Assembly (NCBI GenBank): GCA_037043015.1
Contig: CM073330.1
Location: 707,263 to 771,262, forward strand
Source: Bryum argenteum
Lineage: Eukaryota; Streptophyta; Bryopsida; Bryales; Bryaceae
Reading direction: 5' to 3'
DNA length: 64,000 nucleotides
The translations under genes were made by a program, and so were the position numbers. Each line of letters opens with the position of its first letter. Within the stretch, counting starts at the first letter, position 1. Below, in pieces: positions 1 to 64,000 of this stretch. The notes under the pieces are model-generated. The model saw only the letters and a program-made list of their open reading frames with translations, made no database searches and had not been told where the DNA came from.

Positions 1-2402
1 TTTCAACCACTCTCCCCAAAGCTTTCCACATGTCTCATAAACTTTCTAAAATTGTTCATCTACCTTGTTTCGGTTCAGAGTGTATTGAATCCAATCAATT
101 ATTACATTAACTGGTTAAAAAAAAAAAATTAAAAAAAAAAAAAACTCAAATGAGAATCGGTCGGTTTCTGCAACCCTTACGGTCGAGTGTCCTAAAACCA
201 CCACCTTCCCCATCTCTGTTATGTAGACCTTTCTTAAACCACCACAGTTGATATCTAGAAACACCAAATATTGACCAATCCCTGCAAAGAAAAAGCTAGT
301 GGTTTTGGGTACCGCATGGTGTGACAATGGGAAAACCTACAGATCGGGTTTGGGTCACAGAAGTACTTTTACCTTCAGAAATTTGTATCTATTTCAGTAT
401 TGGGCAGAAAATTCCGAAAAAAATTGCATTCTGTTAGAAAATAACTTTCCTACATGGGGAAAATATACCCCAAGAATAACTCTGCAAAAAAAAGCTCAGA
501 ATCCTTAAGTTGGTGGTTTTAGGGCAGTCGACCTTACATCATCTGGACACATGAGAGCGGTGCCGTCCACAGTCCACCTTCCTGTGGACTATACACAGTC
601 AATCAAGTCAACGCACACAAGATTACAATACATGTACATAGTAGGTGGGTCAAAGGCTCAAAGCGTCAACAGGGGCATTTATTGGCGCATAGTAGCCCGC
701 ATTCCAGCACTACAGTAGTTCAAATTGGGTCGGTTGTGTTGTGGAGCAAGAAGATACCTGCCGGTGGTGGGCTATGGTCCATGGATAGCTCCGATCGTGT
801 GCCCCCACCCATGCGTTTACTAACACGACCTTGCATATCACAAGCTCAGAGAAGCCATGATGGTCTCGCCTGAACCGCAGAGTCAGCTGGCCATGTCCAG
901 CTTCTTCGCCAACTCCAGGTACGTCAATTGCTCAGACCTAGACTTCGTTGATGCTCTCGTACTTGCTTTAGCTGGAAAAGATCGTGAATGGGTTGGTGCT
1001 GTGAATAGAGGAACTTATGGAGGTAAGGGACTTGTGCGCTTCATGGAATCGATTTCCAGGGATGGCCTCTCTGTCAAACTAACTGTAAAATTTAGAATCA
1101 TCTGATTGTCATCCTTTCTCGAAACTAAGATGGAGTAGGATTTCGTTCCTTGACTTCTGAGTAGAGGACTGACCTTCAAAATCATGAAATATGGTCAAAC
1201 ACGATTCTTCACCTGCTTGCGTCCTTCTCTCTTCGGAAAGTAGAATTATCTGATTGAACCTTTCACTGTAGGATCGATAACGATTCTTCATCTGCTCGTG
1301 TCCTATTCTCTTCGGAAAGTCGAGTTGTCTGATTGATCCTTTCACTGTAGGATCGGTAAAAATTCAAGATGGTGTAAGAATTGAGTTCCAAACTTTAGTA
1401 ATGAGGTGAGCGCTGACCTTCAAAAAGTTTGTTGAGGGAGAGTGGTCATTACGATTATATCCATGCGTTTCGGTCTCTCCACGCTCTTCATACTGCTATT
1501 TCTCTTCAGCAGGTTTACTGCAGAGTAAACAAAAGGTCTAGGATTAAGTTCATGCGTATTGAGTTAAGTGGTCGATTACGAGTGGAGTTCATAACCTTCA
1601 GGAAAAAATGTATTGTTCAGAAAGAGTGGTCAAATTCAATAATTTTTATGCGTTCTCGTCTCTTCATGCCGCTCTTGTGTCTGTATCTGCAACAAGCAAG
1701 AAAGAGATGTGAGCATTCTTGACCTTTCTTTAGACAGGCCAAGTTTATCCTCTCAATTTCGAATTCAGTGGCCAGTTGGAAAAAGTAGCAGTACGGCAGA
1801 GTAGGTGCAGTACGTTCCAGGGGCTCGTTTATTCTTTGTTCATTGAACATTCACGGTCCACAATGTGTAACCTTGAAGTCGTGGTGGGTAAGACCTCGAC
1901 AATTTCAATACATCGTTCTCACTAAGACTGTCAGGTTGGACTGCTGGAAAACACGATTAGCTGCACTTTTGACGATAGGGATCTTGTTTCTAGAAACACA
2001 TACCGCGGTAGAATTCAAGACTGATCGTAGACTCAAGTCAAATGTTGGTCACGATACCTTCTCGCTGTAGAACATAAATTGGATCTTCTAAGCGGAGTTG
2101 TCGATGGGGTACTCTCTTGTGCGATTAGGAATAGGAAGGATTAGCCTACTTCTATCAAGATAGGTGTAGAATCTTGAAGCTTAAACACGGCTTCCAGCTG
2201 CTCAAGCCTTTGCTGTATCATGCTTGTGACTGTACACAAGAAAATTTAGGCAGAACTATGGCGATGGGGAGATGGAAAGTTTGCAGTTCAAGGCTCTCAT
2301 GACTCACAAAGGGCTCTTGAAATCGTCTTGGTTGAACGCCAAGATCGAAGGAGCTGACCTGATTCCTGTCGTTGACTGAATTCGTGCAGCTAGGTTTAGA
2401 CG
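1..2402. other. Intergenic region, no gene recognised
   Basis: I see no coding region with recognisable protein similarity here. There is an A-rich run near 118-144 and a short tandem duplication (listed separately). Open frames of 60-100 codons occur on both strands but have no codon or motif support. The last few hundred bases are presumably the promoter and 5' UTR of the RLP gene starting at 2403; I could not single out a convincing TATA box. Confidence 0.5.
1201..1358. repeat. 79-bp imperfect tandem duplication
   Basis: Two adjacent copies (1201-1279 and 1280-1358) start with ACGATTCTTC and run through CTCTTCGGAAAGT and TTTCACTGTAGGATCG. They differ at roughly one base in ten. Non-coding; no function evident. 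Confidence 0.8.
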
Positions 2403-5400
2403 ATGACGAGCCAAAAGTTGTTGTTGGTGCTCATATATTTGCTTTTAGCATCACGGGCTTTGGCTGCTGAGGAAGGCACCCGTTTCACCAGCAAAGAGGC
2501 ATTGACTGGCATCGAGGACGTTGAGTTAGAGGTGAGAATGTGAACAAGATTTAGACCTTTATACGAAGATTCAGATTAGCAAAAGCGATTGCATTCATTC
2601 GTTTTCATTTGCAACCATATGGCTAGAATACTGAACTTTCATTGTTGATTCTCTTGAGCTGCAAAGCAGGTTCTTCGTTCTCACGATGACCTGAAGAAGT
2701 TGAACTCCAGGACAGAGGAAGCTGACGAAGAATCTGATCTGGATGGTAATGAGCACGATTGGGAAGAAGATGCACCACGGCATGAATATGAAAAAAATTT
2801 ATCGTCGAGGAAGCTGTTACAGAGTATTCCCAGCGACGAAAACGTGCTGTTGCAGTTCAAGCAAGCGATTATCGAAGACCCTGGTGGTGTGCTTCGAGGG
2901 TGGAATGTAACTGCAAATGCTGATTACTGCCAATGGAGAGGCGTCACCTGCGATCAGCAAACAAATCGAGTAACAGAATTGAACATTACAGGTATACATA
3001 GTTGAACGTTTCAGTGTGTAATTCTCACTTGCAAGTTCGTATTCTCATGCTTAGATTGGGGTTGCAGGTACTGATGGCGCTAAGATGTCGGGAACGATCA
3101 CCTCAAACTTAGGGTTGCTTACCTCGTTGACAAGCCTCGCTCTTAGAAACAATGCTCTCGTGGGCGAGATACCAGATGAGCTTGGAAATCTGACCTCGTT
3201 GCAGGTGCTTGACCTTCACGACAACAATCTTACGAGTTCGATCCCTACGAAGCTTTCAGCATGTGGCGAGCTTCGGAAGCTTGATCTTGGTGCAAACAAC
3301 CTCACAGGAAAGCTCCCAGAAGAAATTGCGAACTGTAGTCACCTGGAGTTCATAGATGTGTCCGCGAATATGTTGAGTGGCACAATCCCCGAGAGGTTTA
3401 CCACTCTAAAAAACCTCACTTCGTTTAGTATCAACATGAACCGCTTCATTGGATCGATTCCTGCTGCCTTCGCGAACTGCTCAAAACTTGTGACATTTTC
3501 AACGAAGCTGAATAACCTCACAGGGAGAATTCCACCGGATTTCGGAAGGTTGATCTCACTAGAGGTTTTGGCTCTGCACGACAATTATCTGAAAGGGCAG
3601 ATACCGAAGGAGCTTTCTTCGTGCACCAATCTTCGGGAGCTTGACGTTGGTGCGAATAACCTCACAGGTCAAATTCCAGCGGAGCTTGCGAATTGTACCA
3701 ATCTAGAGTCCATTGACGTGTCGTCAAACATGCTGACGGGCGGGATTTCGCCAGCGTTTGGGACGCTCCGAAATCTGACAGCGTTCCTTGCGATGTGGAA
3801 CAACTTGACGGGCTCGATTCCTGAGAGTTTCGGAAATTGCACGAAGCTTGTGAGCTTAGCTGTAAATAATAACAGGCTCACGGGTGGCATACCGGCGACT
3901 TTGGCAAACTGTCCTGAGCTTCAAGGGTTCCTTATTGGCTTCAACAATATGACAGGTCCTATTCCAGAGGACTTCGGAAGACTGCAGAAGTTGAGCGTTC
4001 TCATGTTTCAAAACAACAGTCTCAGCGGAGGGATCGAGTTTTTACAAAACTGCAGCGCGATGTGGATACTTCACGGAGAATACAACAATCTCAGCGGTTC
4101 AATTCCTCCCCGTTTCGGTGACAACTGCACCTACCTGTGGCAGCTTCACGTTTCGCACAACAATTTCTCTGGCACTATACCAGCATCTCTCGGGAATTGC
4201 TCACTCTTGTGGAACTTTGCCTTTAGCAGCAACGGCCTCACTGGCATCATCCCGCCGGAACTCGGGAACTGCAAGGACATGATGAATTTTCAACTAGACA
4301 ACAACCGACTCCACGGCACCATACCGGAGTCCTTCGGAAACTTCACGGGCGTCAAGTATCTACACCTCGACGGCAACGATCTGGAAGGGCCGATCCCACA
4401 AACATTAGTGAACTGCAAGAGCCTCGTCCGACTGCATTTACAAAACAATCCGAAAATGAACGGCACAATTCCCGCAGGACTCGGCCAGATGCAGTTCCTC
4501 GAAGATCTTGCGCTCTACGACAACATTTTGATCTCCGGCGAAATCCCCGACACTCTCGGCAACTGCTCCTCGCTCAAGAATCTCGTTCTTTCGAACAACT
4601 CACACACCGGAGCCTTGCCAGCGACACTTGGAAATCTTCAAAACCTGGAACGATTGGTGATCTCCAACAATCAACTTGAAGGCGCAATTCCACACACTCT
4701 AAGCCAATGTTCGAAGCTCGTCACAATTGACCTTGCGAACAACAACCTCACGGGCGCGGTACCTGCTTCCCTTGGCAACTGCACCGCATTGGAGCAACTC
4801 TTACTCAGCAGCAACAATCTCGACGGAGACTTCGCGGTCGACTTCAGCAACATGACTGCGCTGCAAACCTTATCCATCAGCAACAACTCATTTCGAGGAG
4901 ACATCTTTCAATCTCTCGCCACGTACAACGACTTCGTCATGGTGGACGCTAGCCAAAACGAGTTCAGCTCCATACCTGCTGCAATCACTTCCCTCTCCTC
5001 ATTACGAGTGCTCTTACTCGCGCGCAACAAACTCGTAGGCCCTATCCCGTCGTGGCTCTGGGAGCTTCCTGCGTTGCAAGTACTCGACATGTCACATAAC
5101 AATCTCACGGGAACCCTTACAGGCGACTTCTCCAAAATGGAAGGTTTCAACACAAAGGCTTCAACATCCAGCAACAGCACGGAGCCGTTTTACCAAAGCC
5201 TCGTGATCACAGTGAAAGACCATCAACTCAAGTACGAGTACATCTGGTCGGCTCTTACATCGATGGATTTAGCAGTGAACGAGCTCCTTGGCAACATACC
5301 TTTCAATATTGTGAACCTCACGCAGCTGGTGTTCCTGAACCTTTCTTCAAATGGCTTCACAGGTACGATCCCGCCGGAGCTCGGGAACTTGCCTCTGCGA

Positions 5401-5814
5401 TCGCTGGACTTGTCCAGCAACCGGCTGATTGGAGAAATACCGGCGTCCGTTGGCAAATCCGGGAGCCCGTTGAGCTCTCTGATGCTGGCGAACAACAATT
5501 TGGCCGGTCCAATCCACGAAGGCTCGCAAATTCAAAGCATGTCAGAGGACTCGTTTCGGCCTGGTAACGATGGACTGTGCGGACTGCCTCTCATCGACAG
5601 GCCCTGCAGCGATCTTGGAGCATCAAATGTGAGTGCATTCTCCGACTTGATTGCAGCTCCGGCGTTCGCCATGGGCATTGTTGTTGGCTTCCTTGCTCTG
5701 GCTGCTCTCTTCCTCAGTTGGACTCCTGCGAGAGCTTTCATTCGAATTGCAAAATTGAAAAAGAAGCCTCCTCCAAGCAAGAACATGGGGCTATGGCGTC
5801 CTCCAATGTCATAG
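2403..5814 (+). CDS. Leucine-rich-repeat receptor-like protein (RLP), three exons
   Basis: Exons 2403-2531, 2670-2991 and 3068-5814 join in frame with GT-AG introns (138 and 76 bp) to give about 1065 residues. Residues 1-22 form a signal peptide (LLLVLIYLLLASRALA). An unusual acidic linker (about 23-97) precedes the LRR cap, which contains the pair of cysteines around CQWRGVTC (about residue 130). Some thirty 24-residue plant-type LRRs (LxxLxLxxNxLxGxIP) follow, with many NxS/T glycosylation sites. An island domain (about 842-881, ending YEYIWSALTSMDLA) is followed by four more LRRs, a GLCGLPL cap, one membrane helix (about 1012-1036) and a short basic tail with no kinase. This is the layout of plant RLPs, cell-surface proteins that signal through partner kinases in immunity or development. 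The ligand is unknown. The reading frame is intact throughout. Confidence 0.93.
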
Positions 5815-7537
5815 TAACGAAGTGCGTCTTCGATTATTGCAGAAGAGAAGAAGCTTGAGCCTTTCAAACTTACGTCATGACGATGACAACCATTGTACAT
5901 CAGTTGAGAACATGAAACTAGAGATTCTTAGATCAAATGCTTCTTTGCATGTATAAACAACAAGGAAAACCGATACCAACTAAGTTCGTGTTTCATCTTG
6001 ACAGTGCTCTCACAAGATATTTAGGCACGTAGAAGATTAATGTGGGGCCAAAAGCCTTTTATCAACAAAATGTGAGAAATTTAGATATCAGAATTACATG
6101 AAGCATCACCATTGAGATCCCTTTACATGTCTCGTCACAATTATTTCTTGTAAGGTGAGCATGCCTATTCTCGTGCGTTTAAGGGAAATTGAGGGAATCT
6201 ATATACTTGGAAAGAGAAATGAGTGGGTTACTATTTTTCAGGGATGAGGAATAGGAAAAGACTAACTTTCCCTATTTTTGTGGTCTCTAAAAAAACACAC
6301 ATAATTAAATACAATTTTTAAAAGCGTTAGCCTAAAAGCGGGCACCCTAATTATGTTTGCATGAGGTACATGCAAGGGAGGTTAGATCTTTATGAAAGAA
6401 AGAATCTTGGGTGCACGCTTTTAGGTAGGTGGCCGCTTATAGGCAGCTTGACCGTAATGCATGGCTAGCAAGAGAAACCTTTGAAATTAGGGATTACGAA
6501 CTTTGCATCCTCATTTAAAATGATATTCATTGATGTGTGTTGATGGTTTACGCTGAGCAATCCTCTTCTCGTGAGGAATTGTAGAAAATAAAGACTTTGT
6601 GGCACTTGGCTCCACCCTCCGCGTTGGGAGCTTTATTTCTACAAATGCATTTTACTTACCGAGGAGACATATTAGAACGTGTTTACATTAGTCTTGAAAA
6701 TGAATCATTTAATAATGTATAATTTCCCACTAGAAGCTAATGAATCACATTTACAGTTAGACCTCAAAGTTTTAGCTTAAACCAATTTCTATCTTCTAGC
6801 TTTACATGAACTTCCTTATAGTCATTGCATGTAGAGCATCAATCAAATGATCTAGTCTTATGTAAAATAAAAATTCTGAGCAAACAGTATTTTATAGAAT
6901 ATAATCTTATACGTCTCTATAAACAAATACCAAGTTTTTTATACAATTCATACACAAGATCATGAAACTAATTAATAATTAGATGGGCTAGATGGTTTTT
7001 CATGGTAATACTTGGAATCAAGACAACCTATCACTAATGCCATTGAGACTATCTCAGAAATCTCACGGTGGACTGCTTGCACAAACTCGACACCAATAAG
7101 GGCTCTTTAGGCTTATTAACATAGAGGTACATAGTAGCTCTACATTCCAAATTCCATATACACACAATGAAATTTTGAGGTGGCAAATTAAGGCACCATT
7201 TAAAAAAGACGTCTTTAAGTTAAGCTTCAAAATTTCATAACAAATTGTGGAAGAGTCCATAATTGATGATCTCACTTGGTCTAACCTTCCACCTATGCTC
7301 CCCATGCACAAAAATTGCTTACACTACTTACTTCCATACAAATTACTCGTTCTAAAATTTGCGCAATTATTGAGCAGCCCACATTAACTCCAACACAAAT
7401 GTTGTAAGTGGTAACTCATTTCACAATCTTCTTGGACGAGCAACCAACTGTAAAACTGCCCTAAGTTGCTAACTCAATCTGAAGGAAAATGTTCACCACA
7501 CGTACATGGGCTCCAATCATCTACATAATTGGAAGAT
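5815..7537. other. Intergenic region downstream of the RLP gene
   Basis: AT-rich non-coding DNA holding the RLP 3' flank and one MITE at 6153-6454. A minus-strand open frame at 7063-7311 contains a short LKTSFLNGAL stretch that faintly recalls Copia reverse transcriptase, but the rest does not follow that family, so no gene is called. Confidence 0.55.
6153..6454. mobile_element. MITE copy 1 (302 bp, TA target site)
   Basis: A 302-bp non-coding element flanked by TA (6151-6152 and 6455-6456). It starts AGGTGAGCATGCCTAT and ends GGCAGCTTGACCG; the reverse complement of the end shares GGT and TGCCTAT with the start, so the terminal inverted repeat is imperfect. It is nearly identical (about three differences) to the element at 10922-11223, whose insertion is proven by an empty site in the window. 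TA duplication suggests the Tc1/mariner class; there is no transposase. Confidence 0.88.
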
Positions 7538-7857
7538 TCACACAAAACCCTTGGCAGAGTGGATAATGTTTTTCCTCAGGGTTTTGGCATTCATTCCGTC
7601 GCAGCGCAGCTCGAGCTTCAGTCCGCCATAGCCAGCGGACTTCACAGAGTACGACTTCTCCCCGAGCTTAACACTTCTCTTCTTCTTGACACTTCCAACC
7701 GATTCTTCCACAGTATGCATTGAGCTTTTTTCATTCCGATATTGAAATCGTTGCGTAAGGTCGAATCCATAGTGTCGTCAACGTCGGTTTCTACATCCAT
7801 GTTGATAAGAGTCTGATATATTCTTTTCAAAAGAATCTCCATTCGGAAAATTTCCAT
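7538..7857 (-). pseudogene. Possible small gene, unrecognised, with a frameshift
   Basis: On the minus strand an ATG at 7857 opens a frame that is interrupted at an A6 run near 7727-7733. Shifting one frame continues a lysine-rich reading (MHTVEESVGSVKKKR and onward) to a stop at 7538, about 106 residues in all. It lies divergently from the CPP1-like gene at 8832. I do not recognise the protein. It may be a real small gene with a homopolymer error, a decayed gene, or chance open frame. Confidence 0.25.
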
Positions 7858-8831
7858 GACCGCGGAACTGTGAGGAGGTTTTGTATGAGAGGTGAATCTC
7901 TCTGAGCCTATGGAACAGTTCTCAAAACGCCGGAGGCGCGGTTTTCGTGTTTGAATTTGAGGCGAATTTGTAGTTTGGATGAGTGCGCATAATGTTCAGT
8001 GTGAAGGAAGTCTTTTTGTGATCGACATTGTCGTTAGGTCTTCTTATCTTGAGCAGATTCAGCTGGTAGCTCGTGAGCATTTGGCGATCTTGAGAGCTTC
8101 AGAAGTTCGTTAATTGTTGCTTACTGTGAGAGGTGAAATATGTTAGTGTAGGGAGTATTATCTTGTATGTCGCGGCTTTCTGTTGAATGAGGTCGTGAAG
8201 GTCGCTCTAAATTTTAGGGTGAAGTTACGTAAATGCTCACAACGTTATCCTTCCTGATTAATTGGCAATTGAACCTAATGACAGTACGTATTAGGCATTC
8301 TGGTCCATTCTTGTGTGTTGAAGGAATTTTGTGGCACCTATTCACTAACTATCAGCTGAATCGCCAAATGTTTACTATCTATCAGCTGGATCTGCTTAAG
8401 TTAAGAACCAAATGAACATTATGAGACTACATACTGTTCAATTGTTACGAACATTCTGGTCTAATCTTGGAAGTTTTTGGTAGCATTGTGCGTCCGATCG
8501 CTCTGTAGCTATCGCATTTGTTCTTGGCTATTTTTGGAAACAGTTGCTGAAATGACTGTTCCCTGTCTCCTTTTTGAAAGAAATTGGCGCCTTGATAGAG
8601 TTCCGGTCCTTCTGCTCGTGTTCTTCCTCAATGAACATTCGCATGTGAAGAATTTGGTTGAATCGTGTAGTATTTGACGAGATGAAGGTTGATGCTGTTA
8701 TGACAATTTCATCATTCCATGCCTTCAGTGTTCTTGAAATTCTGCTTGAGGTCCGTTCATCACTAAACATGTAACGCCAGCTTCCGTGTTAGAACTCTAG
8801 ACATTGACTCCCTGTGATTTGTGTGAACAGG

Positions 8832-10593
8832 ATGGCGGCAATATATGATAATCTGACGTGTTCTTCAATGAGGGGCAATGCTATCCCTCTGCCAAAGAAA
8901 CACAATAACCCCTCTACTTCTGCTACTTACAGTTCTGAGCCCATCGGACTATTCAGTGTGAAGCGAACCAAGTCTTCAGGTATAGTATTTATCGTAGTGT
9001 GCATCCTGAAGGCTTCTAGTGCTTTTCTGTTGTATGCAAGTGATCTTCGTTCGATATTTCTCATGTGAATAGTCTGAATTACTTCATAGGACTTAATCTT
9101 GTTGGTCCCATTTTTGCTTCTGACAAGTGATGTGGTTTCGTGAACCTGAACGTTTGCAGTGTATCCAAGGGCATCTAGACAGTTCTCACATTCTTTGAGA
9201 ACAAATGAGTCATTTGACGCTGCAGTAAGGTAATTTACAAGTATTGTATTTTATCTGCATAAGCTTTGCTGGAGATCAAGCACCTCAGCATGTTGTAGAT
9301 CCCTGACAATGAAGTGTTCTCATTCTAGAGAAAACGTTTTCTAAATCCTGTAAGGACTTTCAAACTCAATGTATGTTCATACAGGATATCATGTCCAAGG
9401 CAACAGTTATCAAAAAGGCTAATTTGTTCGGCCATGGATTCTTCGATGGGTGGTTCGGATTCAGGTCAGTTCGAAGATCCAAATATAAAATAAGTCCATC
9501 TTATCTAATCTCTTCGAATATGTCTAATCATCCGTTGGAATACAAATCCAGTTTTTCCGAGGATAAACGTTCGAGACCCCTACAAGCGCTTGGGGATTCC
9601 CAGAGAGGCTGGAGAGGAAGAGATTCGGGAAGCTCGCATCTACTTGGCCAATCAGGTTGTCATCTGTTCTCGTCTGTTCAGTGCATGTACTCAGAAGGTG
9701 TAAAATTTGAAATCATTTTCTGAAATTCTGGCTTTCGTGGACTCTACAGTACGGTGGTCATGCTAAAAGCATGGAGGCGATTGAGGCAGCGTATGACAAG
9801 ATTATGATGGAGAAATTGCGTGAGTATCAAAAGCAGCAAAGCAGTCCAAAGAAGCCGAAGGAGATCAAAGAAATGCCTGCTTGGCAGAAGAAGATCGTTA
9901 GTATGTATCAAGTTCCGAGTAGAGACGTGATCTTGAAGAGAGCTGCTTTCTACGCTGCGCTTGCATTGTGGACTGTGCTGAGACCTGGAAACAATGGTCC
10001 TACTTTCCAGGTATTTATGTCCATCTGTAATTTAGCCAAACCGCTGCCAACAGTTCCACTCACTGCTAGCATCTTGAGATCACTAAATTATTCTCCTTAT
10101 GCTCAACATCAAACCAGAAGAATCTAAGCACCTCTAAATCCCACCCTTTTCTTCGTCATCTTTCGAAGACTAGTTGTCATTCAGTGCTCGTTTGACATGT
10201 TTTTTGCGCAACTCTCCAGGTTCTTATGTCATTCCTGGGCTGCATCTACCTGCTCAATGACAAAATCAAGAAAGTGGCTAGGTCTTTCTTCATTTCGTAA
10301 GTACTAAAAACTCGTCTTCTATTATCACAAGACCAAGGGCTGTTCATATCTCTTATATTATGTAGGTATCGCGTATAGGTATGCATTACCTTGTTGATAG
10401 AAATGCACACTTACATATGATTTCATCTTGTGCTGTGAACAGATTTGGTGCGTTAGTCATAGGTTGGACGTTGAGCTCCTTCCTGGTTCCCGTCATCCCT
10501 ACGCAAATTCTTCCTTCGTCGTTTACTTTGGAACTTACTTCATCGCTTGTTTCATATATCGTCCTGTGGGCTACTTGCACGTTCTTGAGATGA
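8832..10593 (+). CDS. CPP1/CDF1-like chloroplast J-like chaperone (DUF3353 family)
   Basis: The exons recognised are 9385-9463, 9552-9655, 9750-10010, 10220-10296 and 10443-10593, joined in phase by GT-AG introns. A likely first exon (8832-8979) encodes a serine/threonine-rich, transit-peptide-like N terminus ([14 protein letters not shown]), but its phase does not join cleanly to the next exon, so the start is provisional. The protein has the J-like part ([28 protein letters not shown] split over positions 9557-9655), then [10 protein letters not shown] and several hydrophobic segments ending in [19 protein letters not shown] and a final helix. These match the CPP1/CDF1 family known in plants and cyanobacteria. 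CPP1 is a chloroplast membrane holdase that stabilises protochlorophyllide oxidoreductase. All exons after the first are intact. Its last exon lies inside the segmental duplication. Confidence 0.85.
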
Positions 10594-10921
10594 AGTTTCA
10601 GTTGGGCAATGTGAGTTTTGGAGGTTAGCTTTAGGAAGTGGAAGCTGATGGAAGTAGTGGAGGTTCAGAATAGTAGTGGTACAGTGAATTTTTCGCACTT
10701 AGGTTGTCGAACCAAAGATTGATAATTTAGTGCACATGCACAGCTGAGAGTTTGTTGAGCTTGGGGTTTATTCAGGAACCTCAAGTGTACGAAGTGGGAA
10801 ATTAATTGTCTCGGAGAAATTGCATTGTTTGGTGTGAACCCGAAGTCACTTTATCACCACCCCTAACTTTCGCATTACCCCAAAATCCAACTCCCCCACG
10901 AAGTGTAAAGCATGGGGTATA

Positions 10922-11223
10922 AGGTGAGCATGCCTATTCTCGTGCGTTTAAGGGAAATTGAGGGAATCTATATACTTGGAAAGAGAAATGAGTGGGTTAC
11001 TATTTTTCAGGGATGAGGAATAGGAAAAGACTTACTTTCCCTATTTTTGTGGACTCTAAAAAAACACACATAATTAAATACAATTTTTAGAAGCGTTAGC
11101 CTAAAAGCGGGCACCCTAATTATGTTTGCATGAGGTACATGCAAGGGAGGTTAGATCTTTATGAAAGAAAGAATCTTGGGTGCACGCTTTTAGGTAGGTG
11201 GCCGCTTATAGGCAGCTTGACCG
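10922..11223. mobile_element. MITE copy 2 (302 bp), insertion proven by empty site
   Basis: The same element as at 6153-6454. It is flanked by TA at 10920-10921 and 11224-11225. The duplicated segment has the uninterrupted site near 61747-61760 (GGGGTATAGTGATTA), which fixes the element's ends and shows that a TA was duplicated on insertion. Confidence 0.92.
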
Positions 11224-12257
11224 TAGTGATTATATTAAGTTTCATTTCGAATGTTTCGGAGTCATAATTGGCTGAGCTCCCATAAGCAAAGTTGCTACCT
11301 TCCTACAGAGTACAGATATGAAGGTCTGAACATATGGTGCCCCTCACTCCGGAACAACAATCTTGTCAATAAAACACTAGGGCCACGACTCAGCTCCGTG
11401 ATGAAACATTCATTATCCATCACCGTTCTTTCATGAGAACACTGCTTTTCATTACACCAAACTTAACCCCTAAAGTCAGCTGAGGCCATATTTTGGTCGT
11501 CTCGGGTTTGGTCAGCCTCTAACTTACTATTTTAATCTTGCATGATGTTGAAATCTTCTGCAAGAAACTTTTTCCATACCTTTCCAAGAAAGTCATTTCA
11601 TGCTTCAAAATTCCTCACGTTTTAGGAGATATTCACTGTCAAAGTTTGGAAACAATATTTCAAATCTACCCGAAACTGCCCAATCTACGGTACATGCTCA
11701 TTAATTCTCACAATCTACCCAATATCAACAAAATTGCACGCAGGAATTTCAAAAAGTCACCGGAAATAGAGATTTTACTTTTTTACAAAAAAATAAATTC
11801 TGTGCATGTAAGTTCTAAGGCATGATCAAGCAGTTCAGATTTCCAATCCAATTAATTTTCACATGGCTTTTGTATTGTGAAAGACTAGCCTTTGTAGTTA
11901 AATTTTTACGTACCTCCATGTGAATAATCCAATGTTTTTTTAGGTTCCATAGGTCGCATGAGAGTAAAAATTGCATGTACATGTTTCTAACTCACCTAGG
12001 AACAAGGATGAGAAGAGTCACATATCAAACTTTCTACCCAAGATGGTTCTATTGGCCCTCATTAAACTAGTTATCCTTTCGACAACAAGGGAAAAAAACT
12101 TTTTCCCCTAAACATTACGATCTCACAATCTGTAAAGAAAATGAATATAAGATTTCATATACATATATACATGTGCAAGTTAAGTACTTGATCTCACACT
12201 TCCATACCTATAATTTTGTCAGAATATGAATATTTTCACCTCGCATGAAAAGTGGGT

Positions 12258-12315
12258 AGTTTTTGCGAGTTCTCAGACTTTCTGGCAGTTTTTGCGAGTT
12301 CTCAGACTTTCTGGC
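12258..12315. repeat. 29-bp exact tandem duplication
   Basis: The unit begins AGTTTTTGCGAGTTCTCAG and is present twice (12258-12286, 12287-12315). The duplicated segment has it only once near 62764, so it arose in copy A after the segmental duplication or was lost from copy B. Confidence 0.9.
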
Positions 12316-12353
12316 AATCTGAGGCCTGGTAGACTTGAGAGGTAAATCCTTTA

Positions 12354-12669
12354 AGGTTGAGTGTCCTATAAGCACCAACTTAAGAGATCTGACCTATTTT
12401 TAGCACTAGTAAACTCAAAATAAAATTATGATCACATTCGAAATAGGTTTTCAGGAGGATTGCAAAAATTTGCAACATGTAATTCGCATTTGTGAATTTT
12501 ATACAAAATTCCAAAGTGCTAAGTAAGGTTTGACCCATAAGCGTTATATACAAATGAGGTACATCTGTATTTTCACAATCTACAAATGAGGTACATCTGT
12601 ATTTTCACAATCTACAAATGAGGTACAGCACCATTTTAGGTCCCCTGGCCCTTTTAGGTAGTCCAACCG
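12354..12669. mobile_element. MITE copy 3 (316 bp, related ends, TA target site)
   Basis: Absent from copy B, where the empty site reads AATCCTTTACATGCACTAC near 62823. Here TA (12352-12353) precedes AGGTTGAGTGTCCTATAAG, and the element ends CCTTTTAGGTAGTCCAACCG before TA at 12670-12671. The ends resemble MITEs 1 and 2 (AGGT...ACCG, CCTAT), so it is a diverged member of the same class. A 32-bp unit (ACAAATGAGGTACATCTG) is repeated at 12550, 12582 and 12614 inside it. Confidence 0.85.
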
Positions 12670-13314
12670 TACATGCACTACAGAGACATTCGAGACCACG
12701 TCAGGCAAGAGGCTCCACTGTTACAAACACTTGCGAATTCTCTGTCAACTTTCTTTTGGGGCCCAAGCTACAGAAATATACGCAAATTATATAAAATGCT
12801 GCCTCGGGCCACTAATTGCTGCGGCCTCTCGGTCTGTACCAGCGACTTTCTGTACAGACAACAGACCTGCACTGTAGTCGGCATTGACCTTAGCACGGCA
12901 CTCTCGATCTACAACGTTCAAAGAAAACACTGTTGTCGGCAACCACGTCACTCGCATGCTCACCTCATGACCCCAAGTGCAAGTAACCTTGTGGCTATAG
13001 CGGTTCATTCTGATGTGTGACAAACTAGTGCTGCAAGGTGGTGTAATCTTGGTGCATTTGCCGCTGATCCTGATGAAAGAAACGGCTGGAGAAAAGGGCG
13101 ATCGCTTGTGGAGTTGGTGAGACACTTTTCACACGGACTGCGATGTACGCTGGTGGTGGAGGGTGACTGTCCAGATACCCTCTTGTCTCCACTTCTTGCA
13201 ACGGCGCGTGAGGAGCACTCTCGGAAGCGTGTGGGTTCCTATCGGCATCAGCAGGCGTTTCATTCCGGCACTGACGGGCGTTCCATTCCGGGGTGGTTAT
13301 AGAGCCTGCCAGCC

Positions 13315-16300
13315 ATGAACGACGGGGAGGCAGGTACGAGCAGAGGTGCGGTGGTGACGGAGGATCACGATGTGTTCCTCAACCACCGCGGGCCTGATGT
13401 GAAGGCCACCTTCGTGGCGCATCTGGAGGATGCCCTCCGATGTGCAGGCCATCGTCCATTTCTGGACGCTCGCTCGCTGATGAAGGGCAACCCTGCCCTT
13501 GAGTCCATCGACCACGCTCTGGCCATGGCCAATGTTCACGTGGCTGTGGTGTCGAGGGGGTATGCGGAGTCGAAGTACTGCCTCAACGAGCTGGTGGCCA
13601 TGCTGAGGAGCGGCAAGCCGGTGGTGCCCGTGTTCTACGGAGTGGAACCTGGGGACTTGCGGTGGGTGGAGAATGAGAATGGTCCGTTTGCAGCCGCTTT
13701 CGAGAGACACCGGTCGAGGGGGAGGCGCCCCGAGAAAGTGCAAGAGTGGAGAGACGCTCTTGCAGCACTGGCTGAAATTACCGGATTCCGCCTAGCTGAT
13801 TACAGAAGGTGAGTTTGAGGACTAAGCGTAATATTATTCTGCAACCTTTGGAGACTATTATGTTCCTCTACATCTGTAGTGGGGTTGATGGGTCTTTGCA
13901 AACGAGGGCACATGATTATGACATGAATGTCTTTATCTACATCCATATTGTTGCATAATATGAGAGACATTGATTGATATTGATTCGTGTGTAGTGATGA
14001 ATCAAAGCTGAAGCAAGAAGTGGTGAAGCGAGTAGCAGGCCTCACTCCTTCCCACATCCCTGTTGAAGTCGAATCTTGCAGAGTCGGGCTTGAGGACCCA
14101 ACTTGTAGGTGCATCGAAGTCATGGAGGAGATGGGTGGTGGGATAGGCATATTGGGAATTGTGGGAATGGGTGGTATTGGGAAGACCACTCTTGCAAGAG
14201 AAATCTTCAACTCTTATGCAAGGGAGAGCAAGTTTCAACACATGAGTTTTTTGGAGATTCATCGAGAGAGTTATTCATCCTGTTCTAATGTTGAGGGTTG
14301 GCGAGCATGGTCATTGCCATTGAGAAAGCAATTGATGTGGGATCTTTTGCATGTAGATTCAAGTGGGTCAACAGATTACAAGAATTGGCTTCAAAAAGTT
14401 CGTGATGTAGGGCCAGTAATGATTGTGGTGGACAATGTTTATGACCTAGAACAACTGAATGCATTAATACCCTTTCCATTTCATCTTCATCCAAGGAGCC
14501 GCATGATCGTGACATCTCGTGATCGGGGAATCTTAAACAACATGGTAGTAAAAGCTAAAGTTGAATACTTTATCTTTGATGTCCCTCTTTTAGATCCACA
14601 TTATACCAATAAGTTGTTTAATTGGCATGCCTTCAACTCTTTAGAGGTTGAAAAAGGTTTAGAAGGGTTTGCAAAGGATATTGTACAAGCATGCGGTGGA
14701 TTGCCATTGGCATTGAAGGTTATTGGATCAAGTTTACTTGATAAGAGGACTGGAGAAGATAGAGAAGCGATATGGATAGAGGCCATAGATGCAATGAGGC
14801 GGAGTAGAGATGTTATGGATGTGTTGAGGTGGAGCTTTGATATTCTTCCCGAAGCAGACCAACGTATGTTTGTGGATATTGCATGCATTTTCAACAACAA
14901 GACATTAGGAGAATCTTTAGCATATTGGAGAAGTTGTAAGGGTTGTGTCTCATGTGATGGTGTGAACACACCTTATACCTCATTGAAAAATATCATTGAC
15001 AAGAATTTAGTTTCATGCGGTGATTCCAAACAATTACACATGCATGACTTGTTAGTGGAATTGGGAGAAGAGATTGGTAAGAAGGCCAAGACACACTTTA
15101 CAAAAGGAAACAATGGAGAGTGGGCACTAAGAAGTAAGCAGGTAAGTTCTTAGTTTCTTTGAGAGCACAATAGTTTTTGATTTGATATTCTTAGTTGAGG
15201 TAGATAGCTCTGTGTAGTTGAGATTTGGCCAAGTTTGTAATTAGAGTATTTACACGATCTGGTTAAAGACAAATGATATTCATGAAATGGATGATGTGGA
15301 TTGGAAGCTTATTGATTAATAACAATAAGGTAACTACTTAGAGTTTGGTGCAATTGCAGGGAATGACAAATACACTAGCACTAAACTTAAGAGAAAGTAA
15401 AAAGCGAAGGTTTGAAGTTGAAGAATTTGCAAATATGCCAAATCTCCATTTTCTTGAAATACCAAAAAGCACAAAGATAGATGGAGATTGGAGATGTATG
15501 CCAAGAGAATTGCGATGGTTGCAGTGGAGGAATACAACTTTGAAACGAGTGCCGCCACATTTTGACTTGTTTAAGTTAACATATCTTGACTTTTCATGTA
15601 GTTCTAAATTGGTGGATTTGTGGAGCAATTCAAAGTGCAACTTAAAGGTATGTTAAGCCTTGAGTTAGAATTTTTGGTATCATGAGTAAATTTGTTTTGA
15701 TGATCCTTACATAGTAGTATGATGCGTGTTTTATTAGCTGACATGATTATCTGTTTTTCAGGGTTGTCCTAACTTAGAGCGGCTCAATTTGAGTGAGTGC
15801 TCATCCATCAAAAAACTACCGGATTGCATTGAGCAATTGTTGCAATTACGAGATTTAGTCCTTGACAAGTGCACAAGTTTAAGAACACTCCCAGATACAA
15901 TTGGACAACTCAAACAATTACAATGGCTTAATCTTCGATGGTGCAAAAGGTTGAAAGCTTTGCCGGAATCTATTGGACATGCATCTCAACTACAAAGATT
16001 GGATTTAACTGCATGTGAGACGTTGGAATGGCTCCCCGACTCTATTGGACAACTCAAAGAGTTGCGTTATCTCGGCTTGCAGTGCTGTACAAGTCTAAAA
16101 GCCTTGCCGAGTTGTATAGGAGCCTTGTCAAAATTGACTAATTTGATTGGAGAGGGTTGCATATCTTTGAGAGAATTTCCATCTTCTCTCCTACTTTGCT
16201 CAAGCCTTACTTGGTTGAGCTTACAAATGGATCCTAGTTTGGAACCCCAAACATGTTTTGCGGACTCTATTTCGGAGTCTTGGGCACAGTTATGGTATTT

Positions 16301-17027
16301 GAGGTTAGATGATATTCATGGACTTATATCCTACCTTCCTTACGGTGCATTCAAATGCCTTAAAATACTTACTGTGACAGACAACATTGTTACTGAGTTT
16401 CCGAAATCCATTGGATTTTTGGTGTCACTTGAATCGTTTTGGATTACATGTGAGATGCTCAAAAGCCTCCCAAACTCACTTGGTGATCTCAAAGCTCTTA
16501 GGTACCTTACATTAGATAGTTGTAAAAACTTGAAAAGGCTGCCCAAAACTATGGGTGCACTTGAAAATATGAAAGATCTTGATATAAGAAACTGTAGCCT
16601 ACTTAAAAAGCTCCCAAGCTCAATAGGCATGCTATCTACACTATGTGCTTTACATTTGTATGGGTGCAAGAAGATGAAGAAGCTTCCAACTTCCTTGACA
16701 CAACTCCAAAGGCTCAACACACTGGATTTAGTTGATTGTGAGAACATAGAAGCAATAGGAGTGCTCACAACTTTGCAAAGCATGCCAATATGGGAGAGCA
16801 CATCCATCATCAACCTTCCACCTTCTCTTCGAGTTATATCAAATCTTTATATATCTTGGGTACAAACAAAAGCTGCTTGGCGGCCCCTACATTCTGATGG
16901 GACATATCAAGTATCGGAAGAAGTGCTGGAAAAAGGTGGTGAAAATACTGGTATCATGAGAGCTCTCTACAACGAATCAATCCCAACGTTCTCTTTGGAA
17001 GTATATTTCTACTACAAATTCCCATGA
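13315..17027 (+). CDS. TIR-NB-ARC-LRR (TNL) intracellular immune receptor, four exons
   Basis: Exons 13315-13808, 13995-15141, 15360-15647 and 15762-17027 join in phase to about 1064 residues. The TIR domain (about 17-155) has DVFLNHRGPDVK and SKYCLNELVAML; the last contains the glutamate that is catalytic in NADase-active plant TIRs. The NB-ARC has the P-loop GMGGIGKTT (residues 222-230), kinase-2 VVDN (D311), RNBS-B MIVTSRDR, GLPL (about 400-403), FVDIACIF and MHD (514-516). The LRRs fill residues about 548-1064, with many C-type LxxLxLxxCxxLxxLP repeats. TNLs sense effectors and make NAD-derived signals that trigger defence. The TIR exon is GC-rich with G/C-ending codons while exons 2-4 are AT-rich, so the gene is compositionally a chimera. 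Its promoter and TIR exon are duplicated at 63475. All domains are intact. Confidence 0.95.
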
Positions 17028-17988
17028 GACAAGTTTGAAAGAACCTTCTAGCTAGGTGTTTGATCCTTCATAGCATCATCTATTTCATTCACGATCAAGA
17101 CCTTTTTTCACATCAACTTCTTGAAGGCTTTCTTTTCCAAGCTCTTTAACTCTTTATGTCCTTTTAATTATAGAGGATATGAGATGTATCTTTGAATATA
17201 GAGCTATGATAGAATTACTCCACAGATTCTTAGCTTGTGTTTAGCGTCAAGAATCAAGGGGCAATGGTCGTGCAAACTCAAGCAATAAAGGTGGCTCTCC
17301 AAAACCATGTAGGATATAAAATATGCCTATAGTAATGAGGAAGACATGAGATTTAACATCTTCAATATATTGACTTTATTTCCTAAACCAAAATCTAAGA
17401 CAAAAGCTTTGTTGCAAAAAACTACTAAAGTATTGAAGTTGTATATGGACGCAAAATTATAATGAAGTAGTTTTTAAAAGGTAAAATGACTAACCTTGTA
17501 GTATATTCAAGAATTTTATAATCGAGTAGCTTGTGGATTTAATTTTAAGCCTCTTGTCACTATTTGATTCTTCAAGCTATTTCTCAAGACTAGATATGAT
17601 TAGAAGGATGCTACTATGTTCTTAAATCTGCATAAGCCATATTGTGCACTTGTCATTTACTTGGTGATGAAGTTTGTTCAATTGAATGATATTGCTTCCC
17701 TCTAAAGACTAATAATGTGGTGTACGCTTTGTGACGTAGGTACTTGTGATGTAGGTACTTGTGACGAAGACTATGTTTAGGAGAAAGTTTATGCTCACTT
17801 CGGTACAAGTTCTAAAGAGCCTCTAATGGAATTGCACTCAACAATGTTGACAGTCCATAGGAGGGAGTAGAAGGTTTGTTCATTTTGCATGTCTACTTTG
17901 AGTAGTTGCTCATTGTTTTTCAATAAAATTCTTCCACTAGCTCAAAGGAGATCTTCCTTTAAGAGTTGTTTTTGCAACTATGAAGCGC

Positions 17989-18082
17989 TTATTTTATAGT
18001 GTTTTATGTCCAGTAAGATTACCAATCATATAAATGGGTTATTGTATAGTGTTTTGTGTCTAATAAGATTACTAGTCATACT
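17989..18082. repeat. About 52-bp imperfect tandem duplication
   Basis: Two copies of a unit containing TTATAGTGTTTTATGTC and AGATTACCAATCATA, the second partial and diverged. Non-coding. Confidence 0.6.
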
Positions 18083-19936
18083 CCGATTTCTTGAAGTGAC
18101 ATGATGATGACATGAGAATTTGCACAATAATTTATAAAGTCTATGATTCTATGATGAAGTGAAGAATATCATAGTCTTGAATAGCATTTCTAACAATTTG
18201 TTGTTATTAACACAACTTCCTCTAGAAACCATCATGTGTGGTGAATCGTGCCTTCAAAGTAGAATATTTGGAACTTAATTTTTTTTTAAAAGGGCTTGTT
18301 GAAGATGCTCCTTTAAGGTAATCTATCCTCTTATTCCTTCTTTTTGCCGCTTGAACACCTACTTGTATCAACTTTGATTTATGTGACTAGTCTAATTGAT
18401 GTTGGAGGGCATTGAAATTGACTTTATTGGCGTGCCTTTCACGATGCATAGTGGGGAGTTTGGTAAGAAGATTATAATTTGATAAATGTATCTCTATGCA
18501 TTTCAAAGGTAGGGTATTCAAGGTATATAAATTATTGGGCTGATATTAGATGGTGCTCATTTGGTGGTAGTTTAATTTACAGCTTTAAATGAAACTAGTG
18601 ATTCTTCAATACTTCTGTCAATTCTTGCTCTTCAATGATGGTTTTATTTCACTTTTGGAACTTTGAAACTATTCTTATAAGCTTTTCCTTATCTTAAGTA
18701 GAATGTGGTGTAAAAAGCTTAGGCAAGACAAGGAGTTTTTGCAAGACGTTGCTACTCAGGAGTGTGAAGCAAAATGATTTCTCATGCACAAATAATAAAC
18801 TTTGCTATTATTGTATGACTTCATGAATTGCTTGCAACCTCATGAGAAATTGAAACTCCACTTTATAAGAGTAGAATTATCACATAATTCTCAAGGTACT
18901 ACCACAATATTTGACCTTTCTACATTGGAGTACCTTTACAATTTGATCAAACCATTGCTCAATTTCTGAGCTCAACAATGCTAATTTTCTTCACATTGTT
19001 GAGACGAATGAATATAGGATGGGTGAGATGATTGAGAATTTTTGATAGCACCATTTGATCTAATAGAGATGACTGTGAATTAGTGGATGTACTTTTTACA
19101 TGCTAAAATTCCTATCACTATGAGGACGCCTTATTCGTTCAAAATGGAATATGATCATTTCATGTCTCCATATTGTGCGTGGATGCAATTGCTTAACTTT
19201 TTGACAACTAAAAATCTTCATCGTACTATTGCAGCATATCCAAGGGCATCTAAACAATTATCACACTCTTTGCGGAGTATAGTGTCATTTTTGTTGTGAT
19301 AAGGTGGCCTTCTTTGTATCACAAACTAATGCATTTCATTCGAATAAGTTGTGTTGAATATTTCTATTCAGTTTGCCTTTATTGAATGCTTTCTACTTAT
19401 TACAACTTTTTACAACTTTTAAGATAACTTTTTGACACTTTTCCACATTTGTAATATAATATGTATTCAAAAAGAAAAAAGTTCTAAAAATAACTCTATA
19501 TTAGCTAAATCTATATACCACACAACTCAAGTAAATTAAAAATCCTCTTGATATTATCAGACTTGATTTTTTGGGCCATCATTGTTTCATTTGGTGACTT
19601 TGTACAGCTTTTGGGGAACTTTGTTTAAGAGGTGCCCTTCTTAGGTGTTCAAACCACCTTAGAACAATGCAATTTCCTATGACCTCTTGATAACCCTAAC
19701 CTTATTCTGAACTAAAAGATGTTCTGCTTTTCCAGGCAGGATTTGCTTTGGAATAGCTGTAAGGTTCTGTTGATTAAGGATTCATCGTAACAAGAAGAAA
19801 AGAAATAAAGAGTAGTTGCATGAGTATCATCTGAAAAATGTCTTCTGGAGCAAATAGGTGAGGTTATTTATTTGTTTGATTTTTTCAGTTCAATTTTTTT
19901 TTTAATGTGGGTTATCATTCTGGCAAGCGCACAATT

Positions 19937-20118
19937 CCCTTGGAACATTGAAATAACCTTGATACATTGAAATTACTGTGACACATTGAAAGTAGAGTGA
20001 TTCATTGTAATTACCTTGACACATGGAAATTTCCTTGATACGTTGAAAATACCTTAAAAGTAAATTGAAAATGCCTTGAGATATTGAAAGTGACTTGACG
20101 CATTGAAAACCCCTTGAT
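19937..20118. repeat. Degenerate 20-bp minisatellite
   Basis: About nine imperfect units of the type CCTTGATACATTGAAAATAC in tandem. The units vary in length and sequence. Non-coding and AT-rich. Confidence 0.75.
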
Positions 20119-23100
20119 AGCTTTAAAGCTAGCACCAAGTCTTATTTCACAATAGTAGATACACCATGTTGATATAAATGTCGATATAAATTGTAATGCA
20201 TAACTCTAAAAGATTTTCTTACCATACAAATGTAGTATCTAATACGTCAATACATCACCATCAAACATTACAGAATTAAATCTCTTACAACCAATATATC
20301 AATCAAGGAGTTGAAGTATGACAAACAATTCTGTACTGAGTGAATCCGGTATTTCATGTATGAGGACAGAGGCTTCGTGATAATCAAACAGAGTATGTAG
20401 GAAGATGGTAGCCACTTAGAGATCTTCAATGGAGTCATAGGTTTTTGAAATACACCCAATGAAAGGTGGTTCGTGCCCTTTAAGTACAATTAAGACACAA
20501 AATGGTCAAGGTTTCCATAGTTTGTTTTCTGAAATCACTCAAAACACAACAATGGTTTTGTCTTCTCACAAGAGGTGGATGTTGCATCCTTCCTATGTTA
20601 CACTCATGCATTTACAAATGACTACTCAGCACGAGATTGTGGTGTTCAATAGTGCTACAAATAGCATGCCCGCCTCTTTGTAGTCGTCAACTTTGAGCTC
20701 CCGCTTCTTAAGCTCTAATAGACTTATTGAAGTAAAACATGTCACATGTTTCTAAAACACAAAGTATTGAAACATGGCACAATATTTCATGCCATAAATT
20801 ATACCATCTTGGGTTGAGATAAGACTTCCACCATAGCAAATCAAACTTCATTAGAGATCCAATGCACCAAATTTCATTGAATACAAAGTTTTGATAAATA
20901 TATTATGGCTTGACATGAAAGTTTTGGGTTGTCATCTAACTTGATCAAATTCAACATCTCCTAGGGCTTAGAAGTTGAAGAAGATTACACTTTGTTCGTT
21001 ATTTTCACATGAAAGTAAAAATATTACTAACAAACCCACTCGAATAAAAAATCCCCAACTATAGAGATGTTCACTATAACCTCAAGAACATTTTTGGACA
21101 CTAAGTAATTTATTTGTGAAAAATTTCTTTTTTGGGACCAACTGTACCTTTGCAATGGTGAACACTACCATAAAATCTACAAACGGAAATAGTCCAAAAA
21201 CAAGACCCCTTGCACAAAACTAGATACCATATCTGCCTCAGATAGATAGATAGATAGAAACTCCGGTCCCTTTCTAAGGGGGCCGGCGTGAATGAAGTGT
21301 CCGTTCGTAATGCTAATATCCCGATGGCCACCGGACAAGGGGAAATTGGAACAATACTACTTCCCCCTCTCGAGGGTGGACACTATAACTACGCTAGTTT
21401 CTAGCCTAGTTACTAGTGCCTTGAAGATACTTGACATAGTATCCCCCCAAAGGGCTTTGATGGTACCCATACAACGAGGTCCAAGGACCCCCCACATATC
21501 TGCCTCACATCTTGAATCAAGCAAAGACTCTCACAACAAAAACTACATTCATATAGGAATCCACCCAAATAAATGAAATTGATATTCAAGTGTGGATGAA
21601 GAGAATCTAGCTCCTCATGAACCATTTACATATACCTAACTGATAGAAACAAGAAATTCAACAATCTGTACCAATAATGAAGGAAAATTACTCTTACAAC
21701 TTTAATAAGGTTCTGAAAATTTTCACAATAAAATTATCTCTTTCTCAAATACTTCCGCATTCTAGTCAAGCGAATGAGGTCAACACCGATTTTGTATAGC
21801 ACCCCCAATATAATACCAAGGTGACACAAACAAAACAAATATGTAGTCTAGTTCATAAGCTTGATTTTCTGAAAAGGACTACAACAAACTTCAAAATTCT
21901 TACAATTTTTATTTTATTCACTTGTTCATTACAATATCTATGTGAAGAAACACCTCTCAATTATGCCAATCGACATCATACAAGCTCATTCAACATTCTT
22001 ACTACACAAGAGTTGTCAATTGGTGTTACGTGGAATTTACTTAATGGGTAACTTTTGATAAATACCACTATTTCTCAACTCTCTTAGAATTAGTGTTCAA
22101 TTTAAGCCGCCATAGCAATCAACGTCCCTTGACTTTTTTTAAAGCCCACGAATTGCACCACTCCCAATATATTCTTCCACTTGCAAGAAACTATGCATGC
22201 TCTTAATAAGAAGAAGAAGAAGAAAGCACCAGACCCTATGGGTTGGCGTGAATATAGTGTCCGTTCGACCTACCCTTGGTGATATGCCCTCAGGACATAC
22301 CATCAATGGTACAAGACATGCATGGGTGATGGTCTGGTTGGAGTACCCAAAAAGGTTGTCCCATGAACAATTGCACTCTATGCTGGTGTGACAAACATAT
22401 CCATTTTTAAACTGTAATACAATAAGACTTCATTAGATGTGGTTTTAGTTGTCTATACTTATAATGTATCAAGAAAAAAAATTAAAAATTAAAAAAAATA
22501 TTTTGAAGTAATTTTATTTGATTTTTTAGTTGAAAAAGTAAGTCATGTCCCAATAACCTAAAATCCATAGAATCAAGCAAATGGAATATCAACCATTTTT
22601 ATTTTAATATAATTTTTGAATATGACCTACATCTTCTTGTGTAGAATACAAAATAATTTATTTAATAATTAAAAAATTTAATTCATTGTGCACTATAATG
22701 CCTACAAATCCCCAAATTCAACACTTTTTCCCTCATCTATGAATGGATCCAAAAAAAATAAAAAATCTAAAAGAAAATCTATGGACATATATACTTTGAT
22801 TTCAGTGAGGTGCATGATATTTTATTTTCTATTTTAGGGTCTTTTTACTTGATTAAAATGACTAAATTAGACAAACTTTGGAGGCTTTCAATAAAAATAA
22901 CCTAATTAGTGTGTCCAAAAAGTGATACCCCAAGCTTACCATTGCCCGCATGCTCTTACATTTAGTGTTATGTTTTGACAATTAGTGTTGACATAACACT
23001 ATGGTGACGTGCGACATCTAGGGTTATGGTTTGCAATTGAAGTTTGAAACACTAAATAACAACTCTTGTGTACGGATTGCATATGTCAAGCCAACCTATT

Positions 23101-23964
23101 TGGACCCATCAGCTTTCTCTCATAGATGGGACCATTAAATGACTTATTTAACAATGACGGTGAAGAGTACAGATAAGTAGAACAGATAAAATGAAACAAA
23201 TTCCATGTGTAAGTGGAGTAGTTTCTCAATGAATTAGTTTGTTCACGTCGTAGTTTCCAATTAGCTAGTACTCATCATCGTCATTGTAGAGCTAGCCATT
23301 GCTCCGCCAGCCTAAACGGACCCATCAGTCAGTTGGGTCAACAGTAATTGGTGGTTGTCGTTATACTTGTGCTCTCTCATTCGTGGTGTTCGCTGTATTG
23401 CCGGAATGTGGTTGCTTTCAGTAGTTGTTGATGTGCAGACAAGTGTTCTTGAACTAGAATAACTCTCCGTTGGCTCAAGATTGATTTTGAAGCGGATCTT
23501 TTGTTTAAATCTGTTTCGATTTATACTCTTCATCATCGTTGTAAAACTAGCACTTCATAATTTGCTTCACGCCTAAACGGACCCGACAGCCAAGACGTCA
23601 ACGCTAGTGGTCCTCTCAGTACTACAAATTTGAGGTTTTATAACTATGAGAGTCATATTGACTATGACTAAATAGTGTCATAATTATATGTATGAAGCAA
23701 CTAAGAGTAAATGATTAATAAAGATGATTATTGAGAGTCACATTTTGATAATTCATAGAACACCATATTCGTTAAATTGGCCCAATCCCCGTTATATTTG
23801 GCCGCACACTATTCAAATAAATAGAGTAAAGTGAAACATAGAGGGGGTCTCAAATACTATGGGTATGGAAAATAGTAATATTTTTAATTGCTAAATGTGA
23901 TGGTTGTGTGACGTGGCGATAATATGTTGAAAATGCAAATACAATGTGCGATAAAATATGGAGA

Positions 23965-24175
23965 AGATAAAGAATTTTTTCAATAAAGAAAAGAGGTAAA
24001 GAAATACGGTATAGGCAAAAGATATGTATGTATTTGTAAAAGAAACACATTGGAAAGAAAAGAAGCGGAAGTAAAAGATAAAGAAACCGAAAGATAAAGA
24101 AAAAGAAAACTAGTAAAGAAAAAGAAAAATAGTAAAGAAAAAGAAGCACATAAAATGAAAAAGAAGTGGAATAAG
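23965..24175. repeat. Polypurine tract (AAAGAAA-type)
   Basis: About 210 bases almost wholly A and G on the plus strand, with repeated AAAGATAAAGAAA and GTAAAGAAAAAGAAAA units. It lies just beyond the 3' end of the minus-strand transposase gene. Confidence 0.75.
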
Positions 24176-24496
24176 AACTCTAAGGCATAGAGATATTTCA
24201 AATTGGTACGTTAAAGTGAACATATTCAAATAGATATCCTACTTGCAACAATCGAGCCTTAAAGAGAGCTCAAGCGCACATGTTGTTTGAAGCATATCTC
24301 ATACTCACTAGGATTCTTCAAACTCTATGATGCGACGTAGATTGTCAAGAGCAAATTGGATCTGCGATGCCGGGGCAAAATGTATCCTACCTTTCAGAGG
24401 CTTCCAAGAAGCAACAACGCTATCTGTAGATATCGTATCTTCTGTTTTTGTTGAAATATCTAACTTGTATGGAAATTCTTGAATTGTATCCCATCC

Positions 24497-27400
24497 TCAG
24501 TACAACTCCGCAATAGGGTTGTCATTGTTGTCTGGCACCCACCAACGCACTTTGAATGTCTTGAAATTTGGTTGCGTTGGGTCCATTTGTGGTTGGTTCA
24601 TAACCTTCCCTAGCCATATTGGTTCCTCGCAACCTTCTGTTGGTCTTACAAAAACCAAGAATCCCGGTCTGTCCTCTATTGTTCCAATATAATGGTCTTC
24701 TTCTTCCTCCACGTCGTCCTCTCCAAAGACCACCTCCGCTTCGTGTCCTTCTGCTATTCGATTTACTGATTGTACATCGTCTATGCAAAGTCGGCTTATC
24801 GGCCAAAATCCACATTTCAACGGCACATCACCTTCGATTCCTGCAACACTTGTCATTGACCTAATTGTATCTCGTACCCCTGTCCAGTACTCCACGTAAT
24901 GACAATGCTCTCCTCTGAATGCGGGAGTCACGTTCGCATTCAGCAATATATTGTAATGTGCAATGAATCCATCAATACCCTTTAGTATCTCATCTTCATG
25001 CTTCAATCCTTTTGATTTCACAGCAAACGGCTCAGCATCTTCTGGAGGTAATATAGGCCTATATGTTTCGTCAGCCTTCCACAATTTGATCCCAACTGAA
25101 TGTGTTGGTTTCCAGTTTTCTTCCGTACATGCTAATTTGTATTGCATTAAACGCCATCCGTCATCATGGATAAAGAATCTGAATTGACTTCCCTTGCTAT
25201 GGCCTCCTAGCCTCGTCCTTCGAGCCTTTGCCATGTATGGAGCAATGAACTTCTTGAAATCCGGAACTTCTTCAATAAAGTGCGGAATCATAAGGCCATC
25301 TTTGTCTAGATCCATGTAAGATTTCATTAGCATTGGAAGTGTTGGATGATTCTTCTCCTTCAAAACCGCACTCCACCTCCCAAATGAAGCATCAATGTCT
25401 TCATGCGTATGTCCCACCATCATAAATGATACTACCACTTCTCTCACAATCCTCTTCGCCACTATCAACGACCAAAAACAAAAGAGTATCTATTTTTATT
25501 CTCCCTCCAACAATTATCCAATTGGATATGTAATACCGGTGCAAGCGGTCGTGCTACTTTTGAACTCTCAGTTGGTTCCTTGAGAGATGCTAAACACATT
25601 TCTTTCCCCTGCAAAATGGCTCTATACAATGCTGTGCTTTCACTTTGTGGAAGTAATGCTCTCGACGATGTTGCCGGCGTGTCTTCTATATCACGCAACA
25701 ATTTGGCAACAGACCCAATTGTGAAGTTACTATCATTAGGAAACATATCCACTGTATAGTGAGCGTACCTTGAATCCCCATGTCCATGAGCATACATGCC
25801 CGTCACGGAAATGAGTAGCTTCATCAGGGCATTCAAATCTTCTGTCCGAGATCTAAGACATGGAAGTGCAGTTTTGGAGTGGTCCATCTTACCGTGCAAA
25901 ATGCTCACAAATTCCAGCGGTTTCTTCTTCGAATGTGTTCGATCCGACCAATATGCAACGCGGGCCGCCGTTTGAGCATTTGTATGTTTGGTGTACTTCA
26001 ATGCATATTCTTTGTGTTCTTCCGATCCAGGTACTGCTGATTGTTTCAACGTGTTATATGTATCGCACTTGGAACATCTTGAGAATGAGTCTCCCCTTTG
26101 CTTGATCCGATACAGTGCAAATCTTGATACGCGTATTTCACTTAAAAGACTTGTTGAGATAGGTCTGAGTCCAAATTCGGTATTCACCTACAAACAATTT
26201 TGCACTTATTGAGTCAATAAAACATCGAGGGTTGATTTGCAGAGTATATGACTAACGTAGTCTTTTGAATCATGCACGTAATGCATACCTCGTTCACTCG
26301 AGGAAGAAATCGATTCCATCGTATTCCGGTTGGAAGAATCTTTTGCGCAACACGTTCACCGGATGGTAATGTACATGGACAAGGCATTTGGTCAGCAAGG
26401 TTTTCAATCATACTCTCCAAAACAAAAGCGGCATGTGCCTTAAATGCCCTCGGTTTAGATTTCCCCGTATTGCCATGCGGACGTGCCCTAGCCCCCTCTT
26501 TAGCCTGTTTCTCATACCGCCTGAATGTCCTATTTGATACTCCATGGATGAGCTTCCAACCTTTCACACAAACTTCTTTGAAGTGAGACTTCACAAGATC
26601 CTTATTGCCATCAACTGAACAAACCTTTGTACGGTGAATGTCGAGGTTCTTTGAACGTCTCTCTTGAGTATCCCTTAAGAACATTTCTTGACGTGCCATA
26701 CTCGGAGGGAACATTCTAATGCAATGACGGTCGCAACATTCTCCCATGTACACCTTAGCAATCTCGTCTTCGGAAATCCTCCAATCTTGTGTTTTCTTAG
26801 TTTTGTGAACCCTATTAGAGGTGTCATAGCGGCGCTTTCCTTTACGGTCCAACTTCCTCATCTCATCCTCGTGTACGATATAAGCGTGCTTTCTAAGATG
26901 GTCATAAACACTCACTCTTTAGAAATAGCAACCGAATGGGCCAACTGATACACATGTTGCGGAGTGCGAGTCCCCATCAAATATTGCACACACCACAACG
27001 CCAAAGTTGATGTTACCTAGTTCATTCTCACCATCCACAAACAAGATGGGATTTGTAGCAGAAACAAGGACATTGGCAATTTTTCGTCCATTGCTGTGCA
27101 TAGCCTCTACCATTAGTCCCTTCCACTCATCCCTACTAATACCATCACACTCTGGGATGGGAGAATTATCAATGACATCCTCCACATTCAGATCATCTTG
27201 TCCCACATCTGCGGTTGATGCAGTACCCTATACACGACAATTTACGTGACTGTCTCAGTATATTGTACCATTACGATCAACTTATAGATCATTGCGGCTA
27301 ACACACACCATCTACGAACATCCTAAAACCTTTGAAACGGAAAAACTTTCAGTTTACCCAACCTTGTTATTAAGTTCAATCAATCATACATGCTAGTTGT

Positions 27401-27588
27401 TAAAGTTTTCTTATTCCTACCAAGTCGGTTCCCCGTAGTTGTTCCTACTTAGTAGAATCCAATGAGTAGTATATATTCTATAGAGAAAGGTATTGATATT
27501 ACGAGCGTACCCATTCGCTCTCATCATCTGCGATGCAGGGGTCAAAGTCGTTCAACTCCTCATCCTCGCTTACTGAAGCAGATTCCAT
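24497..27588 (-). pseudogene. DDE-like transposase gene of the DUF7869 type, two lesions
   Basis: On the minus strand, exon 27588-27511 (starts MESASVSEDEEL) splices in phase to 27227-about 26290, which splices (GAG/GTATGC donor, TTTGTAG acceptor) to 26188-24497. The C-terminal half has LDNCWRENKN (near 25495) and MVGHTHEDIDASFGRWS (near 25400), the paired signatures of DUF7869 proteins, thought to be derived from DDE transposases. The first half has cysteine/histidine groups (CCDRHC, CSKC, PCPC) and is basic. An in-frame TAA lies at 26919-26921, and a one-base frameshift near 25468 falls between the two signatures. A TATA box at 29071-29080 and a long leader with palindromes lie upstream. 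The protein may move the surrounding element; its target is unknown. The family assignment is from memory of the motifs. Confidence 0.72.
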
Positions 27589-28174
27589 ACATTGAACACC
27601 GGAACCTACACAACACACAACAATGCCTCAGTCTGCTTCCATTAGTTACTCCTAATGGTTATCACCCACGCTATCCTGCACGTAAGTCGCATCCAAAGCA
27701 CTGCTCTCCTACTGAAAGTCTAAAGATATCCATTGACGTCCACCGACTACAATGAACGAACTTTTTTTGACATGACCTCACATTTACAAGTGCACTACCT
27801 ACTAGGTCAACGGCTTCTCTACGAGTTAAACATAGTCATTGTCGTGATCCTCAACAAAAAACAAACATTTTGAAATTATCACTGAATAGCGATTGGGGTA
27901 GTGTAGAGTATGTATAAAACTCACCAGCTAGACCTGCGACACCAGCCTATCGCAGTAGCACTTCAAAAATCGACACAGTAACTGTCGCATTGTCGCAAAA
28001 GGCGCCTGTCTATACTATCGTAGACATTTCCAGCACACACTCCATCTCGTAGAGCCGTGTCCACAGCATGAGATTGATCGTTTGATGGATAAAGTATGAC
28101 ACTACTGCATGTGGGGACCGCTAAGGAACCAAACGTTGAAGGTGTTCGAACGACACTAAATTTGATGCAGGCGC

Positions 28175-28885
28175 TTACGAACCACAGTTCGTATGTTTGT
28201 TATCATAGGAAGCACAAACATTGCATACACATTCAATGCCTCGCGTCCAGTGCATCGCTAACAAAAATCTCCACCGATCATCCAAAGACTTGACCTGTAT
28301 CCAGCAATTCAAACCAATCGCCTCAACCTCAAAGCTGCCATTAGCGAACTACAGTTCGTAAATCCAAATTGCTTTCACCTCCAGAATGATTCAAGTAAAA
28401 ATGATACCAACCATCAATGCAGCGAAGCTCCCTCTTGTATCAGGAAGGTGCGTGACAACAACATTCAAATTGTGATTACGAACTACAGTTCGTAAACTTG
28501 TAATACTGCCAAAGGCGGCATGTGCTGATCCACTACAAGGATTAAAAATTCGGAGCAAAAGCATTCAACTCTTTACACAGAAGCGAAAACGGCTGTCGCA
28601 TTTCATGCGTGCAATGCCTTACAAACTGTAGTTCGTATCTTGTCCACTGTCGATTACATTGAAGCTAAACTGTTTTGTTCACGTCTGACGTGACAAATAG
28701 CATCTTCGGATCCCCTGATAATGTAGTTGACGAACAACAGATCGTAAGTTGGTACGCCTGCTCACGAACTGTAGTTCGTAAGTTTTTCACGAACGGCCGT
28801 TCGTAAGCTTTTCACCAACGGCCGTTCGTAAGCTTTTCACCAACGGCCGTTCGTAAGCTTTTCACGAACGGCCGTTCGTAAGTCT
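28175..28885. repeat. Interrupted-palindrome cluster 1 (TTACGAAC-N4-GTTCGTAA)
   Basis: Copies at about 28175, 28344, 28476, 28619, 28729, 28761 and four tandem ones at 28788-28885. Half-sites of about 8 bp face each other with a spacer of exactly four bases that varies: CACA, TACA, TGTA, GGCC and others. Related copies lie at 31643-31847 and 57804-59420. Confidence 0.9.
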
Positions 28886-28890
28886 GTATA
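28791..28890. repeat. 25-bp tandem array of the palindrome, four units
   Basis: Four units start at 28791, 28816, 28841 and 28866 with exact 25-bp spacing, each containing AACGGCCGTTCGTAAG followed by a CTTTTCAC-type linker. The first base of the palindrome alternates between G and C. It is the only tandem run of the motif; all other copies are dispersed. Confidence 0.93.
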
Positions 28891-28901
28891 ACGTCACCTG
28901 C

Positions 28902-28980
28902 TGACGTCAGACAGACACGTCAGCAAAGATACCTGACACTGACATCTAATAAAAGTGACATCATCAAAATGATGACGTCA
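28902..28980. promoter_or_regulatory. Pair of TGACGTCA (bZIP/CRE-type) sites
   Basis: Perfect TGACGTCA palindromes at 28902-28909 and 28973-28980, with a further CACGTCAGCA at 28916-28925. This core is bound by plant bZIP (TGA/CRE-like) factors. They sit about 90-180 bp downstream of the minus-strand TATA box. A CACGTCAGCA also occurs at 31621, beside palindrome cluster 2. The function is inferred. Confidence 0.5.
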
Positions 28981-29070
28981 CCTGACTCCTAACCTCACTC
29001 CTCCAAGAGACAACGACGAAGTGAGGAGAAAAGAGCTCTTGAAAAGAGAGCTGATTGAGTGGGGCGAGCA

Positions 29071-29080
29071 TTTATATACC
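29071..29080 (-). promoter_or_regulatory. Probable TATA box for the DUF7869-type gene
   Basis: On the minus strand GGTATATAAATG is followed by a GC-richer start region and a pyrimidine-rich leader (CTCTTTTC, CTCCTCAC), as in plant promoters. It points toward the ATG at 27588. Confidence 0.5.
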
Positions 29081-29262
29081 CCCCAAATTTTGGAGGAGGA
29101 TGCCATGCCCGATGATAATCTTGCGTTGTCCTGCCCGCTATATTGAGCCGCGCGCGGCATTCAATCGGGTCTCTGAATTTATTGTGGGGCCCCACATACA
29201 AAGGGTTAAATTGATGTGTTCAAAAAACTCAATTTTGGTATGGCGCAGTTCCACATCAACCG

Positions 29263-29844
29263 AACCTTCAATCCTAGGAGTTCCAAAATTTGATATTTGC
29301 TTTCCCAAAGAATGAAGGGAAAATATGGAAAGAAACAATAAATAATGAATGACTTGACACATTGTGATAAGTTTTTAAGGCAAACTCAATAATTGTTGCT
29401 TGTTTTGGACTTCAATCCTAAAATATGTATATGACGGTTACAAAATATTTGTTTTTTTTTAACACAATGTCATGGCTATTCATCAAATGAACCTTCAATC
29501 CTAGGAGTTTCAAAATTTGATATTTCCTTTCGCATAGAATGAAGGGTAATTATGGAAAGAAACAATAAATAATGAATGAATTGACACATTGTGATAAGTT
29601 TTTAAGGCAAACTTAATAATTGTTGCTTGTTTTGGACTTCAATCCTAAAATATGTATATGACGGTTATAAAATATTTGCTTTTTTTAACACAGTGTCGTG
29701 GCTATTCATCAAATGAACCTTCAATCCTAGGAGTTCCAAAATTTGATATTTCCTTTCCCAAAGAATGAAGGGTAAATATGGAAAGAAACAATAAATAATG
29801 AATGAATTGACACATTGTCATAAGTTTTTAAGGCTATTTTATTA
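29263..29844. repeat. 227-bp tandem array, 2.6 copies
   Basis: Units begin at 29263, 29490 and 29716 with AACCTTCAATCCTAGGAG; the third stops after AAGTTTTTAAGGC near 29844. Each contains GAATGAAGGG and a long T run. The copies are about 95 percent alike. Non-coding, satellite-like. Confidence 0.92.
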
Positions 29845-31642
29845 CTCAAAATCCTCACCATAGCACGCTTATTCTTTAATATACGTCTTTTGTGTTGTAA
29901 GAATACTTAAGGATAAAAAATTGTGTCCAAAAAAATGACTTTTGGAATGGCGAAGTTAGACATATTTGGAAATAAACAAAATATGGATGACGGTCATTTA
30001 TCGGTGTTGACCTCGTTAACAGTTAATCGATTTATTCACATTCAATTAGAAGATCTCGAATAATAGACACTACATAGTTTGTATGCTAAGTTTTGAACAT
30101 TGGATGATAATTATTCATAAGATTGTAATATTGGATGATTTCACATGTGCATTCCACAAGTAGCATTGCGTGGAGAGAGAGATTTACCAAATTAATTTAA
30201 ATTTTTCGATCGTATTTCACAATTATGATACCTACACTTAGGCCTTTCTAAGAAGTTCGAGCAAAATTAAAGAATCAATTTGGAGATAAGTAGGTGATTG
30301 AAGGGTAACAAACAACCACATATTTAAACATACATTACACAAAAATTTTGCGGGCCATGTAATACATTGACAATTGATACGTACTCAATTTGTAAATTTG
30401 TATCATGAACTCAAATGTTGACATACTTTCACCGAAACATCTTTTAATACATTTAGAAAGACTTGAAGCGTGTTCAAAGAGATGATTTTGAGTGGAAGGC
30501 TCGAGATAATGTTTATGTTTTGTATTTTAGCGTGTGTTGCAAATTCGTTCTAAACAAGTTTTGAATATGTTCCAAAGAAGAAAAATGAGAATAAATTAAT
30601 GTGAATTAAGATTTAAATTTTTGAATACTACATTACAAAATTTCTGTTCTAAAATACAAAAATCTTGAATTCAATTTTAATTATTAAAATACTGAAATTT
30701 TGAAAACAAAAATTCGAAAAGGGCAATTTGAAAAGGCAAATTCAAGAAGGGAATTTTGAAAAGGGAATTTCGAAATGGTAAATTCGAAAAGCGGATTTCG
30801 GAAAGGGAATTTTGAAAAGTTTATTGAGAAGTATGTATAAAAAAAGCCCGAGGGCCCATGACCGAGCGCCTGGGTGCCCATGTCCGCGCCATCATTACAT
30901 GTATTGGGGGCCCACTATGACGAGCAATAATGATGTGACATAATGGACTGTGTTTTGGCGGCTGCCCGTCCTTCTCCCTGCGCCACCCCGCCAGAGCTCA
31001 TAGTCGCATTTTTGTTTCTCGATTGTTGCGCAATAGCTCTTCGCGCTCTCCGCCCTTCTCCTCTGTCGTCGTTTCGTTGCTTTGCGCGGCGCCGCTCTAC
31101 GCCCCATCCGCCACAGCGCACTCTCACTCTCAAATTAGTTTCTATTGTTTTGTGTTGTGCAGTTTGTTGTTGGATGATATTGACTTTTGGAGAATCTAGC
31201 AAGTATCGAATACAAGGAGTTGCTCGCTGTCCGATTCATTGTTTGAAGTTTGTGCTTGCTTTTCAGGTTTTAAGGTTCACATTGCTTTAATTTCAGTTTT
31301 TAAGGTTGACATTGCTTTTCGTTTTGACATTGCATGTTTTGCACATTGCATGTTTTGCGTCCAGTTGTGCATGTGAATGTTTACTGTTTTTTGAAAGCGG
31401 ATCCCATATCATTGTAGAAGATTCAGCTCCTGGATTGCCAAAGTAAGACATTTGTGTTTTCAGTTACAAGTTAGCAAAGGTACAAACAAGAACCACTGTC
31501 TATTGATATTCTAAAATTCATTTCTGAATGCTTTTAGAATTGTGGATCATATCATGGATTGGTGTTCACGGTCATTTGACAGTAAGTAAAAATAGTTGCT
31601 GAAGAACTTGTATGTATTGACACGTCAGCATGTGCTTTCCGG
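29845..31642. other. Non-coding AT-rich region with an unsupported open frame
   Basis: A degenerate 17-18-bp minisatellite (GGGAATTTTGAAAA-type) fills 30700-30822. A GC-richer patch follows a TATA-like GTATAAAAAAA at 30833, and an ATG at 30943 opens 115 codons of proline/cysteine-rich reading to 31290. I recognise no domain and it may be a first exon or chance. I see nothing else. Confidence 0.4.
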
Positions 31643-31847
31643 TTTACGAAGGGACGTTCGTAAGTTGCAAAGTCAGTTTATGCAGTAGAAAACGAACGGC
31701 CGTTCGTAAGTCGACATTGGGTATAATTCAGTAGGTTACGAACGGCCGTTCGTGACGAGGAAGAGACCATATTAATAAGTAACACTAATGGAATACAAAG
31801 GGTCGTAAGTAGAAATATGCAGTGAAAAACAAACTACCGTTCGTAAA
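31643..31847. repeat. Interrupted-palindrome cluster 2
   Basis: Copies at about 31643 (GGAC spacer after GAAG), 31691 and 31736 (GGCC spacer) and 31828 (TACC spacer). The cluster stops 42 bp before the retrotransposon, and the field resumes at 57804 on its other side. Confidence 0.88.
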
Positions 31848-31889
31848 ATGTCATTGAAGTTTAACTAGGAATTGAACAGCCCTGTATAA

Positions 31890-33202
31890 TGTCGCGCACC
31901 TCTCCTTGAGGAGTGCCCGCAACACCAAGGGCCCAAGGGGGACACCGGAGTGACGCCCGGGCCTTGGGGTGCCAAGGTGAAGGGAACCTAAGTGGGCCTA
32001 GTGTGGGAGAGGACCCCGGGCGTTGGAGACGCCTCTCACCCACGGAGACTAGGAGCCACGAGGGAATGGACATGAGATTATGGAAGCTCATGTTGCCACG
32101 ATTCCGGAATGCTAAGGAGCACCTCATTTGGAGGTGTGAGCTAAAAGTTATGGGAGTTGGAAGATTGTGGGAGTTGGAAGATTGTGGGACTAAAGGGAGT
32201 GCTGTCCAGGGACAGTGCTGGACTGGGAAGCTGGCCCGGGACTCCCGAATCTTCAGAGGGGCATAACTCCCTCAATACTTGTTGGAATGAGGCAAGTAAG
32301 GTGTCTATCGGCATCTACTTGACGAGTAGATGTCGATAGAGTGGTCGCTCGTCGCGTTTGGATGCGGGACGAGGTAGATACGAGCCCTGGAAGGTTCGGG
32401 AAGTCTCCCGGGGCCTTCCAGCGGCTAAGGCATTGGGAGATTGGGTGGTCTTCCAAACTTTAGAGGTGTGAGGGTCCAGCCCTTCACCTAGGACCAGGGG
32501 GCTGCCGAATCCCACAGAGTATACTATGGGGAGGGCTGGTCTCCCTCCCCACTCCCATGGTGCCTTGGTGGTGACCAAGGTGGGAGTCCCGAGTGGTGTG
32601 GCTAGTGTTGGGGCCTCACCATGGGGACTCCCAAGCCAAGGTGAGTCCCAATGGGTGGAGCTAGTGTTGGGGCTCCACCATGGGGACTCAAAGTGCAAAA
32701 TGAGGCACGGTGGGTGGAGCTAGTGTTGGGGCTTCACCACGGTGGCTCATAAGGACAAGGTGAGTCCCGGTGGGGGAGCTAGTGTTGGGGCTTCACCACG
32801 GGGACTCATATAGGCAAAATGAGGACCATGAGTGCTACCGATGTGGGGTGGTGTCTCACCGCCGGCGTTGTGATTACTTGGTGGCCTTGGGGTCACCATG
32901 GTGGTCATGGGCGGTGGTGAGGAGACACCACCAAGTGCGGTTAGGCCGCGTGGTATGGGAGTGCCACCAAGTTGGGCCTTGGACATAAGTGGAAGTCCGC
33001 ACCTAACCATTGGCTACCTACGAAAGGGTTGAGTCCCGGTTGCATGAGTAGGAGGGATTGATAACCAAGCGGTGAGCTTGGTAGTTGGTATGGGGAGCTA
33101 ACTTTGTGCATGTGGGGGATGTGCAGAGTTAGCGCTCGCGACACTTGCTAGAGTTGGGAAAAAGTTGGTGTAAGCTAAGGTGAGCTAGCAAGGGTTGCGA
33201 CA
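31890..33202 (+). repeat. 5' LTR (1313 bp)
   Basis: Starts TGTCGCGCACC and ends GGGTTGCGACA. It differs from the 3' LTR by an extra C near 32544 and substitutions near 32740, 33025 and 33083. A 59-bp unit containing GCTAGTGTTGGGGC is repeated four times (32601, 32660, 32719, 32778), possibly an enhancer. Confidence 0.97.
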
Positions 33203-33204
33203 CT

Positions 33205-33216
33205 TGGTATCAGAGC
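33205..33216 (+). promoter_or_regulatory. Primer-binding site (initiator Met tRNA)
   Basis: TGGTATCAGAGC lies two bases after the 5' LTR. It matches the complement of the 3' end of plant initiator-methionine tRNA, the usual primer of Ty3/gypsy and Copia elements. Confidence 0.95.
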
Positions 33217-33254
33217 AGGCTTTTAGTACCCAAGTGCAAAGTTGTGAGGGAGCA

Positions 33255-34829
33255 ATGGGCAAGAAGAAAACCATTGAGGGTGATGAGCCTGGAGCTTCCA
33301 AGCGGCCACGCACGAGGGAGAACAAAGACCCCGATCCTACAAGTGAGGCTCATTCTCATGACTCCAATGAGCAAGTTGCCACTAGTGAGGGCAATGAGCA
33401 ACTGGAATTGTCACTTCAAGAGGAGCCCTTGGGTGAAGAGGAGCGCTCTAGGTCGAGACGCCTAGAGTCTTCCCAAGGGGTGGAAAGACAAGATCCTCAA
33501 TTGGCTTTCTAAATGAGAATGCTTGAGTTCATGGACTCCGTGAATCAAGAGCTCAAGCGTGGGAAGGAAGAAAGGGATCGCCAAGAGAGGTTGATTGAAC
33601 ACCTTATGATGCAAGGGTCCCGACCTTCATCTTCCACCAAAAAGTTGGCTAAGGTAAACATGCCAAGCACCTTCTCGGGACTTGGTAAGGCAAGGAAGGT
33701 GAAGGAATTCCTTCTTGAGATGGATAACTACTATGATGTCCAAAAGCCGGATGAGGAGGACAAGGTTTCCATTGCGGTGACATTTCTCAAGGATCATGCT
33801 CTTCAATGGTGGACAAGCAAAAAGGAGCAAGAGCCGGAGTTGGTGGCAAACTTGACTTGGGGTGGCTTCAAAGACTTGTTGAGTGAACGCTTCACACCAG
33901 AGTATCAGGAGTTGAGGAAGGCATGAACTTGGTGCAAATGAGGCACACTGGGTCTCTCAAGGCCTATGTGCGTGACTTCAATGCCCAAATGAATGCCACA
34001 CCCAAGATGGATGAGTTTTCTAAGAAGTGCATCTTTTTGGGTGGGCTTCAAAAGTGGGTGGTGGATGCCTTGTTCAAGTTCCCAAAACTTCCTGAGGATG
34101 TGGCGGGCATCATCAAGATTGTTGAAAGGATTGAGGCTGATGGACCCGAGAGGAAGTCAAGTGGCCCCTCTCAACAAAGTGGATCAAATAGGAATGCGGC
34201 TCGAGGCAAAGAGCGCAAGAAGTTTGGCTTTGGCAACAAACACAAGGGACAAGTGGATGGTGGAGCCTCTAACAAAAGGGAACACCAAGGGGGAAAGCCA
34301 TCTAAAGGGGGAGACAAAGGTGATGACACCAAGGCCAAGAGGTGCCATGGTTGTGGCAAGATTGGCCACTTCATCATGGAGTGCCCCGACAAGAAGGTGA
34401 GTACCATTGCAAGTCTTGCTTGTGTTGAAGACCGCATACTAGAAGGAGGTTTTGTGGCCAAGGCAAGTAGCCTCAAGCCAAGGCCGGGCCTCTTGTTTCT
34501 TGAGGCTCAAGTGAAGGACAAAGATGTCTCATGTTTGGTTGATACAGGGGCAACGCACTCCTTCATGAGTCCCAAACTAGCAAGGAGTTGGGCTTGCCAC
34601 TTTGCAAAAGGCAAGCAAGCCCATCAATGTGCGTTTTGCAAAGGGCGAACCGCACAAGACGGAGGAAGTGGCGTTGCAAGTGACCTTGAAGTGTGGGACA
34701 TTGGAGTTTGTTGAGAATTTCACATTATGTGAGATGGATGAGGTAGACCTCATCTTAGGGGATACCTTCTTTGAGGCGCACACGGTGGATGTGAGGCGCA
34801 AGCCAAAGACGGTTAGTGGTGCGCCGTGA
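33255..34829 (+). pseudogene. Broken gag and protease of the chromovirus
   Basis: The ATG at 33255 starts MGKKKTIEG. An in-frame TAA at 33510-33512 interrupts it before the capsid-like region (LEMDNYYDVQKP, ALQWWTSKK). A frameshift near 33920 precedes SLKAYVRDFNAQMN. A CCHC zinc knuckle (CHGCGKIGHFIMEC, 34342-34383) binds RNA in this family. The aspartic protease motif LVDTGATHSF lies near 34535-34564, and another frameshift near 34600 precedes the rest of the protease (DLILGDTFF). It cannot make a full Gag-Pol without correction. Confidence 0.92.
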
Positions 34830-34889
34830 TGGCAAGGAGTTAGTGTTGAAGTTAACTCGTGGCCCTTCAATAGCGGGGGCAAATTAAAC

Positions 34890-36350
34890 TTGGTCTCTTT
34901 AGACCAAATGTTGGAACATCAATTTGTGGTGATGGCTCGTGGAGAGCAACTTGGGCATGAGGGGAAGGGGGTGCAACAACCACTTCCCAAAGAAATTCAA
35001 GAGGTGTTGGCCAAGTACAAGGATGTGCTTACCAATGAGTTACCCAAAGAGCTACCCCCAAGAAGAGAAGTGGATCACAAGATCGAGGTGCTACCTGGAG
35101 CTGAGCCACCTTCTAAGGCACCTTATCGGTTAAACCAAAAAGAGTTGATGGAGCTAAAGAAGCAACTAAACGACTTGTTGGGAAGGGGTTATGTGAGACC
35201 AAGCAAGTCACCATATGGTGCACCGGTCCTCTTTGTGGACAAGAAGGATGGCAAGCTTAGGATGTGCATTGATTATAGGGCCTTGAATAAGGTGACCATC
35301 AAGAACAACTACCCTTTGCCTCGAATTGATGATCTCTTTGATAGATTGGCGGGAGCTAAGTACTTTAGTCGCATAGACTTGAAGTCGGGTTACTACCAAA
35401 TCCGCATTGCGGATGCGAATGTAGAAAAGACCGCGTGCCGCACAAGGTATGGGTCTTATGAGTTCCTTGTGATGCCCTTTGGGTTGTGCAATGCACCCTC
35501 AACATTCACAACCCTTATGAACACCATCTTTCGAGAGGAAATGGATGACTTTGTGATTGTCTACATCGATGACATCTTGGTGTTTTCCAAGACGGCCGAG
35601 GAACATGCAAGGCACCTTGAGGCAAGACTCATGAAGCTTAGAGACAACAAGCTTTATGCTAATGGGGAAAAGAGTGAGTTTGCACAACTTGAGATGGAGT
35701 TCTTGGGCCATGTGGTTACCGGAGATGGAATCAAGCCGGACATGAAGAAGGTGAAGGCAATTCAAGAGTGGAAGCGGCCTTCTACACAAAAGGGACTTAG
35801 GTCATTCCTTGGCCTAGCAAACTACTATCGCCGCTTCATACGCAACTTCTCTAAGATTGCCAAGCCTTTGTCCGACTTGTTGAAAAAGGGGTGAACCAAG
35901 TATGGGATGAATTTTGCTACCAAGCCTTTGAGGAACTCAAGAACAAGTTGTCATCTCCACCGAGTGTTGAAGTTCCCCGAGTTTGATAAGCCCTTTGAGG
36001 TCCACACAGATGCAAGTGACTTTGCCATTGGAGGCGTCTTGATGCAAGATGGTAGGCCAATTGCCTATGAGAGCAAGAAGTTTGATGGGTGTCAAAGGAG
36101 ATGGCCAACTCACGAGAAGGAGCTCTTTGCGGTGGTGCATTGTTTGAAGACATGGCAACATTACTTGGGGTTGCACAAGACTAAGGTCTACACCGATAAT
36201 GTGTCTTTGAAGTATTTTGAGACGCAAGCACAAATGAGTGCCAAACAATTGAGGTGGCATGATACCTTGGCGCTCATGAATGTGGACTTGATCCACAAAC
36301 CGGGCCGTGACAATGTGGTGCCGGATGCGCTAAGTAGAAAGGAAGAGTTT
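34890..36350 (+). pseudogene. Reverse transcriptase and RNase H of the chromovirus
   Basis: RT has [37 protein letters not shown], the [14 protein letters not shown] block and the catalytic YIDD (35562-35573), then FLGHVV and [16 protein letters not shown] frameshift in a run of A and G near 35885-35895 gives a stop, and a second near 35965 restores the frame. RNase H starts at VHTDASDFAIGG (36000) with the TDN aspartate near 36195 and ends near PDALSRKEE. The catalytic residues are present; the frame is not. Confidence 0.93.
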
Positions 36351-37799
36351 CATGCCATGAGCACCACCCAAGTTTTGCGGCTCATGTATAAGGGTGAAGG
36401 CAATTGGGAACGGCGGATAAGAGAGGGGTACATGAAGGACCCCGAGGTACAACAAATGCTTGGTGATCTTAGGAAGGGCAAGAAGCTCAAGGAGATCAAG
36501 TTGGTGAATGGATTGCTCAAGTATAAGCAAAGTAGGGTGTATGTTCCTCAAGGCAAGCTTAGATTGTTGGTTTTGAAGGAGGAACATGATAGTCCCATAG
36601 CCGGCCATAGGGGAGAAAAGGCTACCATTGCAATGGTGTCAAGGAGGTACTATTGGCCGGGGATGAAAGATGACATAACCCACTTTGTGAAGACTTGTGT
36701 GAAGTGCCAACTTAACCGGGCTTCATATCAAAAGCAAGCGGGCTTGTTGCAACCATTGCCAATTCCGCCGGGTCCTTGGCATAGTGTGTCTATGGACTTC
36801 ATCACAAGCCTTCCCGAGTCGCAAGGGTATGATGCCATCTTAGTGATGGTGGATCGGTTTAGCAAGTTGGCTCATATGGTGCCAACTAGAGAAGCCTGAA
36901 GCGCGCTTGAGACCGCCAAGATCTTTCTCGATGCATGGTGGAAGCATCACGGGTTGCCAAGAGTGATTGTGCGGATCGAGACCCAAAGTTCACAAGTGCA
37001 TTTTGGAGACACTTCTTTAGGAAGGTGGGAACCAAGTTGACATTTAGCATCGCCTTTCATCCCCAAACAGATGGGCAAACCGAAAGGGTGAATGGGGTCT
37101 TGAACCAATACTTGAGGAACTTTGTGAGTGCGGACCAACGTGATTGGGTAGACTATGTGGGGTTGGCGGAGTTCGATTACAATGCGGCCACACACTCGGC
37201 GACTAAGGAGTCACCTTTCAAAGTGGCCTATGGAGTGGAGCCACTCCAACCCGCCGACTTAGCTCTCGAGGGGCACATTCAACACCGAGTTCAACCAAGA
37301 TGGTGAAGACTTGGCCAAGAAGCGGGAACATATGTTGGAAAAAACCAAGTTGTTGTTGGAGAAGGCAAGAAGGCGCTATGAGAAGCAAGTCAATGCCGGA
37401 AGACGTGAAGTGGAGTATGAGGTGGGACAAAAGGTGTTGTTGAATGTGAAGAACTTCACCATGCCCGAAGGCCTCACTCCAAAGTTCATGTCCAAGTTTG
37501 CGGGTCCGTTTCCCATTGTGGAACGGGTGTTCAAAGATGTGTATAAGTTGGAGCTACCACCCGAGATCAAAGTGCATCCAACATTCCAAGTTTCATTGTT
37601 AAAGCCATTCAAGGAGGATACCTTGTGGCCGGATCGCAAGCAAGTGATTCGGCCACCACCAGAGTTGGTTGGACAACATTTGGAATATGAGGTAGAGGCC
37701 ATCCTCAAGAGTAGGAACCTCAAAAACAAGAGCAAGGAATACCTTGTGAAGTGGCGAGGATACCACGAGAAGGAAGCAACGTGGGTGGCGGCAAAGGAC
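36351..37799 (+). pseudogene. Integrase and first part of the chromodomain
   Basis: The HHCC zinc-binding part (HDSPIAGHRG, CVKCQLNR) is followed by the catalytic core with SMDFITSLP, DRDPKFTS and HPQTDGQTERVN, which supply the D, D and E residues. A TGA at 36897-36899, a frameshift near 36965 and another near 37290 break the frame. The C-terminal part runs through KFAGPFPIVERV into a chromodomain (EYEVEAILKSRN, YLVKWRGY, ATWV), which directs integration to marked chromatin in chromoviruses. The frame is then cut by the hAT insertion after 37799. Confidence 0.93.
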
Positions 37800-37810
37800 C
37801 AGGGTTGTCA
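37800..37810 (+). repeat. Left terminal inverted repeat of the hAT element
   Basis: CAGGGTTGTCA, the perfect inverse of the right end. CAGGG-type ends are common in hAT elements. Confidence 0.95.
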
Positions 37811-37974
37811 AATCGGTCGACATTCGGAGTAAACCTAGTCCGCGGACGTAGTCCGGACTATGTCGACCGGGACCATAGTCCGGACCATGGTCCGGGGGGG
37901 TAAATGGGAGTTACCCGGTGCTGGTAACCACGGGGCCGTTGGATCATCCACTGGCGGCAAAGATCTCGGCCGTC

Positions 37975-38419
37975 GATCTTGATCCCGGCTCTGGCCGACC
38001 GACCCCGGCCGCCGCCGGTCGGGATCGGACGGCCGCCGACCGCATCAAATCCTGGCCGTTGGATCAAGATGGAACGTTGCGGGCCGTTGGATTGGGGCGC
38101 CGTCCGCATGCCCGACGGCCGTCGGATTCGGCGTGGCCGACCGACGGTCGGTCGGGGTGGCTGGTCCGTCCGACGGACGGACGGTCGGGCAAACCGGGCG
38201 GCCGGTCGGCCAGCGGTCGGGCCGTCCGATCGGACGGATCGGTCGGTAAAACCGGGCGGCGGTCGGCCAGCGGCGGTCGGTCGGCCTGGCGGGCGGTCGG
38301 TCGGCCGGCGGTCGGCCGTCGCCCGGTCGGCGGGCCGCGGCCATCCGGCGGGCCGTCCGATCGGTCGGTCGGCCAGCGACCGATCGATCGCCGTCCGATC
38401 GGGGCGGGCCGTCGGCCGC
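37975..38419 (+). promoter_or_regulatory. CpG-rich block 1, upstream of the kinase-like gene
   Basis: About 445 bp made largely of CGGTCGG, CCGACGG and CGGCCGG words, far richer in GC than the surroundings. It lies between the left transposon end and the TATA box of the kinase-like gene. Open frames run through it on both strands but are artefacts of the low-complexity sequence. Confidence 0.8.
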
Positions 38420-38427
38420 TATAAAAG
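38420..38427 (+). promoter_or_regulatory. TATA box of the kinase-like gene
   Basis: TATAAAAG followed by GCCGACCGCC and a pyrimidine-rich stretch with CTCACTTC. Very similar to the start regions of the other hAT cargo genes. Confidence 0.7.
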
Positions 38428-38643
38428 GCCGACCGCCTCCTTTTTTCTCACTTCTTTCCTCCATTCTCACGAAGAGAGGATGCGGAGTTTCTCTGGTTGG
38501 GAATTCTTTGTGATTCTGTCCCACCGGCTCCTTGTCTTTTGGAGGAAGGAAGTCACTTGTTATACGGGGGAGTTTTTGCTTTTTTTTTTGAAAAGTTTTT
38601 TTAAAAACTTCACACTTTACATATTTCCTTTTTTGGGATCAAG

Positions 38644-40125
38644 ATGCCGAAGGAGAAGAAGAAGAAGGGTGTTGCGAACTTCTTTGAGAAGTTTGAGCCT
38701 CATGAGGTCCCGGGCGACGCTTGTAAGGTATTCTTGATAGAATTTACCGTCAAATTCTATGAGGCCAATGATCTTGAGCATTGGAAAGCAAATATGTGAG
38801 ATATCGGGAGGAGGGCATCCAGAAGTTCAAGATTGAAATGAGAGATCTCATGATAGAAGTGCTTCAGCATCCGAAGTGGGTAGCAGAGACAGAGAAACGA
38901 GGGTTCATGTGGTTTTTGGAGAATAGGGTGAAGGATGCACTCTGGAATCCCAAGGTTGTAATAGCCAAATATGGGAGGATATTTCGGGAGGGTGATGAGG
39001 ATTTCGTTGACGTGGTGAATAGGGTCGATTGTTTTTCCGCCCAAATGAGGGCATTTTCAAAGAATTCACACCGTCGAGGCTCGGAACATGGTGGCAATCG
39101 CTAGAGGGACGACAAACTCAAACCATGCGATTGACTCATTTGGTTACCATTCCGGATCTGACTCAAATCATACGAGTTGACGACACGAGGTTGAAGGGAC
39201 GGTATGGTACTATTGTCAAAGTTCGTCGAAGGTGTTGGAGGCATTGAACCATTTTGGGAATTTCTTTGCAAAAACTTCCATTCACCACTTGACACGACCG
39301 GAGTTGGCAAAATTGGAGCATATGAATGAGTCTATGGCGATAAGGATTGGACACCAGTGTGTGATCCGCTTTGTGGCCATTCATCCAGTGAAGAATCAAG
39401 GCTATGCGTTTTGGTGGAATGGCGGGACTATTCGAGAGATCTTTGAACCGCGATATGGATTATGGTGACGATGTCTTTGTACATTTGAACTTTGGGAATT
39501 ACCCCGACGACGAAGTTATTTGGGCGCATCAATCGATTCGATTCCGTAAAAAACGGATGAGCTTGCTTGGGCGTTGTTGCATATCATGAACGAGGTCCAC
39601 AAGAGCCACCACCTCCATAATGATATATCTCCGGATAATATCCTTCTCCACTTCCCCGCCGATGAATCACGAGTGTATATCGGAGTATGCGATTGGGGTT
39701 CTCCACAACGGTTCAGGAACCAATGCAATCCCTTTATACATTTACAAAACGTGAGGAGATGGTGGAGACCTGCGAAAAACGTTATTGGGTAGATCCACGA
39801 GTGGCGTTCTTGTACAAAGCGGGTGAGGATTTACGGAGTTATTCCAAAATACTCGATTGCTTCGGAGGAGTTTGCCACGGCCCGTATAGCACAAAGAATT
39901 AATGGGATGACCATGTCTACGGCGACGACGAGCTTGCAACGTGGAAACCGAAATACTTCGGTATTCTCCAATGAAGACCTTGCACAAGCTTTCCATCTTT
40001 ACATGGATAGAGTATGCAACGAGAGTCGTGACGGCGCTGGAGGGTTGTCCCATATCATCTCACGGTTTAGCGATATGTTTCATTGGCCTACGCCTCGTGA
40101 GCATTTTCGGACGAATTACGAATAG
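38644..40125 (+). pseudogene. Protein-kinase-like cargo gene A, multiply frameshifted
   Basis: The ATG at 38644 begins MPKEKKKKGVANFFEKF. Reading then passes through all three frames: 38781 (HPKWVAETEKRGFMWFLENRV), 39029 (a glycine-rich-loop-like KGRYGTIVKVR), 39232 (MAIRIGHQCVIRFVAIHP), 39404, 39574 (HNDISPDNILL with CDWG), 39687 and 39823, to a stop at 40123-40125. HNDISPDN resembles the kinase catalytic loop HxDxxxxN, and CDWG the metal-binding DxG. So this was a protein-kinase-like gene, apparently captured or long resident in the transposon. At least five frameshifts make it inactive. I cannot place it in a kinase subfamily. Confidence 0.72.
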
Positions 40126-41215
40126 GAGAACGTAGAATTTGTTTTACGCATATCGGTTTTATTATAGTTTATGAATTAGTATGTTTGTTCTATTTTCAGT
40201 GCAACAATACTCTTTGTTTCAAATGCATTGCATGCCTTTCAAATTTTGGCCCACCAAGTATACTTATGTTTATTATAATATTTTGCCCCTTTGCACCATT
40301 TGGATGAGGCCTTTAGGGTAAAGCCCAGAAAAACCTATTGATTCAATTTTTAAGTGTTGGTTGGGTAATTCAAATTTAGCGATTTATCTTCTATTTTTCT
40401 TCTCATATGTTTATAAGCGAATCACTACTGAAATTCCAATATTATTTAAGTCATAATATTTACCAATTTTACAGTGGCAGGCATGTGACCTCCAGAAATT
40501 ACCAACACAAGCTCAAAATGTATTAGTAAATTCTGAATTACATATTTCAGAATTTGTCAAAATTCTAGATTATGGAAAACTGTTAGAACTAAGTTACCTC
40601 AAAAATCACAAACTCCTACACTCACATACCCCACTCTAAGTTCTTTATAATACGAAATATACGTAATGACGTGCATGTTTTACTATAGTATTGTTCGGAC
40701 CTGCTTTTAGAAAATAACTTGTAAGAATGTCAATCAAGAGGAATGAGCCTCCCAAATTTTGCATGAATTTACTACATTTGATTACATATAGGGAAAAAAT
40801 ATGTCCAAAATTTTGTTGGTAACAATCGCCAACTCCCCCTTTGCACCGTGGAGACACTGCCTCCGAAGCAAATCCCAAATAAAGTTTTAAACAAACTGGT
40901 TAATAAATGGAATCATAACATATTTACTCAAATAAATGTGTAATATAGGTTATGGTTCTACATTCCGTATATCATTCATATGATGTCCGTTTACCAACAA
41001 AACATGGTTAAGAAGGTCTTAAAAAATGACCTCTACCATATGGAGAATAGAGTTCTCATCCAAATACTACATGTACGTACAGTACATTACAACATGCCTA
41101 TATGTAAATGTATAACTACTTTGCATCCTAGTCCTTATCATATTGTGTTCCACTTGGCCCTGCTTGGTCTGAGTACCGCCCTCGCGAATAAGCATCATAC
41201 AAGCGCTGCTCGTCG
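40126..41215. other. AT-rich spacer between hAT cargo genes
   Basis: About 1.1 kb between the convergent 3' ends of cargo genes A (+) and B (-). I see no gene or strong repeat. Confidence 0.6.
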
Positions 41216-42793
41216 TCAGAATACGATCATTTTCAAGCTTGCGGATGTACTCCGCTTGACTTTGAATTGTTGCCTCTCGTAGTTGTCTTTCAAACTCTGC
41301 ATCTTCTTCTTCACGAGTTCGGAATGGTGGCGGGGGAGTGTTGTTACTCCCATATGCATGTTGGCCATATCCTGGATATGGATACTGAGTGATATGCTCT
41401 TCACGATCCTTGTTCCGGTAATTCCAACTGGGCTCGTATTCATCTCTTGCTTGACTTGGAGTACGGTACTCGGGATTGGTAATAGCTCTACCGTACTCGC
41501 CGTGATGATCATGCGTATCTCTTGAATACGTTGGTCTAAAGCTATCTGGAACCTCAGGTCTTCTACCGTATTGGTTGTGAGCATCGTATGATCCAAAGAG
41601 GATACGTTTGTGGGGTACCTTTCTCGAATGTTAGGTCCTCTCCCATATCGGCCTCGAGACTCGTATGTGTCCCTTGGATGTGTTGGGATATGGTACTGCG
41701 GACTACCGGTCCTCTACCATATTGGCGGGAACATCGTTAAATTCCCGAGGATATGTTGGCGTATAGCTCTCCGGAGCACTCATTCCACCGTATCGGCCCC
41801 GACTCGTATGTATCCCGAGGATATGTTGGCATATATCTTCCTCCAAAGATTCGGACTTGTATCGTGTTGGCCTCCTGGATTGGTACGTATCCCTTGGATG
41901 CTCGGCCTATATGTCTCGGGAGTAGTGGTTCTGGACCGTATATATTGCTACCGGGATAATACCCACCACTTCCTATGCCAAAAGAGATTGGTACCATACC
42001 CCCGTTATTATTTTTGCGATTATAATTATCTCTGTGTGTGACCCCATATCCCCTCGGAGGTGTATGTTGTTGATGTTGATTGACATTCGTATCCCCTCGG
42101 AGGTGTGTCTTGTTGATGTTGTGTTTGACCCTCGTATCCCCTCGGAGGTGTATCTTGAGAAATTCGTGTCGACCTCCATATCTCCTTGGAGGTGTACTTT
42201 CTTCATCTTGAACTTCCGACATCTCCGTATATGTCCGATTTGACCAAAGGGGCATACAATCATCGGCTCCAAGCCAACTAGTTGGTATGAAATCATGGCT
42301 CCGATCCAATTCGGCAACATTCAAAACCTTTTACGGTGCTCCAATTCACGTTCTTATGTAGAACGATTTACGCCCAAACCATAGCCATGTTGGAATATAA
42401 CATGATTTCGGCCTAGTATTCCGTACTCCAACGGCAATGGTCACTTCATGATAACGAAGTGTGAAATGTTGACTTGTGCAAGAATCTGGCGGCTAGTCCT
42501 TCGCGTCGTGGCCCCGATATAATCGCTTGATTTCTTGGCCATAACTTCATGAGGTGTTTCATCTTCACATATCGCTTGCACATGGTGCAATTCCAAATTC
42601 TCGCCGGTTCATCTTCCCATCCATCTTGGCAACACAATTTGGATCGTCGATTTGCTTCCCAATCCATCTCCGGGGCCTTGCCCTTGGGTGCACTAGTACG
42701 TCGTTCCTCGGCATATTGTTCACCCACAAAAAAAAAAAACCGCAAAAAAATGGCGTCGATTATCAAGAGGGGACTCGAGGAGCGCATCGACAT
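41216..42793 (-). pseudogene. Repeat-rich cargo gene B sharing a domain with cargo gene C
   Basis: On the minus strand, reading from an ATG at 42793 passes APKGKAPEMDWE into RIWNCTMCKRYVKMKHLMKLWP (42570-42505 region). Cargo gene C has the matching EYWTAQICKKYVKMFHIGKLWP, so both encode the same domain (W, C, KRYVKM, KLWP conserved). After a frame change comes a low-complexity part with four TPPRGY-like repeats (42045-42200), then RDTYESG-type tyrosine/arginine/glycine repeats (41640-41900), and a C-terminal part rich in Q, E and R. Frame changes occur near 42400, 42200, 41740 and 41600. The function is unknown; the low-complexity part suggests a disordered nucleic-acid-binding or structural protein. 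Confidence 0.55.
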
Positions 42794-42848
42794 GGAAAAC
42801 CACAGCGACCGGGCGCACACGAGTGAGAAGAAATGAGCCCTGGTCGGC

Positions 42849-42856
42849 TATTTATA
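42849..42856 (-). promoter_or_regulatory. TATA box of cargo gene B
   Basis: On the minus strand TATAAATAGCCGACC, followed by GGGCTCATTTCTTCTCACT. The GCCGACC and CTCATTTC-CACT words recur at the other cargo promoters. Confidence 0.7.
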
Positions 42857-42857
42857 C

Positions 42858-43212
42858 CGATCGCGGCGGTCGGCAGATTCGCCCCGTTCCCTCCGGCCGT
42901 CCGATCTCCGTCGGCCATGGCCGATTCCGCCATCGGTCGGCCAGGATCGGTCGGCCAATCCGATGGCGCGATTGGCGATCGATGCGAGCCGCCCGATCGG
43001 TCGTCGACAGATCCGCCGTCGCGCCGCCGGATCGGCCGGGCTATCGGCGACGACCGATCCCGTCGCGCCGACGGATCCGACGGCCGCCGTCCGACGGGGT
43101 CGCGAGGGCGGTGGCCGGCCGTCGATGCGGTCGCCGGCCGTCCGATCTGGTCGCCGGCCGTCCGTCGTCCGATGCGATCGGCCCCCGTCCCCGTCCGGTC
43201 GGTGGGGGCTTT
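42858..43212 (-). promoter_or_regulatory. CpG-rich block 2, upstream of cargo gene B
   Basis: About 355 bp of GATCGGTCGG, CCGTCCG and GCCGGCCG words. Its upstream edge on the minus strand is an A run (a T run of about 55 bases on the plus strand, 43216-43271). Confidence 0.78.
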
Positions 43213-43215
43213 GTT

Positions 43216-43271
43216 GTTTTTTTTTTTTTTTTTTTCTTTTTTTCTTTTTTTTTTTTTTTTTTTTTTTTTTA
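43216..43271. repeat. Poly-T run
   Basis: About 55 bases almost all T with two C interruptions, at the border between CpG-rich block 2 and AT-rich DNA. A matching A run lies at 45198-45220 beside block 3. Confidence 0.9.
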
Positions 43272-45197
43272 TTAAACAACTGTTGGGTTTCCATAGGGAG
43301 AAGAAAATGAACAGCGATGGAGAACCAAGTCTTGTTTTTTGGATTTTTTCAAACATGAGGCATGCTTTCCCATGGCCCACAAAGAAAGGAATTCTTTTTA
43401 ATAGTTCTAGTCTTGGAGTCCAAATTTCCTCCACATGACCTAAACCAAGTCTTCTACAATGTTGTACGGTTGGGATCTAGATTGCTAACCTTTATTTTCA
43501 TCTCTTGCACTTTGCAAAACGTGTGTTTCTAGGCTCTAGAGTCTACACCCCCTTGGGCATTTGAGGTTAAGGGTTACAAATTTACAATGAACATGTATTA
43601 GCTTAAAAATATATTTTCTCATGAACTATAATAGAAGGCTATTGGCGTTCATGAAAATATGTGTACGTATAAAACATATAACATATAAATTTCATTATAC
43701 ATACATGCGTCCCAAATTTAGAACCAGGGATGATAGAATCTACTGTATCCTAATTTGTGTCTTCCATGTCAACAGTAGGTTTTATGTAAATAGACGTGGT
43801 TTTATTTATACCGTATATAATAATTACTCGTATTTTCTAATTTCATTCTTATTCACATTATAATTAGAATACTTCAAAATGACTTAAAGGAACAAAATAA
43901 GTTTTTTTTTTTTGCCAATTGGATCTAAGATTATATACTCCCCAAACGTAGTGCCTATTTTTAACCAAATGACGCATTATCAAATGAAGGGTCCTATATT
44001 GAAATGAAGATGCACAATTTACATTCTCAAACATGTAATATTGTAATAGACTTATAGAGCATGTGTGACCATTTAGTTTCATAACTTTGGTATTACCGTG
44101 TCAGGCCTTACATTGACCACAGTTAGACATTAGAATAGGCTTAACTGAAAAAACATTATGCCTAAACAACTCATTCTATTATTGGCTATTTTTGTTTGAC
44201 ACCCTTGAACTAAGGTAGGAGTATATTTATAATGTAGTACATATCATTGTACTTAATTTGCACATATTCTTTTTCCATATTTATTAGTACCATTTTTTTA
44301 TTGTATTTATTTGAATAATTATTTATTTACCTCTTACAAAGGTAATAGAAAGAGGACTCTATTGTTTTCTATTTCGCAATCACAAATAAAGAGAAGTAAA
44401 AAGGGAGACAAATAAATTTTTGAAAATATCCAACTCTAAAAGTTTTTAACATATCGCATCAACTTATAAAGATTGGTGTTGGAAATCTTTGGAAACTCAA
44501 TTGTGTGTGGAATGAAAATAAAGGGATTCGTGTATGCATGGTGTAGTATTGATTTATATTTTTAATCAATTAGAATGCCACTTTTCTCCATCGCATTGTT
44601 ATTATTATTGACATGGAATAAATCACGAGTTTGTTGCAAGGAATATATTGATAGTATTTTCAACATTCAACATAGCATCTAAGATTATAGACTCCCCAAA
44701 CCTAATGTCCATTTTTTACCAAATGTCGCATTTCCAAAATAAGGGTCCTATATTAAAATGAGGATCCTCAACTTACATTCTCAACCATGCAATATTGAAA
44801 TAGAGTTATAGTTGTAGGTCATGTGCCCCAAAGTTGAGTCATATAACCTCATACACTACGAGATCATAATATGTTAGTACACAAGAGAATTTAAGAAATT
44901 TCATCACTTCTAGATTGAAGTGAAAATTCATATAACAAAGCTCTTTGCAATCATGAAATCTCTAAGTAAACCATAAACCTAAACCCTAAACCCTAAACCC
45001 TAAACCCGGAACCCTAAACCACTAAACCAATATCCGTGAATAAAGAATATATAGCATTTCACAAATCAACATAGGATTCCTTTTTTTCATTGTGTAATAA
45101 TCATTTGAGAATCTAATAATGTAAATCGAGAGGGATTAAAATTTAAAAAGGATCCTATGTAATTTTGAAAGATTCCGCGAACACAATGGAAACTAAA
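43272..45197. repeat. AT-rich spacer with internal duplications
   Basis: No gene seen. A stretch at 43923-44055 (ATCTAAGATTATATACTCCCC and onward) is repeated in diverged form at 44678-44806. A second stretch at 44819-44935 (containing ACACAAGAGAATTTA) is repeated at about 47519-47635. These copies show that the spacer grew by internal duplication. Confidence 0.7.
44978..45028. repeat. Interstitial telomere-type repeat (CCCTAAA)n
   Basis: A run of four to five CCCTAAA units with degenerate neighbours (CCATAAACC, CCCGGAACCC). This is the plant telomere sequence, here inside the hAT element, so it is interstitial and not a chromosome end. Confidence 0.88.
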
Positions 45198-45229
45198 GAA
45201 AAAAAAAAAAAAAAAAAAAACCCGAAGCG

Positions 45230-45505
45230 GGCGATGGCGATGTACGATCGGTCAATCTGGGCCGCTCGCGTGCGGCCGACCGATGGGACCGGCCTACCGA
45301 CCGGCCCGGCGACCGGCCTACCGACCGCCCGGCGACCGCCTACCGACCGGCCCGGGCGCCGAAGCCTACCGACCGGCCCGGCGATCAAGGGACGGCCGAG
45401 CGACGGGCCGGCCGAGATCCGGCCGGCCGGCCGGCTCATGGGCTGCGCTCGCCGACCGACCGGTCGGCTATCCGTCGGTCGGCCGGCGTACCTCTCCTCC
45501 CCTCC
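45230..45505 (+). promoter_or_regulatory. CpG-rich block 3, no clear gene downstream
   Basis: About 275 bp of CCGACCGGCC, GGCGACCG and CGGTCGGC words, preceded by an A run (45198-45220). It has the composition of the other promoter blocks and would face the plus strand, but after CTCTCCTCCCCTCC and CTCTCACTTCC I see no TATA box or open frame. It may be the promoter of a lost fifth gene. Confidence 0.6.
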
Positions 45506-47911
45506 TCTTCTTGCCTCTCCCCGAAGGCCGTAACTCCCGCTTCCTCAACTTCTCTCACTTCCCCGCATTGCATATTTGCATTTCTATATTTAGCGTCTCG
45601 TACACGTGGCGTCTAAATCGGGGTAGGGAATGTTCGACAAAGGAATGTCGGGAAGATCTCTTTGTCGAAAAACAAGAATGTTTTATGACAAAGATACTCT
45701 AGGCTCCAAATAATTCTATAATAAGGGACTCCTTGCAAGAGGAGTCAAGGCCAACATATCTCCCATGCCTATTCCCCCATTAGTGAAGGTGTTGGGAGTT
45801 GGTGCCCATTTTTTCTAGAAGGAAAACGAAGGTTATGGGGCCAATTCTTATTATTAGCGAGAGTCCATGTTTTAGATTTGTTCTCATTGATTTTATTTCT
45901 TACAAATATTCTTTCTTAATTTGAATGAAGAGAACGCTTTTAGGCCATGAATTTTCATTCATTTCTTGAATGTCCCAACTTTTGTCAAATATTGATCCAT
46001 TCTCACAAGGAGATGTTTTCATATATTGTTCTATTGTTTTCTATATTGTGATCATAAATTAAGAGAAGTAAAAAGCGTTACAAATAAATTAATAAAAATA
46101 TCGCACCCTATAAGTTTTTAACATATGGCAATAACGGCATTAACTTATAAAGTTATAATCATATTTGATCTTGTACACGTATAGTACTTCTATTTTATGT
46201 TAAATGAAGTTGATTATTCTTATATTAGAAACTTTGATGGATTGATTAGGGAATAGAATGATTTGAATAGCCATTGCTTTTTCATTTAGAGTATATTGTG
46301 GATGAAATCACTTGAGCATAGGATATAAGGTTCATGGTCTAGGATTTATTAATTTCCCCTAGCTAATATTTTTATTTTTCCATATCCAATACATTATTTT
46401 ACAAACCTTTGTAGGCTAATTCCTTTATTATATATATTGGACATGTTATAGTCTCATCCGGGATGTTGGTTCTTAACTGGGGTCCCCTCTAAAATGAAAA
46501 TAATAAAATAAATAATATATATACACTATACGGTAAAGATAGAGCGGTTTTTGCTAAAAACATATTTAGAGGTAAAGTCACTCTACATAAATAGCGATTT
46601 AATGCTAAGATTTTATTTTGAGATAAACAAGTTCTATATAAATAGTGGTTCTACTTAAATACATATTTAGAGGTAAAGCAAATCAATTCTACTTTGTGTG
46701 CGAGAACTATAAATCAAAAAGTACATACATAAGTATATATACTATACATGTATTGATGTATACAGGAAATATTATATTTATAATAAATTCAACAATAATA
46801 CGATACAATTATAATATATATTACATATAATATATACCTTCATATACATATTATACTATGAAACATAAAGTACATACATAAATATACATATTCTAATTTA
46901 TTAATACATAGTATATACGTAAATATACATATCCTACTTTAAATATAAATGGTTTACATACATGAAGAGTTAGATTTCTATAATTGATCTATTAATAAGA
47001 TTTGTTTTTAGAAATTGGAAAGTAAAAGACTATAGAAAGACTTTTAGGTGGATATATAAACTCATGGGTAAGATGGAAGAGACTATTTTTTGTCGTGAGT
47101 TCTTTGGTTATATTTATATACAATTGTTATATTCGATATGAAAATTGGAGTTTGTATCTATCTATCTTCTTGAAGAACAGTAATTACCAGTTTATAATTA
47201 TCCTATTAGTATAAGAAATTCGTTGCAAGGGAGACGGTTAAGTAGAAACTTTTAAGCAGCTAGGTCTAATTTTTAAAAAAAAACCTAAAACAAATTTAAA
47301 TAAAACAACTTTAAATTTGTAGGGAAAGTTTACACAATTTGGGAATAAAATTTTATCCACATTTCTTATTTCTTGAGATCTATCTCACGTTTTTTTACAT
47401 GCGCTTCTTACGTTGGTAATTGTATTTTTAATTCAAAATCACTCAAAACATAGAATTTGGTACAAAGGGCGGTTATTTAGTCTCCATTGAGGATGCCCTA
47501 AAAACATACTCTTGTAAGTCATGTGCATAAAGTTTGATTCATAGAGCCTCATAGATTGCGAGATGATAATTTATTAGTGCACAAGAGAATCTACTAAATT
47601 TCATCATTTTCGGATTGAAGTGAAATTCATAATAAGTTGGTTTTGAGGGGTTTTGGCACTTTTTACGGCTACTTTATACTAGAGGCCATTTGAAGTTGGG
47701 CCCATTTGGAGTTGAGCCCACTTGGACTTAAAGTGTGCCTTAACTTTAGCTCTACTTTACAAAGTGGGTCATAGAGTGGATCTTGCAATATAAAGTCCTA
47801 ATGCCCACTTCGAGGGCCCAAATTTAATATTTTAGAGATAGATAGATCTTCATTGGTTGATGCCTAGGGTTTGTAAAGGGGCACAACAAATTTTGGGGTT
47901 AGGGTTTAGAG
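45506..47911. other. AT-rich spacer in the hAT element
   Basis: About 2.4 kb with no supported gene. It holds TA-rich simple sequence (46720-46960), a short duplication of CATATTTAGAGGTAAAG (46559 and 46661), and the second copy of the stretch described at 44819 (47519-47635). Confidence 0.6.
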
Positions 47912-48195
47912 GGGCGGCCGGCGGCCGCTCCGCCAGGCCCGGCCTGCGAAGGTTCGGCCGTCAGGGTCGGTCGGCCAGGCCCAGGCGGTCCGGGCGATCA
48001 ATCGGACGGTCCTGGGGGTCGGTCGGCAGTCCGGGGCGGTCGCGAGTTCGGGGCGGTCGTGTCCGGGGCGGTCGGCAGGTCGGGACCGGACGGCGGGTCA
48101 ATGAGCGGTCGGCGGTCGGTCGGTGAGCGGTCGGCCGCTTCGGGCTTCGGACGGCTAGGCCGGTCGGCGGTTCGGTCGGCCGGTCCGGCATGAGG
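47912..48195 (+). promoter_or_regulatory. CpG-rich block 4, upstream of cargo gene C
   Basis: About 285 bp of GGCCGGCGG, CGGTCGG and GGGGCGGTCG words, ending 5 bp before the TATA box of cargo gene C. Confidence 0.8.
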
Positions 48196-48199
48196 GCAC

Positions 48200-48207
48200 T
48201 ATAAAGG
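48200..48207 (+). promoter_or_regulatory. TATA box of cargo gene C
   Basis: TATAAAGG followed by CCGTCGGCTTCATTTTCC and ACTTCC, closely resembling the starts of cargo genes A and B. Confidence 0.72.
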
Positions 48208-48373
48208 CCGTCGGCTTCATTTTCCACCACTTCCTCTCTCATGGTAACCCAATTCGAATTGCCTCCGATTGCTAAGGCGCGCTGCGCATTCTAGTTGGAG
48301 AGGAGAAGGGGTCGGTTTTTTTCACATTTGTTATGGGCGCGCCGTCCGTGGATCCTTCGGTGATACTTGCACG

Positions 48374-51300
48374 ATGACGTCGACCGAGAACGTGAACACG
48401 AGTATGGAGGTGGAGAATTCGATGATATCAGAGGCGCCTAAGAAGAGGAATAAACAAAAAGGTGCAACTCATGGATGAATTGGGAGATTTTAGAGAATGA
48501 AGACATTAAAGCGGAACGCGGTTGGGAATCGGAGGTGACGGAGTATTGGACCGCTCAAATTTGCAAGAAATATGTGAAGATGTTTCACATTGGCAAGCTT
48601 TGGCCTAAAGAATGTCATGCGATTCATACCAAGAACTTTTGTTGCAACCGGCAACATGCAAGGATGATCACTTTATCCACCGCGTGCGGAGGAAGTATGG
48701 CGGGCCTTGTTCGGGATCGTGCCAAAACAAAAGGGTACTTTTGTTACCAATTGTTGGCAATGGTATATCTTTGAGTTGATACTACGGCGGAAGATAAATT
48801 GGAGCACGTACCAAACTAATACTCAATTTCCGCTTCGCATTGAAAGGAAGCGAAGCATATCCCGGATTGTTTTGATCCACAATCCGCCTTGACAAAGCAT
48901 ATTTTGGAGGTTTTGAGAAAAAAAAAAAAAAAACAAAGGTCAAGAGGATACAACGGAAGATGAGAATGTCGTTACAAAGGATACGAGACATTCCTCTTGC
49001 CACGGATGGTCTATCAAACGAACAATCTGCAGTTGATAGGCTTCGGGATGTAATTGATTGGAGAGCGATCATTGGAAGAGGCGAATGCGGTGCAAGATCG
49101 TGTGGGGACTTAGAGAATGTAGTGGAAGAGGTACTCTCCCCTCTCATTCCAGATAACCCTATTATTCCCAATGGCCTAAATTTGACCGATAATAATCCAA
49201 AATCGAATGAGGCAGGGCCAAGTAAACCAATGGAAACAACATCCATGCCGATTCCATTACTCCATGAGATGGAGAAGGATTGGTGGTCAAATTTCGAAGA
49301 ATTATATGAAGGAGTACCAAGCAACAAGAAACTGCGAGAGTATCTCACTTATATTGACGAAGTAGCGAAGGTCATATACGACGAAACCATTCCAGATGGT
49401 GAGACGAAGATGAAGTGGGAAGACACCAAAAAAACCCATATATTGCAAGCTGGGACCGAGATGAAAGTCGGGGTTGAAGTTGTTGCTGCTATGGTTCCAC
49501 GGTTTTTAGAATTGGCTCAAACTCTTGCCATAATGACGCCTCGAATGCTAGAAGCAGCTATAGACTACGAGAAGATATCAGAGGCATGGCTCCCGTATGT
49601 GAAAGCAAGGATAAAGGATACGGAGGAGTTTATAAGTCTTCAGGATAAGTATAACGTAGCAATTACCGTGATTGACAAGGTGGTTTATGATTTCAAACTT
49701 AATGGATATGAGCGCGAGAAAATCCCCCGTACTCATCGCAATCTCATGGAGCAAGCGATGAACATTTTGAATCCTCCCGAAGAAGGTGATGTGGAAGATG
49801 TCCCCGTAAATCCAAAAGATAATTATCCAATTTCAAAAATTGGAGAAAGGATCGAAAAGGAAGGTGATCTTATCCCATCTAATAATGATGGGAATAATAA
49901 GAGTGATGGCCCGGAGATGAAAGGTACTCCATCATGCGAGCCGGGGGCCTACCGAGGCGAGAGAGGACATTCAAGAGAAGGAAGCGGTTGTTCAAGACGC
50001 AGGAGAAAGGAAAACAAATCATCGATTTGGACGATGATCTGGAATCGGAGGACAATGGAAGGAGGGACGTGCGTGTAGAGGATGATACACATTCGAAGGG
50101 AAAAGATTGCCTACATAATCAATGTCCTAAAGAAACATTGGAAATGCAATTGGAAGCGATGATGAAGCGAGAGAGATGAGGCACGAGTGAACTAGAATCC
50201 ATACGAATGGCATTGAGAAATGTGGATTATACACCACGCGAAGAGAACATATTGCCTTGGTTGGCTTGGGTTCACCGACTTCAAGATAGGGAGGCCATGG
50301 TTTCAAAGGCACAACATAATCAAGAAGATCGCCGCCAAATCATGTGGTTCGAGTGAACATGTGAATACATCATTGGAGGAATTTAAAAATACGAAAGATT
50401 ACGAGAACACGAACCTACTAAGGTCACTATTTGGGGTGATGTCGAGGAGATGATGGAGCGAACAAATTTCAATCGGATGGGAAAAGATGATGATATTGAT
50501 TGGAGTTTGGAAGTAGCGAAGGATGGGTGCCATACAACTCATTCTCATCGCATTTTGTGGAATCAAATCGAAATGTCGTTTACACATGCGACCCCCACCG
50601 ACAATATGAAGGAAAAATGTGGCATGTGCCGATATCATTTCGGTCCAGAAGGAGCGTACACACTAGGCCAATGTGGCCATAACTTTCATGTTACTTGCAT
50701 AGCAAGCGCTGGCCGGGGAAAATCATCATGTCCTATATGTCGTTCTCCAATTAGCACGAGATTCTACGAAGTGATGGGGATGCGCGATGTCATGCCACCT
50801 GGGCACGAGTTCAACCGATGGAATCTCCCTTTGGATCAACTTCCAAAGAAACTTCACAACTTTCGTGAGTGGGGGAAAGCACTTGAATGGGATAGTTCAA
50901 CATCAAAACACCAGCTCCTCATGCATGATGTAGGCGAGACAGATCCATTGCTTTGGATGACACATGACTACGAGGTGGAGATTAGGGCGCGAGATATTGA
51001 AGACAGCGAGCAACGAGAGATGTTTTGCCGCAACTTTGGAGGACATTGAGTCATCGAACACAATCGTTTCTTCCGATTCCCTCCAAAGAGAGTGGAGAAG
51101 GGAGAAGATGGTTTGTGGCATGAGGTAACAAGTGACATTGAGTTTGGAGAGGAGTACAAGAAGTACGATGATAGGCCGATTGGAAGGGCTTTAGTCCTAG
51201 CCAAGTTGGAAGACGCCGCACACTTACGGATTTCAACGAAGGAGGAATCTTTCAAAGACGCAGACTGTACTTTCTGGGAGGCGGTAGAGAAATTTGAGTC

Positions 51301-51646
51301 GCGCATTAAGAACATCATTACTCATTGGACGACAATGATCAAAGACCCGAAGCCGGAGTTATTGGTGTCTATCACAGTAGAGGACTCGTTTGTGAAGGAT
51401 GTGGTGGGACGAATCGAGGAGGCCATGAAAATCTTCCGTTCCAAAAATGCTAACCCACCCAAGAAACGGAAAAGGGATGATGGCAATGAGAGCGACGACA
51501 GTTGGATGTCGGGCAACAACAGAGAAATTGCTGCAGTGGATCAAGAATACGACGAGGGCGGTAGAATTGCTAGACCAAGCCAAAGACCCCGGACTCGTAG
51601 TATAGCAAATACAATTGATACAGAAGAGCATTCAGTTGCGATGTAA
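48374..51646 (+). pseudogene. Long cargo gene C with a RING-H2 finger
   Basis: The ATG at 48374 begins MTSTENVNTSMEVEN. After a frame change near 48475 comes the domain shared with cargo gene B (EYWTAQICKKYVKMFHIGKLWP). A poly-A run at 48920-48934 precedes a long intact frame, 48960-50078 (GPSKPMETT, DWWSNFEELYEG). An in-frame TGA at 50177 and frame changes near 50060 and 50360-50450 follow. From 50450 the frame encodes a RING-H2 finger (CGMC, CGHNFHVTC, CPIC; residues 57-97 of that segment), typical of E3 ubiquitin ligases. A TGA at 51047 is followed by an in-frame final part (51092-51646) with PPKKRKRDD, a likely nuclear signal. It may be one long gene or two. A RING protein in a transposon could act on host or transposase stability; that is inference. 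Confidence 0.65.
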
Positions 51647-51921
51647 TAGAAATCCAGTAGAAGCGTAGACGGTTAAGGAGGGTTACAGTTCCCGGAATAG
51701 GGTCGCATACCATTTTGGATTTGTAATGCATGGTTTTTATAATGAAGTTTTTTATTTCTTATGATGTAATAGTCTTTTGTTGACTATTCACCGACATTTT
51801 CAGACAAAATAAAGTAAGAACATATCAAGAGTTTGGTAATAAAGTTTCACGAGCTATACTATCTCTAGCATACACGAAGTATGCTAGACCTCTACTACGT
51901 GTCTGAGCATGTAATTAATGT

Positions 51922-54817
51922 CTATTCATCCACATCGGTAGGAATTGCATAATCGTTGTCTCCTTTTACTTCAGCTCCGCTAGATCCCGTAGGGTCATTT
52001 TCGAAATCACTACTAACTTCTTGTTTGATTCTTCGTTTGTGACTTCCCGAATGAATGATCTTGAATTTTCCCGCATTCTCAATGGCATCAAGGGGATTCT
52101 TCGGTTTATCATGAAGAAACGGAAGCATTGGAGCTTTACGTTTCGTCATAACTCTTGGAGGCTCCTTCTTCCGTAGCCCTGAACCTCCTGGAAGGTTCTT
52201 GTATCCCAATTGAAGAAGCGGTACATCCGAGTCACTAGAGATTCCGCCGGAATTGGAACGTACTGTTCGAGGTCGCACTTGATTTGAAAGTGACACCAAA
52301 CGTTTGGAAGATTTCTCCATCACTGTAGGGACCTCTAAATCACATTTTTGAAATAGAGACCGAGAGGCAACAGCAGGCAAAGCAGGTTCGTCCGCAGTGG
52401 CGGACGTCATATTTATCGTTATTGGATCCAACGTAACAGTACGGCCATGAGTATCATCCCCCACGATTTTCACATTCGGAACAACGTTCTCGTCCGTATT
52501 TGGAGTTAGTCCGGTACGAGGGGTATTATCACATGTGACTTTGTCGGTATCCTTTTGAAACCGTGGTAAATGAGCTAGGGGCAACAATTCATCTGGATCA
52601 TCCGCCTCAGCTTCATCGTCAACAAAGTCATACGTGGTGTTCGGGACGTTCAAAGCATCTTGCAAGCTCATAGCGGGGATGCTATTGAGGTCATCTTCTA
52701 GGTCCTCCAAAACGTGATCCGAAAAGCCTTCACCAATTGAGTTATGGGGGGTTTCTTCATCCTCGGAGTCACGTACATCACGATCCTCTACATCCAAGTT
52801 CTCCGAGTACCACCTCTTCTCATCCGTTAACTTTGCGTTTGCAAGTAACTTTGAGTTGGTGTATACAAAGACCAAGTCATCTGCCCTTTCCGGTAGCAAC
52901 CGATTCCGCTTCCTATCGTGAACGAAAGAGTAACTGCTCCAATTGCGTTCGCACGCCGACGATGACACCGTTTGAGCTAGGATTCGCTTTGCAATCGGAG
53001 CAAGGAGTTTTCCAACAAACCCTTCAATTTCCCACCAAACAAAGGGAGAACATTTCGACTCAGTAGGATCCAACATCTCATGAAATGGTGCACTCCTCAT
53101 TCGAAATGCCATATATTCATTCGCCACATCATGATAAGTGCCCGGAGCACATAGAATTTTTAGAACACGCCTGCACCCATGCCAGACCTCAGTATCATCT
53201 GCTAACTCTTTGTCATGTAGTAAATAAGGATTCAAAAGTGCACCAGCACAGAGCAGATCTGTTGTCATCATCTTTTTCCTTGCGTAGAAGTTCTCCTTCG
53301 CAATGTCCGCTAAATCCGTCGGGAGTGAAAATGGTTCTGTAGATAGCGTCAGTACATGCTTCTCGAGCTGACGAACGATATGCAAAGCCTTGCCCGTACA
53401 AGGCTCCTTGCCGTCGAATTCCCGAAGAGCATACACTACTGGGGCCACCATATCTCGGAAGTTTGTACAACGCCAAAAACCGTCATCCAAAACCACTTTT
53501 CTTACGTTGCGGGACTCCAGTAATTTATCTCTAGCCGATAGAGACTTCTTCGAGGCATATGACAACCATCGGGATCTACAAATGATTTGCTCCAAAGAAT
53601 CGCGAACCTGCAATAAGCGATCTATCATTATAAAATTGCACGCAAATCTTGTTTTCCCAGGCATCAATAGGCTAAACCTTGTCTCATGTTTACGAAACAC
53701 GGCTAAAGGCATTTGACGATTTTTGATGAACTTGACCAAGCCCTTGGCCTTTTCCAAAGTTTCTTTCACCCATGACGCCTTTCCCCAATCTTCCAACAAC
53801 AAATCCATCGCATGCGTGACGCATCCCTGAATGAATATATGGGGATAATCCTCAACGACTAATCGAGAGGCATTAATCATTACAGAAGCGTTGTCCGTGC
53901 AGACTTGGACAACGTTCTCAGGGCCAACTTGTTTGATGAACTTGACCATGATAGAGGCCATATACATTGCTGTCTTTTCTTTGCGGTAGTAGTATCGGCG
54001 CGCAAGAAAAAGCTCTCAAACAGAGTCACTAGCATTGCATTTACAAGAGGCGACTACTGAGATGACCATCCATCCATGGCTAAAGTTCCCCCGAACTTCC
54101 GAAGGCTCTCCTTGAGTCTACTATCTAGTTTTCCTTCTAGATCACTTTTTACTTGTCCCAACAACTTTGTCCGAATGTCATGGTAAGAAGGTGGGACATA
54201 TGGTTTTCGGAAAGAAGCAGTTTTCATTACGGCTTCCTTGAAGATCGGATTCCGTGCTCGACAAAGAACGAAGACGTTTGCTTCATAGAAAAACTTTGCC
54301 CAAAGTATGTCTAGTTCCCGCCTATCCGCTTCAGCAAAACCATCTTCAATCACAGATTGTTTCATCGCCCTATTGATATGCCCACCAACCCCCACTTGTC
54401 CCGCAAAGTTAGGAACGGCGGAGATTGATCCAACTAAAGGTGTTGATGGAATCGAAGGGGTAGCTTGAGAAGATCCCACGCAAGAGTCTCCACCAGTGGA
54501 CCTTGGCGTGCCAACATTCGGAACTTCTGATGACGATGGTATTGAATGAAAACCGCTCATTTCTCCATTATGTGGAGGGAACCGCCCGTCACATCTTCGA
54601 AATAAATCCATCACTCGGGTGTTCAATTTTGGACAAAGCGTAACTGTATTAAGGCGGACCCCACGCTTGCCTTCATAACCAAGGTGATCGAGTGCCGTTC
54701 TAGCCTCTTGCTCATAACCCTTATGGCGAGATTGCATTGGACAGTTGGGGTCGTGGTAGGTTGGCCTTGTACTTCATGAACATCGGTGAACCAAGGTGAG
54801 GATGATTTGTTGGCCAT
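51922..54817 (-). pseudogene. hAT transposase, frameshifted
   Basis: The ATG at 54817 begins MANKSSSPWF. A frame change near 54740 leads into ARTALDHLGYEGKRGV and, after a low-complexity stretch, GGTLAMDGWSSQ, the start of the DUF659/RNase-H-like core. Frame changes near 54057 and 53975 flank SPLVNAMLV and LRADTTT. The long frame 53967-51922 has VGPENVVQVCTDNASV with the second catalytic aspartate region, CVTHAMDLLLEDW, and the hAT dimerisation motif SSACERNWSSYSFVHDRKRNRL (near 52960-52890). The tail (about 230 residues) is acidic then basic. The family cuts and pastes DNA with 8-bp target duplications, as found at the ends of this element. Three frame changes make this copy inactive as read. 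Confidence 0.92.
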
Positions 54818-55017
54818 TTTGATAGGTAGGACACCTCAAAATGATCAAACGTGGTAATAGATATGTAGAAAAAAATGTCAAGAGTTCGTAAACGAACTCG
54901 CACTCCGAACTCAATACGTACCAAGCAACGGACACATAACATAAAGTTATGCGGCTTCCGAGACTTTGGGTCGCATTCACAATTCGGAAGTGAAATGAGG
55001 CCTTGTGTCTCTTCTCT

Positions 55018-55023
55018 TATATA
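55018..55023 (-). promoter_or_regulatory. TATA box of the hAT transposase gene
   Basis: On the minus strand GTATATAAG, followed by GGCCTCATTTCACTTCC. The CTCATTTCxxACTTCC string also follows the TATA boxes of cargo genes B and C. Confidence 0.7.
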
Positions 55024-55079
55024 CCTTCAACCCCGAATTTGACCGTTGAAATTTGAATTTCTCGCCGTTGAATTCAAGT

Positions 55080-55450
55080 GGTCGAGCTTGAGCCGGCCGA
55101 CCTCGGCGGTCGCCCGCGTGCCGTCGGGCGGCCGACCTTGCCGGCCGCCCCGCGGTCGTCGGCGGCCGACCTCGCCGGTCGCCACCCCGGTCGGCGGCCG
55201 ACCTCGCCGGTCGCCACCCGGTCGGCGGCCGACCTCGCCGGTCGTCACCCCGGTCGGCCGGCCGACCTCGCCGGTCTCGGGGCGGTCGGCGGCCGACCTC
55301 GCCCGACCGCGACACCGGTCGGGCTCTCGAACGTCGGTCCCAAAGACCGGTCGGCCGGTCGGAGAGTCGGACGGGGGTGCGGTCGGCCGGTCAAACGGTC
55401 GGACGGGGGTGCGGTCGGCTGGACGGGGGTGCGGTCGGCCACCTGTCGGA
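55080..55450 (-). promoter_or_regulatory. CpG-rich block 5, upstream of the transposase gene
   Basis: About 370 bp of GGCCGACCTCGCCGGTCG and CGGTCGGC words in short tandem arrays, between the transposase TATA box and the right transposon end. It mirrors block 1 at the left end. Confidence 0.82.
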
Positions 55451-55561
55451 CGGTAATTTACCCTATGTAAATTATAAAAAACCCGTTATGTCACCGACAG
55501 GTCCTAGGGGCTGAGGACGACCGGACCATGGTCGACCGGTCGCCCCCTGGTCCGGTCGTCC

Positions 55562-55572
55562 TGACAACCCTG
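55562..55572 (-). repeat. Right terminal inverted repeat of the hAT element
   Basis: TGACAACCCTG, the perfect inverse of 37800-37810, followed by the target duplication. Confidence 0.95.
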
Positions 55573-55655
55573 CAAAGGACATGGTGAATGCTAAGGAGGT
55601 GGTGGAGAACTTTGAGAAGAATAGGAGCTCCAACAAGAAGCAACGTAGGCATTGA
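55573..55655 (+). pseudogene. 3' end of the chromodomain, beyond the hAT insertion
   Basis: The duplicated bases CAAAGGAC (55573-55580) are followed, in the same frame as the upstream part, by MVNAKEVVENFEKN and a basic tail, with a stop at 55653-55655. This is the usual acidic/hydrophobic last helix of the chromodomain, so removal of the hAT element plus one target copy would leave a continuous frame here. Confidence 0.92.
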
Positions 55656-56454
55656 TGAGGACATCAATCTCCGTAGTGGGGAGGATGACTTGTAGCTTGG
55701 GCGTAGATCCACAACACTTGTACTTGTTCTTTGGATTTGGCAATAAAGTTTGGCTTTAGTGTGTGCAAAGAGAAGAGTATGAGATGGAGTCCTAGTCTTG
55801 TACTTGTGCTAAGTTGGTGGAAGAGGGGGAATAGAGATGTGAAACCGAGTTGGGAAGGCCGAGTAATGGGGACCAAGGCTAGGAGAAAGAGTGGATAAAA
55901 CCATGAAGTCCCTTGGCCTTGGGCTTGTCCGGGCGGGGACAAGGTAATGGCGCGTGCTCATAAAAGTGCCACTCCCACAAACTAGTGCAAGCTAGTGCAT
56001 GGGAGTCATGAACCCATGCCTCGAAAGAGATAGTGGGATCCGAGTTGGGCGGAACTTGGCATTACCCCCGTGCGATCGAGTCGTGGTGTAAAAGCCATCT
56101 TGGGTTTGCAACCAAGACAACTTGGTGGAAGCATTGAGGTCCAGACTAGTAGTCAAGGAAGAAGTGTTAGGCTAGTGGAGCCTAACTTGGAGAGCCAAGG
56201 TAAGGGCAATCCAAGAGGGTCTCAAAGTAGGTGGGTCTAGAGTAATTTAGTTGCCTTGGAAGAAGTCCAGGGTTCTAAATGGACCACCTAGTGACGACAC
56301 CTTTGAGACTTTGCCAAAGTTTGAGAGTGCATTGTGGGGGTCGCGCCCTGGTGAAACACAATCTTTGCACCAATGGGGATGGCAACCCAAGAGTTGGTGT
56401 GACCGACTACAAGTATAGTCGATGAGGGCATCGACTCCATTAGGTGGGGGTGAG
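55656..56454 (+). other. Chromovirus 3' untranslated region with polypurine tract
   Basis: Non-coding 0.8 kb between the end of pol and the 3' LTR. It ends with AGGTGGGGGTGAG (56442-56454), the polypurine tract that primes plus-strand synthesis, directly against the LTR. Confidence 0.85.
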
Positions 56455-57766
56455 TGTCGCGCACCTCTCCTTGAGGAGTGCCCGCAACACCAAGGGCCCA
56501 AGGGGGACACCGGAGTGACGCCCGGGCCTTGGGGTGCCAAGGTGAAGGGAACCTAAGTGGGCCTAGTGTGGGAGAGGACCCCGGGCGTTGGAGACGCCTC
56601 TCACCCACGGAGACTAGGAGCCACGAGGGAATGGACATGAGATTATGGAAGCTCATGTTGCCACGATTCCGGAATGCTAAGGAGCACCTCATTTGGAGGT
56701 GTGAGCTAAAAGTTATGGGAGTTGGAAGATTGTGGGAGTTGGAAGATTGTGGGACTAAAGGGAGTGCTGTCCAGGGACAGTGCTGGACTGGGAAGCTGGC
56801 CCGGGACTCCCGAATCTTCAGAGGGGCATAACTCCCTCAATACTTGTTGGAATGAGGCAAGTAAGGTGTCTATCGGCATCTACTTGACGAGTAGATGTCG
56901 ATAGAGTGGTCGCTCGTCGCGTTTGGATGCGGGACGAGGTAGATACGAGCCCTGGAAGGTTCGGGAAGTCTCCCGGGGCCTTCCAGCGGCTAAGGCATTG
57001 GGAGATTGGGTGGTCTTCCAAACTTTAGAGGTGTGAGGGTCCAGCCCTTCACCTAGGACCAGGGGGCTGCCGAATCCCACAGAGTATACTATGGGGAGGG
57101 CTGGTCTCCTCCCCACTCCCATGGTGCCTTGGTGGTGACCAAGGTGGGAGTCCCGAGTGGTGTGGCTAGTGTTGGGGCCTCACCATGGGGACTCCCAAGC
57201 CAAGGTGAGTCCCAATGGGTGGAGCTAGTGTTGGGGCTCCACCATGGGGACTCAAAGTGCAAAATGAGGCACGGTGGGTGGAGCTAGTGTTGGGGCTTCA
57301 CCATGGTGGCTCATAAGGACAAGGTGAGTCCCGGTGGGGGAGCTAGTGTTGGGGCTTCACCACGGGGACTCATATAGGCAAAATGAGGACCATGAGTGCT
57401 ACCGATGTGGGGTGGTGTCTCACCGCCGGCGTTGTGATTACTTGGTGGCCTTGGGGTCACCATGGTGGTCATGGGCGGTGGTGAGGAGACACCACCAAGT
57501 GCGGTTAGGCCGCGTGGTATGGGAGTGCCACCAAGTTGGGCCTTGGACATAAGTGGAAGTCCGCACCTAACCATTGGCTACCTACGAAGGGGTTGAGTCC
57601 CGGTTGCATGAGTAGGAGGGATTGATAACCAAGCGGTGAGCTTGGTGGTTGGTATGGGGAGCTAACTTTGTGCATGTGGGGGATGTGCAGAGTTAGCGCT
57701 CGCGACACTTGCTAGAGTTGGGAAAAAGTTGGTGTAAGCTAAGGTGAGCTAGCAAGGGTTGCGACA
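56455..57766 (+). repeat. 3' LTR (1312 bp)
   Basis: Starts TGTCGCGCACC and ends GCGACA, followed by TATAA. It is 99.7 percent identical to the 5' LTR (three substitutions, one single-base indel) and contains the same four 59-bp repeats. Confidence 0.97.
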
Positions 57767-57803
57767 TATAATGTGAATGTCAATATTATAGTCAATCCAA
57801 TCA

Positions 57804-59420
57804 ATAACGAACGCCCGTTCGTAAGGTGAATATAGAAGGAAATATACATGGTCAACTTAACAATGTCATTTGTTTGCTGAAAGAAGAGTACCCAAGTTAG
57901 ATGACAAACGACGGTTTGTAACGTCGAAGAGACCATAATAAACAACACTAATGGAATACGAAGGGTCGTAAGTAGAACCTGCAATTTATGTAGTGAAAAA
58001 CGAACAATCGTTTGTTAGTTAACATCAATGTTTACACAAATTATAGAATGAAATCTTAATATCAATATTATAGACATTCCAAACAATAACGAACGCCCGT
58101 TCGGAAGGTGAATATCGAAGGGAATATACATGGTCAACTTAACAATGTCATTTGTTTGCTGAAAGAAGAGTACACAAGCTAAATGATGAACGGTCGTTCG
58201 TAGCCCCATGCTCTGTTATGGGAGGCCAAGCTCAACCATTTGTTAGTTAACACTTGTAGGCCCAACGTCACGAACATGCAATAGTAAACAAGTCAATTAA
58301 AAATAGGGAAACAATGGTTCCATACCTCTGAAGTAGCAACATGTGAGCATTGTTAGTCAGATCAAGAGATCGTTAACTTACGAGCGACAGTTCGTAATTA
58401 TGAACCCTTCTACAATGGAGGAACCTATGAAATTTAGTCCAAGGAATTGCATGGAAGTATGTTAGAAGTTTACCGGAACTAGGTGAGGTAGAAAATTTAT
58501 GAACGGCCTTCTGTAAGTTGATAGAAAATACGTAGATAAAGGAATTGCGAAGTTAAGGTTGCTGCTAACTTCAGACGAATAAAAGGCTACCTAGGATATC
58601 CTCAGCAATAATAATCTAAAGTAGAAACAACTGCTATAGACCGAGTCGTGACTCAGACTTATGGAACTAAAACTCTGCAGATAGAATAGGAACTTACGAA
58701 CGGGCGTTCGTAAACCATGATGTGCAATGACATATCTTGTGGTGCAATTGGACCGCTTACAATTCCTACCTGTCTGAAATCTCAGGAATCGACGATAATA
58801 GATTCCTGTCGCGAATGTCGAGTTTGTCCCCCTACTACAAACGTCCAATCTTGATGATTCGGAAAGAAGTGAAGTTCTGCCCGAAGACTGCTTTAACACT
58901 GAATGGGATAAGTGACTCTGCGCGGTCTATATCCCCTGAGCCATCAAATGTGAATGACAATGTCCTGTTTAAACTGGTAGTGGAAAAACCCATGCTGAAT
59001 GAACAATACCGTTGGAAAGTATTCCGTTGTATCTCTGTACTGTGTTTGATCAGTAAGCCCGGTGTGTTAATAATCACATTATGCTCAAATGCGTCCATTG
59101 GTAAACTTATTGTTCGTCTAGAGGATAATCATCCGTTTGATATTCAGTTCTGCATGAATGAAACTAGTTCACTTGGGGAACCATGGAAGATGAGCATAAT
59201 GAACAGCCTGGATCCATATCTTCAGAATCAACACGGAACGTACAATGTAGCAGCTGTTTGGTCACGCTTGATGAGGATATCAATTGATAAATTTGCAGCC
59301 ATTTACGAACTGCAGTTCGTAAAGCAAGGTCTGCTCGAGCATGTCAGGTAGTACAGGGCTCGAGTTTCATTTGTGATCTCAACTTGCACAACACGTAGGT
59401 TACGAACTACCGTGCGTGAC
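57804..59420. repeat. Interrupted-palindrome cluster 3
   Basis: Copies at about 57804 (GCCC), 57904, 57999 (AATC), 58087 (GCCC), 58187 (GGTC), 58378 (GACA), 58499, 58692 (GGGC), 59302 (TGCA) and 59399 (TACC); spacers in brackets. Two stretches (57781-57890 and 58066-58170) are themselves copies of one another, each with ACGAACGCCCGTTCG, TACATGGTCAACTTAAC and TTGCTGAAAGAAGAGTAC. Confidence 0.88.
58737..59351 (+). CDS. Hypothetical protein in the palindrome field
   Basis: An open frame of 204 codons ending at 59349-59351; the first ATG in frame is near 58815, giving about 178 residues. I recognise no domain. Its composition is protein-like (WRKVFRCISVLC, IGKLIVRLEDNHPFD) and it lies in non-repetitive sequence. 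The last codons run through a copy of the palindrome at 59302-59322, which encodes YELQFV. It may be an exon of a gene carried by the same element as the DUF7869-type transposase, or a fragment. Confidence 0.4.
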   Translation: MWCNWTAYNSYLSEISGIDDNRFLSRMSSLSPYYKRPILMIRKEVKFCPKTALTLNGISDSARSISPEPSNVNDNVLFKLVVEKPMLNEQYRWKVFRCISVLCLISKPGVLIITLCSNASIGKLIVRLEDNHPFDIQFCMNETSSLGEPWKMSIMNSLDPYLQNQHGTYNVAAVWSRLMRISIDKFAAIYELQFVKQGLLEHVR

Positions 59421-59949
59421 CGCACTATTCTTTGACGCTGAATTGCTTTGCTAGCAGAGTCCTTCCGGGAGAGAGCTATACAGTCTCTGAGCCACACCAT
59501 CAAACATGAGAATCCCAATCGGCCCATTACTATCGAGTGGGAGAAGAGGGGCGAACGCCAGATAATTATGGCACTAGACAACGTGTGGCTGAAATGGGAG
59601 AAAGTTCTCAAGAACTATTAGTCACATACTCACATATGACAAGTTATGACTAAATGTGAAAACATGTGATTACGAAGTGTCAAAACATGATCAATCATCA
59701 ATAAACATATTTTCAGTCATTTACTCTCAATCACTTTAAACATATATGACGCTACAAGTCCTTACCCGTGTCCTCTACACACGGTCAATCGGTCACCAAA
59801 AAGGTCACATTGAAATTTATAAAACGTACAAAAATCCATACCTAGGTATAAAAAAAATACGAAGCTGGAGGTTTTTGGGATATGCAATCAGTATGCAAGT
59901 TCCCTGCTTCTCAATTCTCCATGTTGATTGAGATTTATAGCATGCCATT

Positions 59950-60300
59950 TCTTCCTGTCATTTTGGTTCCCCGTGTTTTTTAAAATTTGTAGCATGTCCT
60001 CCATTGCCTCGTTCCATTGTTCCCAACTTCCCATCCTCTATTATGGTTCATCATTCTCCATTTTTTTTCTTACTGGTTCTCTACGGCTCAACCTCCAAAT
60101 TCTCGTTCAAGATTCCCATCTTTTGTTCCCAATTTCCCATCCCCCAACTTCCTTTATTGGTTTCTATCATCTGTTCCCGTTTCCCATAATTCACTCCTAG
60201 TTCTCATTATTTGTTCCTAGTTCCCATCCTCCGTTCTCACTTTCTATCATTTGTTCCCCGTTCCTAGATTCCCTCTCATGTTCGCTTCATCCCCTTTCAC
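59950..60300. repeat. Pyrimidine-rich degenerate minisatellite
   Basis: About 350 bp built of 20-25-bp units related to TTGTTCCCAATTTCCCATCC, on the plus strand. Open frames rich in F, S and P are artefacts of it. Confidence 0.75.
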
Positions 60301-60492
60301 TTCTTCTTTGCTCCCATTTTCATATTTTATATTCCTTGTCCCTTTGCCTCCTTGTTATATTCTAGAGCGTTAATTAACTCTTAATAAGAATCAAATACCA
60401 CTTAATATGGAAACTCTTCAAATATCATTAGAACTCTTCATACCATGTATACATGACCAAATGATGATGAGCATAACCATGCATTGCCAAGG

Positions 60493-60564
60493 AGACACAT
60501 CGCAAATCGTGTTCTTTTATACATAGAGAGACACATCGCAAATCGTGTTCTTTTATACATAGAG
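60493..60564. repeat. 36-bp exact tandem duplication
   Basis: Two copies (60493-60528, 60529-60564) of a unit starting AGACACATCGCAAATCGTG. Confidence 0.92.
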
Positions 60565-60809
60565 ATTTAGTCATACTCATAAAAACCTGCAGTAGTGTCT
60601 TCTGTTTGTTGCCACCGCTGTTAGATTCAGAGCCAGCAACGGTCCGCCTGCCGATTACATTTGGTATCCAGCAGAAGGAGGAGGCTGGTTACCAATGAAA
60701 GACTCGTCACTCATATCTCTTATATTATGTAGCTATTGCGTATAGGTATGCACTACCTTGTTGATAGAAATGCATACTTACATATGATTTCATCTTGTGC
60801 TGTGAACAG

Positions 60810-60965
60810 ATTTGGTGCGTTAGTCATAGGTTGGACGTTGAGCTCCTTCCTGGTTCCCGTCATCCCTACGCAAATTCTTCCTTGAGTTCGTCGTTTACTT
60901 TGGAACTTACTTCATCGCGTGTTTCATATATCGTCCTGTGGGCTACTTGCACGTTCTTGAGATGA
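60810..60965 (+). pseudogene. Duplicated last exon of the CPP1-like gene, broken
   Basis: This matches the last CPP1 exon (10443-10593), including its splice acceptor (GTGAACAG), but has five extra bases (GAGTT, about 60894-60898) that shift the frame after PTQILP. The other exons are absent. It is a by-product of the segmental duplication. Confidence 0.9.
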
Positions 60966-61253
60966 AGTAGTTTCAGTTGGGCAATGTGAGTTTTGGAGGT
61001 TAGCTTAGGAAGTGGAAGCTGATGGATGTAGTGGAGGTTCAGAAGAGTAGTGGTACAGTGAATTTTCGCACTTAGGTTGTCGAACCAAAGATTGATGCTT
61101 TAGTGCACATGCACAGCTGAGAGATTGTTGAGCTTGGAGTTTATTCAGGAACCTCAAGTGTACGAAGTGGGAAATAAATTGTCTCGGAGAAATTGCATTG
61201 TTTGGTGTGAAACTGAAGTCACTTTATCACGAATCCCTAACTTTCGCATTCTA

Positions 61254-61700
61254 AGGTAGAATGACCTTAAACCGCGCAAATAAGAGATTCAGCATGGTTG
61301 TGGACCTCGTGTGTACTGTTTGTAATTTTTCTTGGATGGAAAAACAGGAGGGAAAGTGAATGCAAAAATTTGGAAATTAAAATAGCAAAAATTGAATTTA
61401 CTACAAATTTTTGAAGTCAAAAGTGTACATGGCCTTAAAGTGATCAGTAGACTCTCCTTTTTATCCGGCAAACCAGTACTTTGTGGTGGTCACGCATGTA
61501 GCTAAAACCGTGCAAAATAGAGTTAAATAATGAAGCATGAAGCATGAACCAACCACCTCCCTACACAATTCCATATCGAGTCTCTATGCACCCTTAGATT
61601 TCACAACTGCTGTGCGTGCAATAAGGTCCACGCCATGGACGGCTACAGGGGTGGTCTACCCTGCGCTTCTGGGGGCGCGCGGTTTAAGGCCATTCTACCT
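61254..61700. mobile_element. MITE copy 4 (447 bp, long inverted ends)
   Basis: Present in copy B only; copy A has the uninterrupted CGCATTACCCC near 10873. The ends AGGTAGAATGACCTTAAACC and GGTTTAAGGCCATTCTACCT are inverted copies with one mismatch and continue into GCGC. Both are flanked by TA (61252-61253, 61701-61702). The left flank has two extra bases (TC) compared with the empty site. There is no transposase. The AGGT start and TA target are shared with MITEs 1-3. Confidence 0.9.
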
Positions 61701-63474
61701 TACCCCCAAAATCCTACTCCCCACAAAGTATAAAGTGTAAAGCATGGGGTATAGTGATTATATTAAGTTTCATTTCGAATGTTTCAGAGTCATAATTGGC
61801 TAAGCTCCCATACGCAAAGATGCTACCTACCTGCAGAGTAGAGATATGACGGTCTGAACATAAGGTGCCCCTCACTCCGGAACAACAATCTTGTCAATAA
61901 CACACAAGGGCATCGCCTCAGCTCCGTGATCAAACATTTATTATCCATCACCGTTCTTTCATGAGAATACTGCTTTGCATTATACGAAACTTTCATGAGG
62001 CCATATTTTGGTTGTTTGGGTTTGGTCGCCTCTAACTTACTATTTTTATCTTGCATGATGTTGAAACTTTCTGCAAGATGGAAAGTTTTTCCATACCTTT
62101 CCAAAGAGTTATTTCATGCTTCAAAATTCCTCACGTTCTAGGAGATATTCACTATCAAAGTTTGGAAATAGTATTTGAAATCTACTCAAAACTGTCCAAT
62201 CTACGGTACATGCTCATTAATTCTCAATATCTACCCAATGCCAATGAAATCGCACAAATTTCAAAATTCACCGGAAATAGAGATTTTACTTTTTTACAAA
62301 AACAAATTCTGTACATGTAAATTCCGACGCATGATCAAGCGGTTCAGATCTCCAATCCAATTAATTTTCACATGGCTTTCGTATTGTGAAAGACTAGCCA
62401 TTGTAGTTAAATTTTTACATACCACGTGAATAATTCAGCGATTTTTTAGGTTCCATAGGTTGCATGAGAGTAAAAATTGCATGGACATGTTTCTAAGCAA
62501 CCTAAGGAACAAGGATGTGAAGAGTCACATATCAAACTTTCTACCCAAGATGGTTCTTTTGGCCCTCATTAAACTAGTTATCCTTTGAACAACAAGGGAG
62601 AAAAAACTTTTTCCTCTGAACATTACGATCTCACAATCCATAAAGAATATGAATATGAGATTTGATATACATATATACGTGCAAGTTAAGTACTTGATCT
62701 CACACTTACAAACCTATAATTTTGTCAGAATTTGAAAATAATCACCTTGCATAAAAAGTGGGTAGTTTTTGCGAGTTCTCAAACTTTCCGGCAGTTTGAG
62801 GCCTGATAGACTTTAGAGGTTAATCCTTTACATGCACTACAGAGACATTCGAGACCACGTCAGGCAAGAGGCTCCACTGTTACAGACACTTGCTAATCTT
62901 CTGTCAACTTTCTTTTGAGGTCAAAGCTACAGAAATGTACGCAAATATTATATAAAATGTAGCCTCAGGCCACTAATTGCTGCGGCCTCTCGGTCTGTAA
63001 CAGCGACTTTCTGTACAGACAACAGACCTCCACTGTAGTCGGCATTGACCAGAGCACGGCACTCTCGATCTACCACGTTCAAAGAAAACACTGTAGTCGG
63101 CAACCACGTCACTTGCATGCTCACCTCATGACCCCAAGTGCAAGTAACCTTGTGGCTATGGCGGTTCATTCTTCTGTGTGACAAACTAGTGGTGCAAGGT
63201 GGTGTAATCTTGATGCATTTGCCGCTCGTTCTGATAAAAGAGACGGCTGGAGAAAAGGGCGATCGCTTGTGGAGTTGGTGAGACTCTTTTCACACGGACT
63301 GGGATGAACGCTGGTGGTGGAGGGTGACTGTCCAGATACCCTCTTGTCTCCACTTCTTGCTACGGCGCGTGAGGAGCACTCTCGGAAGCGTGTGGGTTCC
63401 TATCGACATCGGCAGGCGTTCCATTCCGGCACTGACGGGCGTTCCATAAGGGGTGGTTATAGAGCCTGCCAGCC

Positions 63475-63968
63475 ATGAACGACGGGGAGGCAGGTACGAG
63501 CAGAGGTGCGGTCGTGACGGAGGATCACGATGTGTTCCTCAACCACCGCGGGCCTGATGTGAAGGCCACCTTCGTGGCGCATCTGGAGGATGCCCTCCGA
63601 TGTGCAGGCCATCGTCCATTTCTGGACGCTCGCTCGCTGATGAAGGGCAACCCTGCTCTCCAGTCCATCGACCACGCTCTGGCCATGGCCAATGTTCACG
63701 TGGCTGTGGTGTCGAGGGGGTATGCGGAGTCCAAGTACTGCCTCAACGAGCTGGTGGCCATGCTGAGGAGCGGCAAGCCGGTGGTGCCCGTGTTCTACGG
63801 AGTGGAACCTGGGGACTTGCGGTGGGTGGAGAATGAGAGTGGTCCATTTGTAGCCGCTTTCGAGAGACACCGGTCAAGGGGGAGAAGCCCGGAGAAAGTG
63901 CAGGAGTGGAGAGACGCTCTTGCAGGGCTGGCTGAAATTACCGGATTTCGCCTAGCTGATTACAAAAG
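63475..63968 (+). CDS. TIR exon of a second TNL or TIR gene (gene continues beyond the window)
   Basis: An exact structural copy of the TNL first exon: the same start (MNDGEAGTS), the NHRGPDVK and SKYCLNELVAML motifs, and an intact splice donor (AAAAG/GTGAG). Six of 165 residues differ from the first copy (E to Q, N to S, A to V, R to S, A to G, R to K). The intron sequence beyond 63984 is unrelated to copy A, so what follows, whether NB-ARC or other, cannot be told. The upstream region is also duplicated, so the exon probably has the same promoter. Confidence 0.88.
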
Positions 63969-64000
63969 GTGAGTTTGAGGACTACTCAACCAAGAGAAGC

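Follow-up and report, generated by a model that had tools for sequence, protein, structure and literature searches.

A four-gene hAT transposon of about 18 kb in Bryum argenteum

Genes, ends and promoters of the element

The window, a 64,000-nucleotide stretch of Bryum argenteum contig CM073330.1, contains a hAT element that occupies exactly positions 37800 to 55572 (17,773 bp) and carries a kinase gene, gene B, a RING-H2 gene and a hAT transposase gene (Table 1). The perfect 11-bp inverted ends and exact 8-bp duplication of the original prediction were confirmed as the only pair of such quality between 36 and 58 kb, the remaining six end pairs among those listed for this interval reaching at best 9/11. 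The CAGGGTTGTCA end matches the plant hAT terminal consensus, [T/C]AGNGNNG, given in excerpts of PMC6027215.

Table 1 Features of the hAT element and its surroundings (window positions)
Feature	Position	Strand	Basis
Host LTR retrotransposon surrounding the hAT element	31890..57766	.	LTR pair, TSD TATAA
Left LTR of host retrotransposon	31890..33202		
Right LTR of host retrotransposon	56455..57766		
Target site duplication CAAAGGAC, left copy, 8 bp	37792..37799	.	end search
Left terminal inverted repeat CAGGGTTGTCA, 11 bp	37800..37810	+	end search
GC-rich island with TATA box and, counting both strands, 20 GGTCGG sites; promoter of the kinase gene, left subterminal region	37800..38430	+	
Kinase gene, frame interrupted here; product of about 494 aa where the frame is open	38644..40125	+	relatives, copy alignment
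Gene B, N-terminal domain and repetitive C-terminal part, frame interrupted	41131..42714	-	copy alignment
GC-rich island, 4 GGTCGG sites (count does not exceed shuffle maximum) and TATA box; gene B promoter	42850..43215	-	
AT-rich central non-coding region	43290..47880	.	subfamily comparison
Orphan GC-rich island, 9 GGTCGG sites, central region, no recognised gene adjoining	45225..45500	.	
GC-rich island, 12 GGTCGG sites and TATA box; RING gene promoter	47915..48200	+	
RING-H2 gene, frame interrupted in window copy	48374..51646	+	copy alignment
RING-H2 (C3-H2-C3) zinc finger	50615..50743	+	Pfam, alignment
hAT transposase gene (DUF659, Dimer_Tnp_hAT, D-D-E), frame interrupted near 5' part	51922..54817	-	Pfam, relatives
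GC-rich island, 19 GGTCGG sites and TATA box; transposase promoter, right subterminal region	55080..55440	-	
Right terminal inverted repeat TGACAACCCTG, 11 bp	55562..55572	-	end search
Target site duplication CAAAGGAC, right copy, 8 bp	55573..55580	.	end search

Pfam scans of the window ORFs confirmed both the hAT transposase (PF05699, E 4.8e-9; PF04937, E 7.6e-21) and the RING-H2 domain (PF13639 and PF12678, above cut-off). The transposase is 966 aa long in relative P0058. In an alignment of 44 of its 71 matches, each of at least 550 aa, the residues that we take to be the D-D-E triad were conserved at D248 (39/43), D309 (43/43) and E625 (40/41), rows gapped at a site being left out of the count. 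For the kinase-like gene, which had also been predicted, Pfam support was mixed: the one short ORF scanned from the broken window gene gave no match, full-length relative P0001 fell under the Pkinase cut-off (E 4.7e-5), P0002 just reached that of PF07714, and P0046 passed that of PF00069. The alignment of 32 of the 52 kinase matches nevertheless displayed K212, E231, D329, N334 and D352 (the D of a DWG motif) as invariant in 32/32; these are presumably the catalytic Lys and Glu, the loop Asp and Asn, and the DxG Asp.

The RING protein of copy C9i, counted from its first Met, is 1,079 aa long. The RING ligands C697, C700, C715, H717, H720, C723, C734 and C737 (P0053 numbering) are invariant in 5/5 sequences; the gene product is a predicted, ubiquitin-ligase-like E3 ligase. 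Gene B, for which the Pfam scan found no family, aligns with the N-terminus of a RING relative at 36% identity over 129 aa (E 9e-21), and from this sequence similarity we conclude that the two proteins have an N-terminal domain in common. The shared family of the original prediction is thus real, but its RING-side member is not separate from the RING gene: in open-frame copies the 'shared' N-terminus, a 400-aa ORF and the RING domain form one protein, and the element therefore has four genes in all.

GGTCGG occurs 72 times in the window, 67 of them inside the element, and all four promoters contain a GC-rich island bearing this motif followed by a TATA box. Blocks of the AT-rich centre are 76-93% identical in a second subfamily of the element, where they are also duplicated. 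An Rfam scan gave nothing at gathering scores, and a PDB sequence search returned weak kinase and RING matches and nothing else.

Insertion site, copies and linkage

The element lies within an LTR retrotransposon whose LTRs differ by three substitutions and one gap column in 1,313, and which is young. Through a search with the joined flanks, we recovered empty sites, which the original prediction had proposed to look for, the 300-base query being matched over its whole length at 100% identity in four places; the best 40 of 382 candidates were scored, and all stood at 99-100%. The empty sites hold one copy of the 8-bp duplication, as a precise hAT insertion leaves it. The window copy is a recent insertion of a large hAT family.

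Copies with the same gene set, the other check attached to the original prediction, were present: nine further copies match the element from one end to the other, with local gaps (about 84-97% identity in pieces longer than 200 bp), and the order and strand of kinase (+), gene B (-), RING-H2 (+) and transposase (-) are kept in 10/10 full-length copies. Of the 11 stretches inspected, the window among them, 8 show perfect ends flanked by identical 8-mers. The left end is altered in C6a and C2a; in C2b both ends are perfect, but no matching duplication flanks them. The seven copies in which clean ends and an 8-bp duplication occur together range from 17.6 to 18.7 kb. A 7.1-kb derivative, C9s, has the same ends, clean and with an 8-bp duplication, and none of the four genes, so that these genes are dispensable in cis. 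An assembly chimera is ruled out by the many independent copies.

We designate the window family W-type and the diverged second subfamily S-type. S-type elements have about half to two-thirds protein identity to the window family and an end sequence of their own, and they carry the same four genes in unchanged order. Two copies that differ in their flanks give CAGGGATGTCA as the right end, read inward; a search for the S-type left end did not find it. S-type locus C1T has the kinase, B, RING and transposase in this same order, and three of the four occupy long open frames. Incomplete S-type copies lack the kinase and gene B (C2S) or the transposase (C1S). The latter, at C1:31489500-31509499, was considered as a transposase-free cassette and rejected; since C6S, C2S and C1T do carry the transposase, we take C1S to be a right-truncated copy.

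A same-strand right end lies within 40 kb of 17 of 40 left-end matches (opposite-strand control, 0), and a W-type RING gene lies 8-27 kb inward of 24 of 40 (control, 1). Among the matches listed, kinase and RING are linked at 32 of 51 W-type kinase places (opposite-strand control, 1) and 16 of 33 S-type places (control, 0), and at 0/84 across types on the same strand; a convergent RING gene accompanies 37/47 transposase places, compared with none in the same-strand control and 0/47 across types. The places without a RING partner among these matches number 10/47 for the transposase and 36/84 for the kinase.

Substitutions, selection and frame breaks

Between the subfamilies all four genes are under purifying selection, with dN/dS of 0.20-0.39 for transposase and cargo alike: 0.29 for the kinase (bootstrap 95% 0.20-0.38), 0.39 for RING (0.31-0.46), 0.20 for the N-terminal part of gene B (0.11-0.34), and 0.23 (0.17-0.32) and 0.31 (0.24-0.39) for two transposase copies. 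Pairwise dN/dS within type is 0.66-0.76. Among W-type copies, tree-like sites of the RING protein carry 63 non-synonymous and 2 stop changes against 21 synonymous ones, which is near neutral, and no constraint is seen there.

On the three main tree-like splits, 154 substitutions fall in the AT-rich centre (about 4.3 kb) and 168 in coding DNA (about 9.3 kb), so that per base the genes evolve at about half the rate of the centre; the idea that the centre is more conserved than the genes was rejected on this ground. The excess of substitutions in coding DNA is largely not tree-like, substitution pairs failing the four-gamete test at 40% in coding DNA and 5% in the AT-rich centre, and one-base indels fail it at 48% and 54%. 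We take much of this excess to be recurrent consensus error, although recurrent mutation or gene conversion may be responsible instead. The frame breaks of the window copy are probably in part assembly noise; no copy examined was seen to have all four genes open at once.

Role of the cargo and comparison with known systems

That the locus holds one four-gene hAT unit, as originally predicted, is close to certain. In our reading it belongs to a hAT lineage that is autonomous and carries a constant accessory module, and taken jointly the data make it quite probable that the window copy is a recent member of a family that has long moved as a four-gene unit with accessory proteins. The original prediction suggested that the cargo may act on host signalling or protein turnover. 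The kinase, gene B and RING protein, judged from their sequences, probably serve the element, a role favoured because of purifying selection, linkage to the transposase and the common promoter motif. By analogy, a specific action in anti-silencing is a tentative suggestion that we hold at somewhat less than even chances.

Three other explanations have to be weighed against this element-serving role. The genes could be separate insertions nested between one pair of hAT ends, a pattern with examples in this genome, given that the hAT element is itself nested in a retrotransposon and that C6S apparently sits inside the transposase gene of a W-type element; yet no convincing inner pair of ends with a duplication was found, as the prediction of a single element implied, the nine copies have the interior in common and the second subfamily keeps the order, and an interior common to independent insertions refutes nesting for practical purposes. 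It is improbable, if less so, that the cargo genes were captured from the host and ride along as passengers, perhaps to the host's benefit, in the manner of Starship cargo or Pack-type elements. Kinases and RING-H2 proteins are common host classes, big transposons with cargo are already known (PMC11623301), the genomic context was read for few of the 52 kinase and five RING matches, and the own-genome searches scored the best candidates, which leaves room for host genes of the same families. However, passengers usually differ from copy to copy, and here three cargo genes stand in the same order in both subfamilies with purifying selection between them.

The trio might also constitute a selfish module, of the drive or sex-chromosome kind, for which the hAT ends are no more than a vehicle; its spread on contig C1 would then reflect that function. 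Of the 91 places assigned for second-subfamily RING genes, 60 are on C1, a contig that makes up 17% of the assembly, and kinase relative P0032 of Ceratodon purpureus (KC19_VG055000) is located on a 110.5-Mb contig and represents a group of 126 member sequences. The empty-site retrotransposon, however, is also concentrated on C1 (30 of the best 40 of 382 candidates, counted by eye), so that this contig may simply gather repeats, and we consider such a module very unlikely.

Under the element-serving reading, the transposase, expressed from the right-hand promoter, would recognise the subterminal arrays and cut and paste the element, with the kinase, gene B and RING proteins supplying accessory functions. 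The shared N-terminal domain would most likely tether gene B and the RING protein to one target, perhaps the GGTCGG arrays of every promoter and both ends or the transposase, where the RING-H2 part could act as a putative E3 ligase; the kinase may have its substrates among the proteins of the element or of the host. Overall, the module would most likely relieve host silencing or control transposition. The boldest version, a complex selfish hAT whose own kinase, E3 ligase and motif-recognising partner defeat silencing, and which has long multiplied in mosses, filling one chromosome and adding gene models counted as host genes, appears rather unlikely.

To our knowledge, hAT elements are a few kb long with one transposase gene. 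The present element resembles that superfamily in DUF659 and Dimer_Tnp_hAT, the D-D-E residues, 11-bp ends, 8-bp duplication and many copies, and differs in its size of about 18 kb and its three conserved extra genes. VANDAL elements are of the MULE type, a transposase superfamily other than that of the transposase here, which is hAT by Pfam. Excerpts of PMC5735166 present VANDAL/VANC of Arabidopsis as a plant transposon whose coding capacity goes beyond a transposase, with repeated non-coding motifs and possible anti-silencing, and name no kinase or RING gene; the likeness to our element would be one of role and not of descent. ToxhAT/ToxTA of fungal wheat pathogens is likewise large (14 kb), carries cargo and was first described as hAT-like, but a 2025 study (PMC12506042) classes it as non-autonomous and of the Tc1/Mariner type, its duplications being TA and its ends 74 bp long, unlike the 8-bp duplications and 11-bp ends here, and it is therefore no hAT precedent. 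Fungal Starships are also large eukaryotic transposons with cargo, defined in the same excerpts by a DUF3435 tyrosine recombinase as first gene (PMC12506042); our element instead encodes a hAT transposase, and its gene set is constant across many copies, and no such recombinase appeared among its proteins scanned with Pfam. Searches of open-licence PMC papers did not turn up a published hAT element of this four-gene kind, and for Physcomitrella one study, as excerpted, reports no hAT (PMC6027215).

The element presents a plant hAT as a stable multi-gene genome with putative regulatory enzymes, and its defined genes, motifs and open-frame copies make it testable how DNA transposons counter plant silencing. 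Relatives were absent from the viral and bacterial collections searched. Gene models annotated as kinases or RING proteins in moss genomes may in fact belong to transposons. Outside this genome, RING P0054 and transposase P0062 lie on contigs of equal size (8,444 bp), as do kinase P0034 and transposase P0077 (27,639 bp), the equal size being what points to a shared contig in each case.

Insertion into a retrotransposon

The original prediction of one element bounded by perfect 11-bp inverted ends and an exact 8-bp duplication was borne out: the hAT element spans 17,773 bp, is flanked on both sides by CAAAGGAC, and provides the only 11/11 end pair within 36-58 kb. It sits inside an LTR retrotransposon, which we take to be Ty3-type, with a separate TATAA duplication and LTRs that are 99.7% identical, only 3 substitutions and a single gap column setting them apart. 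Joining the hAT flanks with a single copy of the 8-mer regained an open frame, carrying what is presumably the chromodomain of a Ty3-type element. Empty sites were also present, as the rejoined 300-bp junction, free of the hAT element, was found unbroken at 100% identity in at least four genome places (best 40 of 382 candidates, all 99-100%). Because this uninterrupted junction occurs elsewhere, the hAT insertion is real and more recent than a young LTR retrotransposon. By a by-eye count, 30 of the best 40 rows among the 382 candidate places for this junction lie on contig C1. The window also holds a long direct repeat.

Coordinates of the features (window positions unless a contig is named)
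Feature	Position	Remark
hAT element	37800-55572	kinase(+), gene B(-), RING-H2(+), transposase(-)
Near-palindromic right end	55514-55562	bases 142-190 of 200-bp end query
Orphan GC-rich island	45225-45500	central non-coding region; nine GGTCGG sites
RING gene middle	about 49.3-49.8 kb	most diverged coding stretch
Host LTR retrotransposon	31890-57766	
LTRs of host retrotransposon	31890-33202 / 56455-57766	
Long direct repeat	10344-13824 / 60711-63984	pieces 89-95% identical
Short copy C9s	C9:11103900-11111600	7.1 kb

Copies and a second subfamily

In the 258.8-Mb assembly (25 contigs), where the window spans C10:707263-771262, we examined nine full-length copies and one short copy of the window element's subfamily (W type), making 11 stretches with the window. 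Perfect ends flanked by matching 8-mers mark eight of the 11, of which seven measure 17,610-18,693 bp and one 7,122 bp; left ends are altered in copies C6a and C2a, and C2b has perfect ends but lacks a matching duplication. Nine copies aligned end to end with the window element, gaps being local, and the predicted set of four genes recurred in all nine, so that the same order and strands are seen in 10/10 full-length copies, window included. The short copy C9s shares the ends and an 8-bp duplication, and its similarity to the window element is confined to terminal stretches of about 360 and 420 bp; none of the four element genes was detected, and its interior of about 6 kb gave no match to the window element at E 1e-20. 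C9s is a non-autonomous derivative of the hAT family.

Genome searches scored the best 40 of 112 left-end candidates, all of which matched, and the best 40 of 115 right-end candidates. A properly placed right end, W-type RING match or central block accompanied 33 of the 40 left ends, with opposite-strand controls of 0, 1 and 0, respectively. In most copies, the right-end segment matches itself on the opposite strand.

Scoring the best 150 of 742 RING candidates placed 56 in the W type and 91 in a diverged second subfamily (S type; about 51-59% identity), leaving 3 unassigned. All four S-type loci fetched are incomplete, none having both ends. Locus C1T carries kinase, B, RING (1,159-aa frame) and transposase (711-aa frame) in W-type order and is cut at the right end; C6S has a hAT transposase at the expected position and a truncated kinase; C1S lacks the transposase; and C2S, without kinase and B, aligns with C6S as far as a right end reading CAGGGATGTCA inward, beyond which the flanks differ. 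Kinase-RING and transposase-RING pairs were found within each type among the best-scored places, and no cross-type pair on the expected strand occurred among the matches listed. Outside this genome, source contigs are equal in size for RING P0054 and transposase P0062 (8,444) and for kinase P0034 and transposase P0077 (27,639), which suggests that the genes are linked in relatives. S-type RING genes occupy C1 at 60 of 91 assigned places, along the entire contig, which makes up 17% of the assembly, and kinase places on C1 number 21 of 51 (W type) and 21 of 33 (S type) among the matches listed. C1 might be a candidate sex chromosome.

Selection and frame integrity

Between the types, Nei-Gojobori dN/dS values, rough because dS (1.0-1.9) is near saturation, were 0.29 for the kinase, 0.39 for RING, 0.23 and 0.31 for two transposase copies and 0.20 for the N-terminal part of gene B, every bootstrap interval lying below 0.5. 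The similar dS across genes suggests that the four have travelled together as a group. At W-type sites following the copy tree, non-synonymous changes are in deficit in the kinase (16 versus 15 synonymous), the transposase (first 623 codons; 4 versus 13) and the gene B N-terminal part (2 versus 7); RING shows no such deficit (65, including 2 stops, versus 21). The RING middle has about 0.87 identity between two W-type lineages versus about 0.92-0.97 around it; either fast adaptation or a relaxation of constraint could account for this. Pairwise dN/dS values of 0.66-0.76 within the type fit many dead copies plus noise.

All four frames are broken in the window copy. Elsewhere, kinase matches are stop-free over their full aligned length in at least 7 W-type and at least 11 S-type places (best 86 of 1,124 candidates), and transposase matches covering 953 or more of the 966 residues are stop-free in at least four, two of each type (best 47 of 1,259); open copies of individual genes therefore exist. 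Part of the window-copy breakage is probably consensus error, because 48-54% of pairs of one-base indels fail the four-gamete test, their shared patterns contradicting the copy tree, and singleton indels are frequent (148 indel events in coding DNA versus 253 substitutions, summed over four genes). One-base indels are common beyond the element too, since 21 of the best 40 empty-site matches, counted by eye, cover the full query with a length of 299 or 301 bases. When the window copy is compared with the nine full-length copies, coding differences fall mostly off the copy tree, whereas substitutions in the AT-rich centre follow it, a contrast that points to context-dependent errors in the assembly consensus.

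Proteins, GGTCGG islands and candidate roles

Among the relatives of the kinase is a Ceratodon purpureus protein (78% identity over full length), which makes a moss the likely source of the window. Residues recognised as catalytic in protein kinases are invariant in the family (32 aligned of 52 matches), and the nearest solved chains by sequence are protein kinases, with weak matches. In the RING protein, the N-terminal domain that it has in common with gene B is followed by a variable middle portion, the RING-H2 finger and a C-terminal part that is well conserved; outside the finger, P0054 gave nothing above the Pfam cut-off.

Ahead of each of the four genes lies a GC-rich island containing GGTCGG sites, together with a TATA box, and 67 of the 72 GGTCGG sites in the window lie inside the element. 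Islands hold 20, 4, 9, 12 and 19 sites versus means of about 0.5-1.1 after base shuffling, the gene B island being weakest, its four equalling the shuffle maximum. The parsimonious account is that the hAT element is autonomous and carries a conserved accessory module. Since motif arrays stand at all promoters and two proteins have a common domain, a self-recognition system is plausible. VANC, a transposon-encoded protein described in PMC5735166 as binding a short motif built up by tandem repeats and removing methylation, offers a precedent for such a role rather than a relative of the element's proteins. Candidate roles for the module would be anti-silencing, transposase regulation and target choice.

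GGTCGG clusters occur in all three S-type loci checked (C1S, C6S and C2S), but not before every gene. No gene was recognised at the orphan island, and clusters lie at a similar central position in C1S and C6S.
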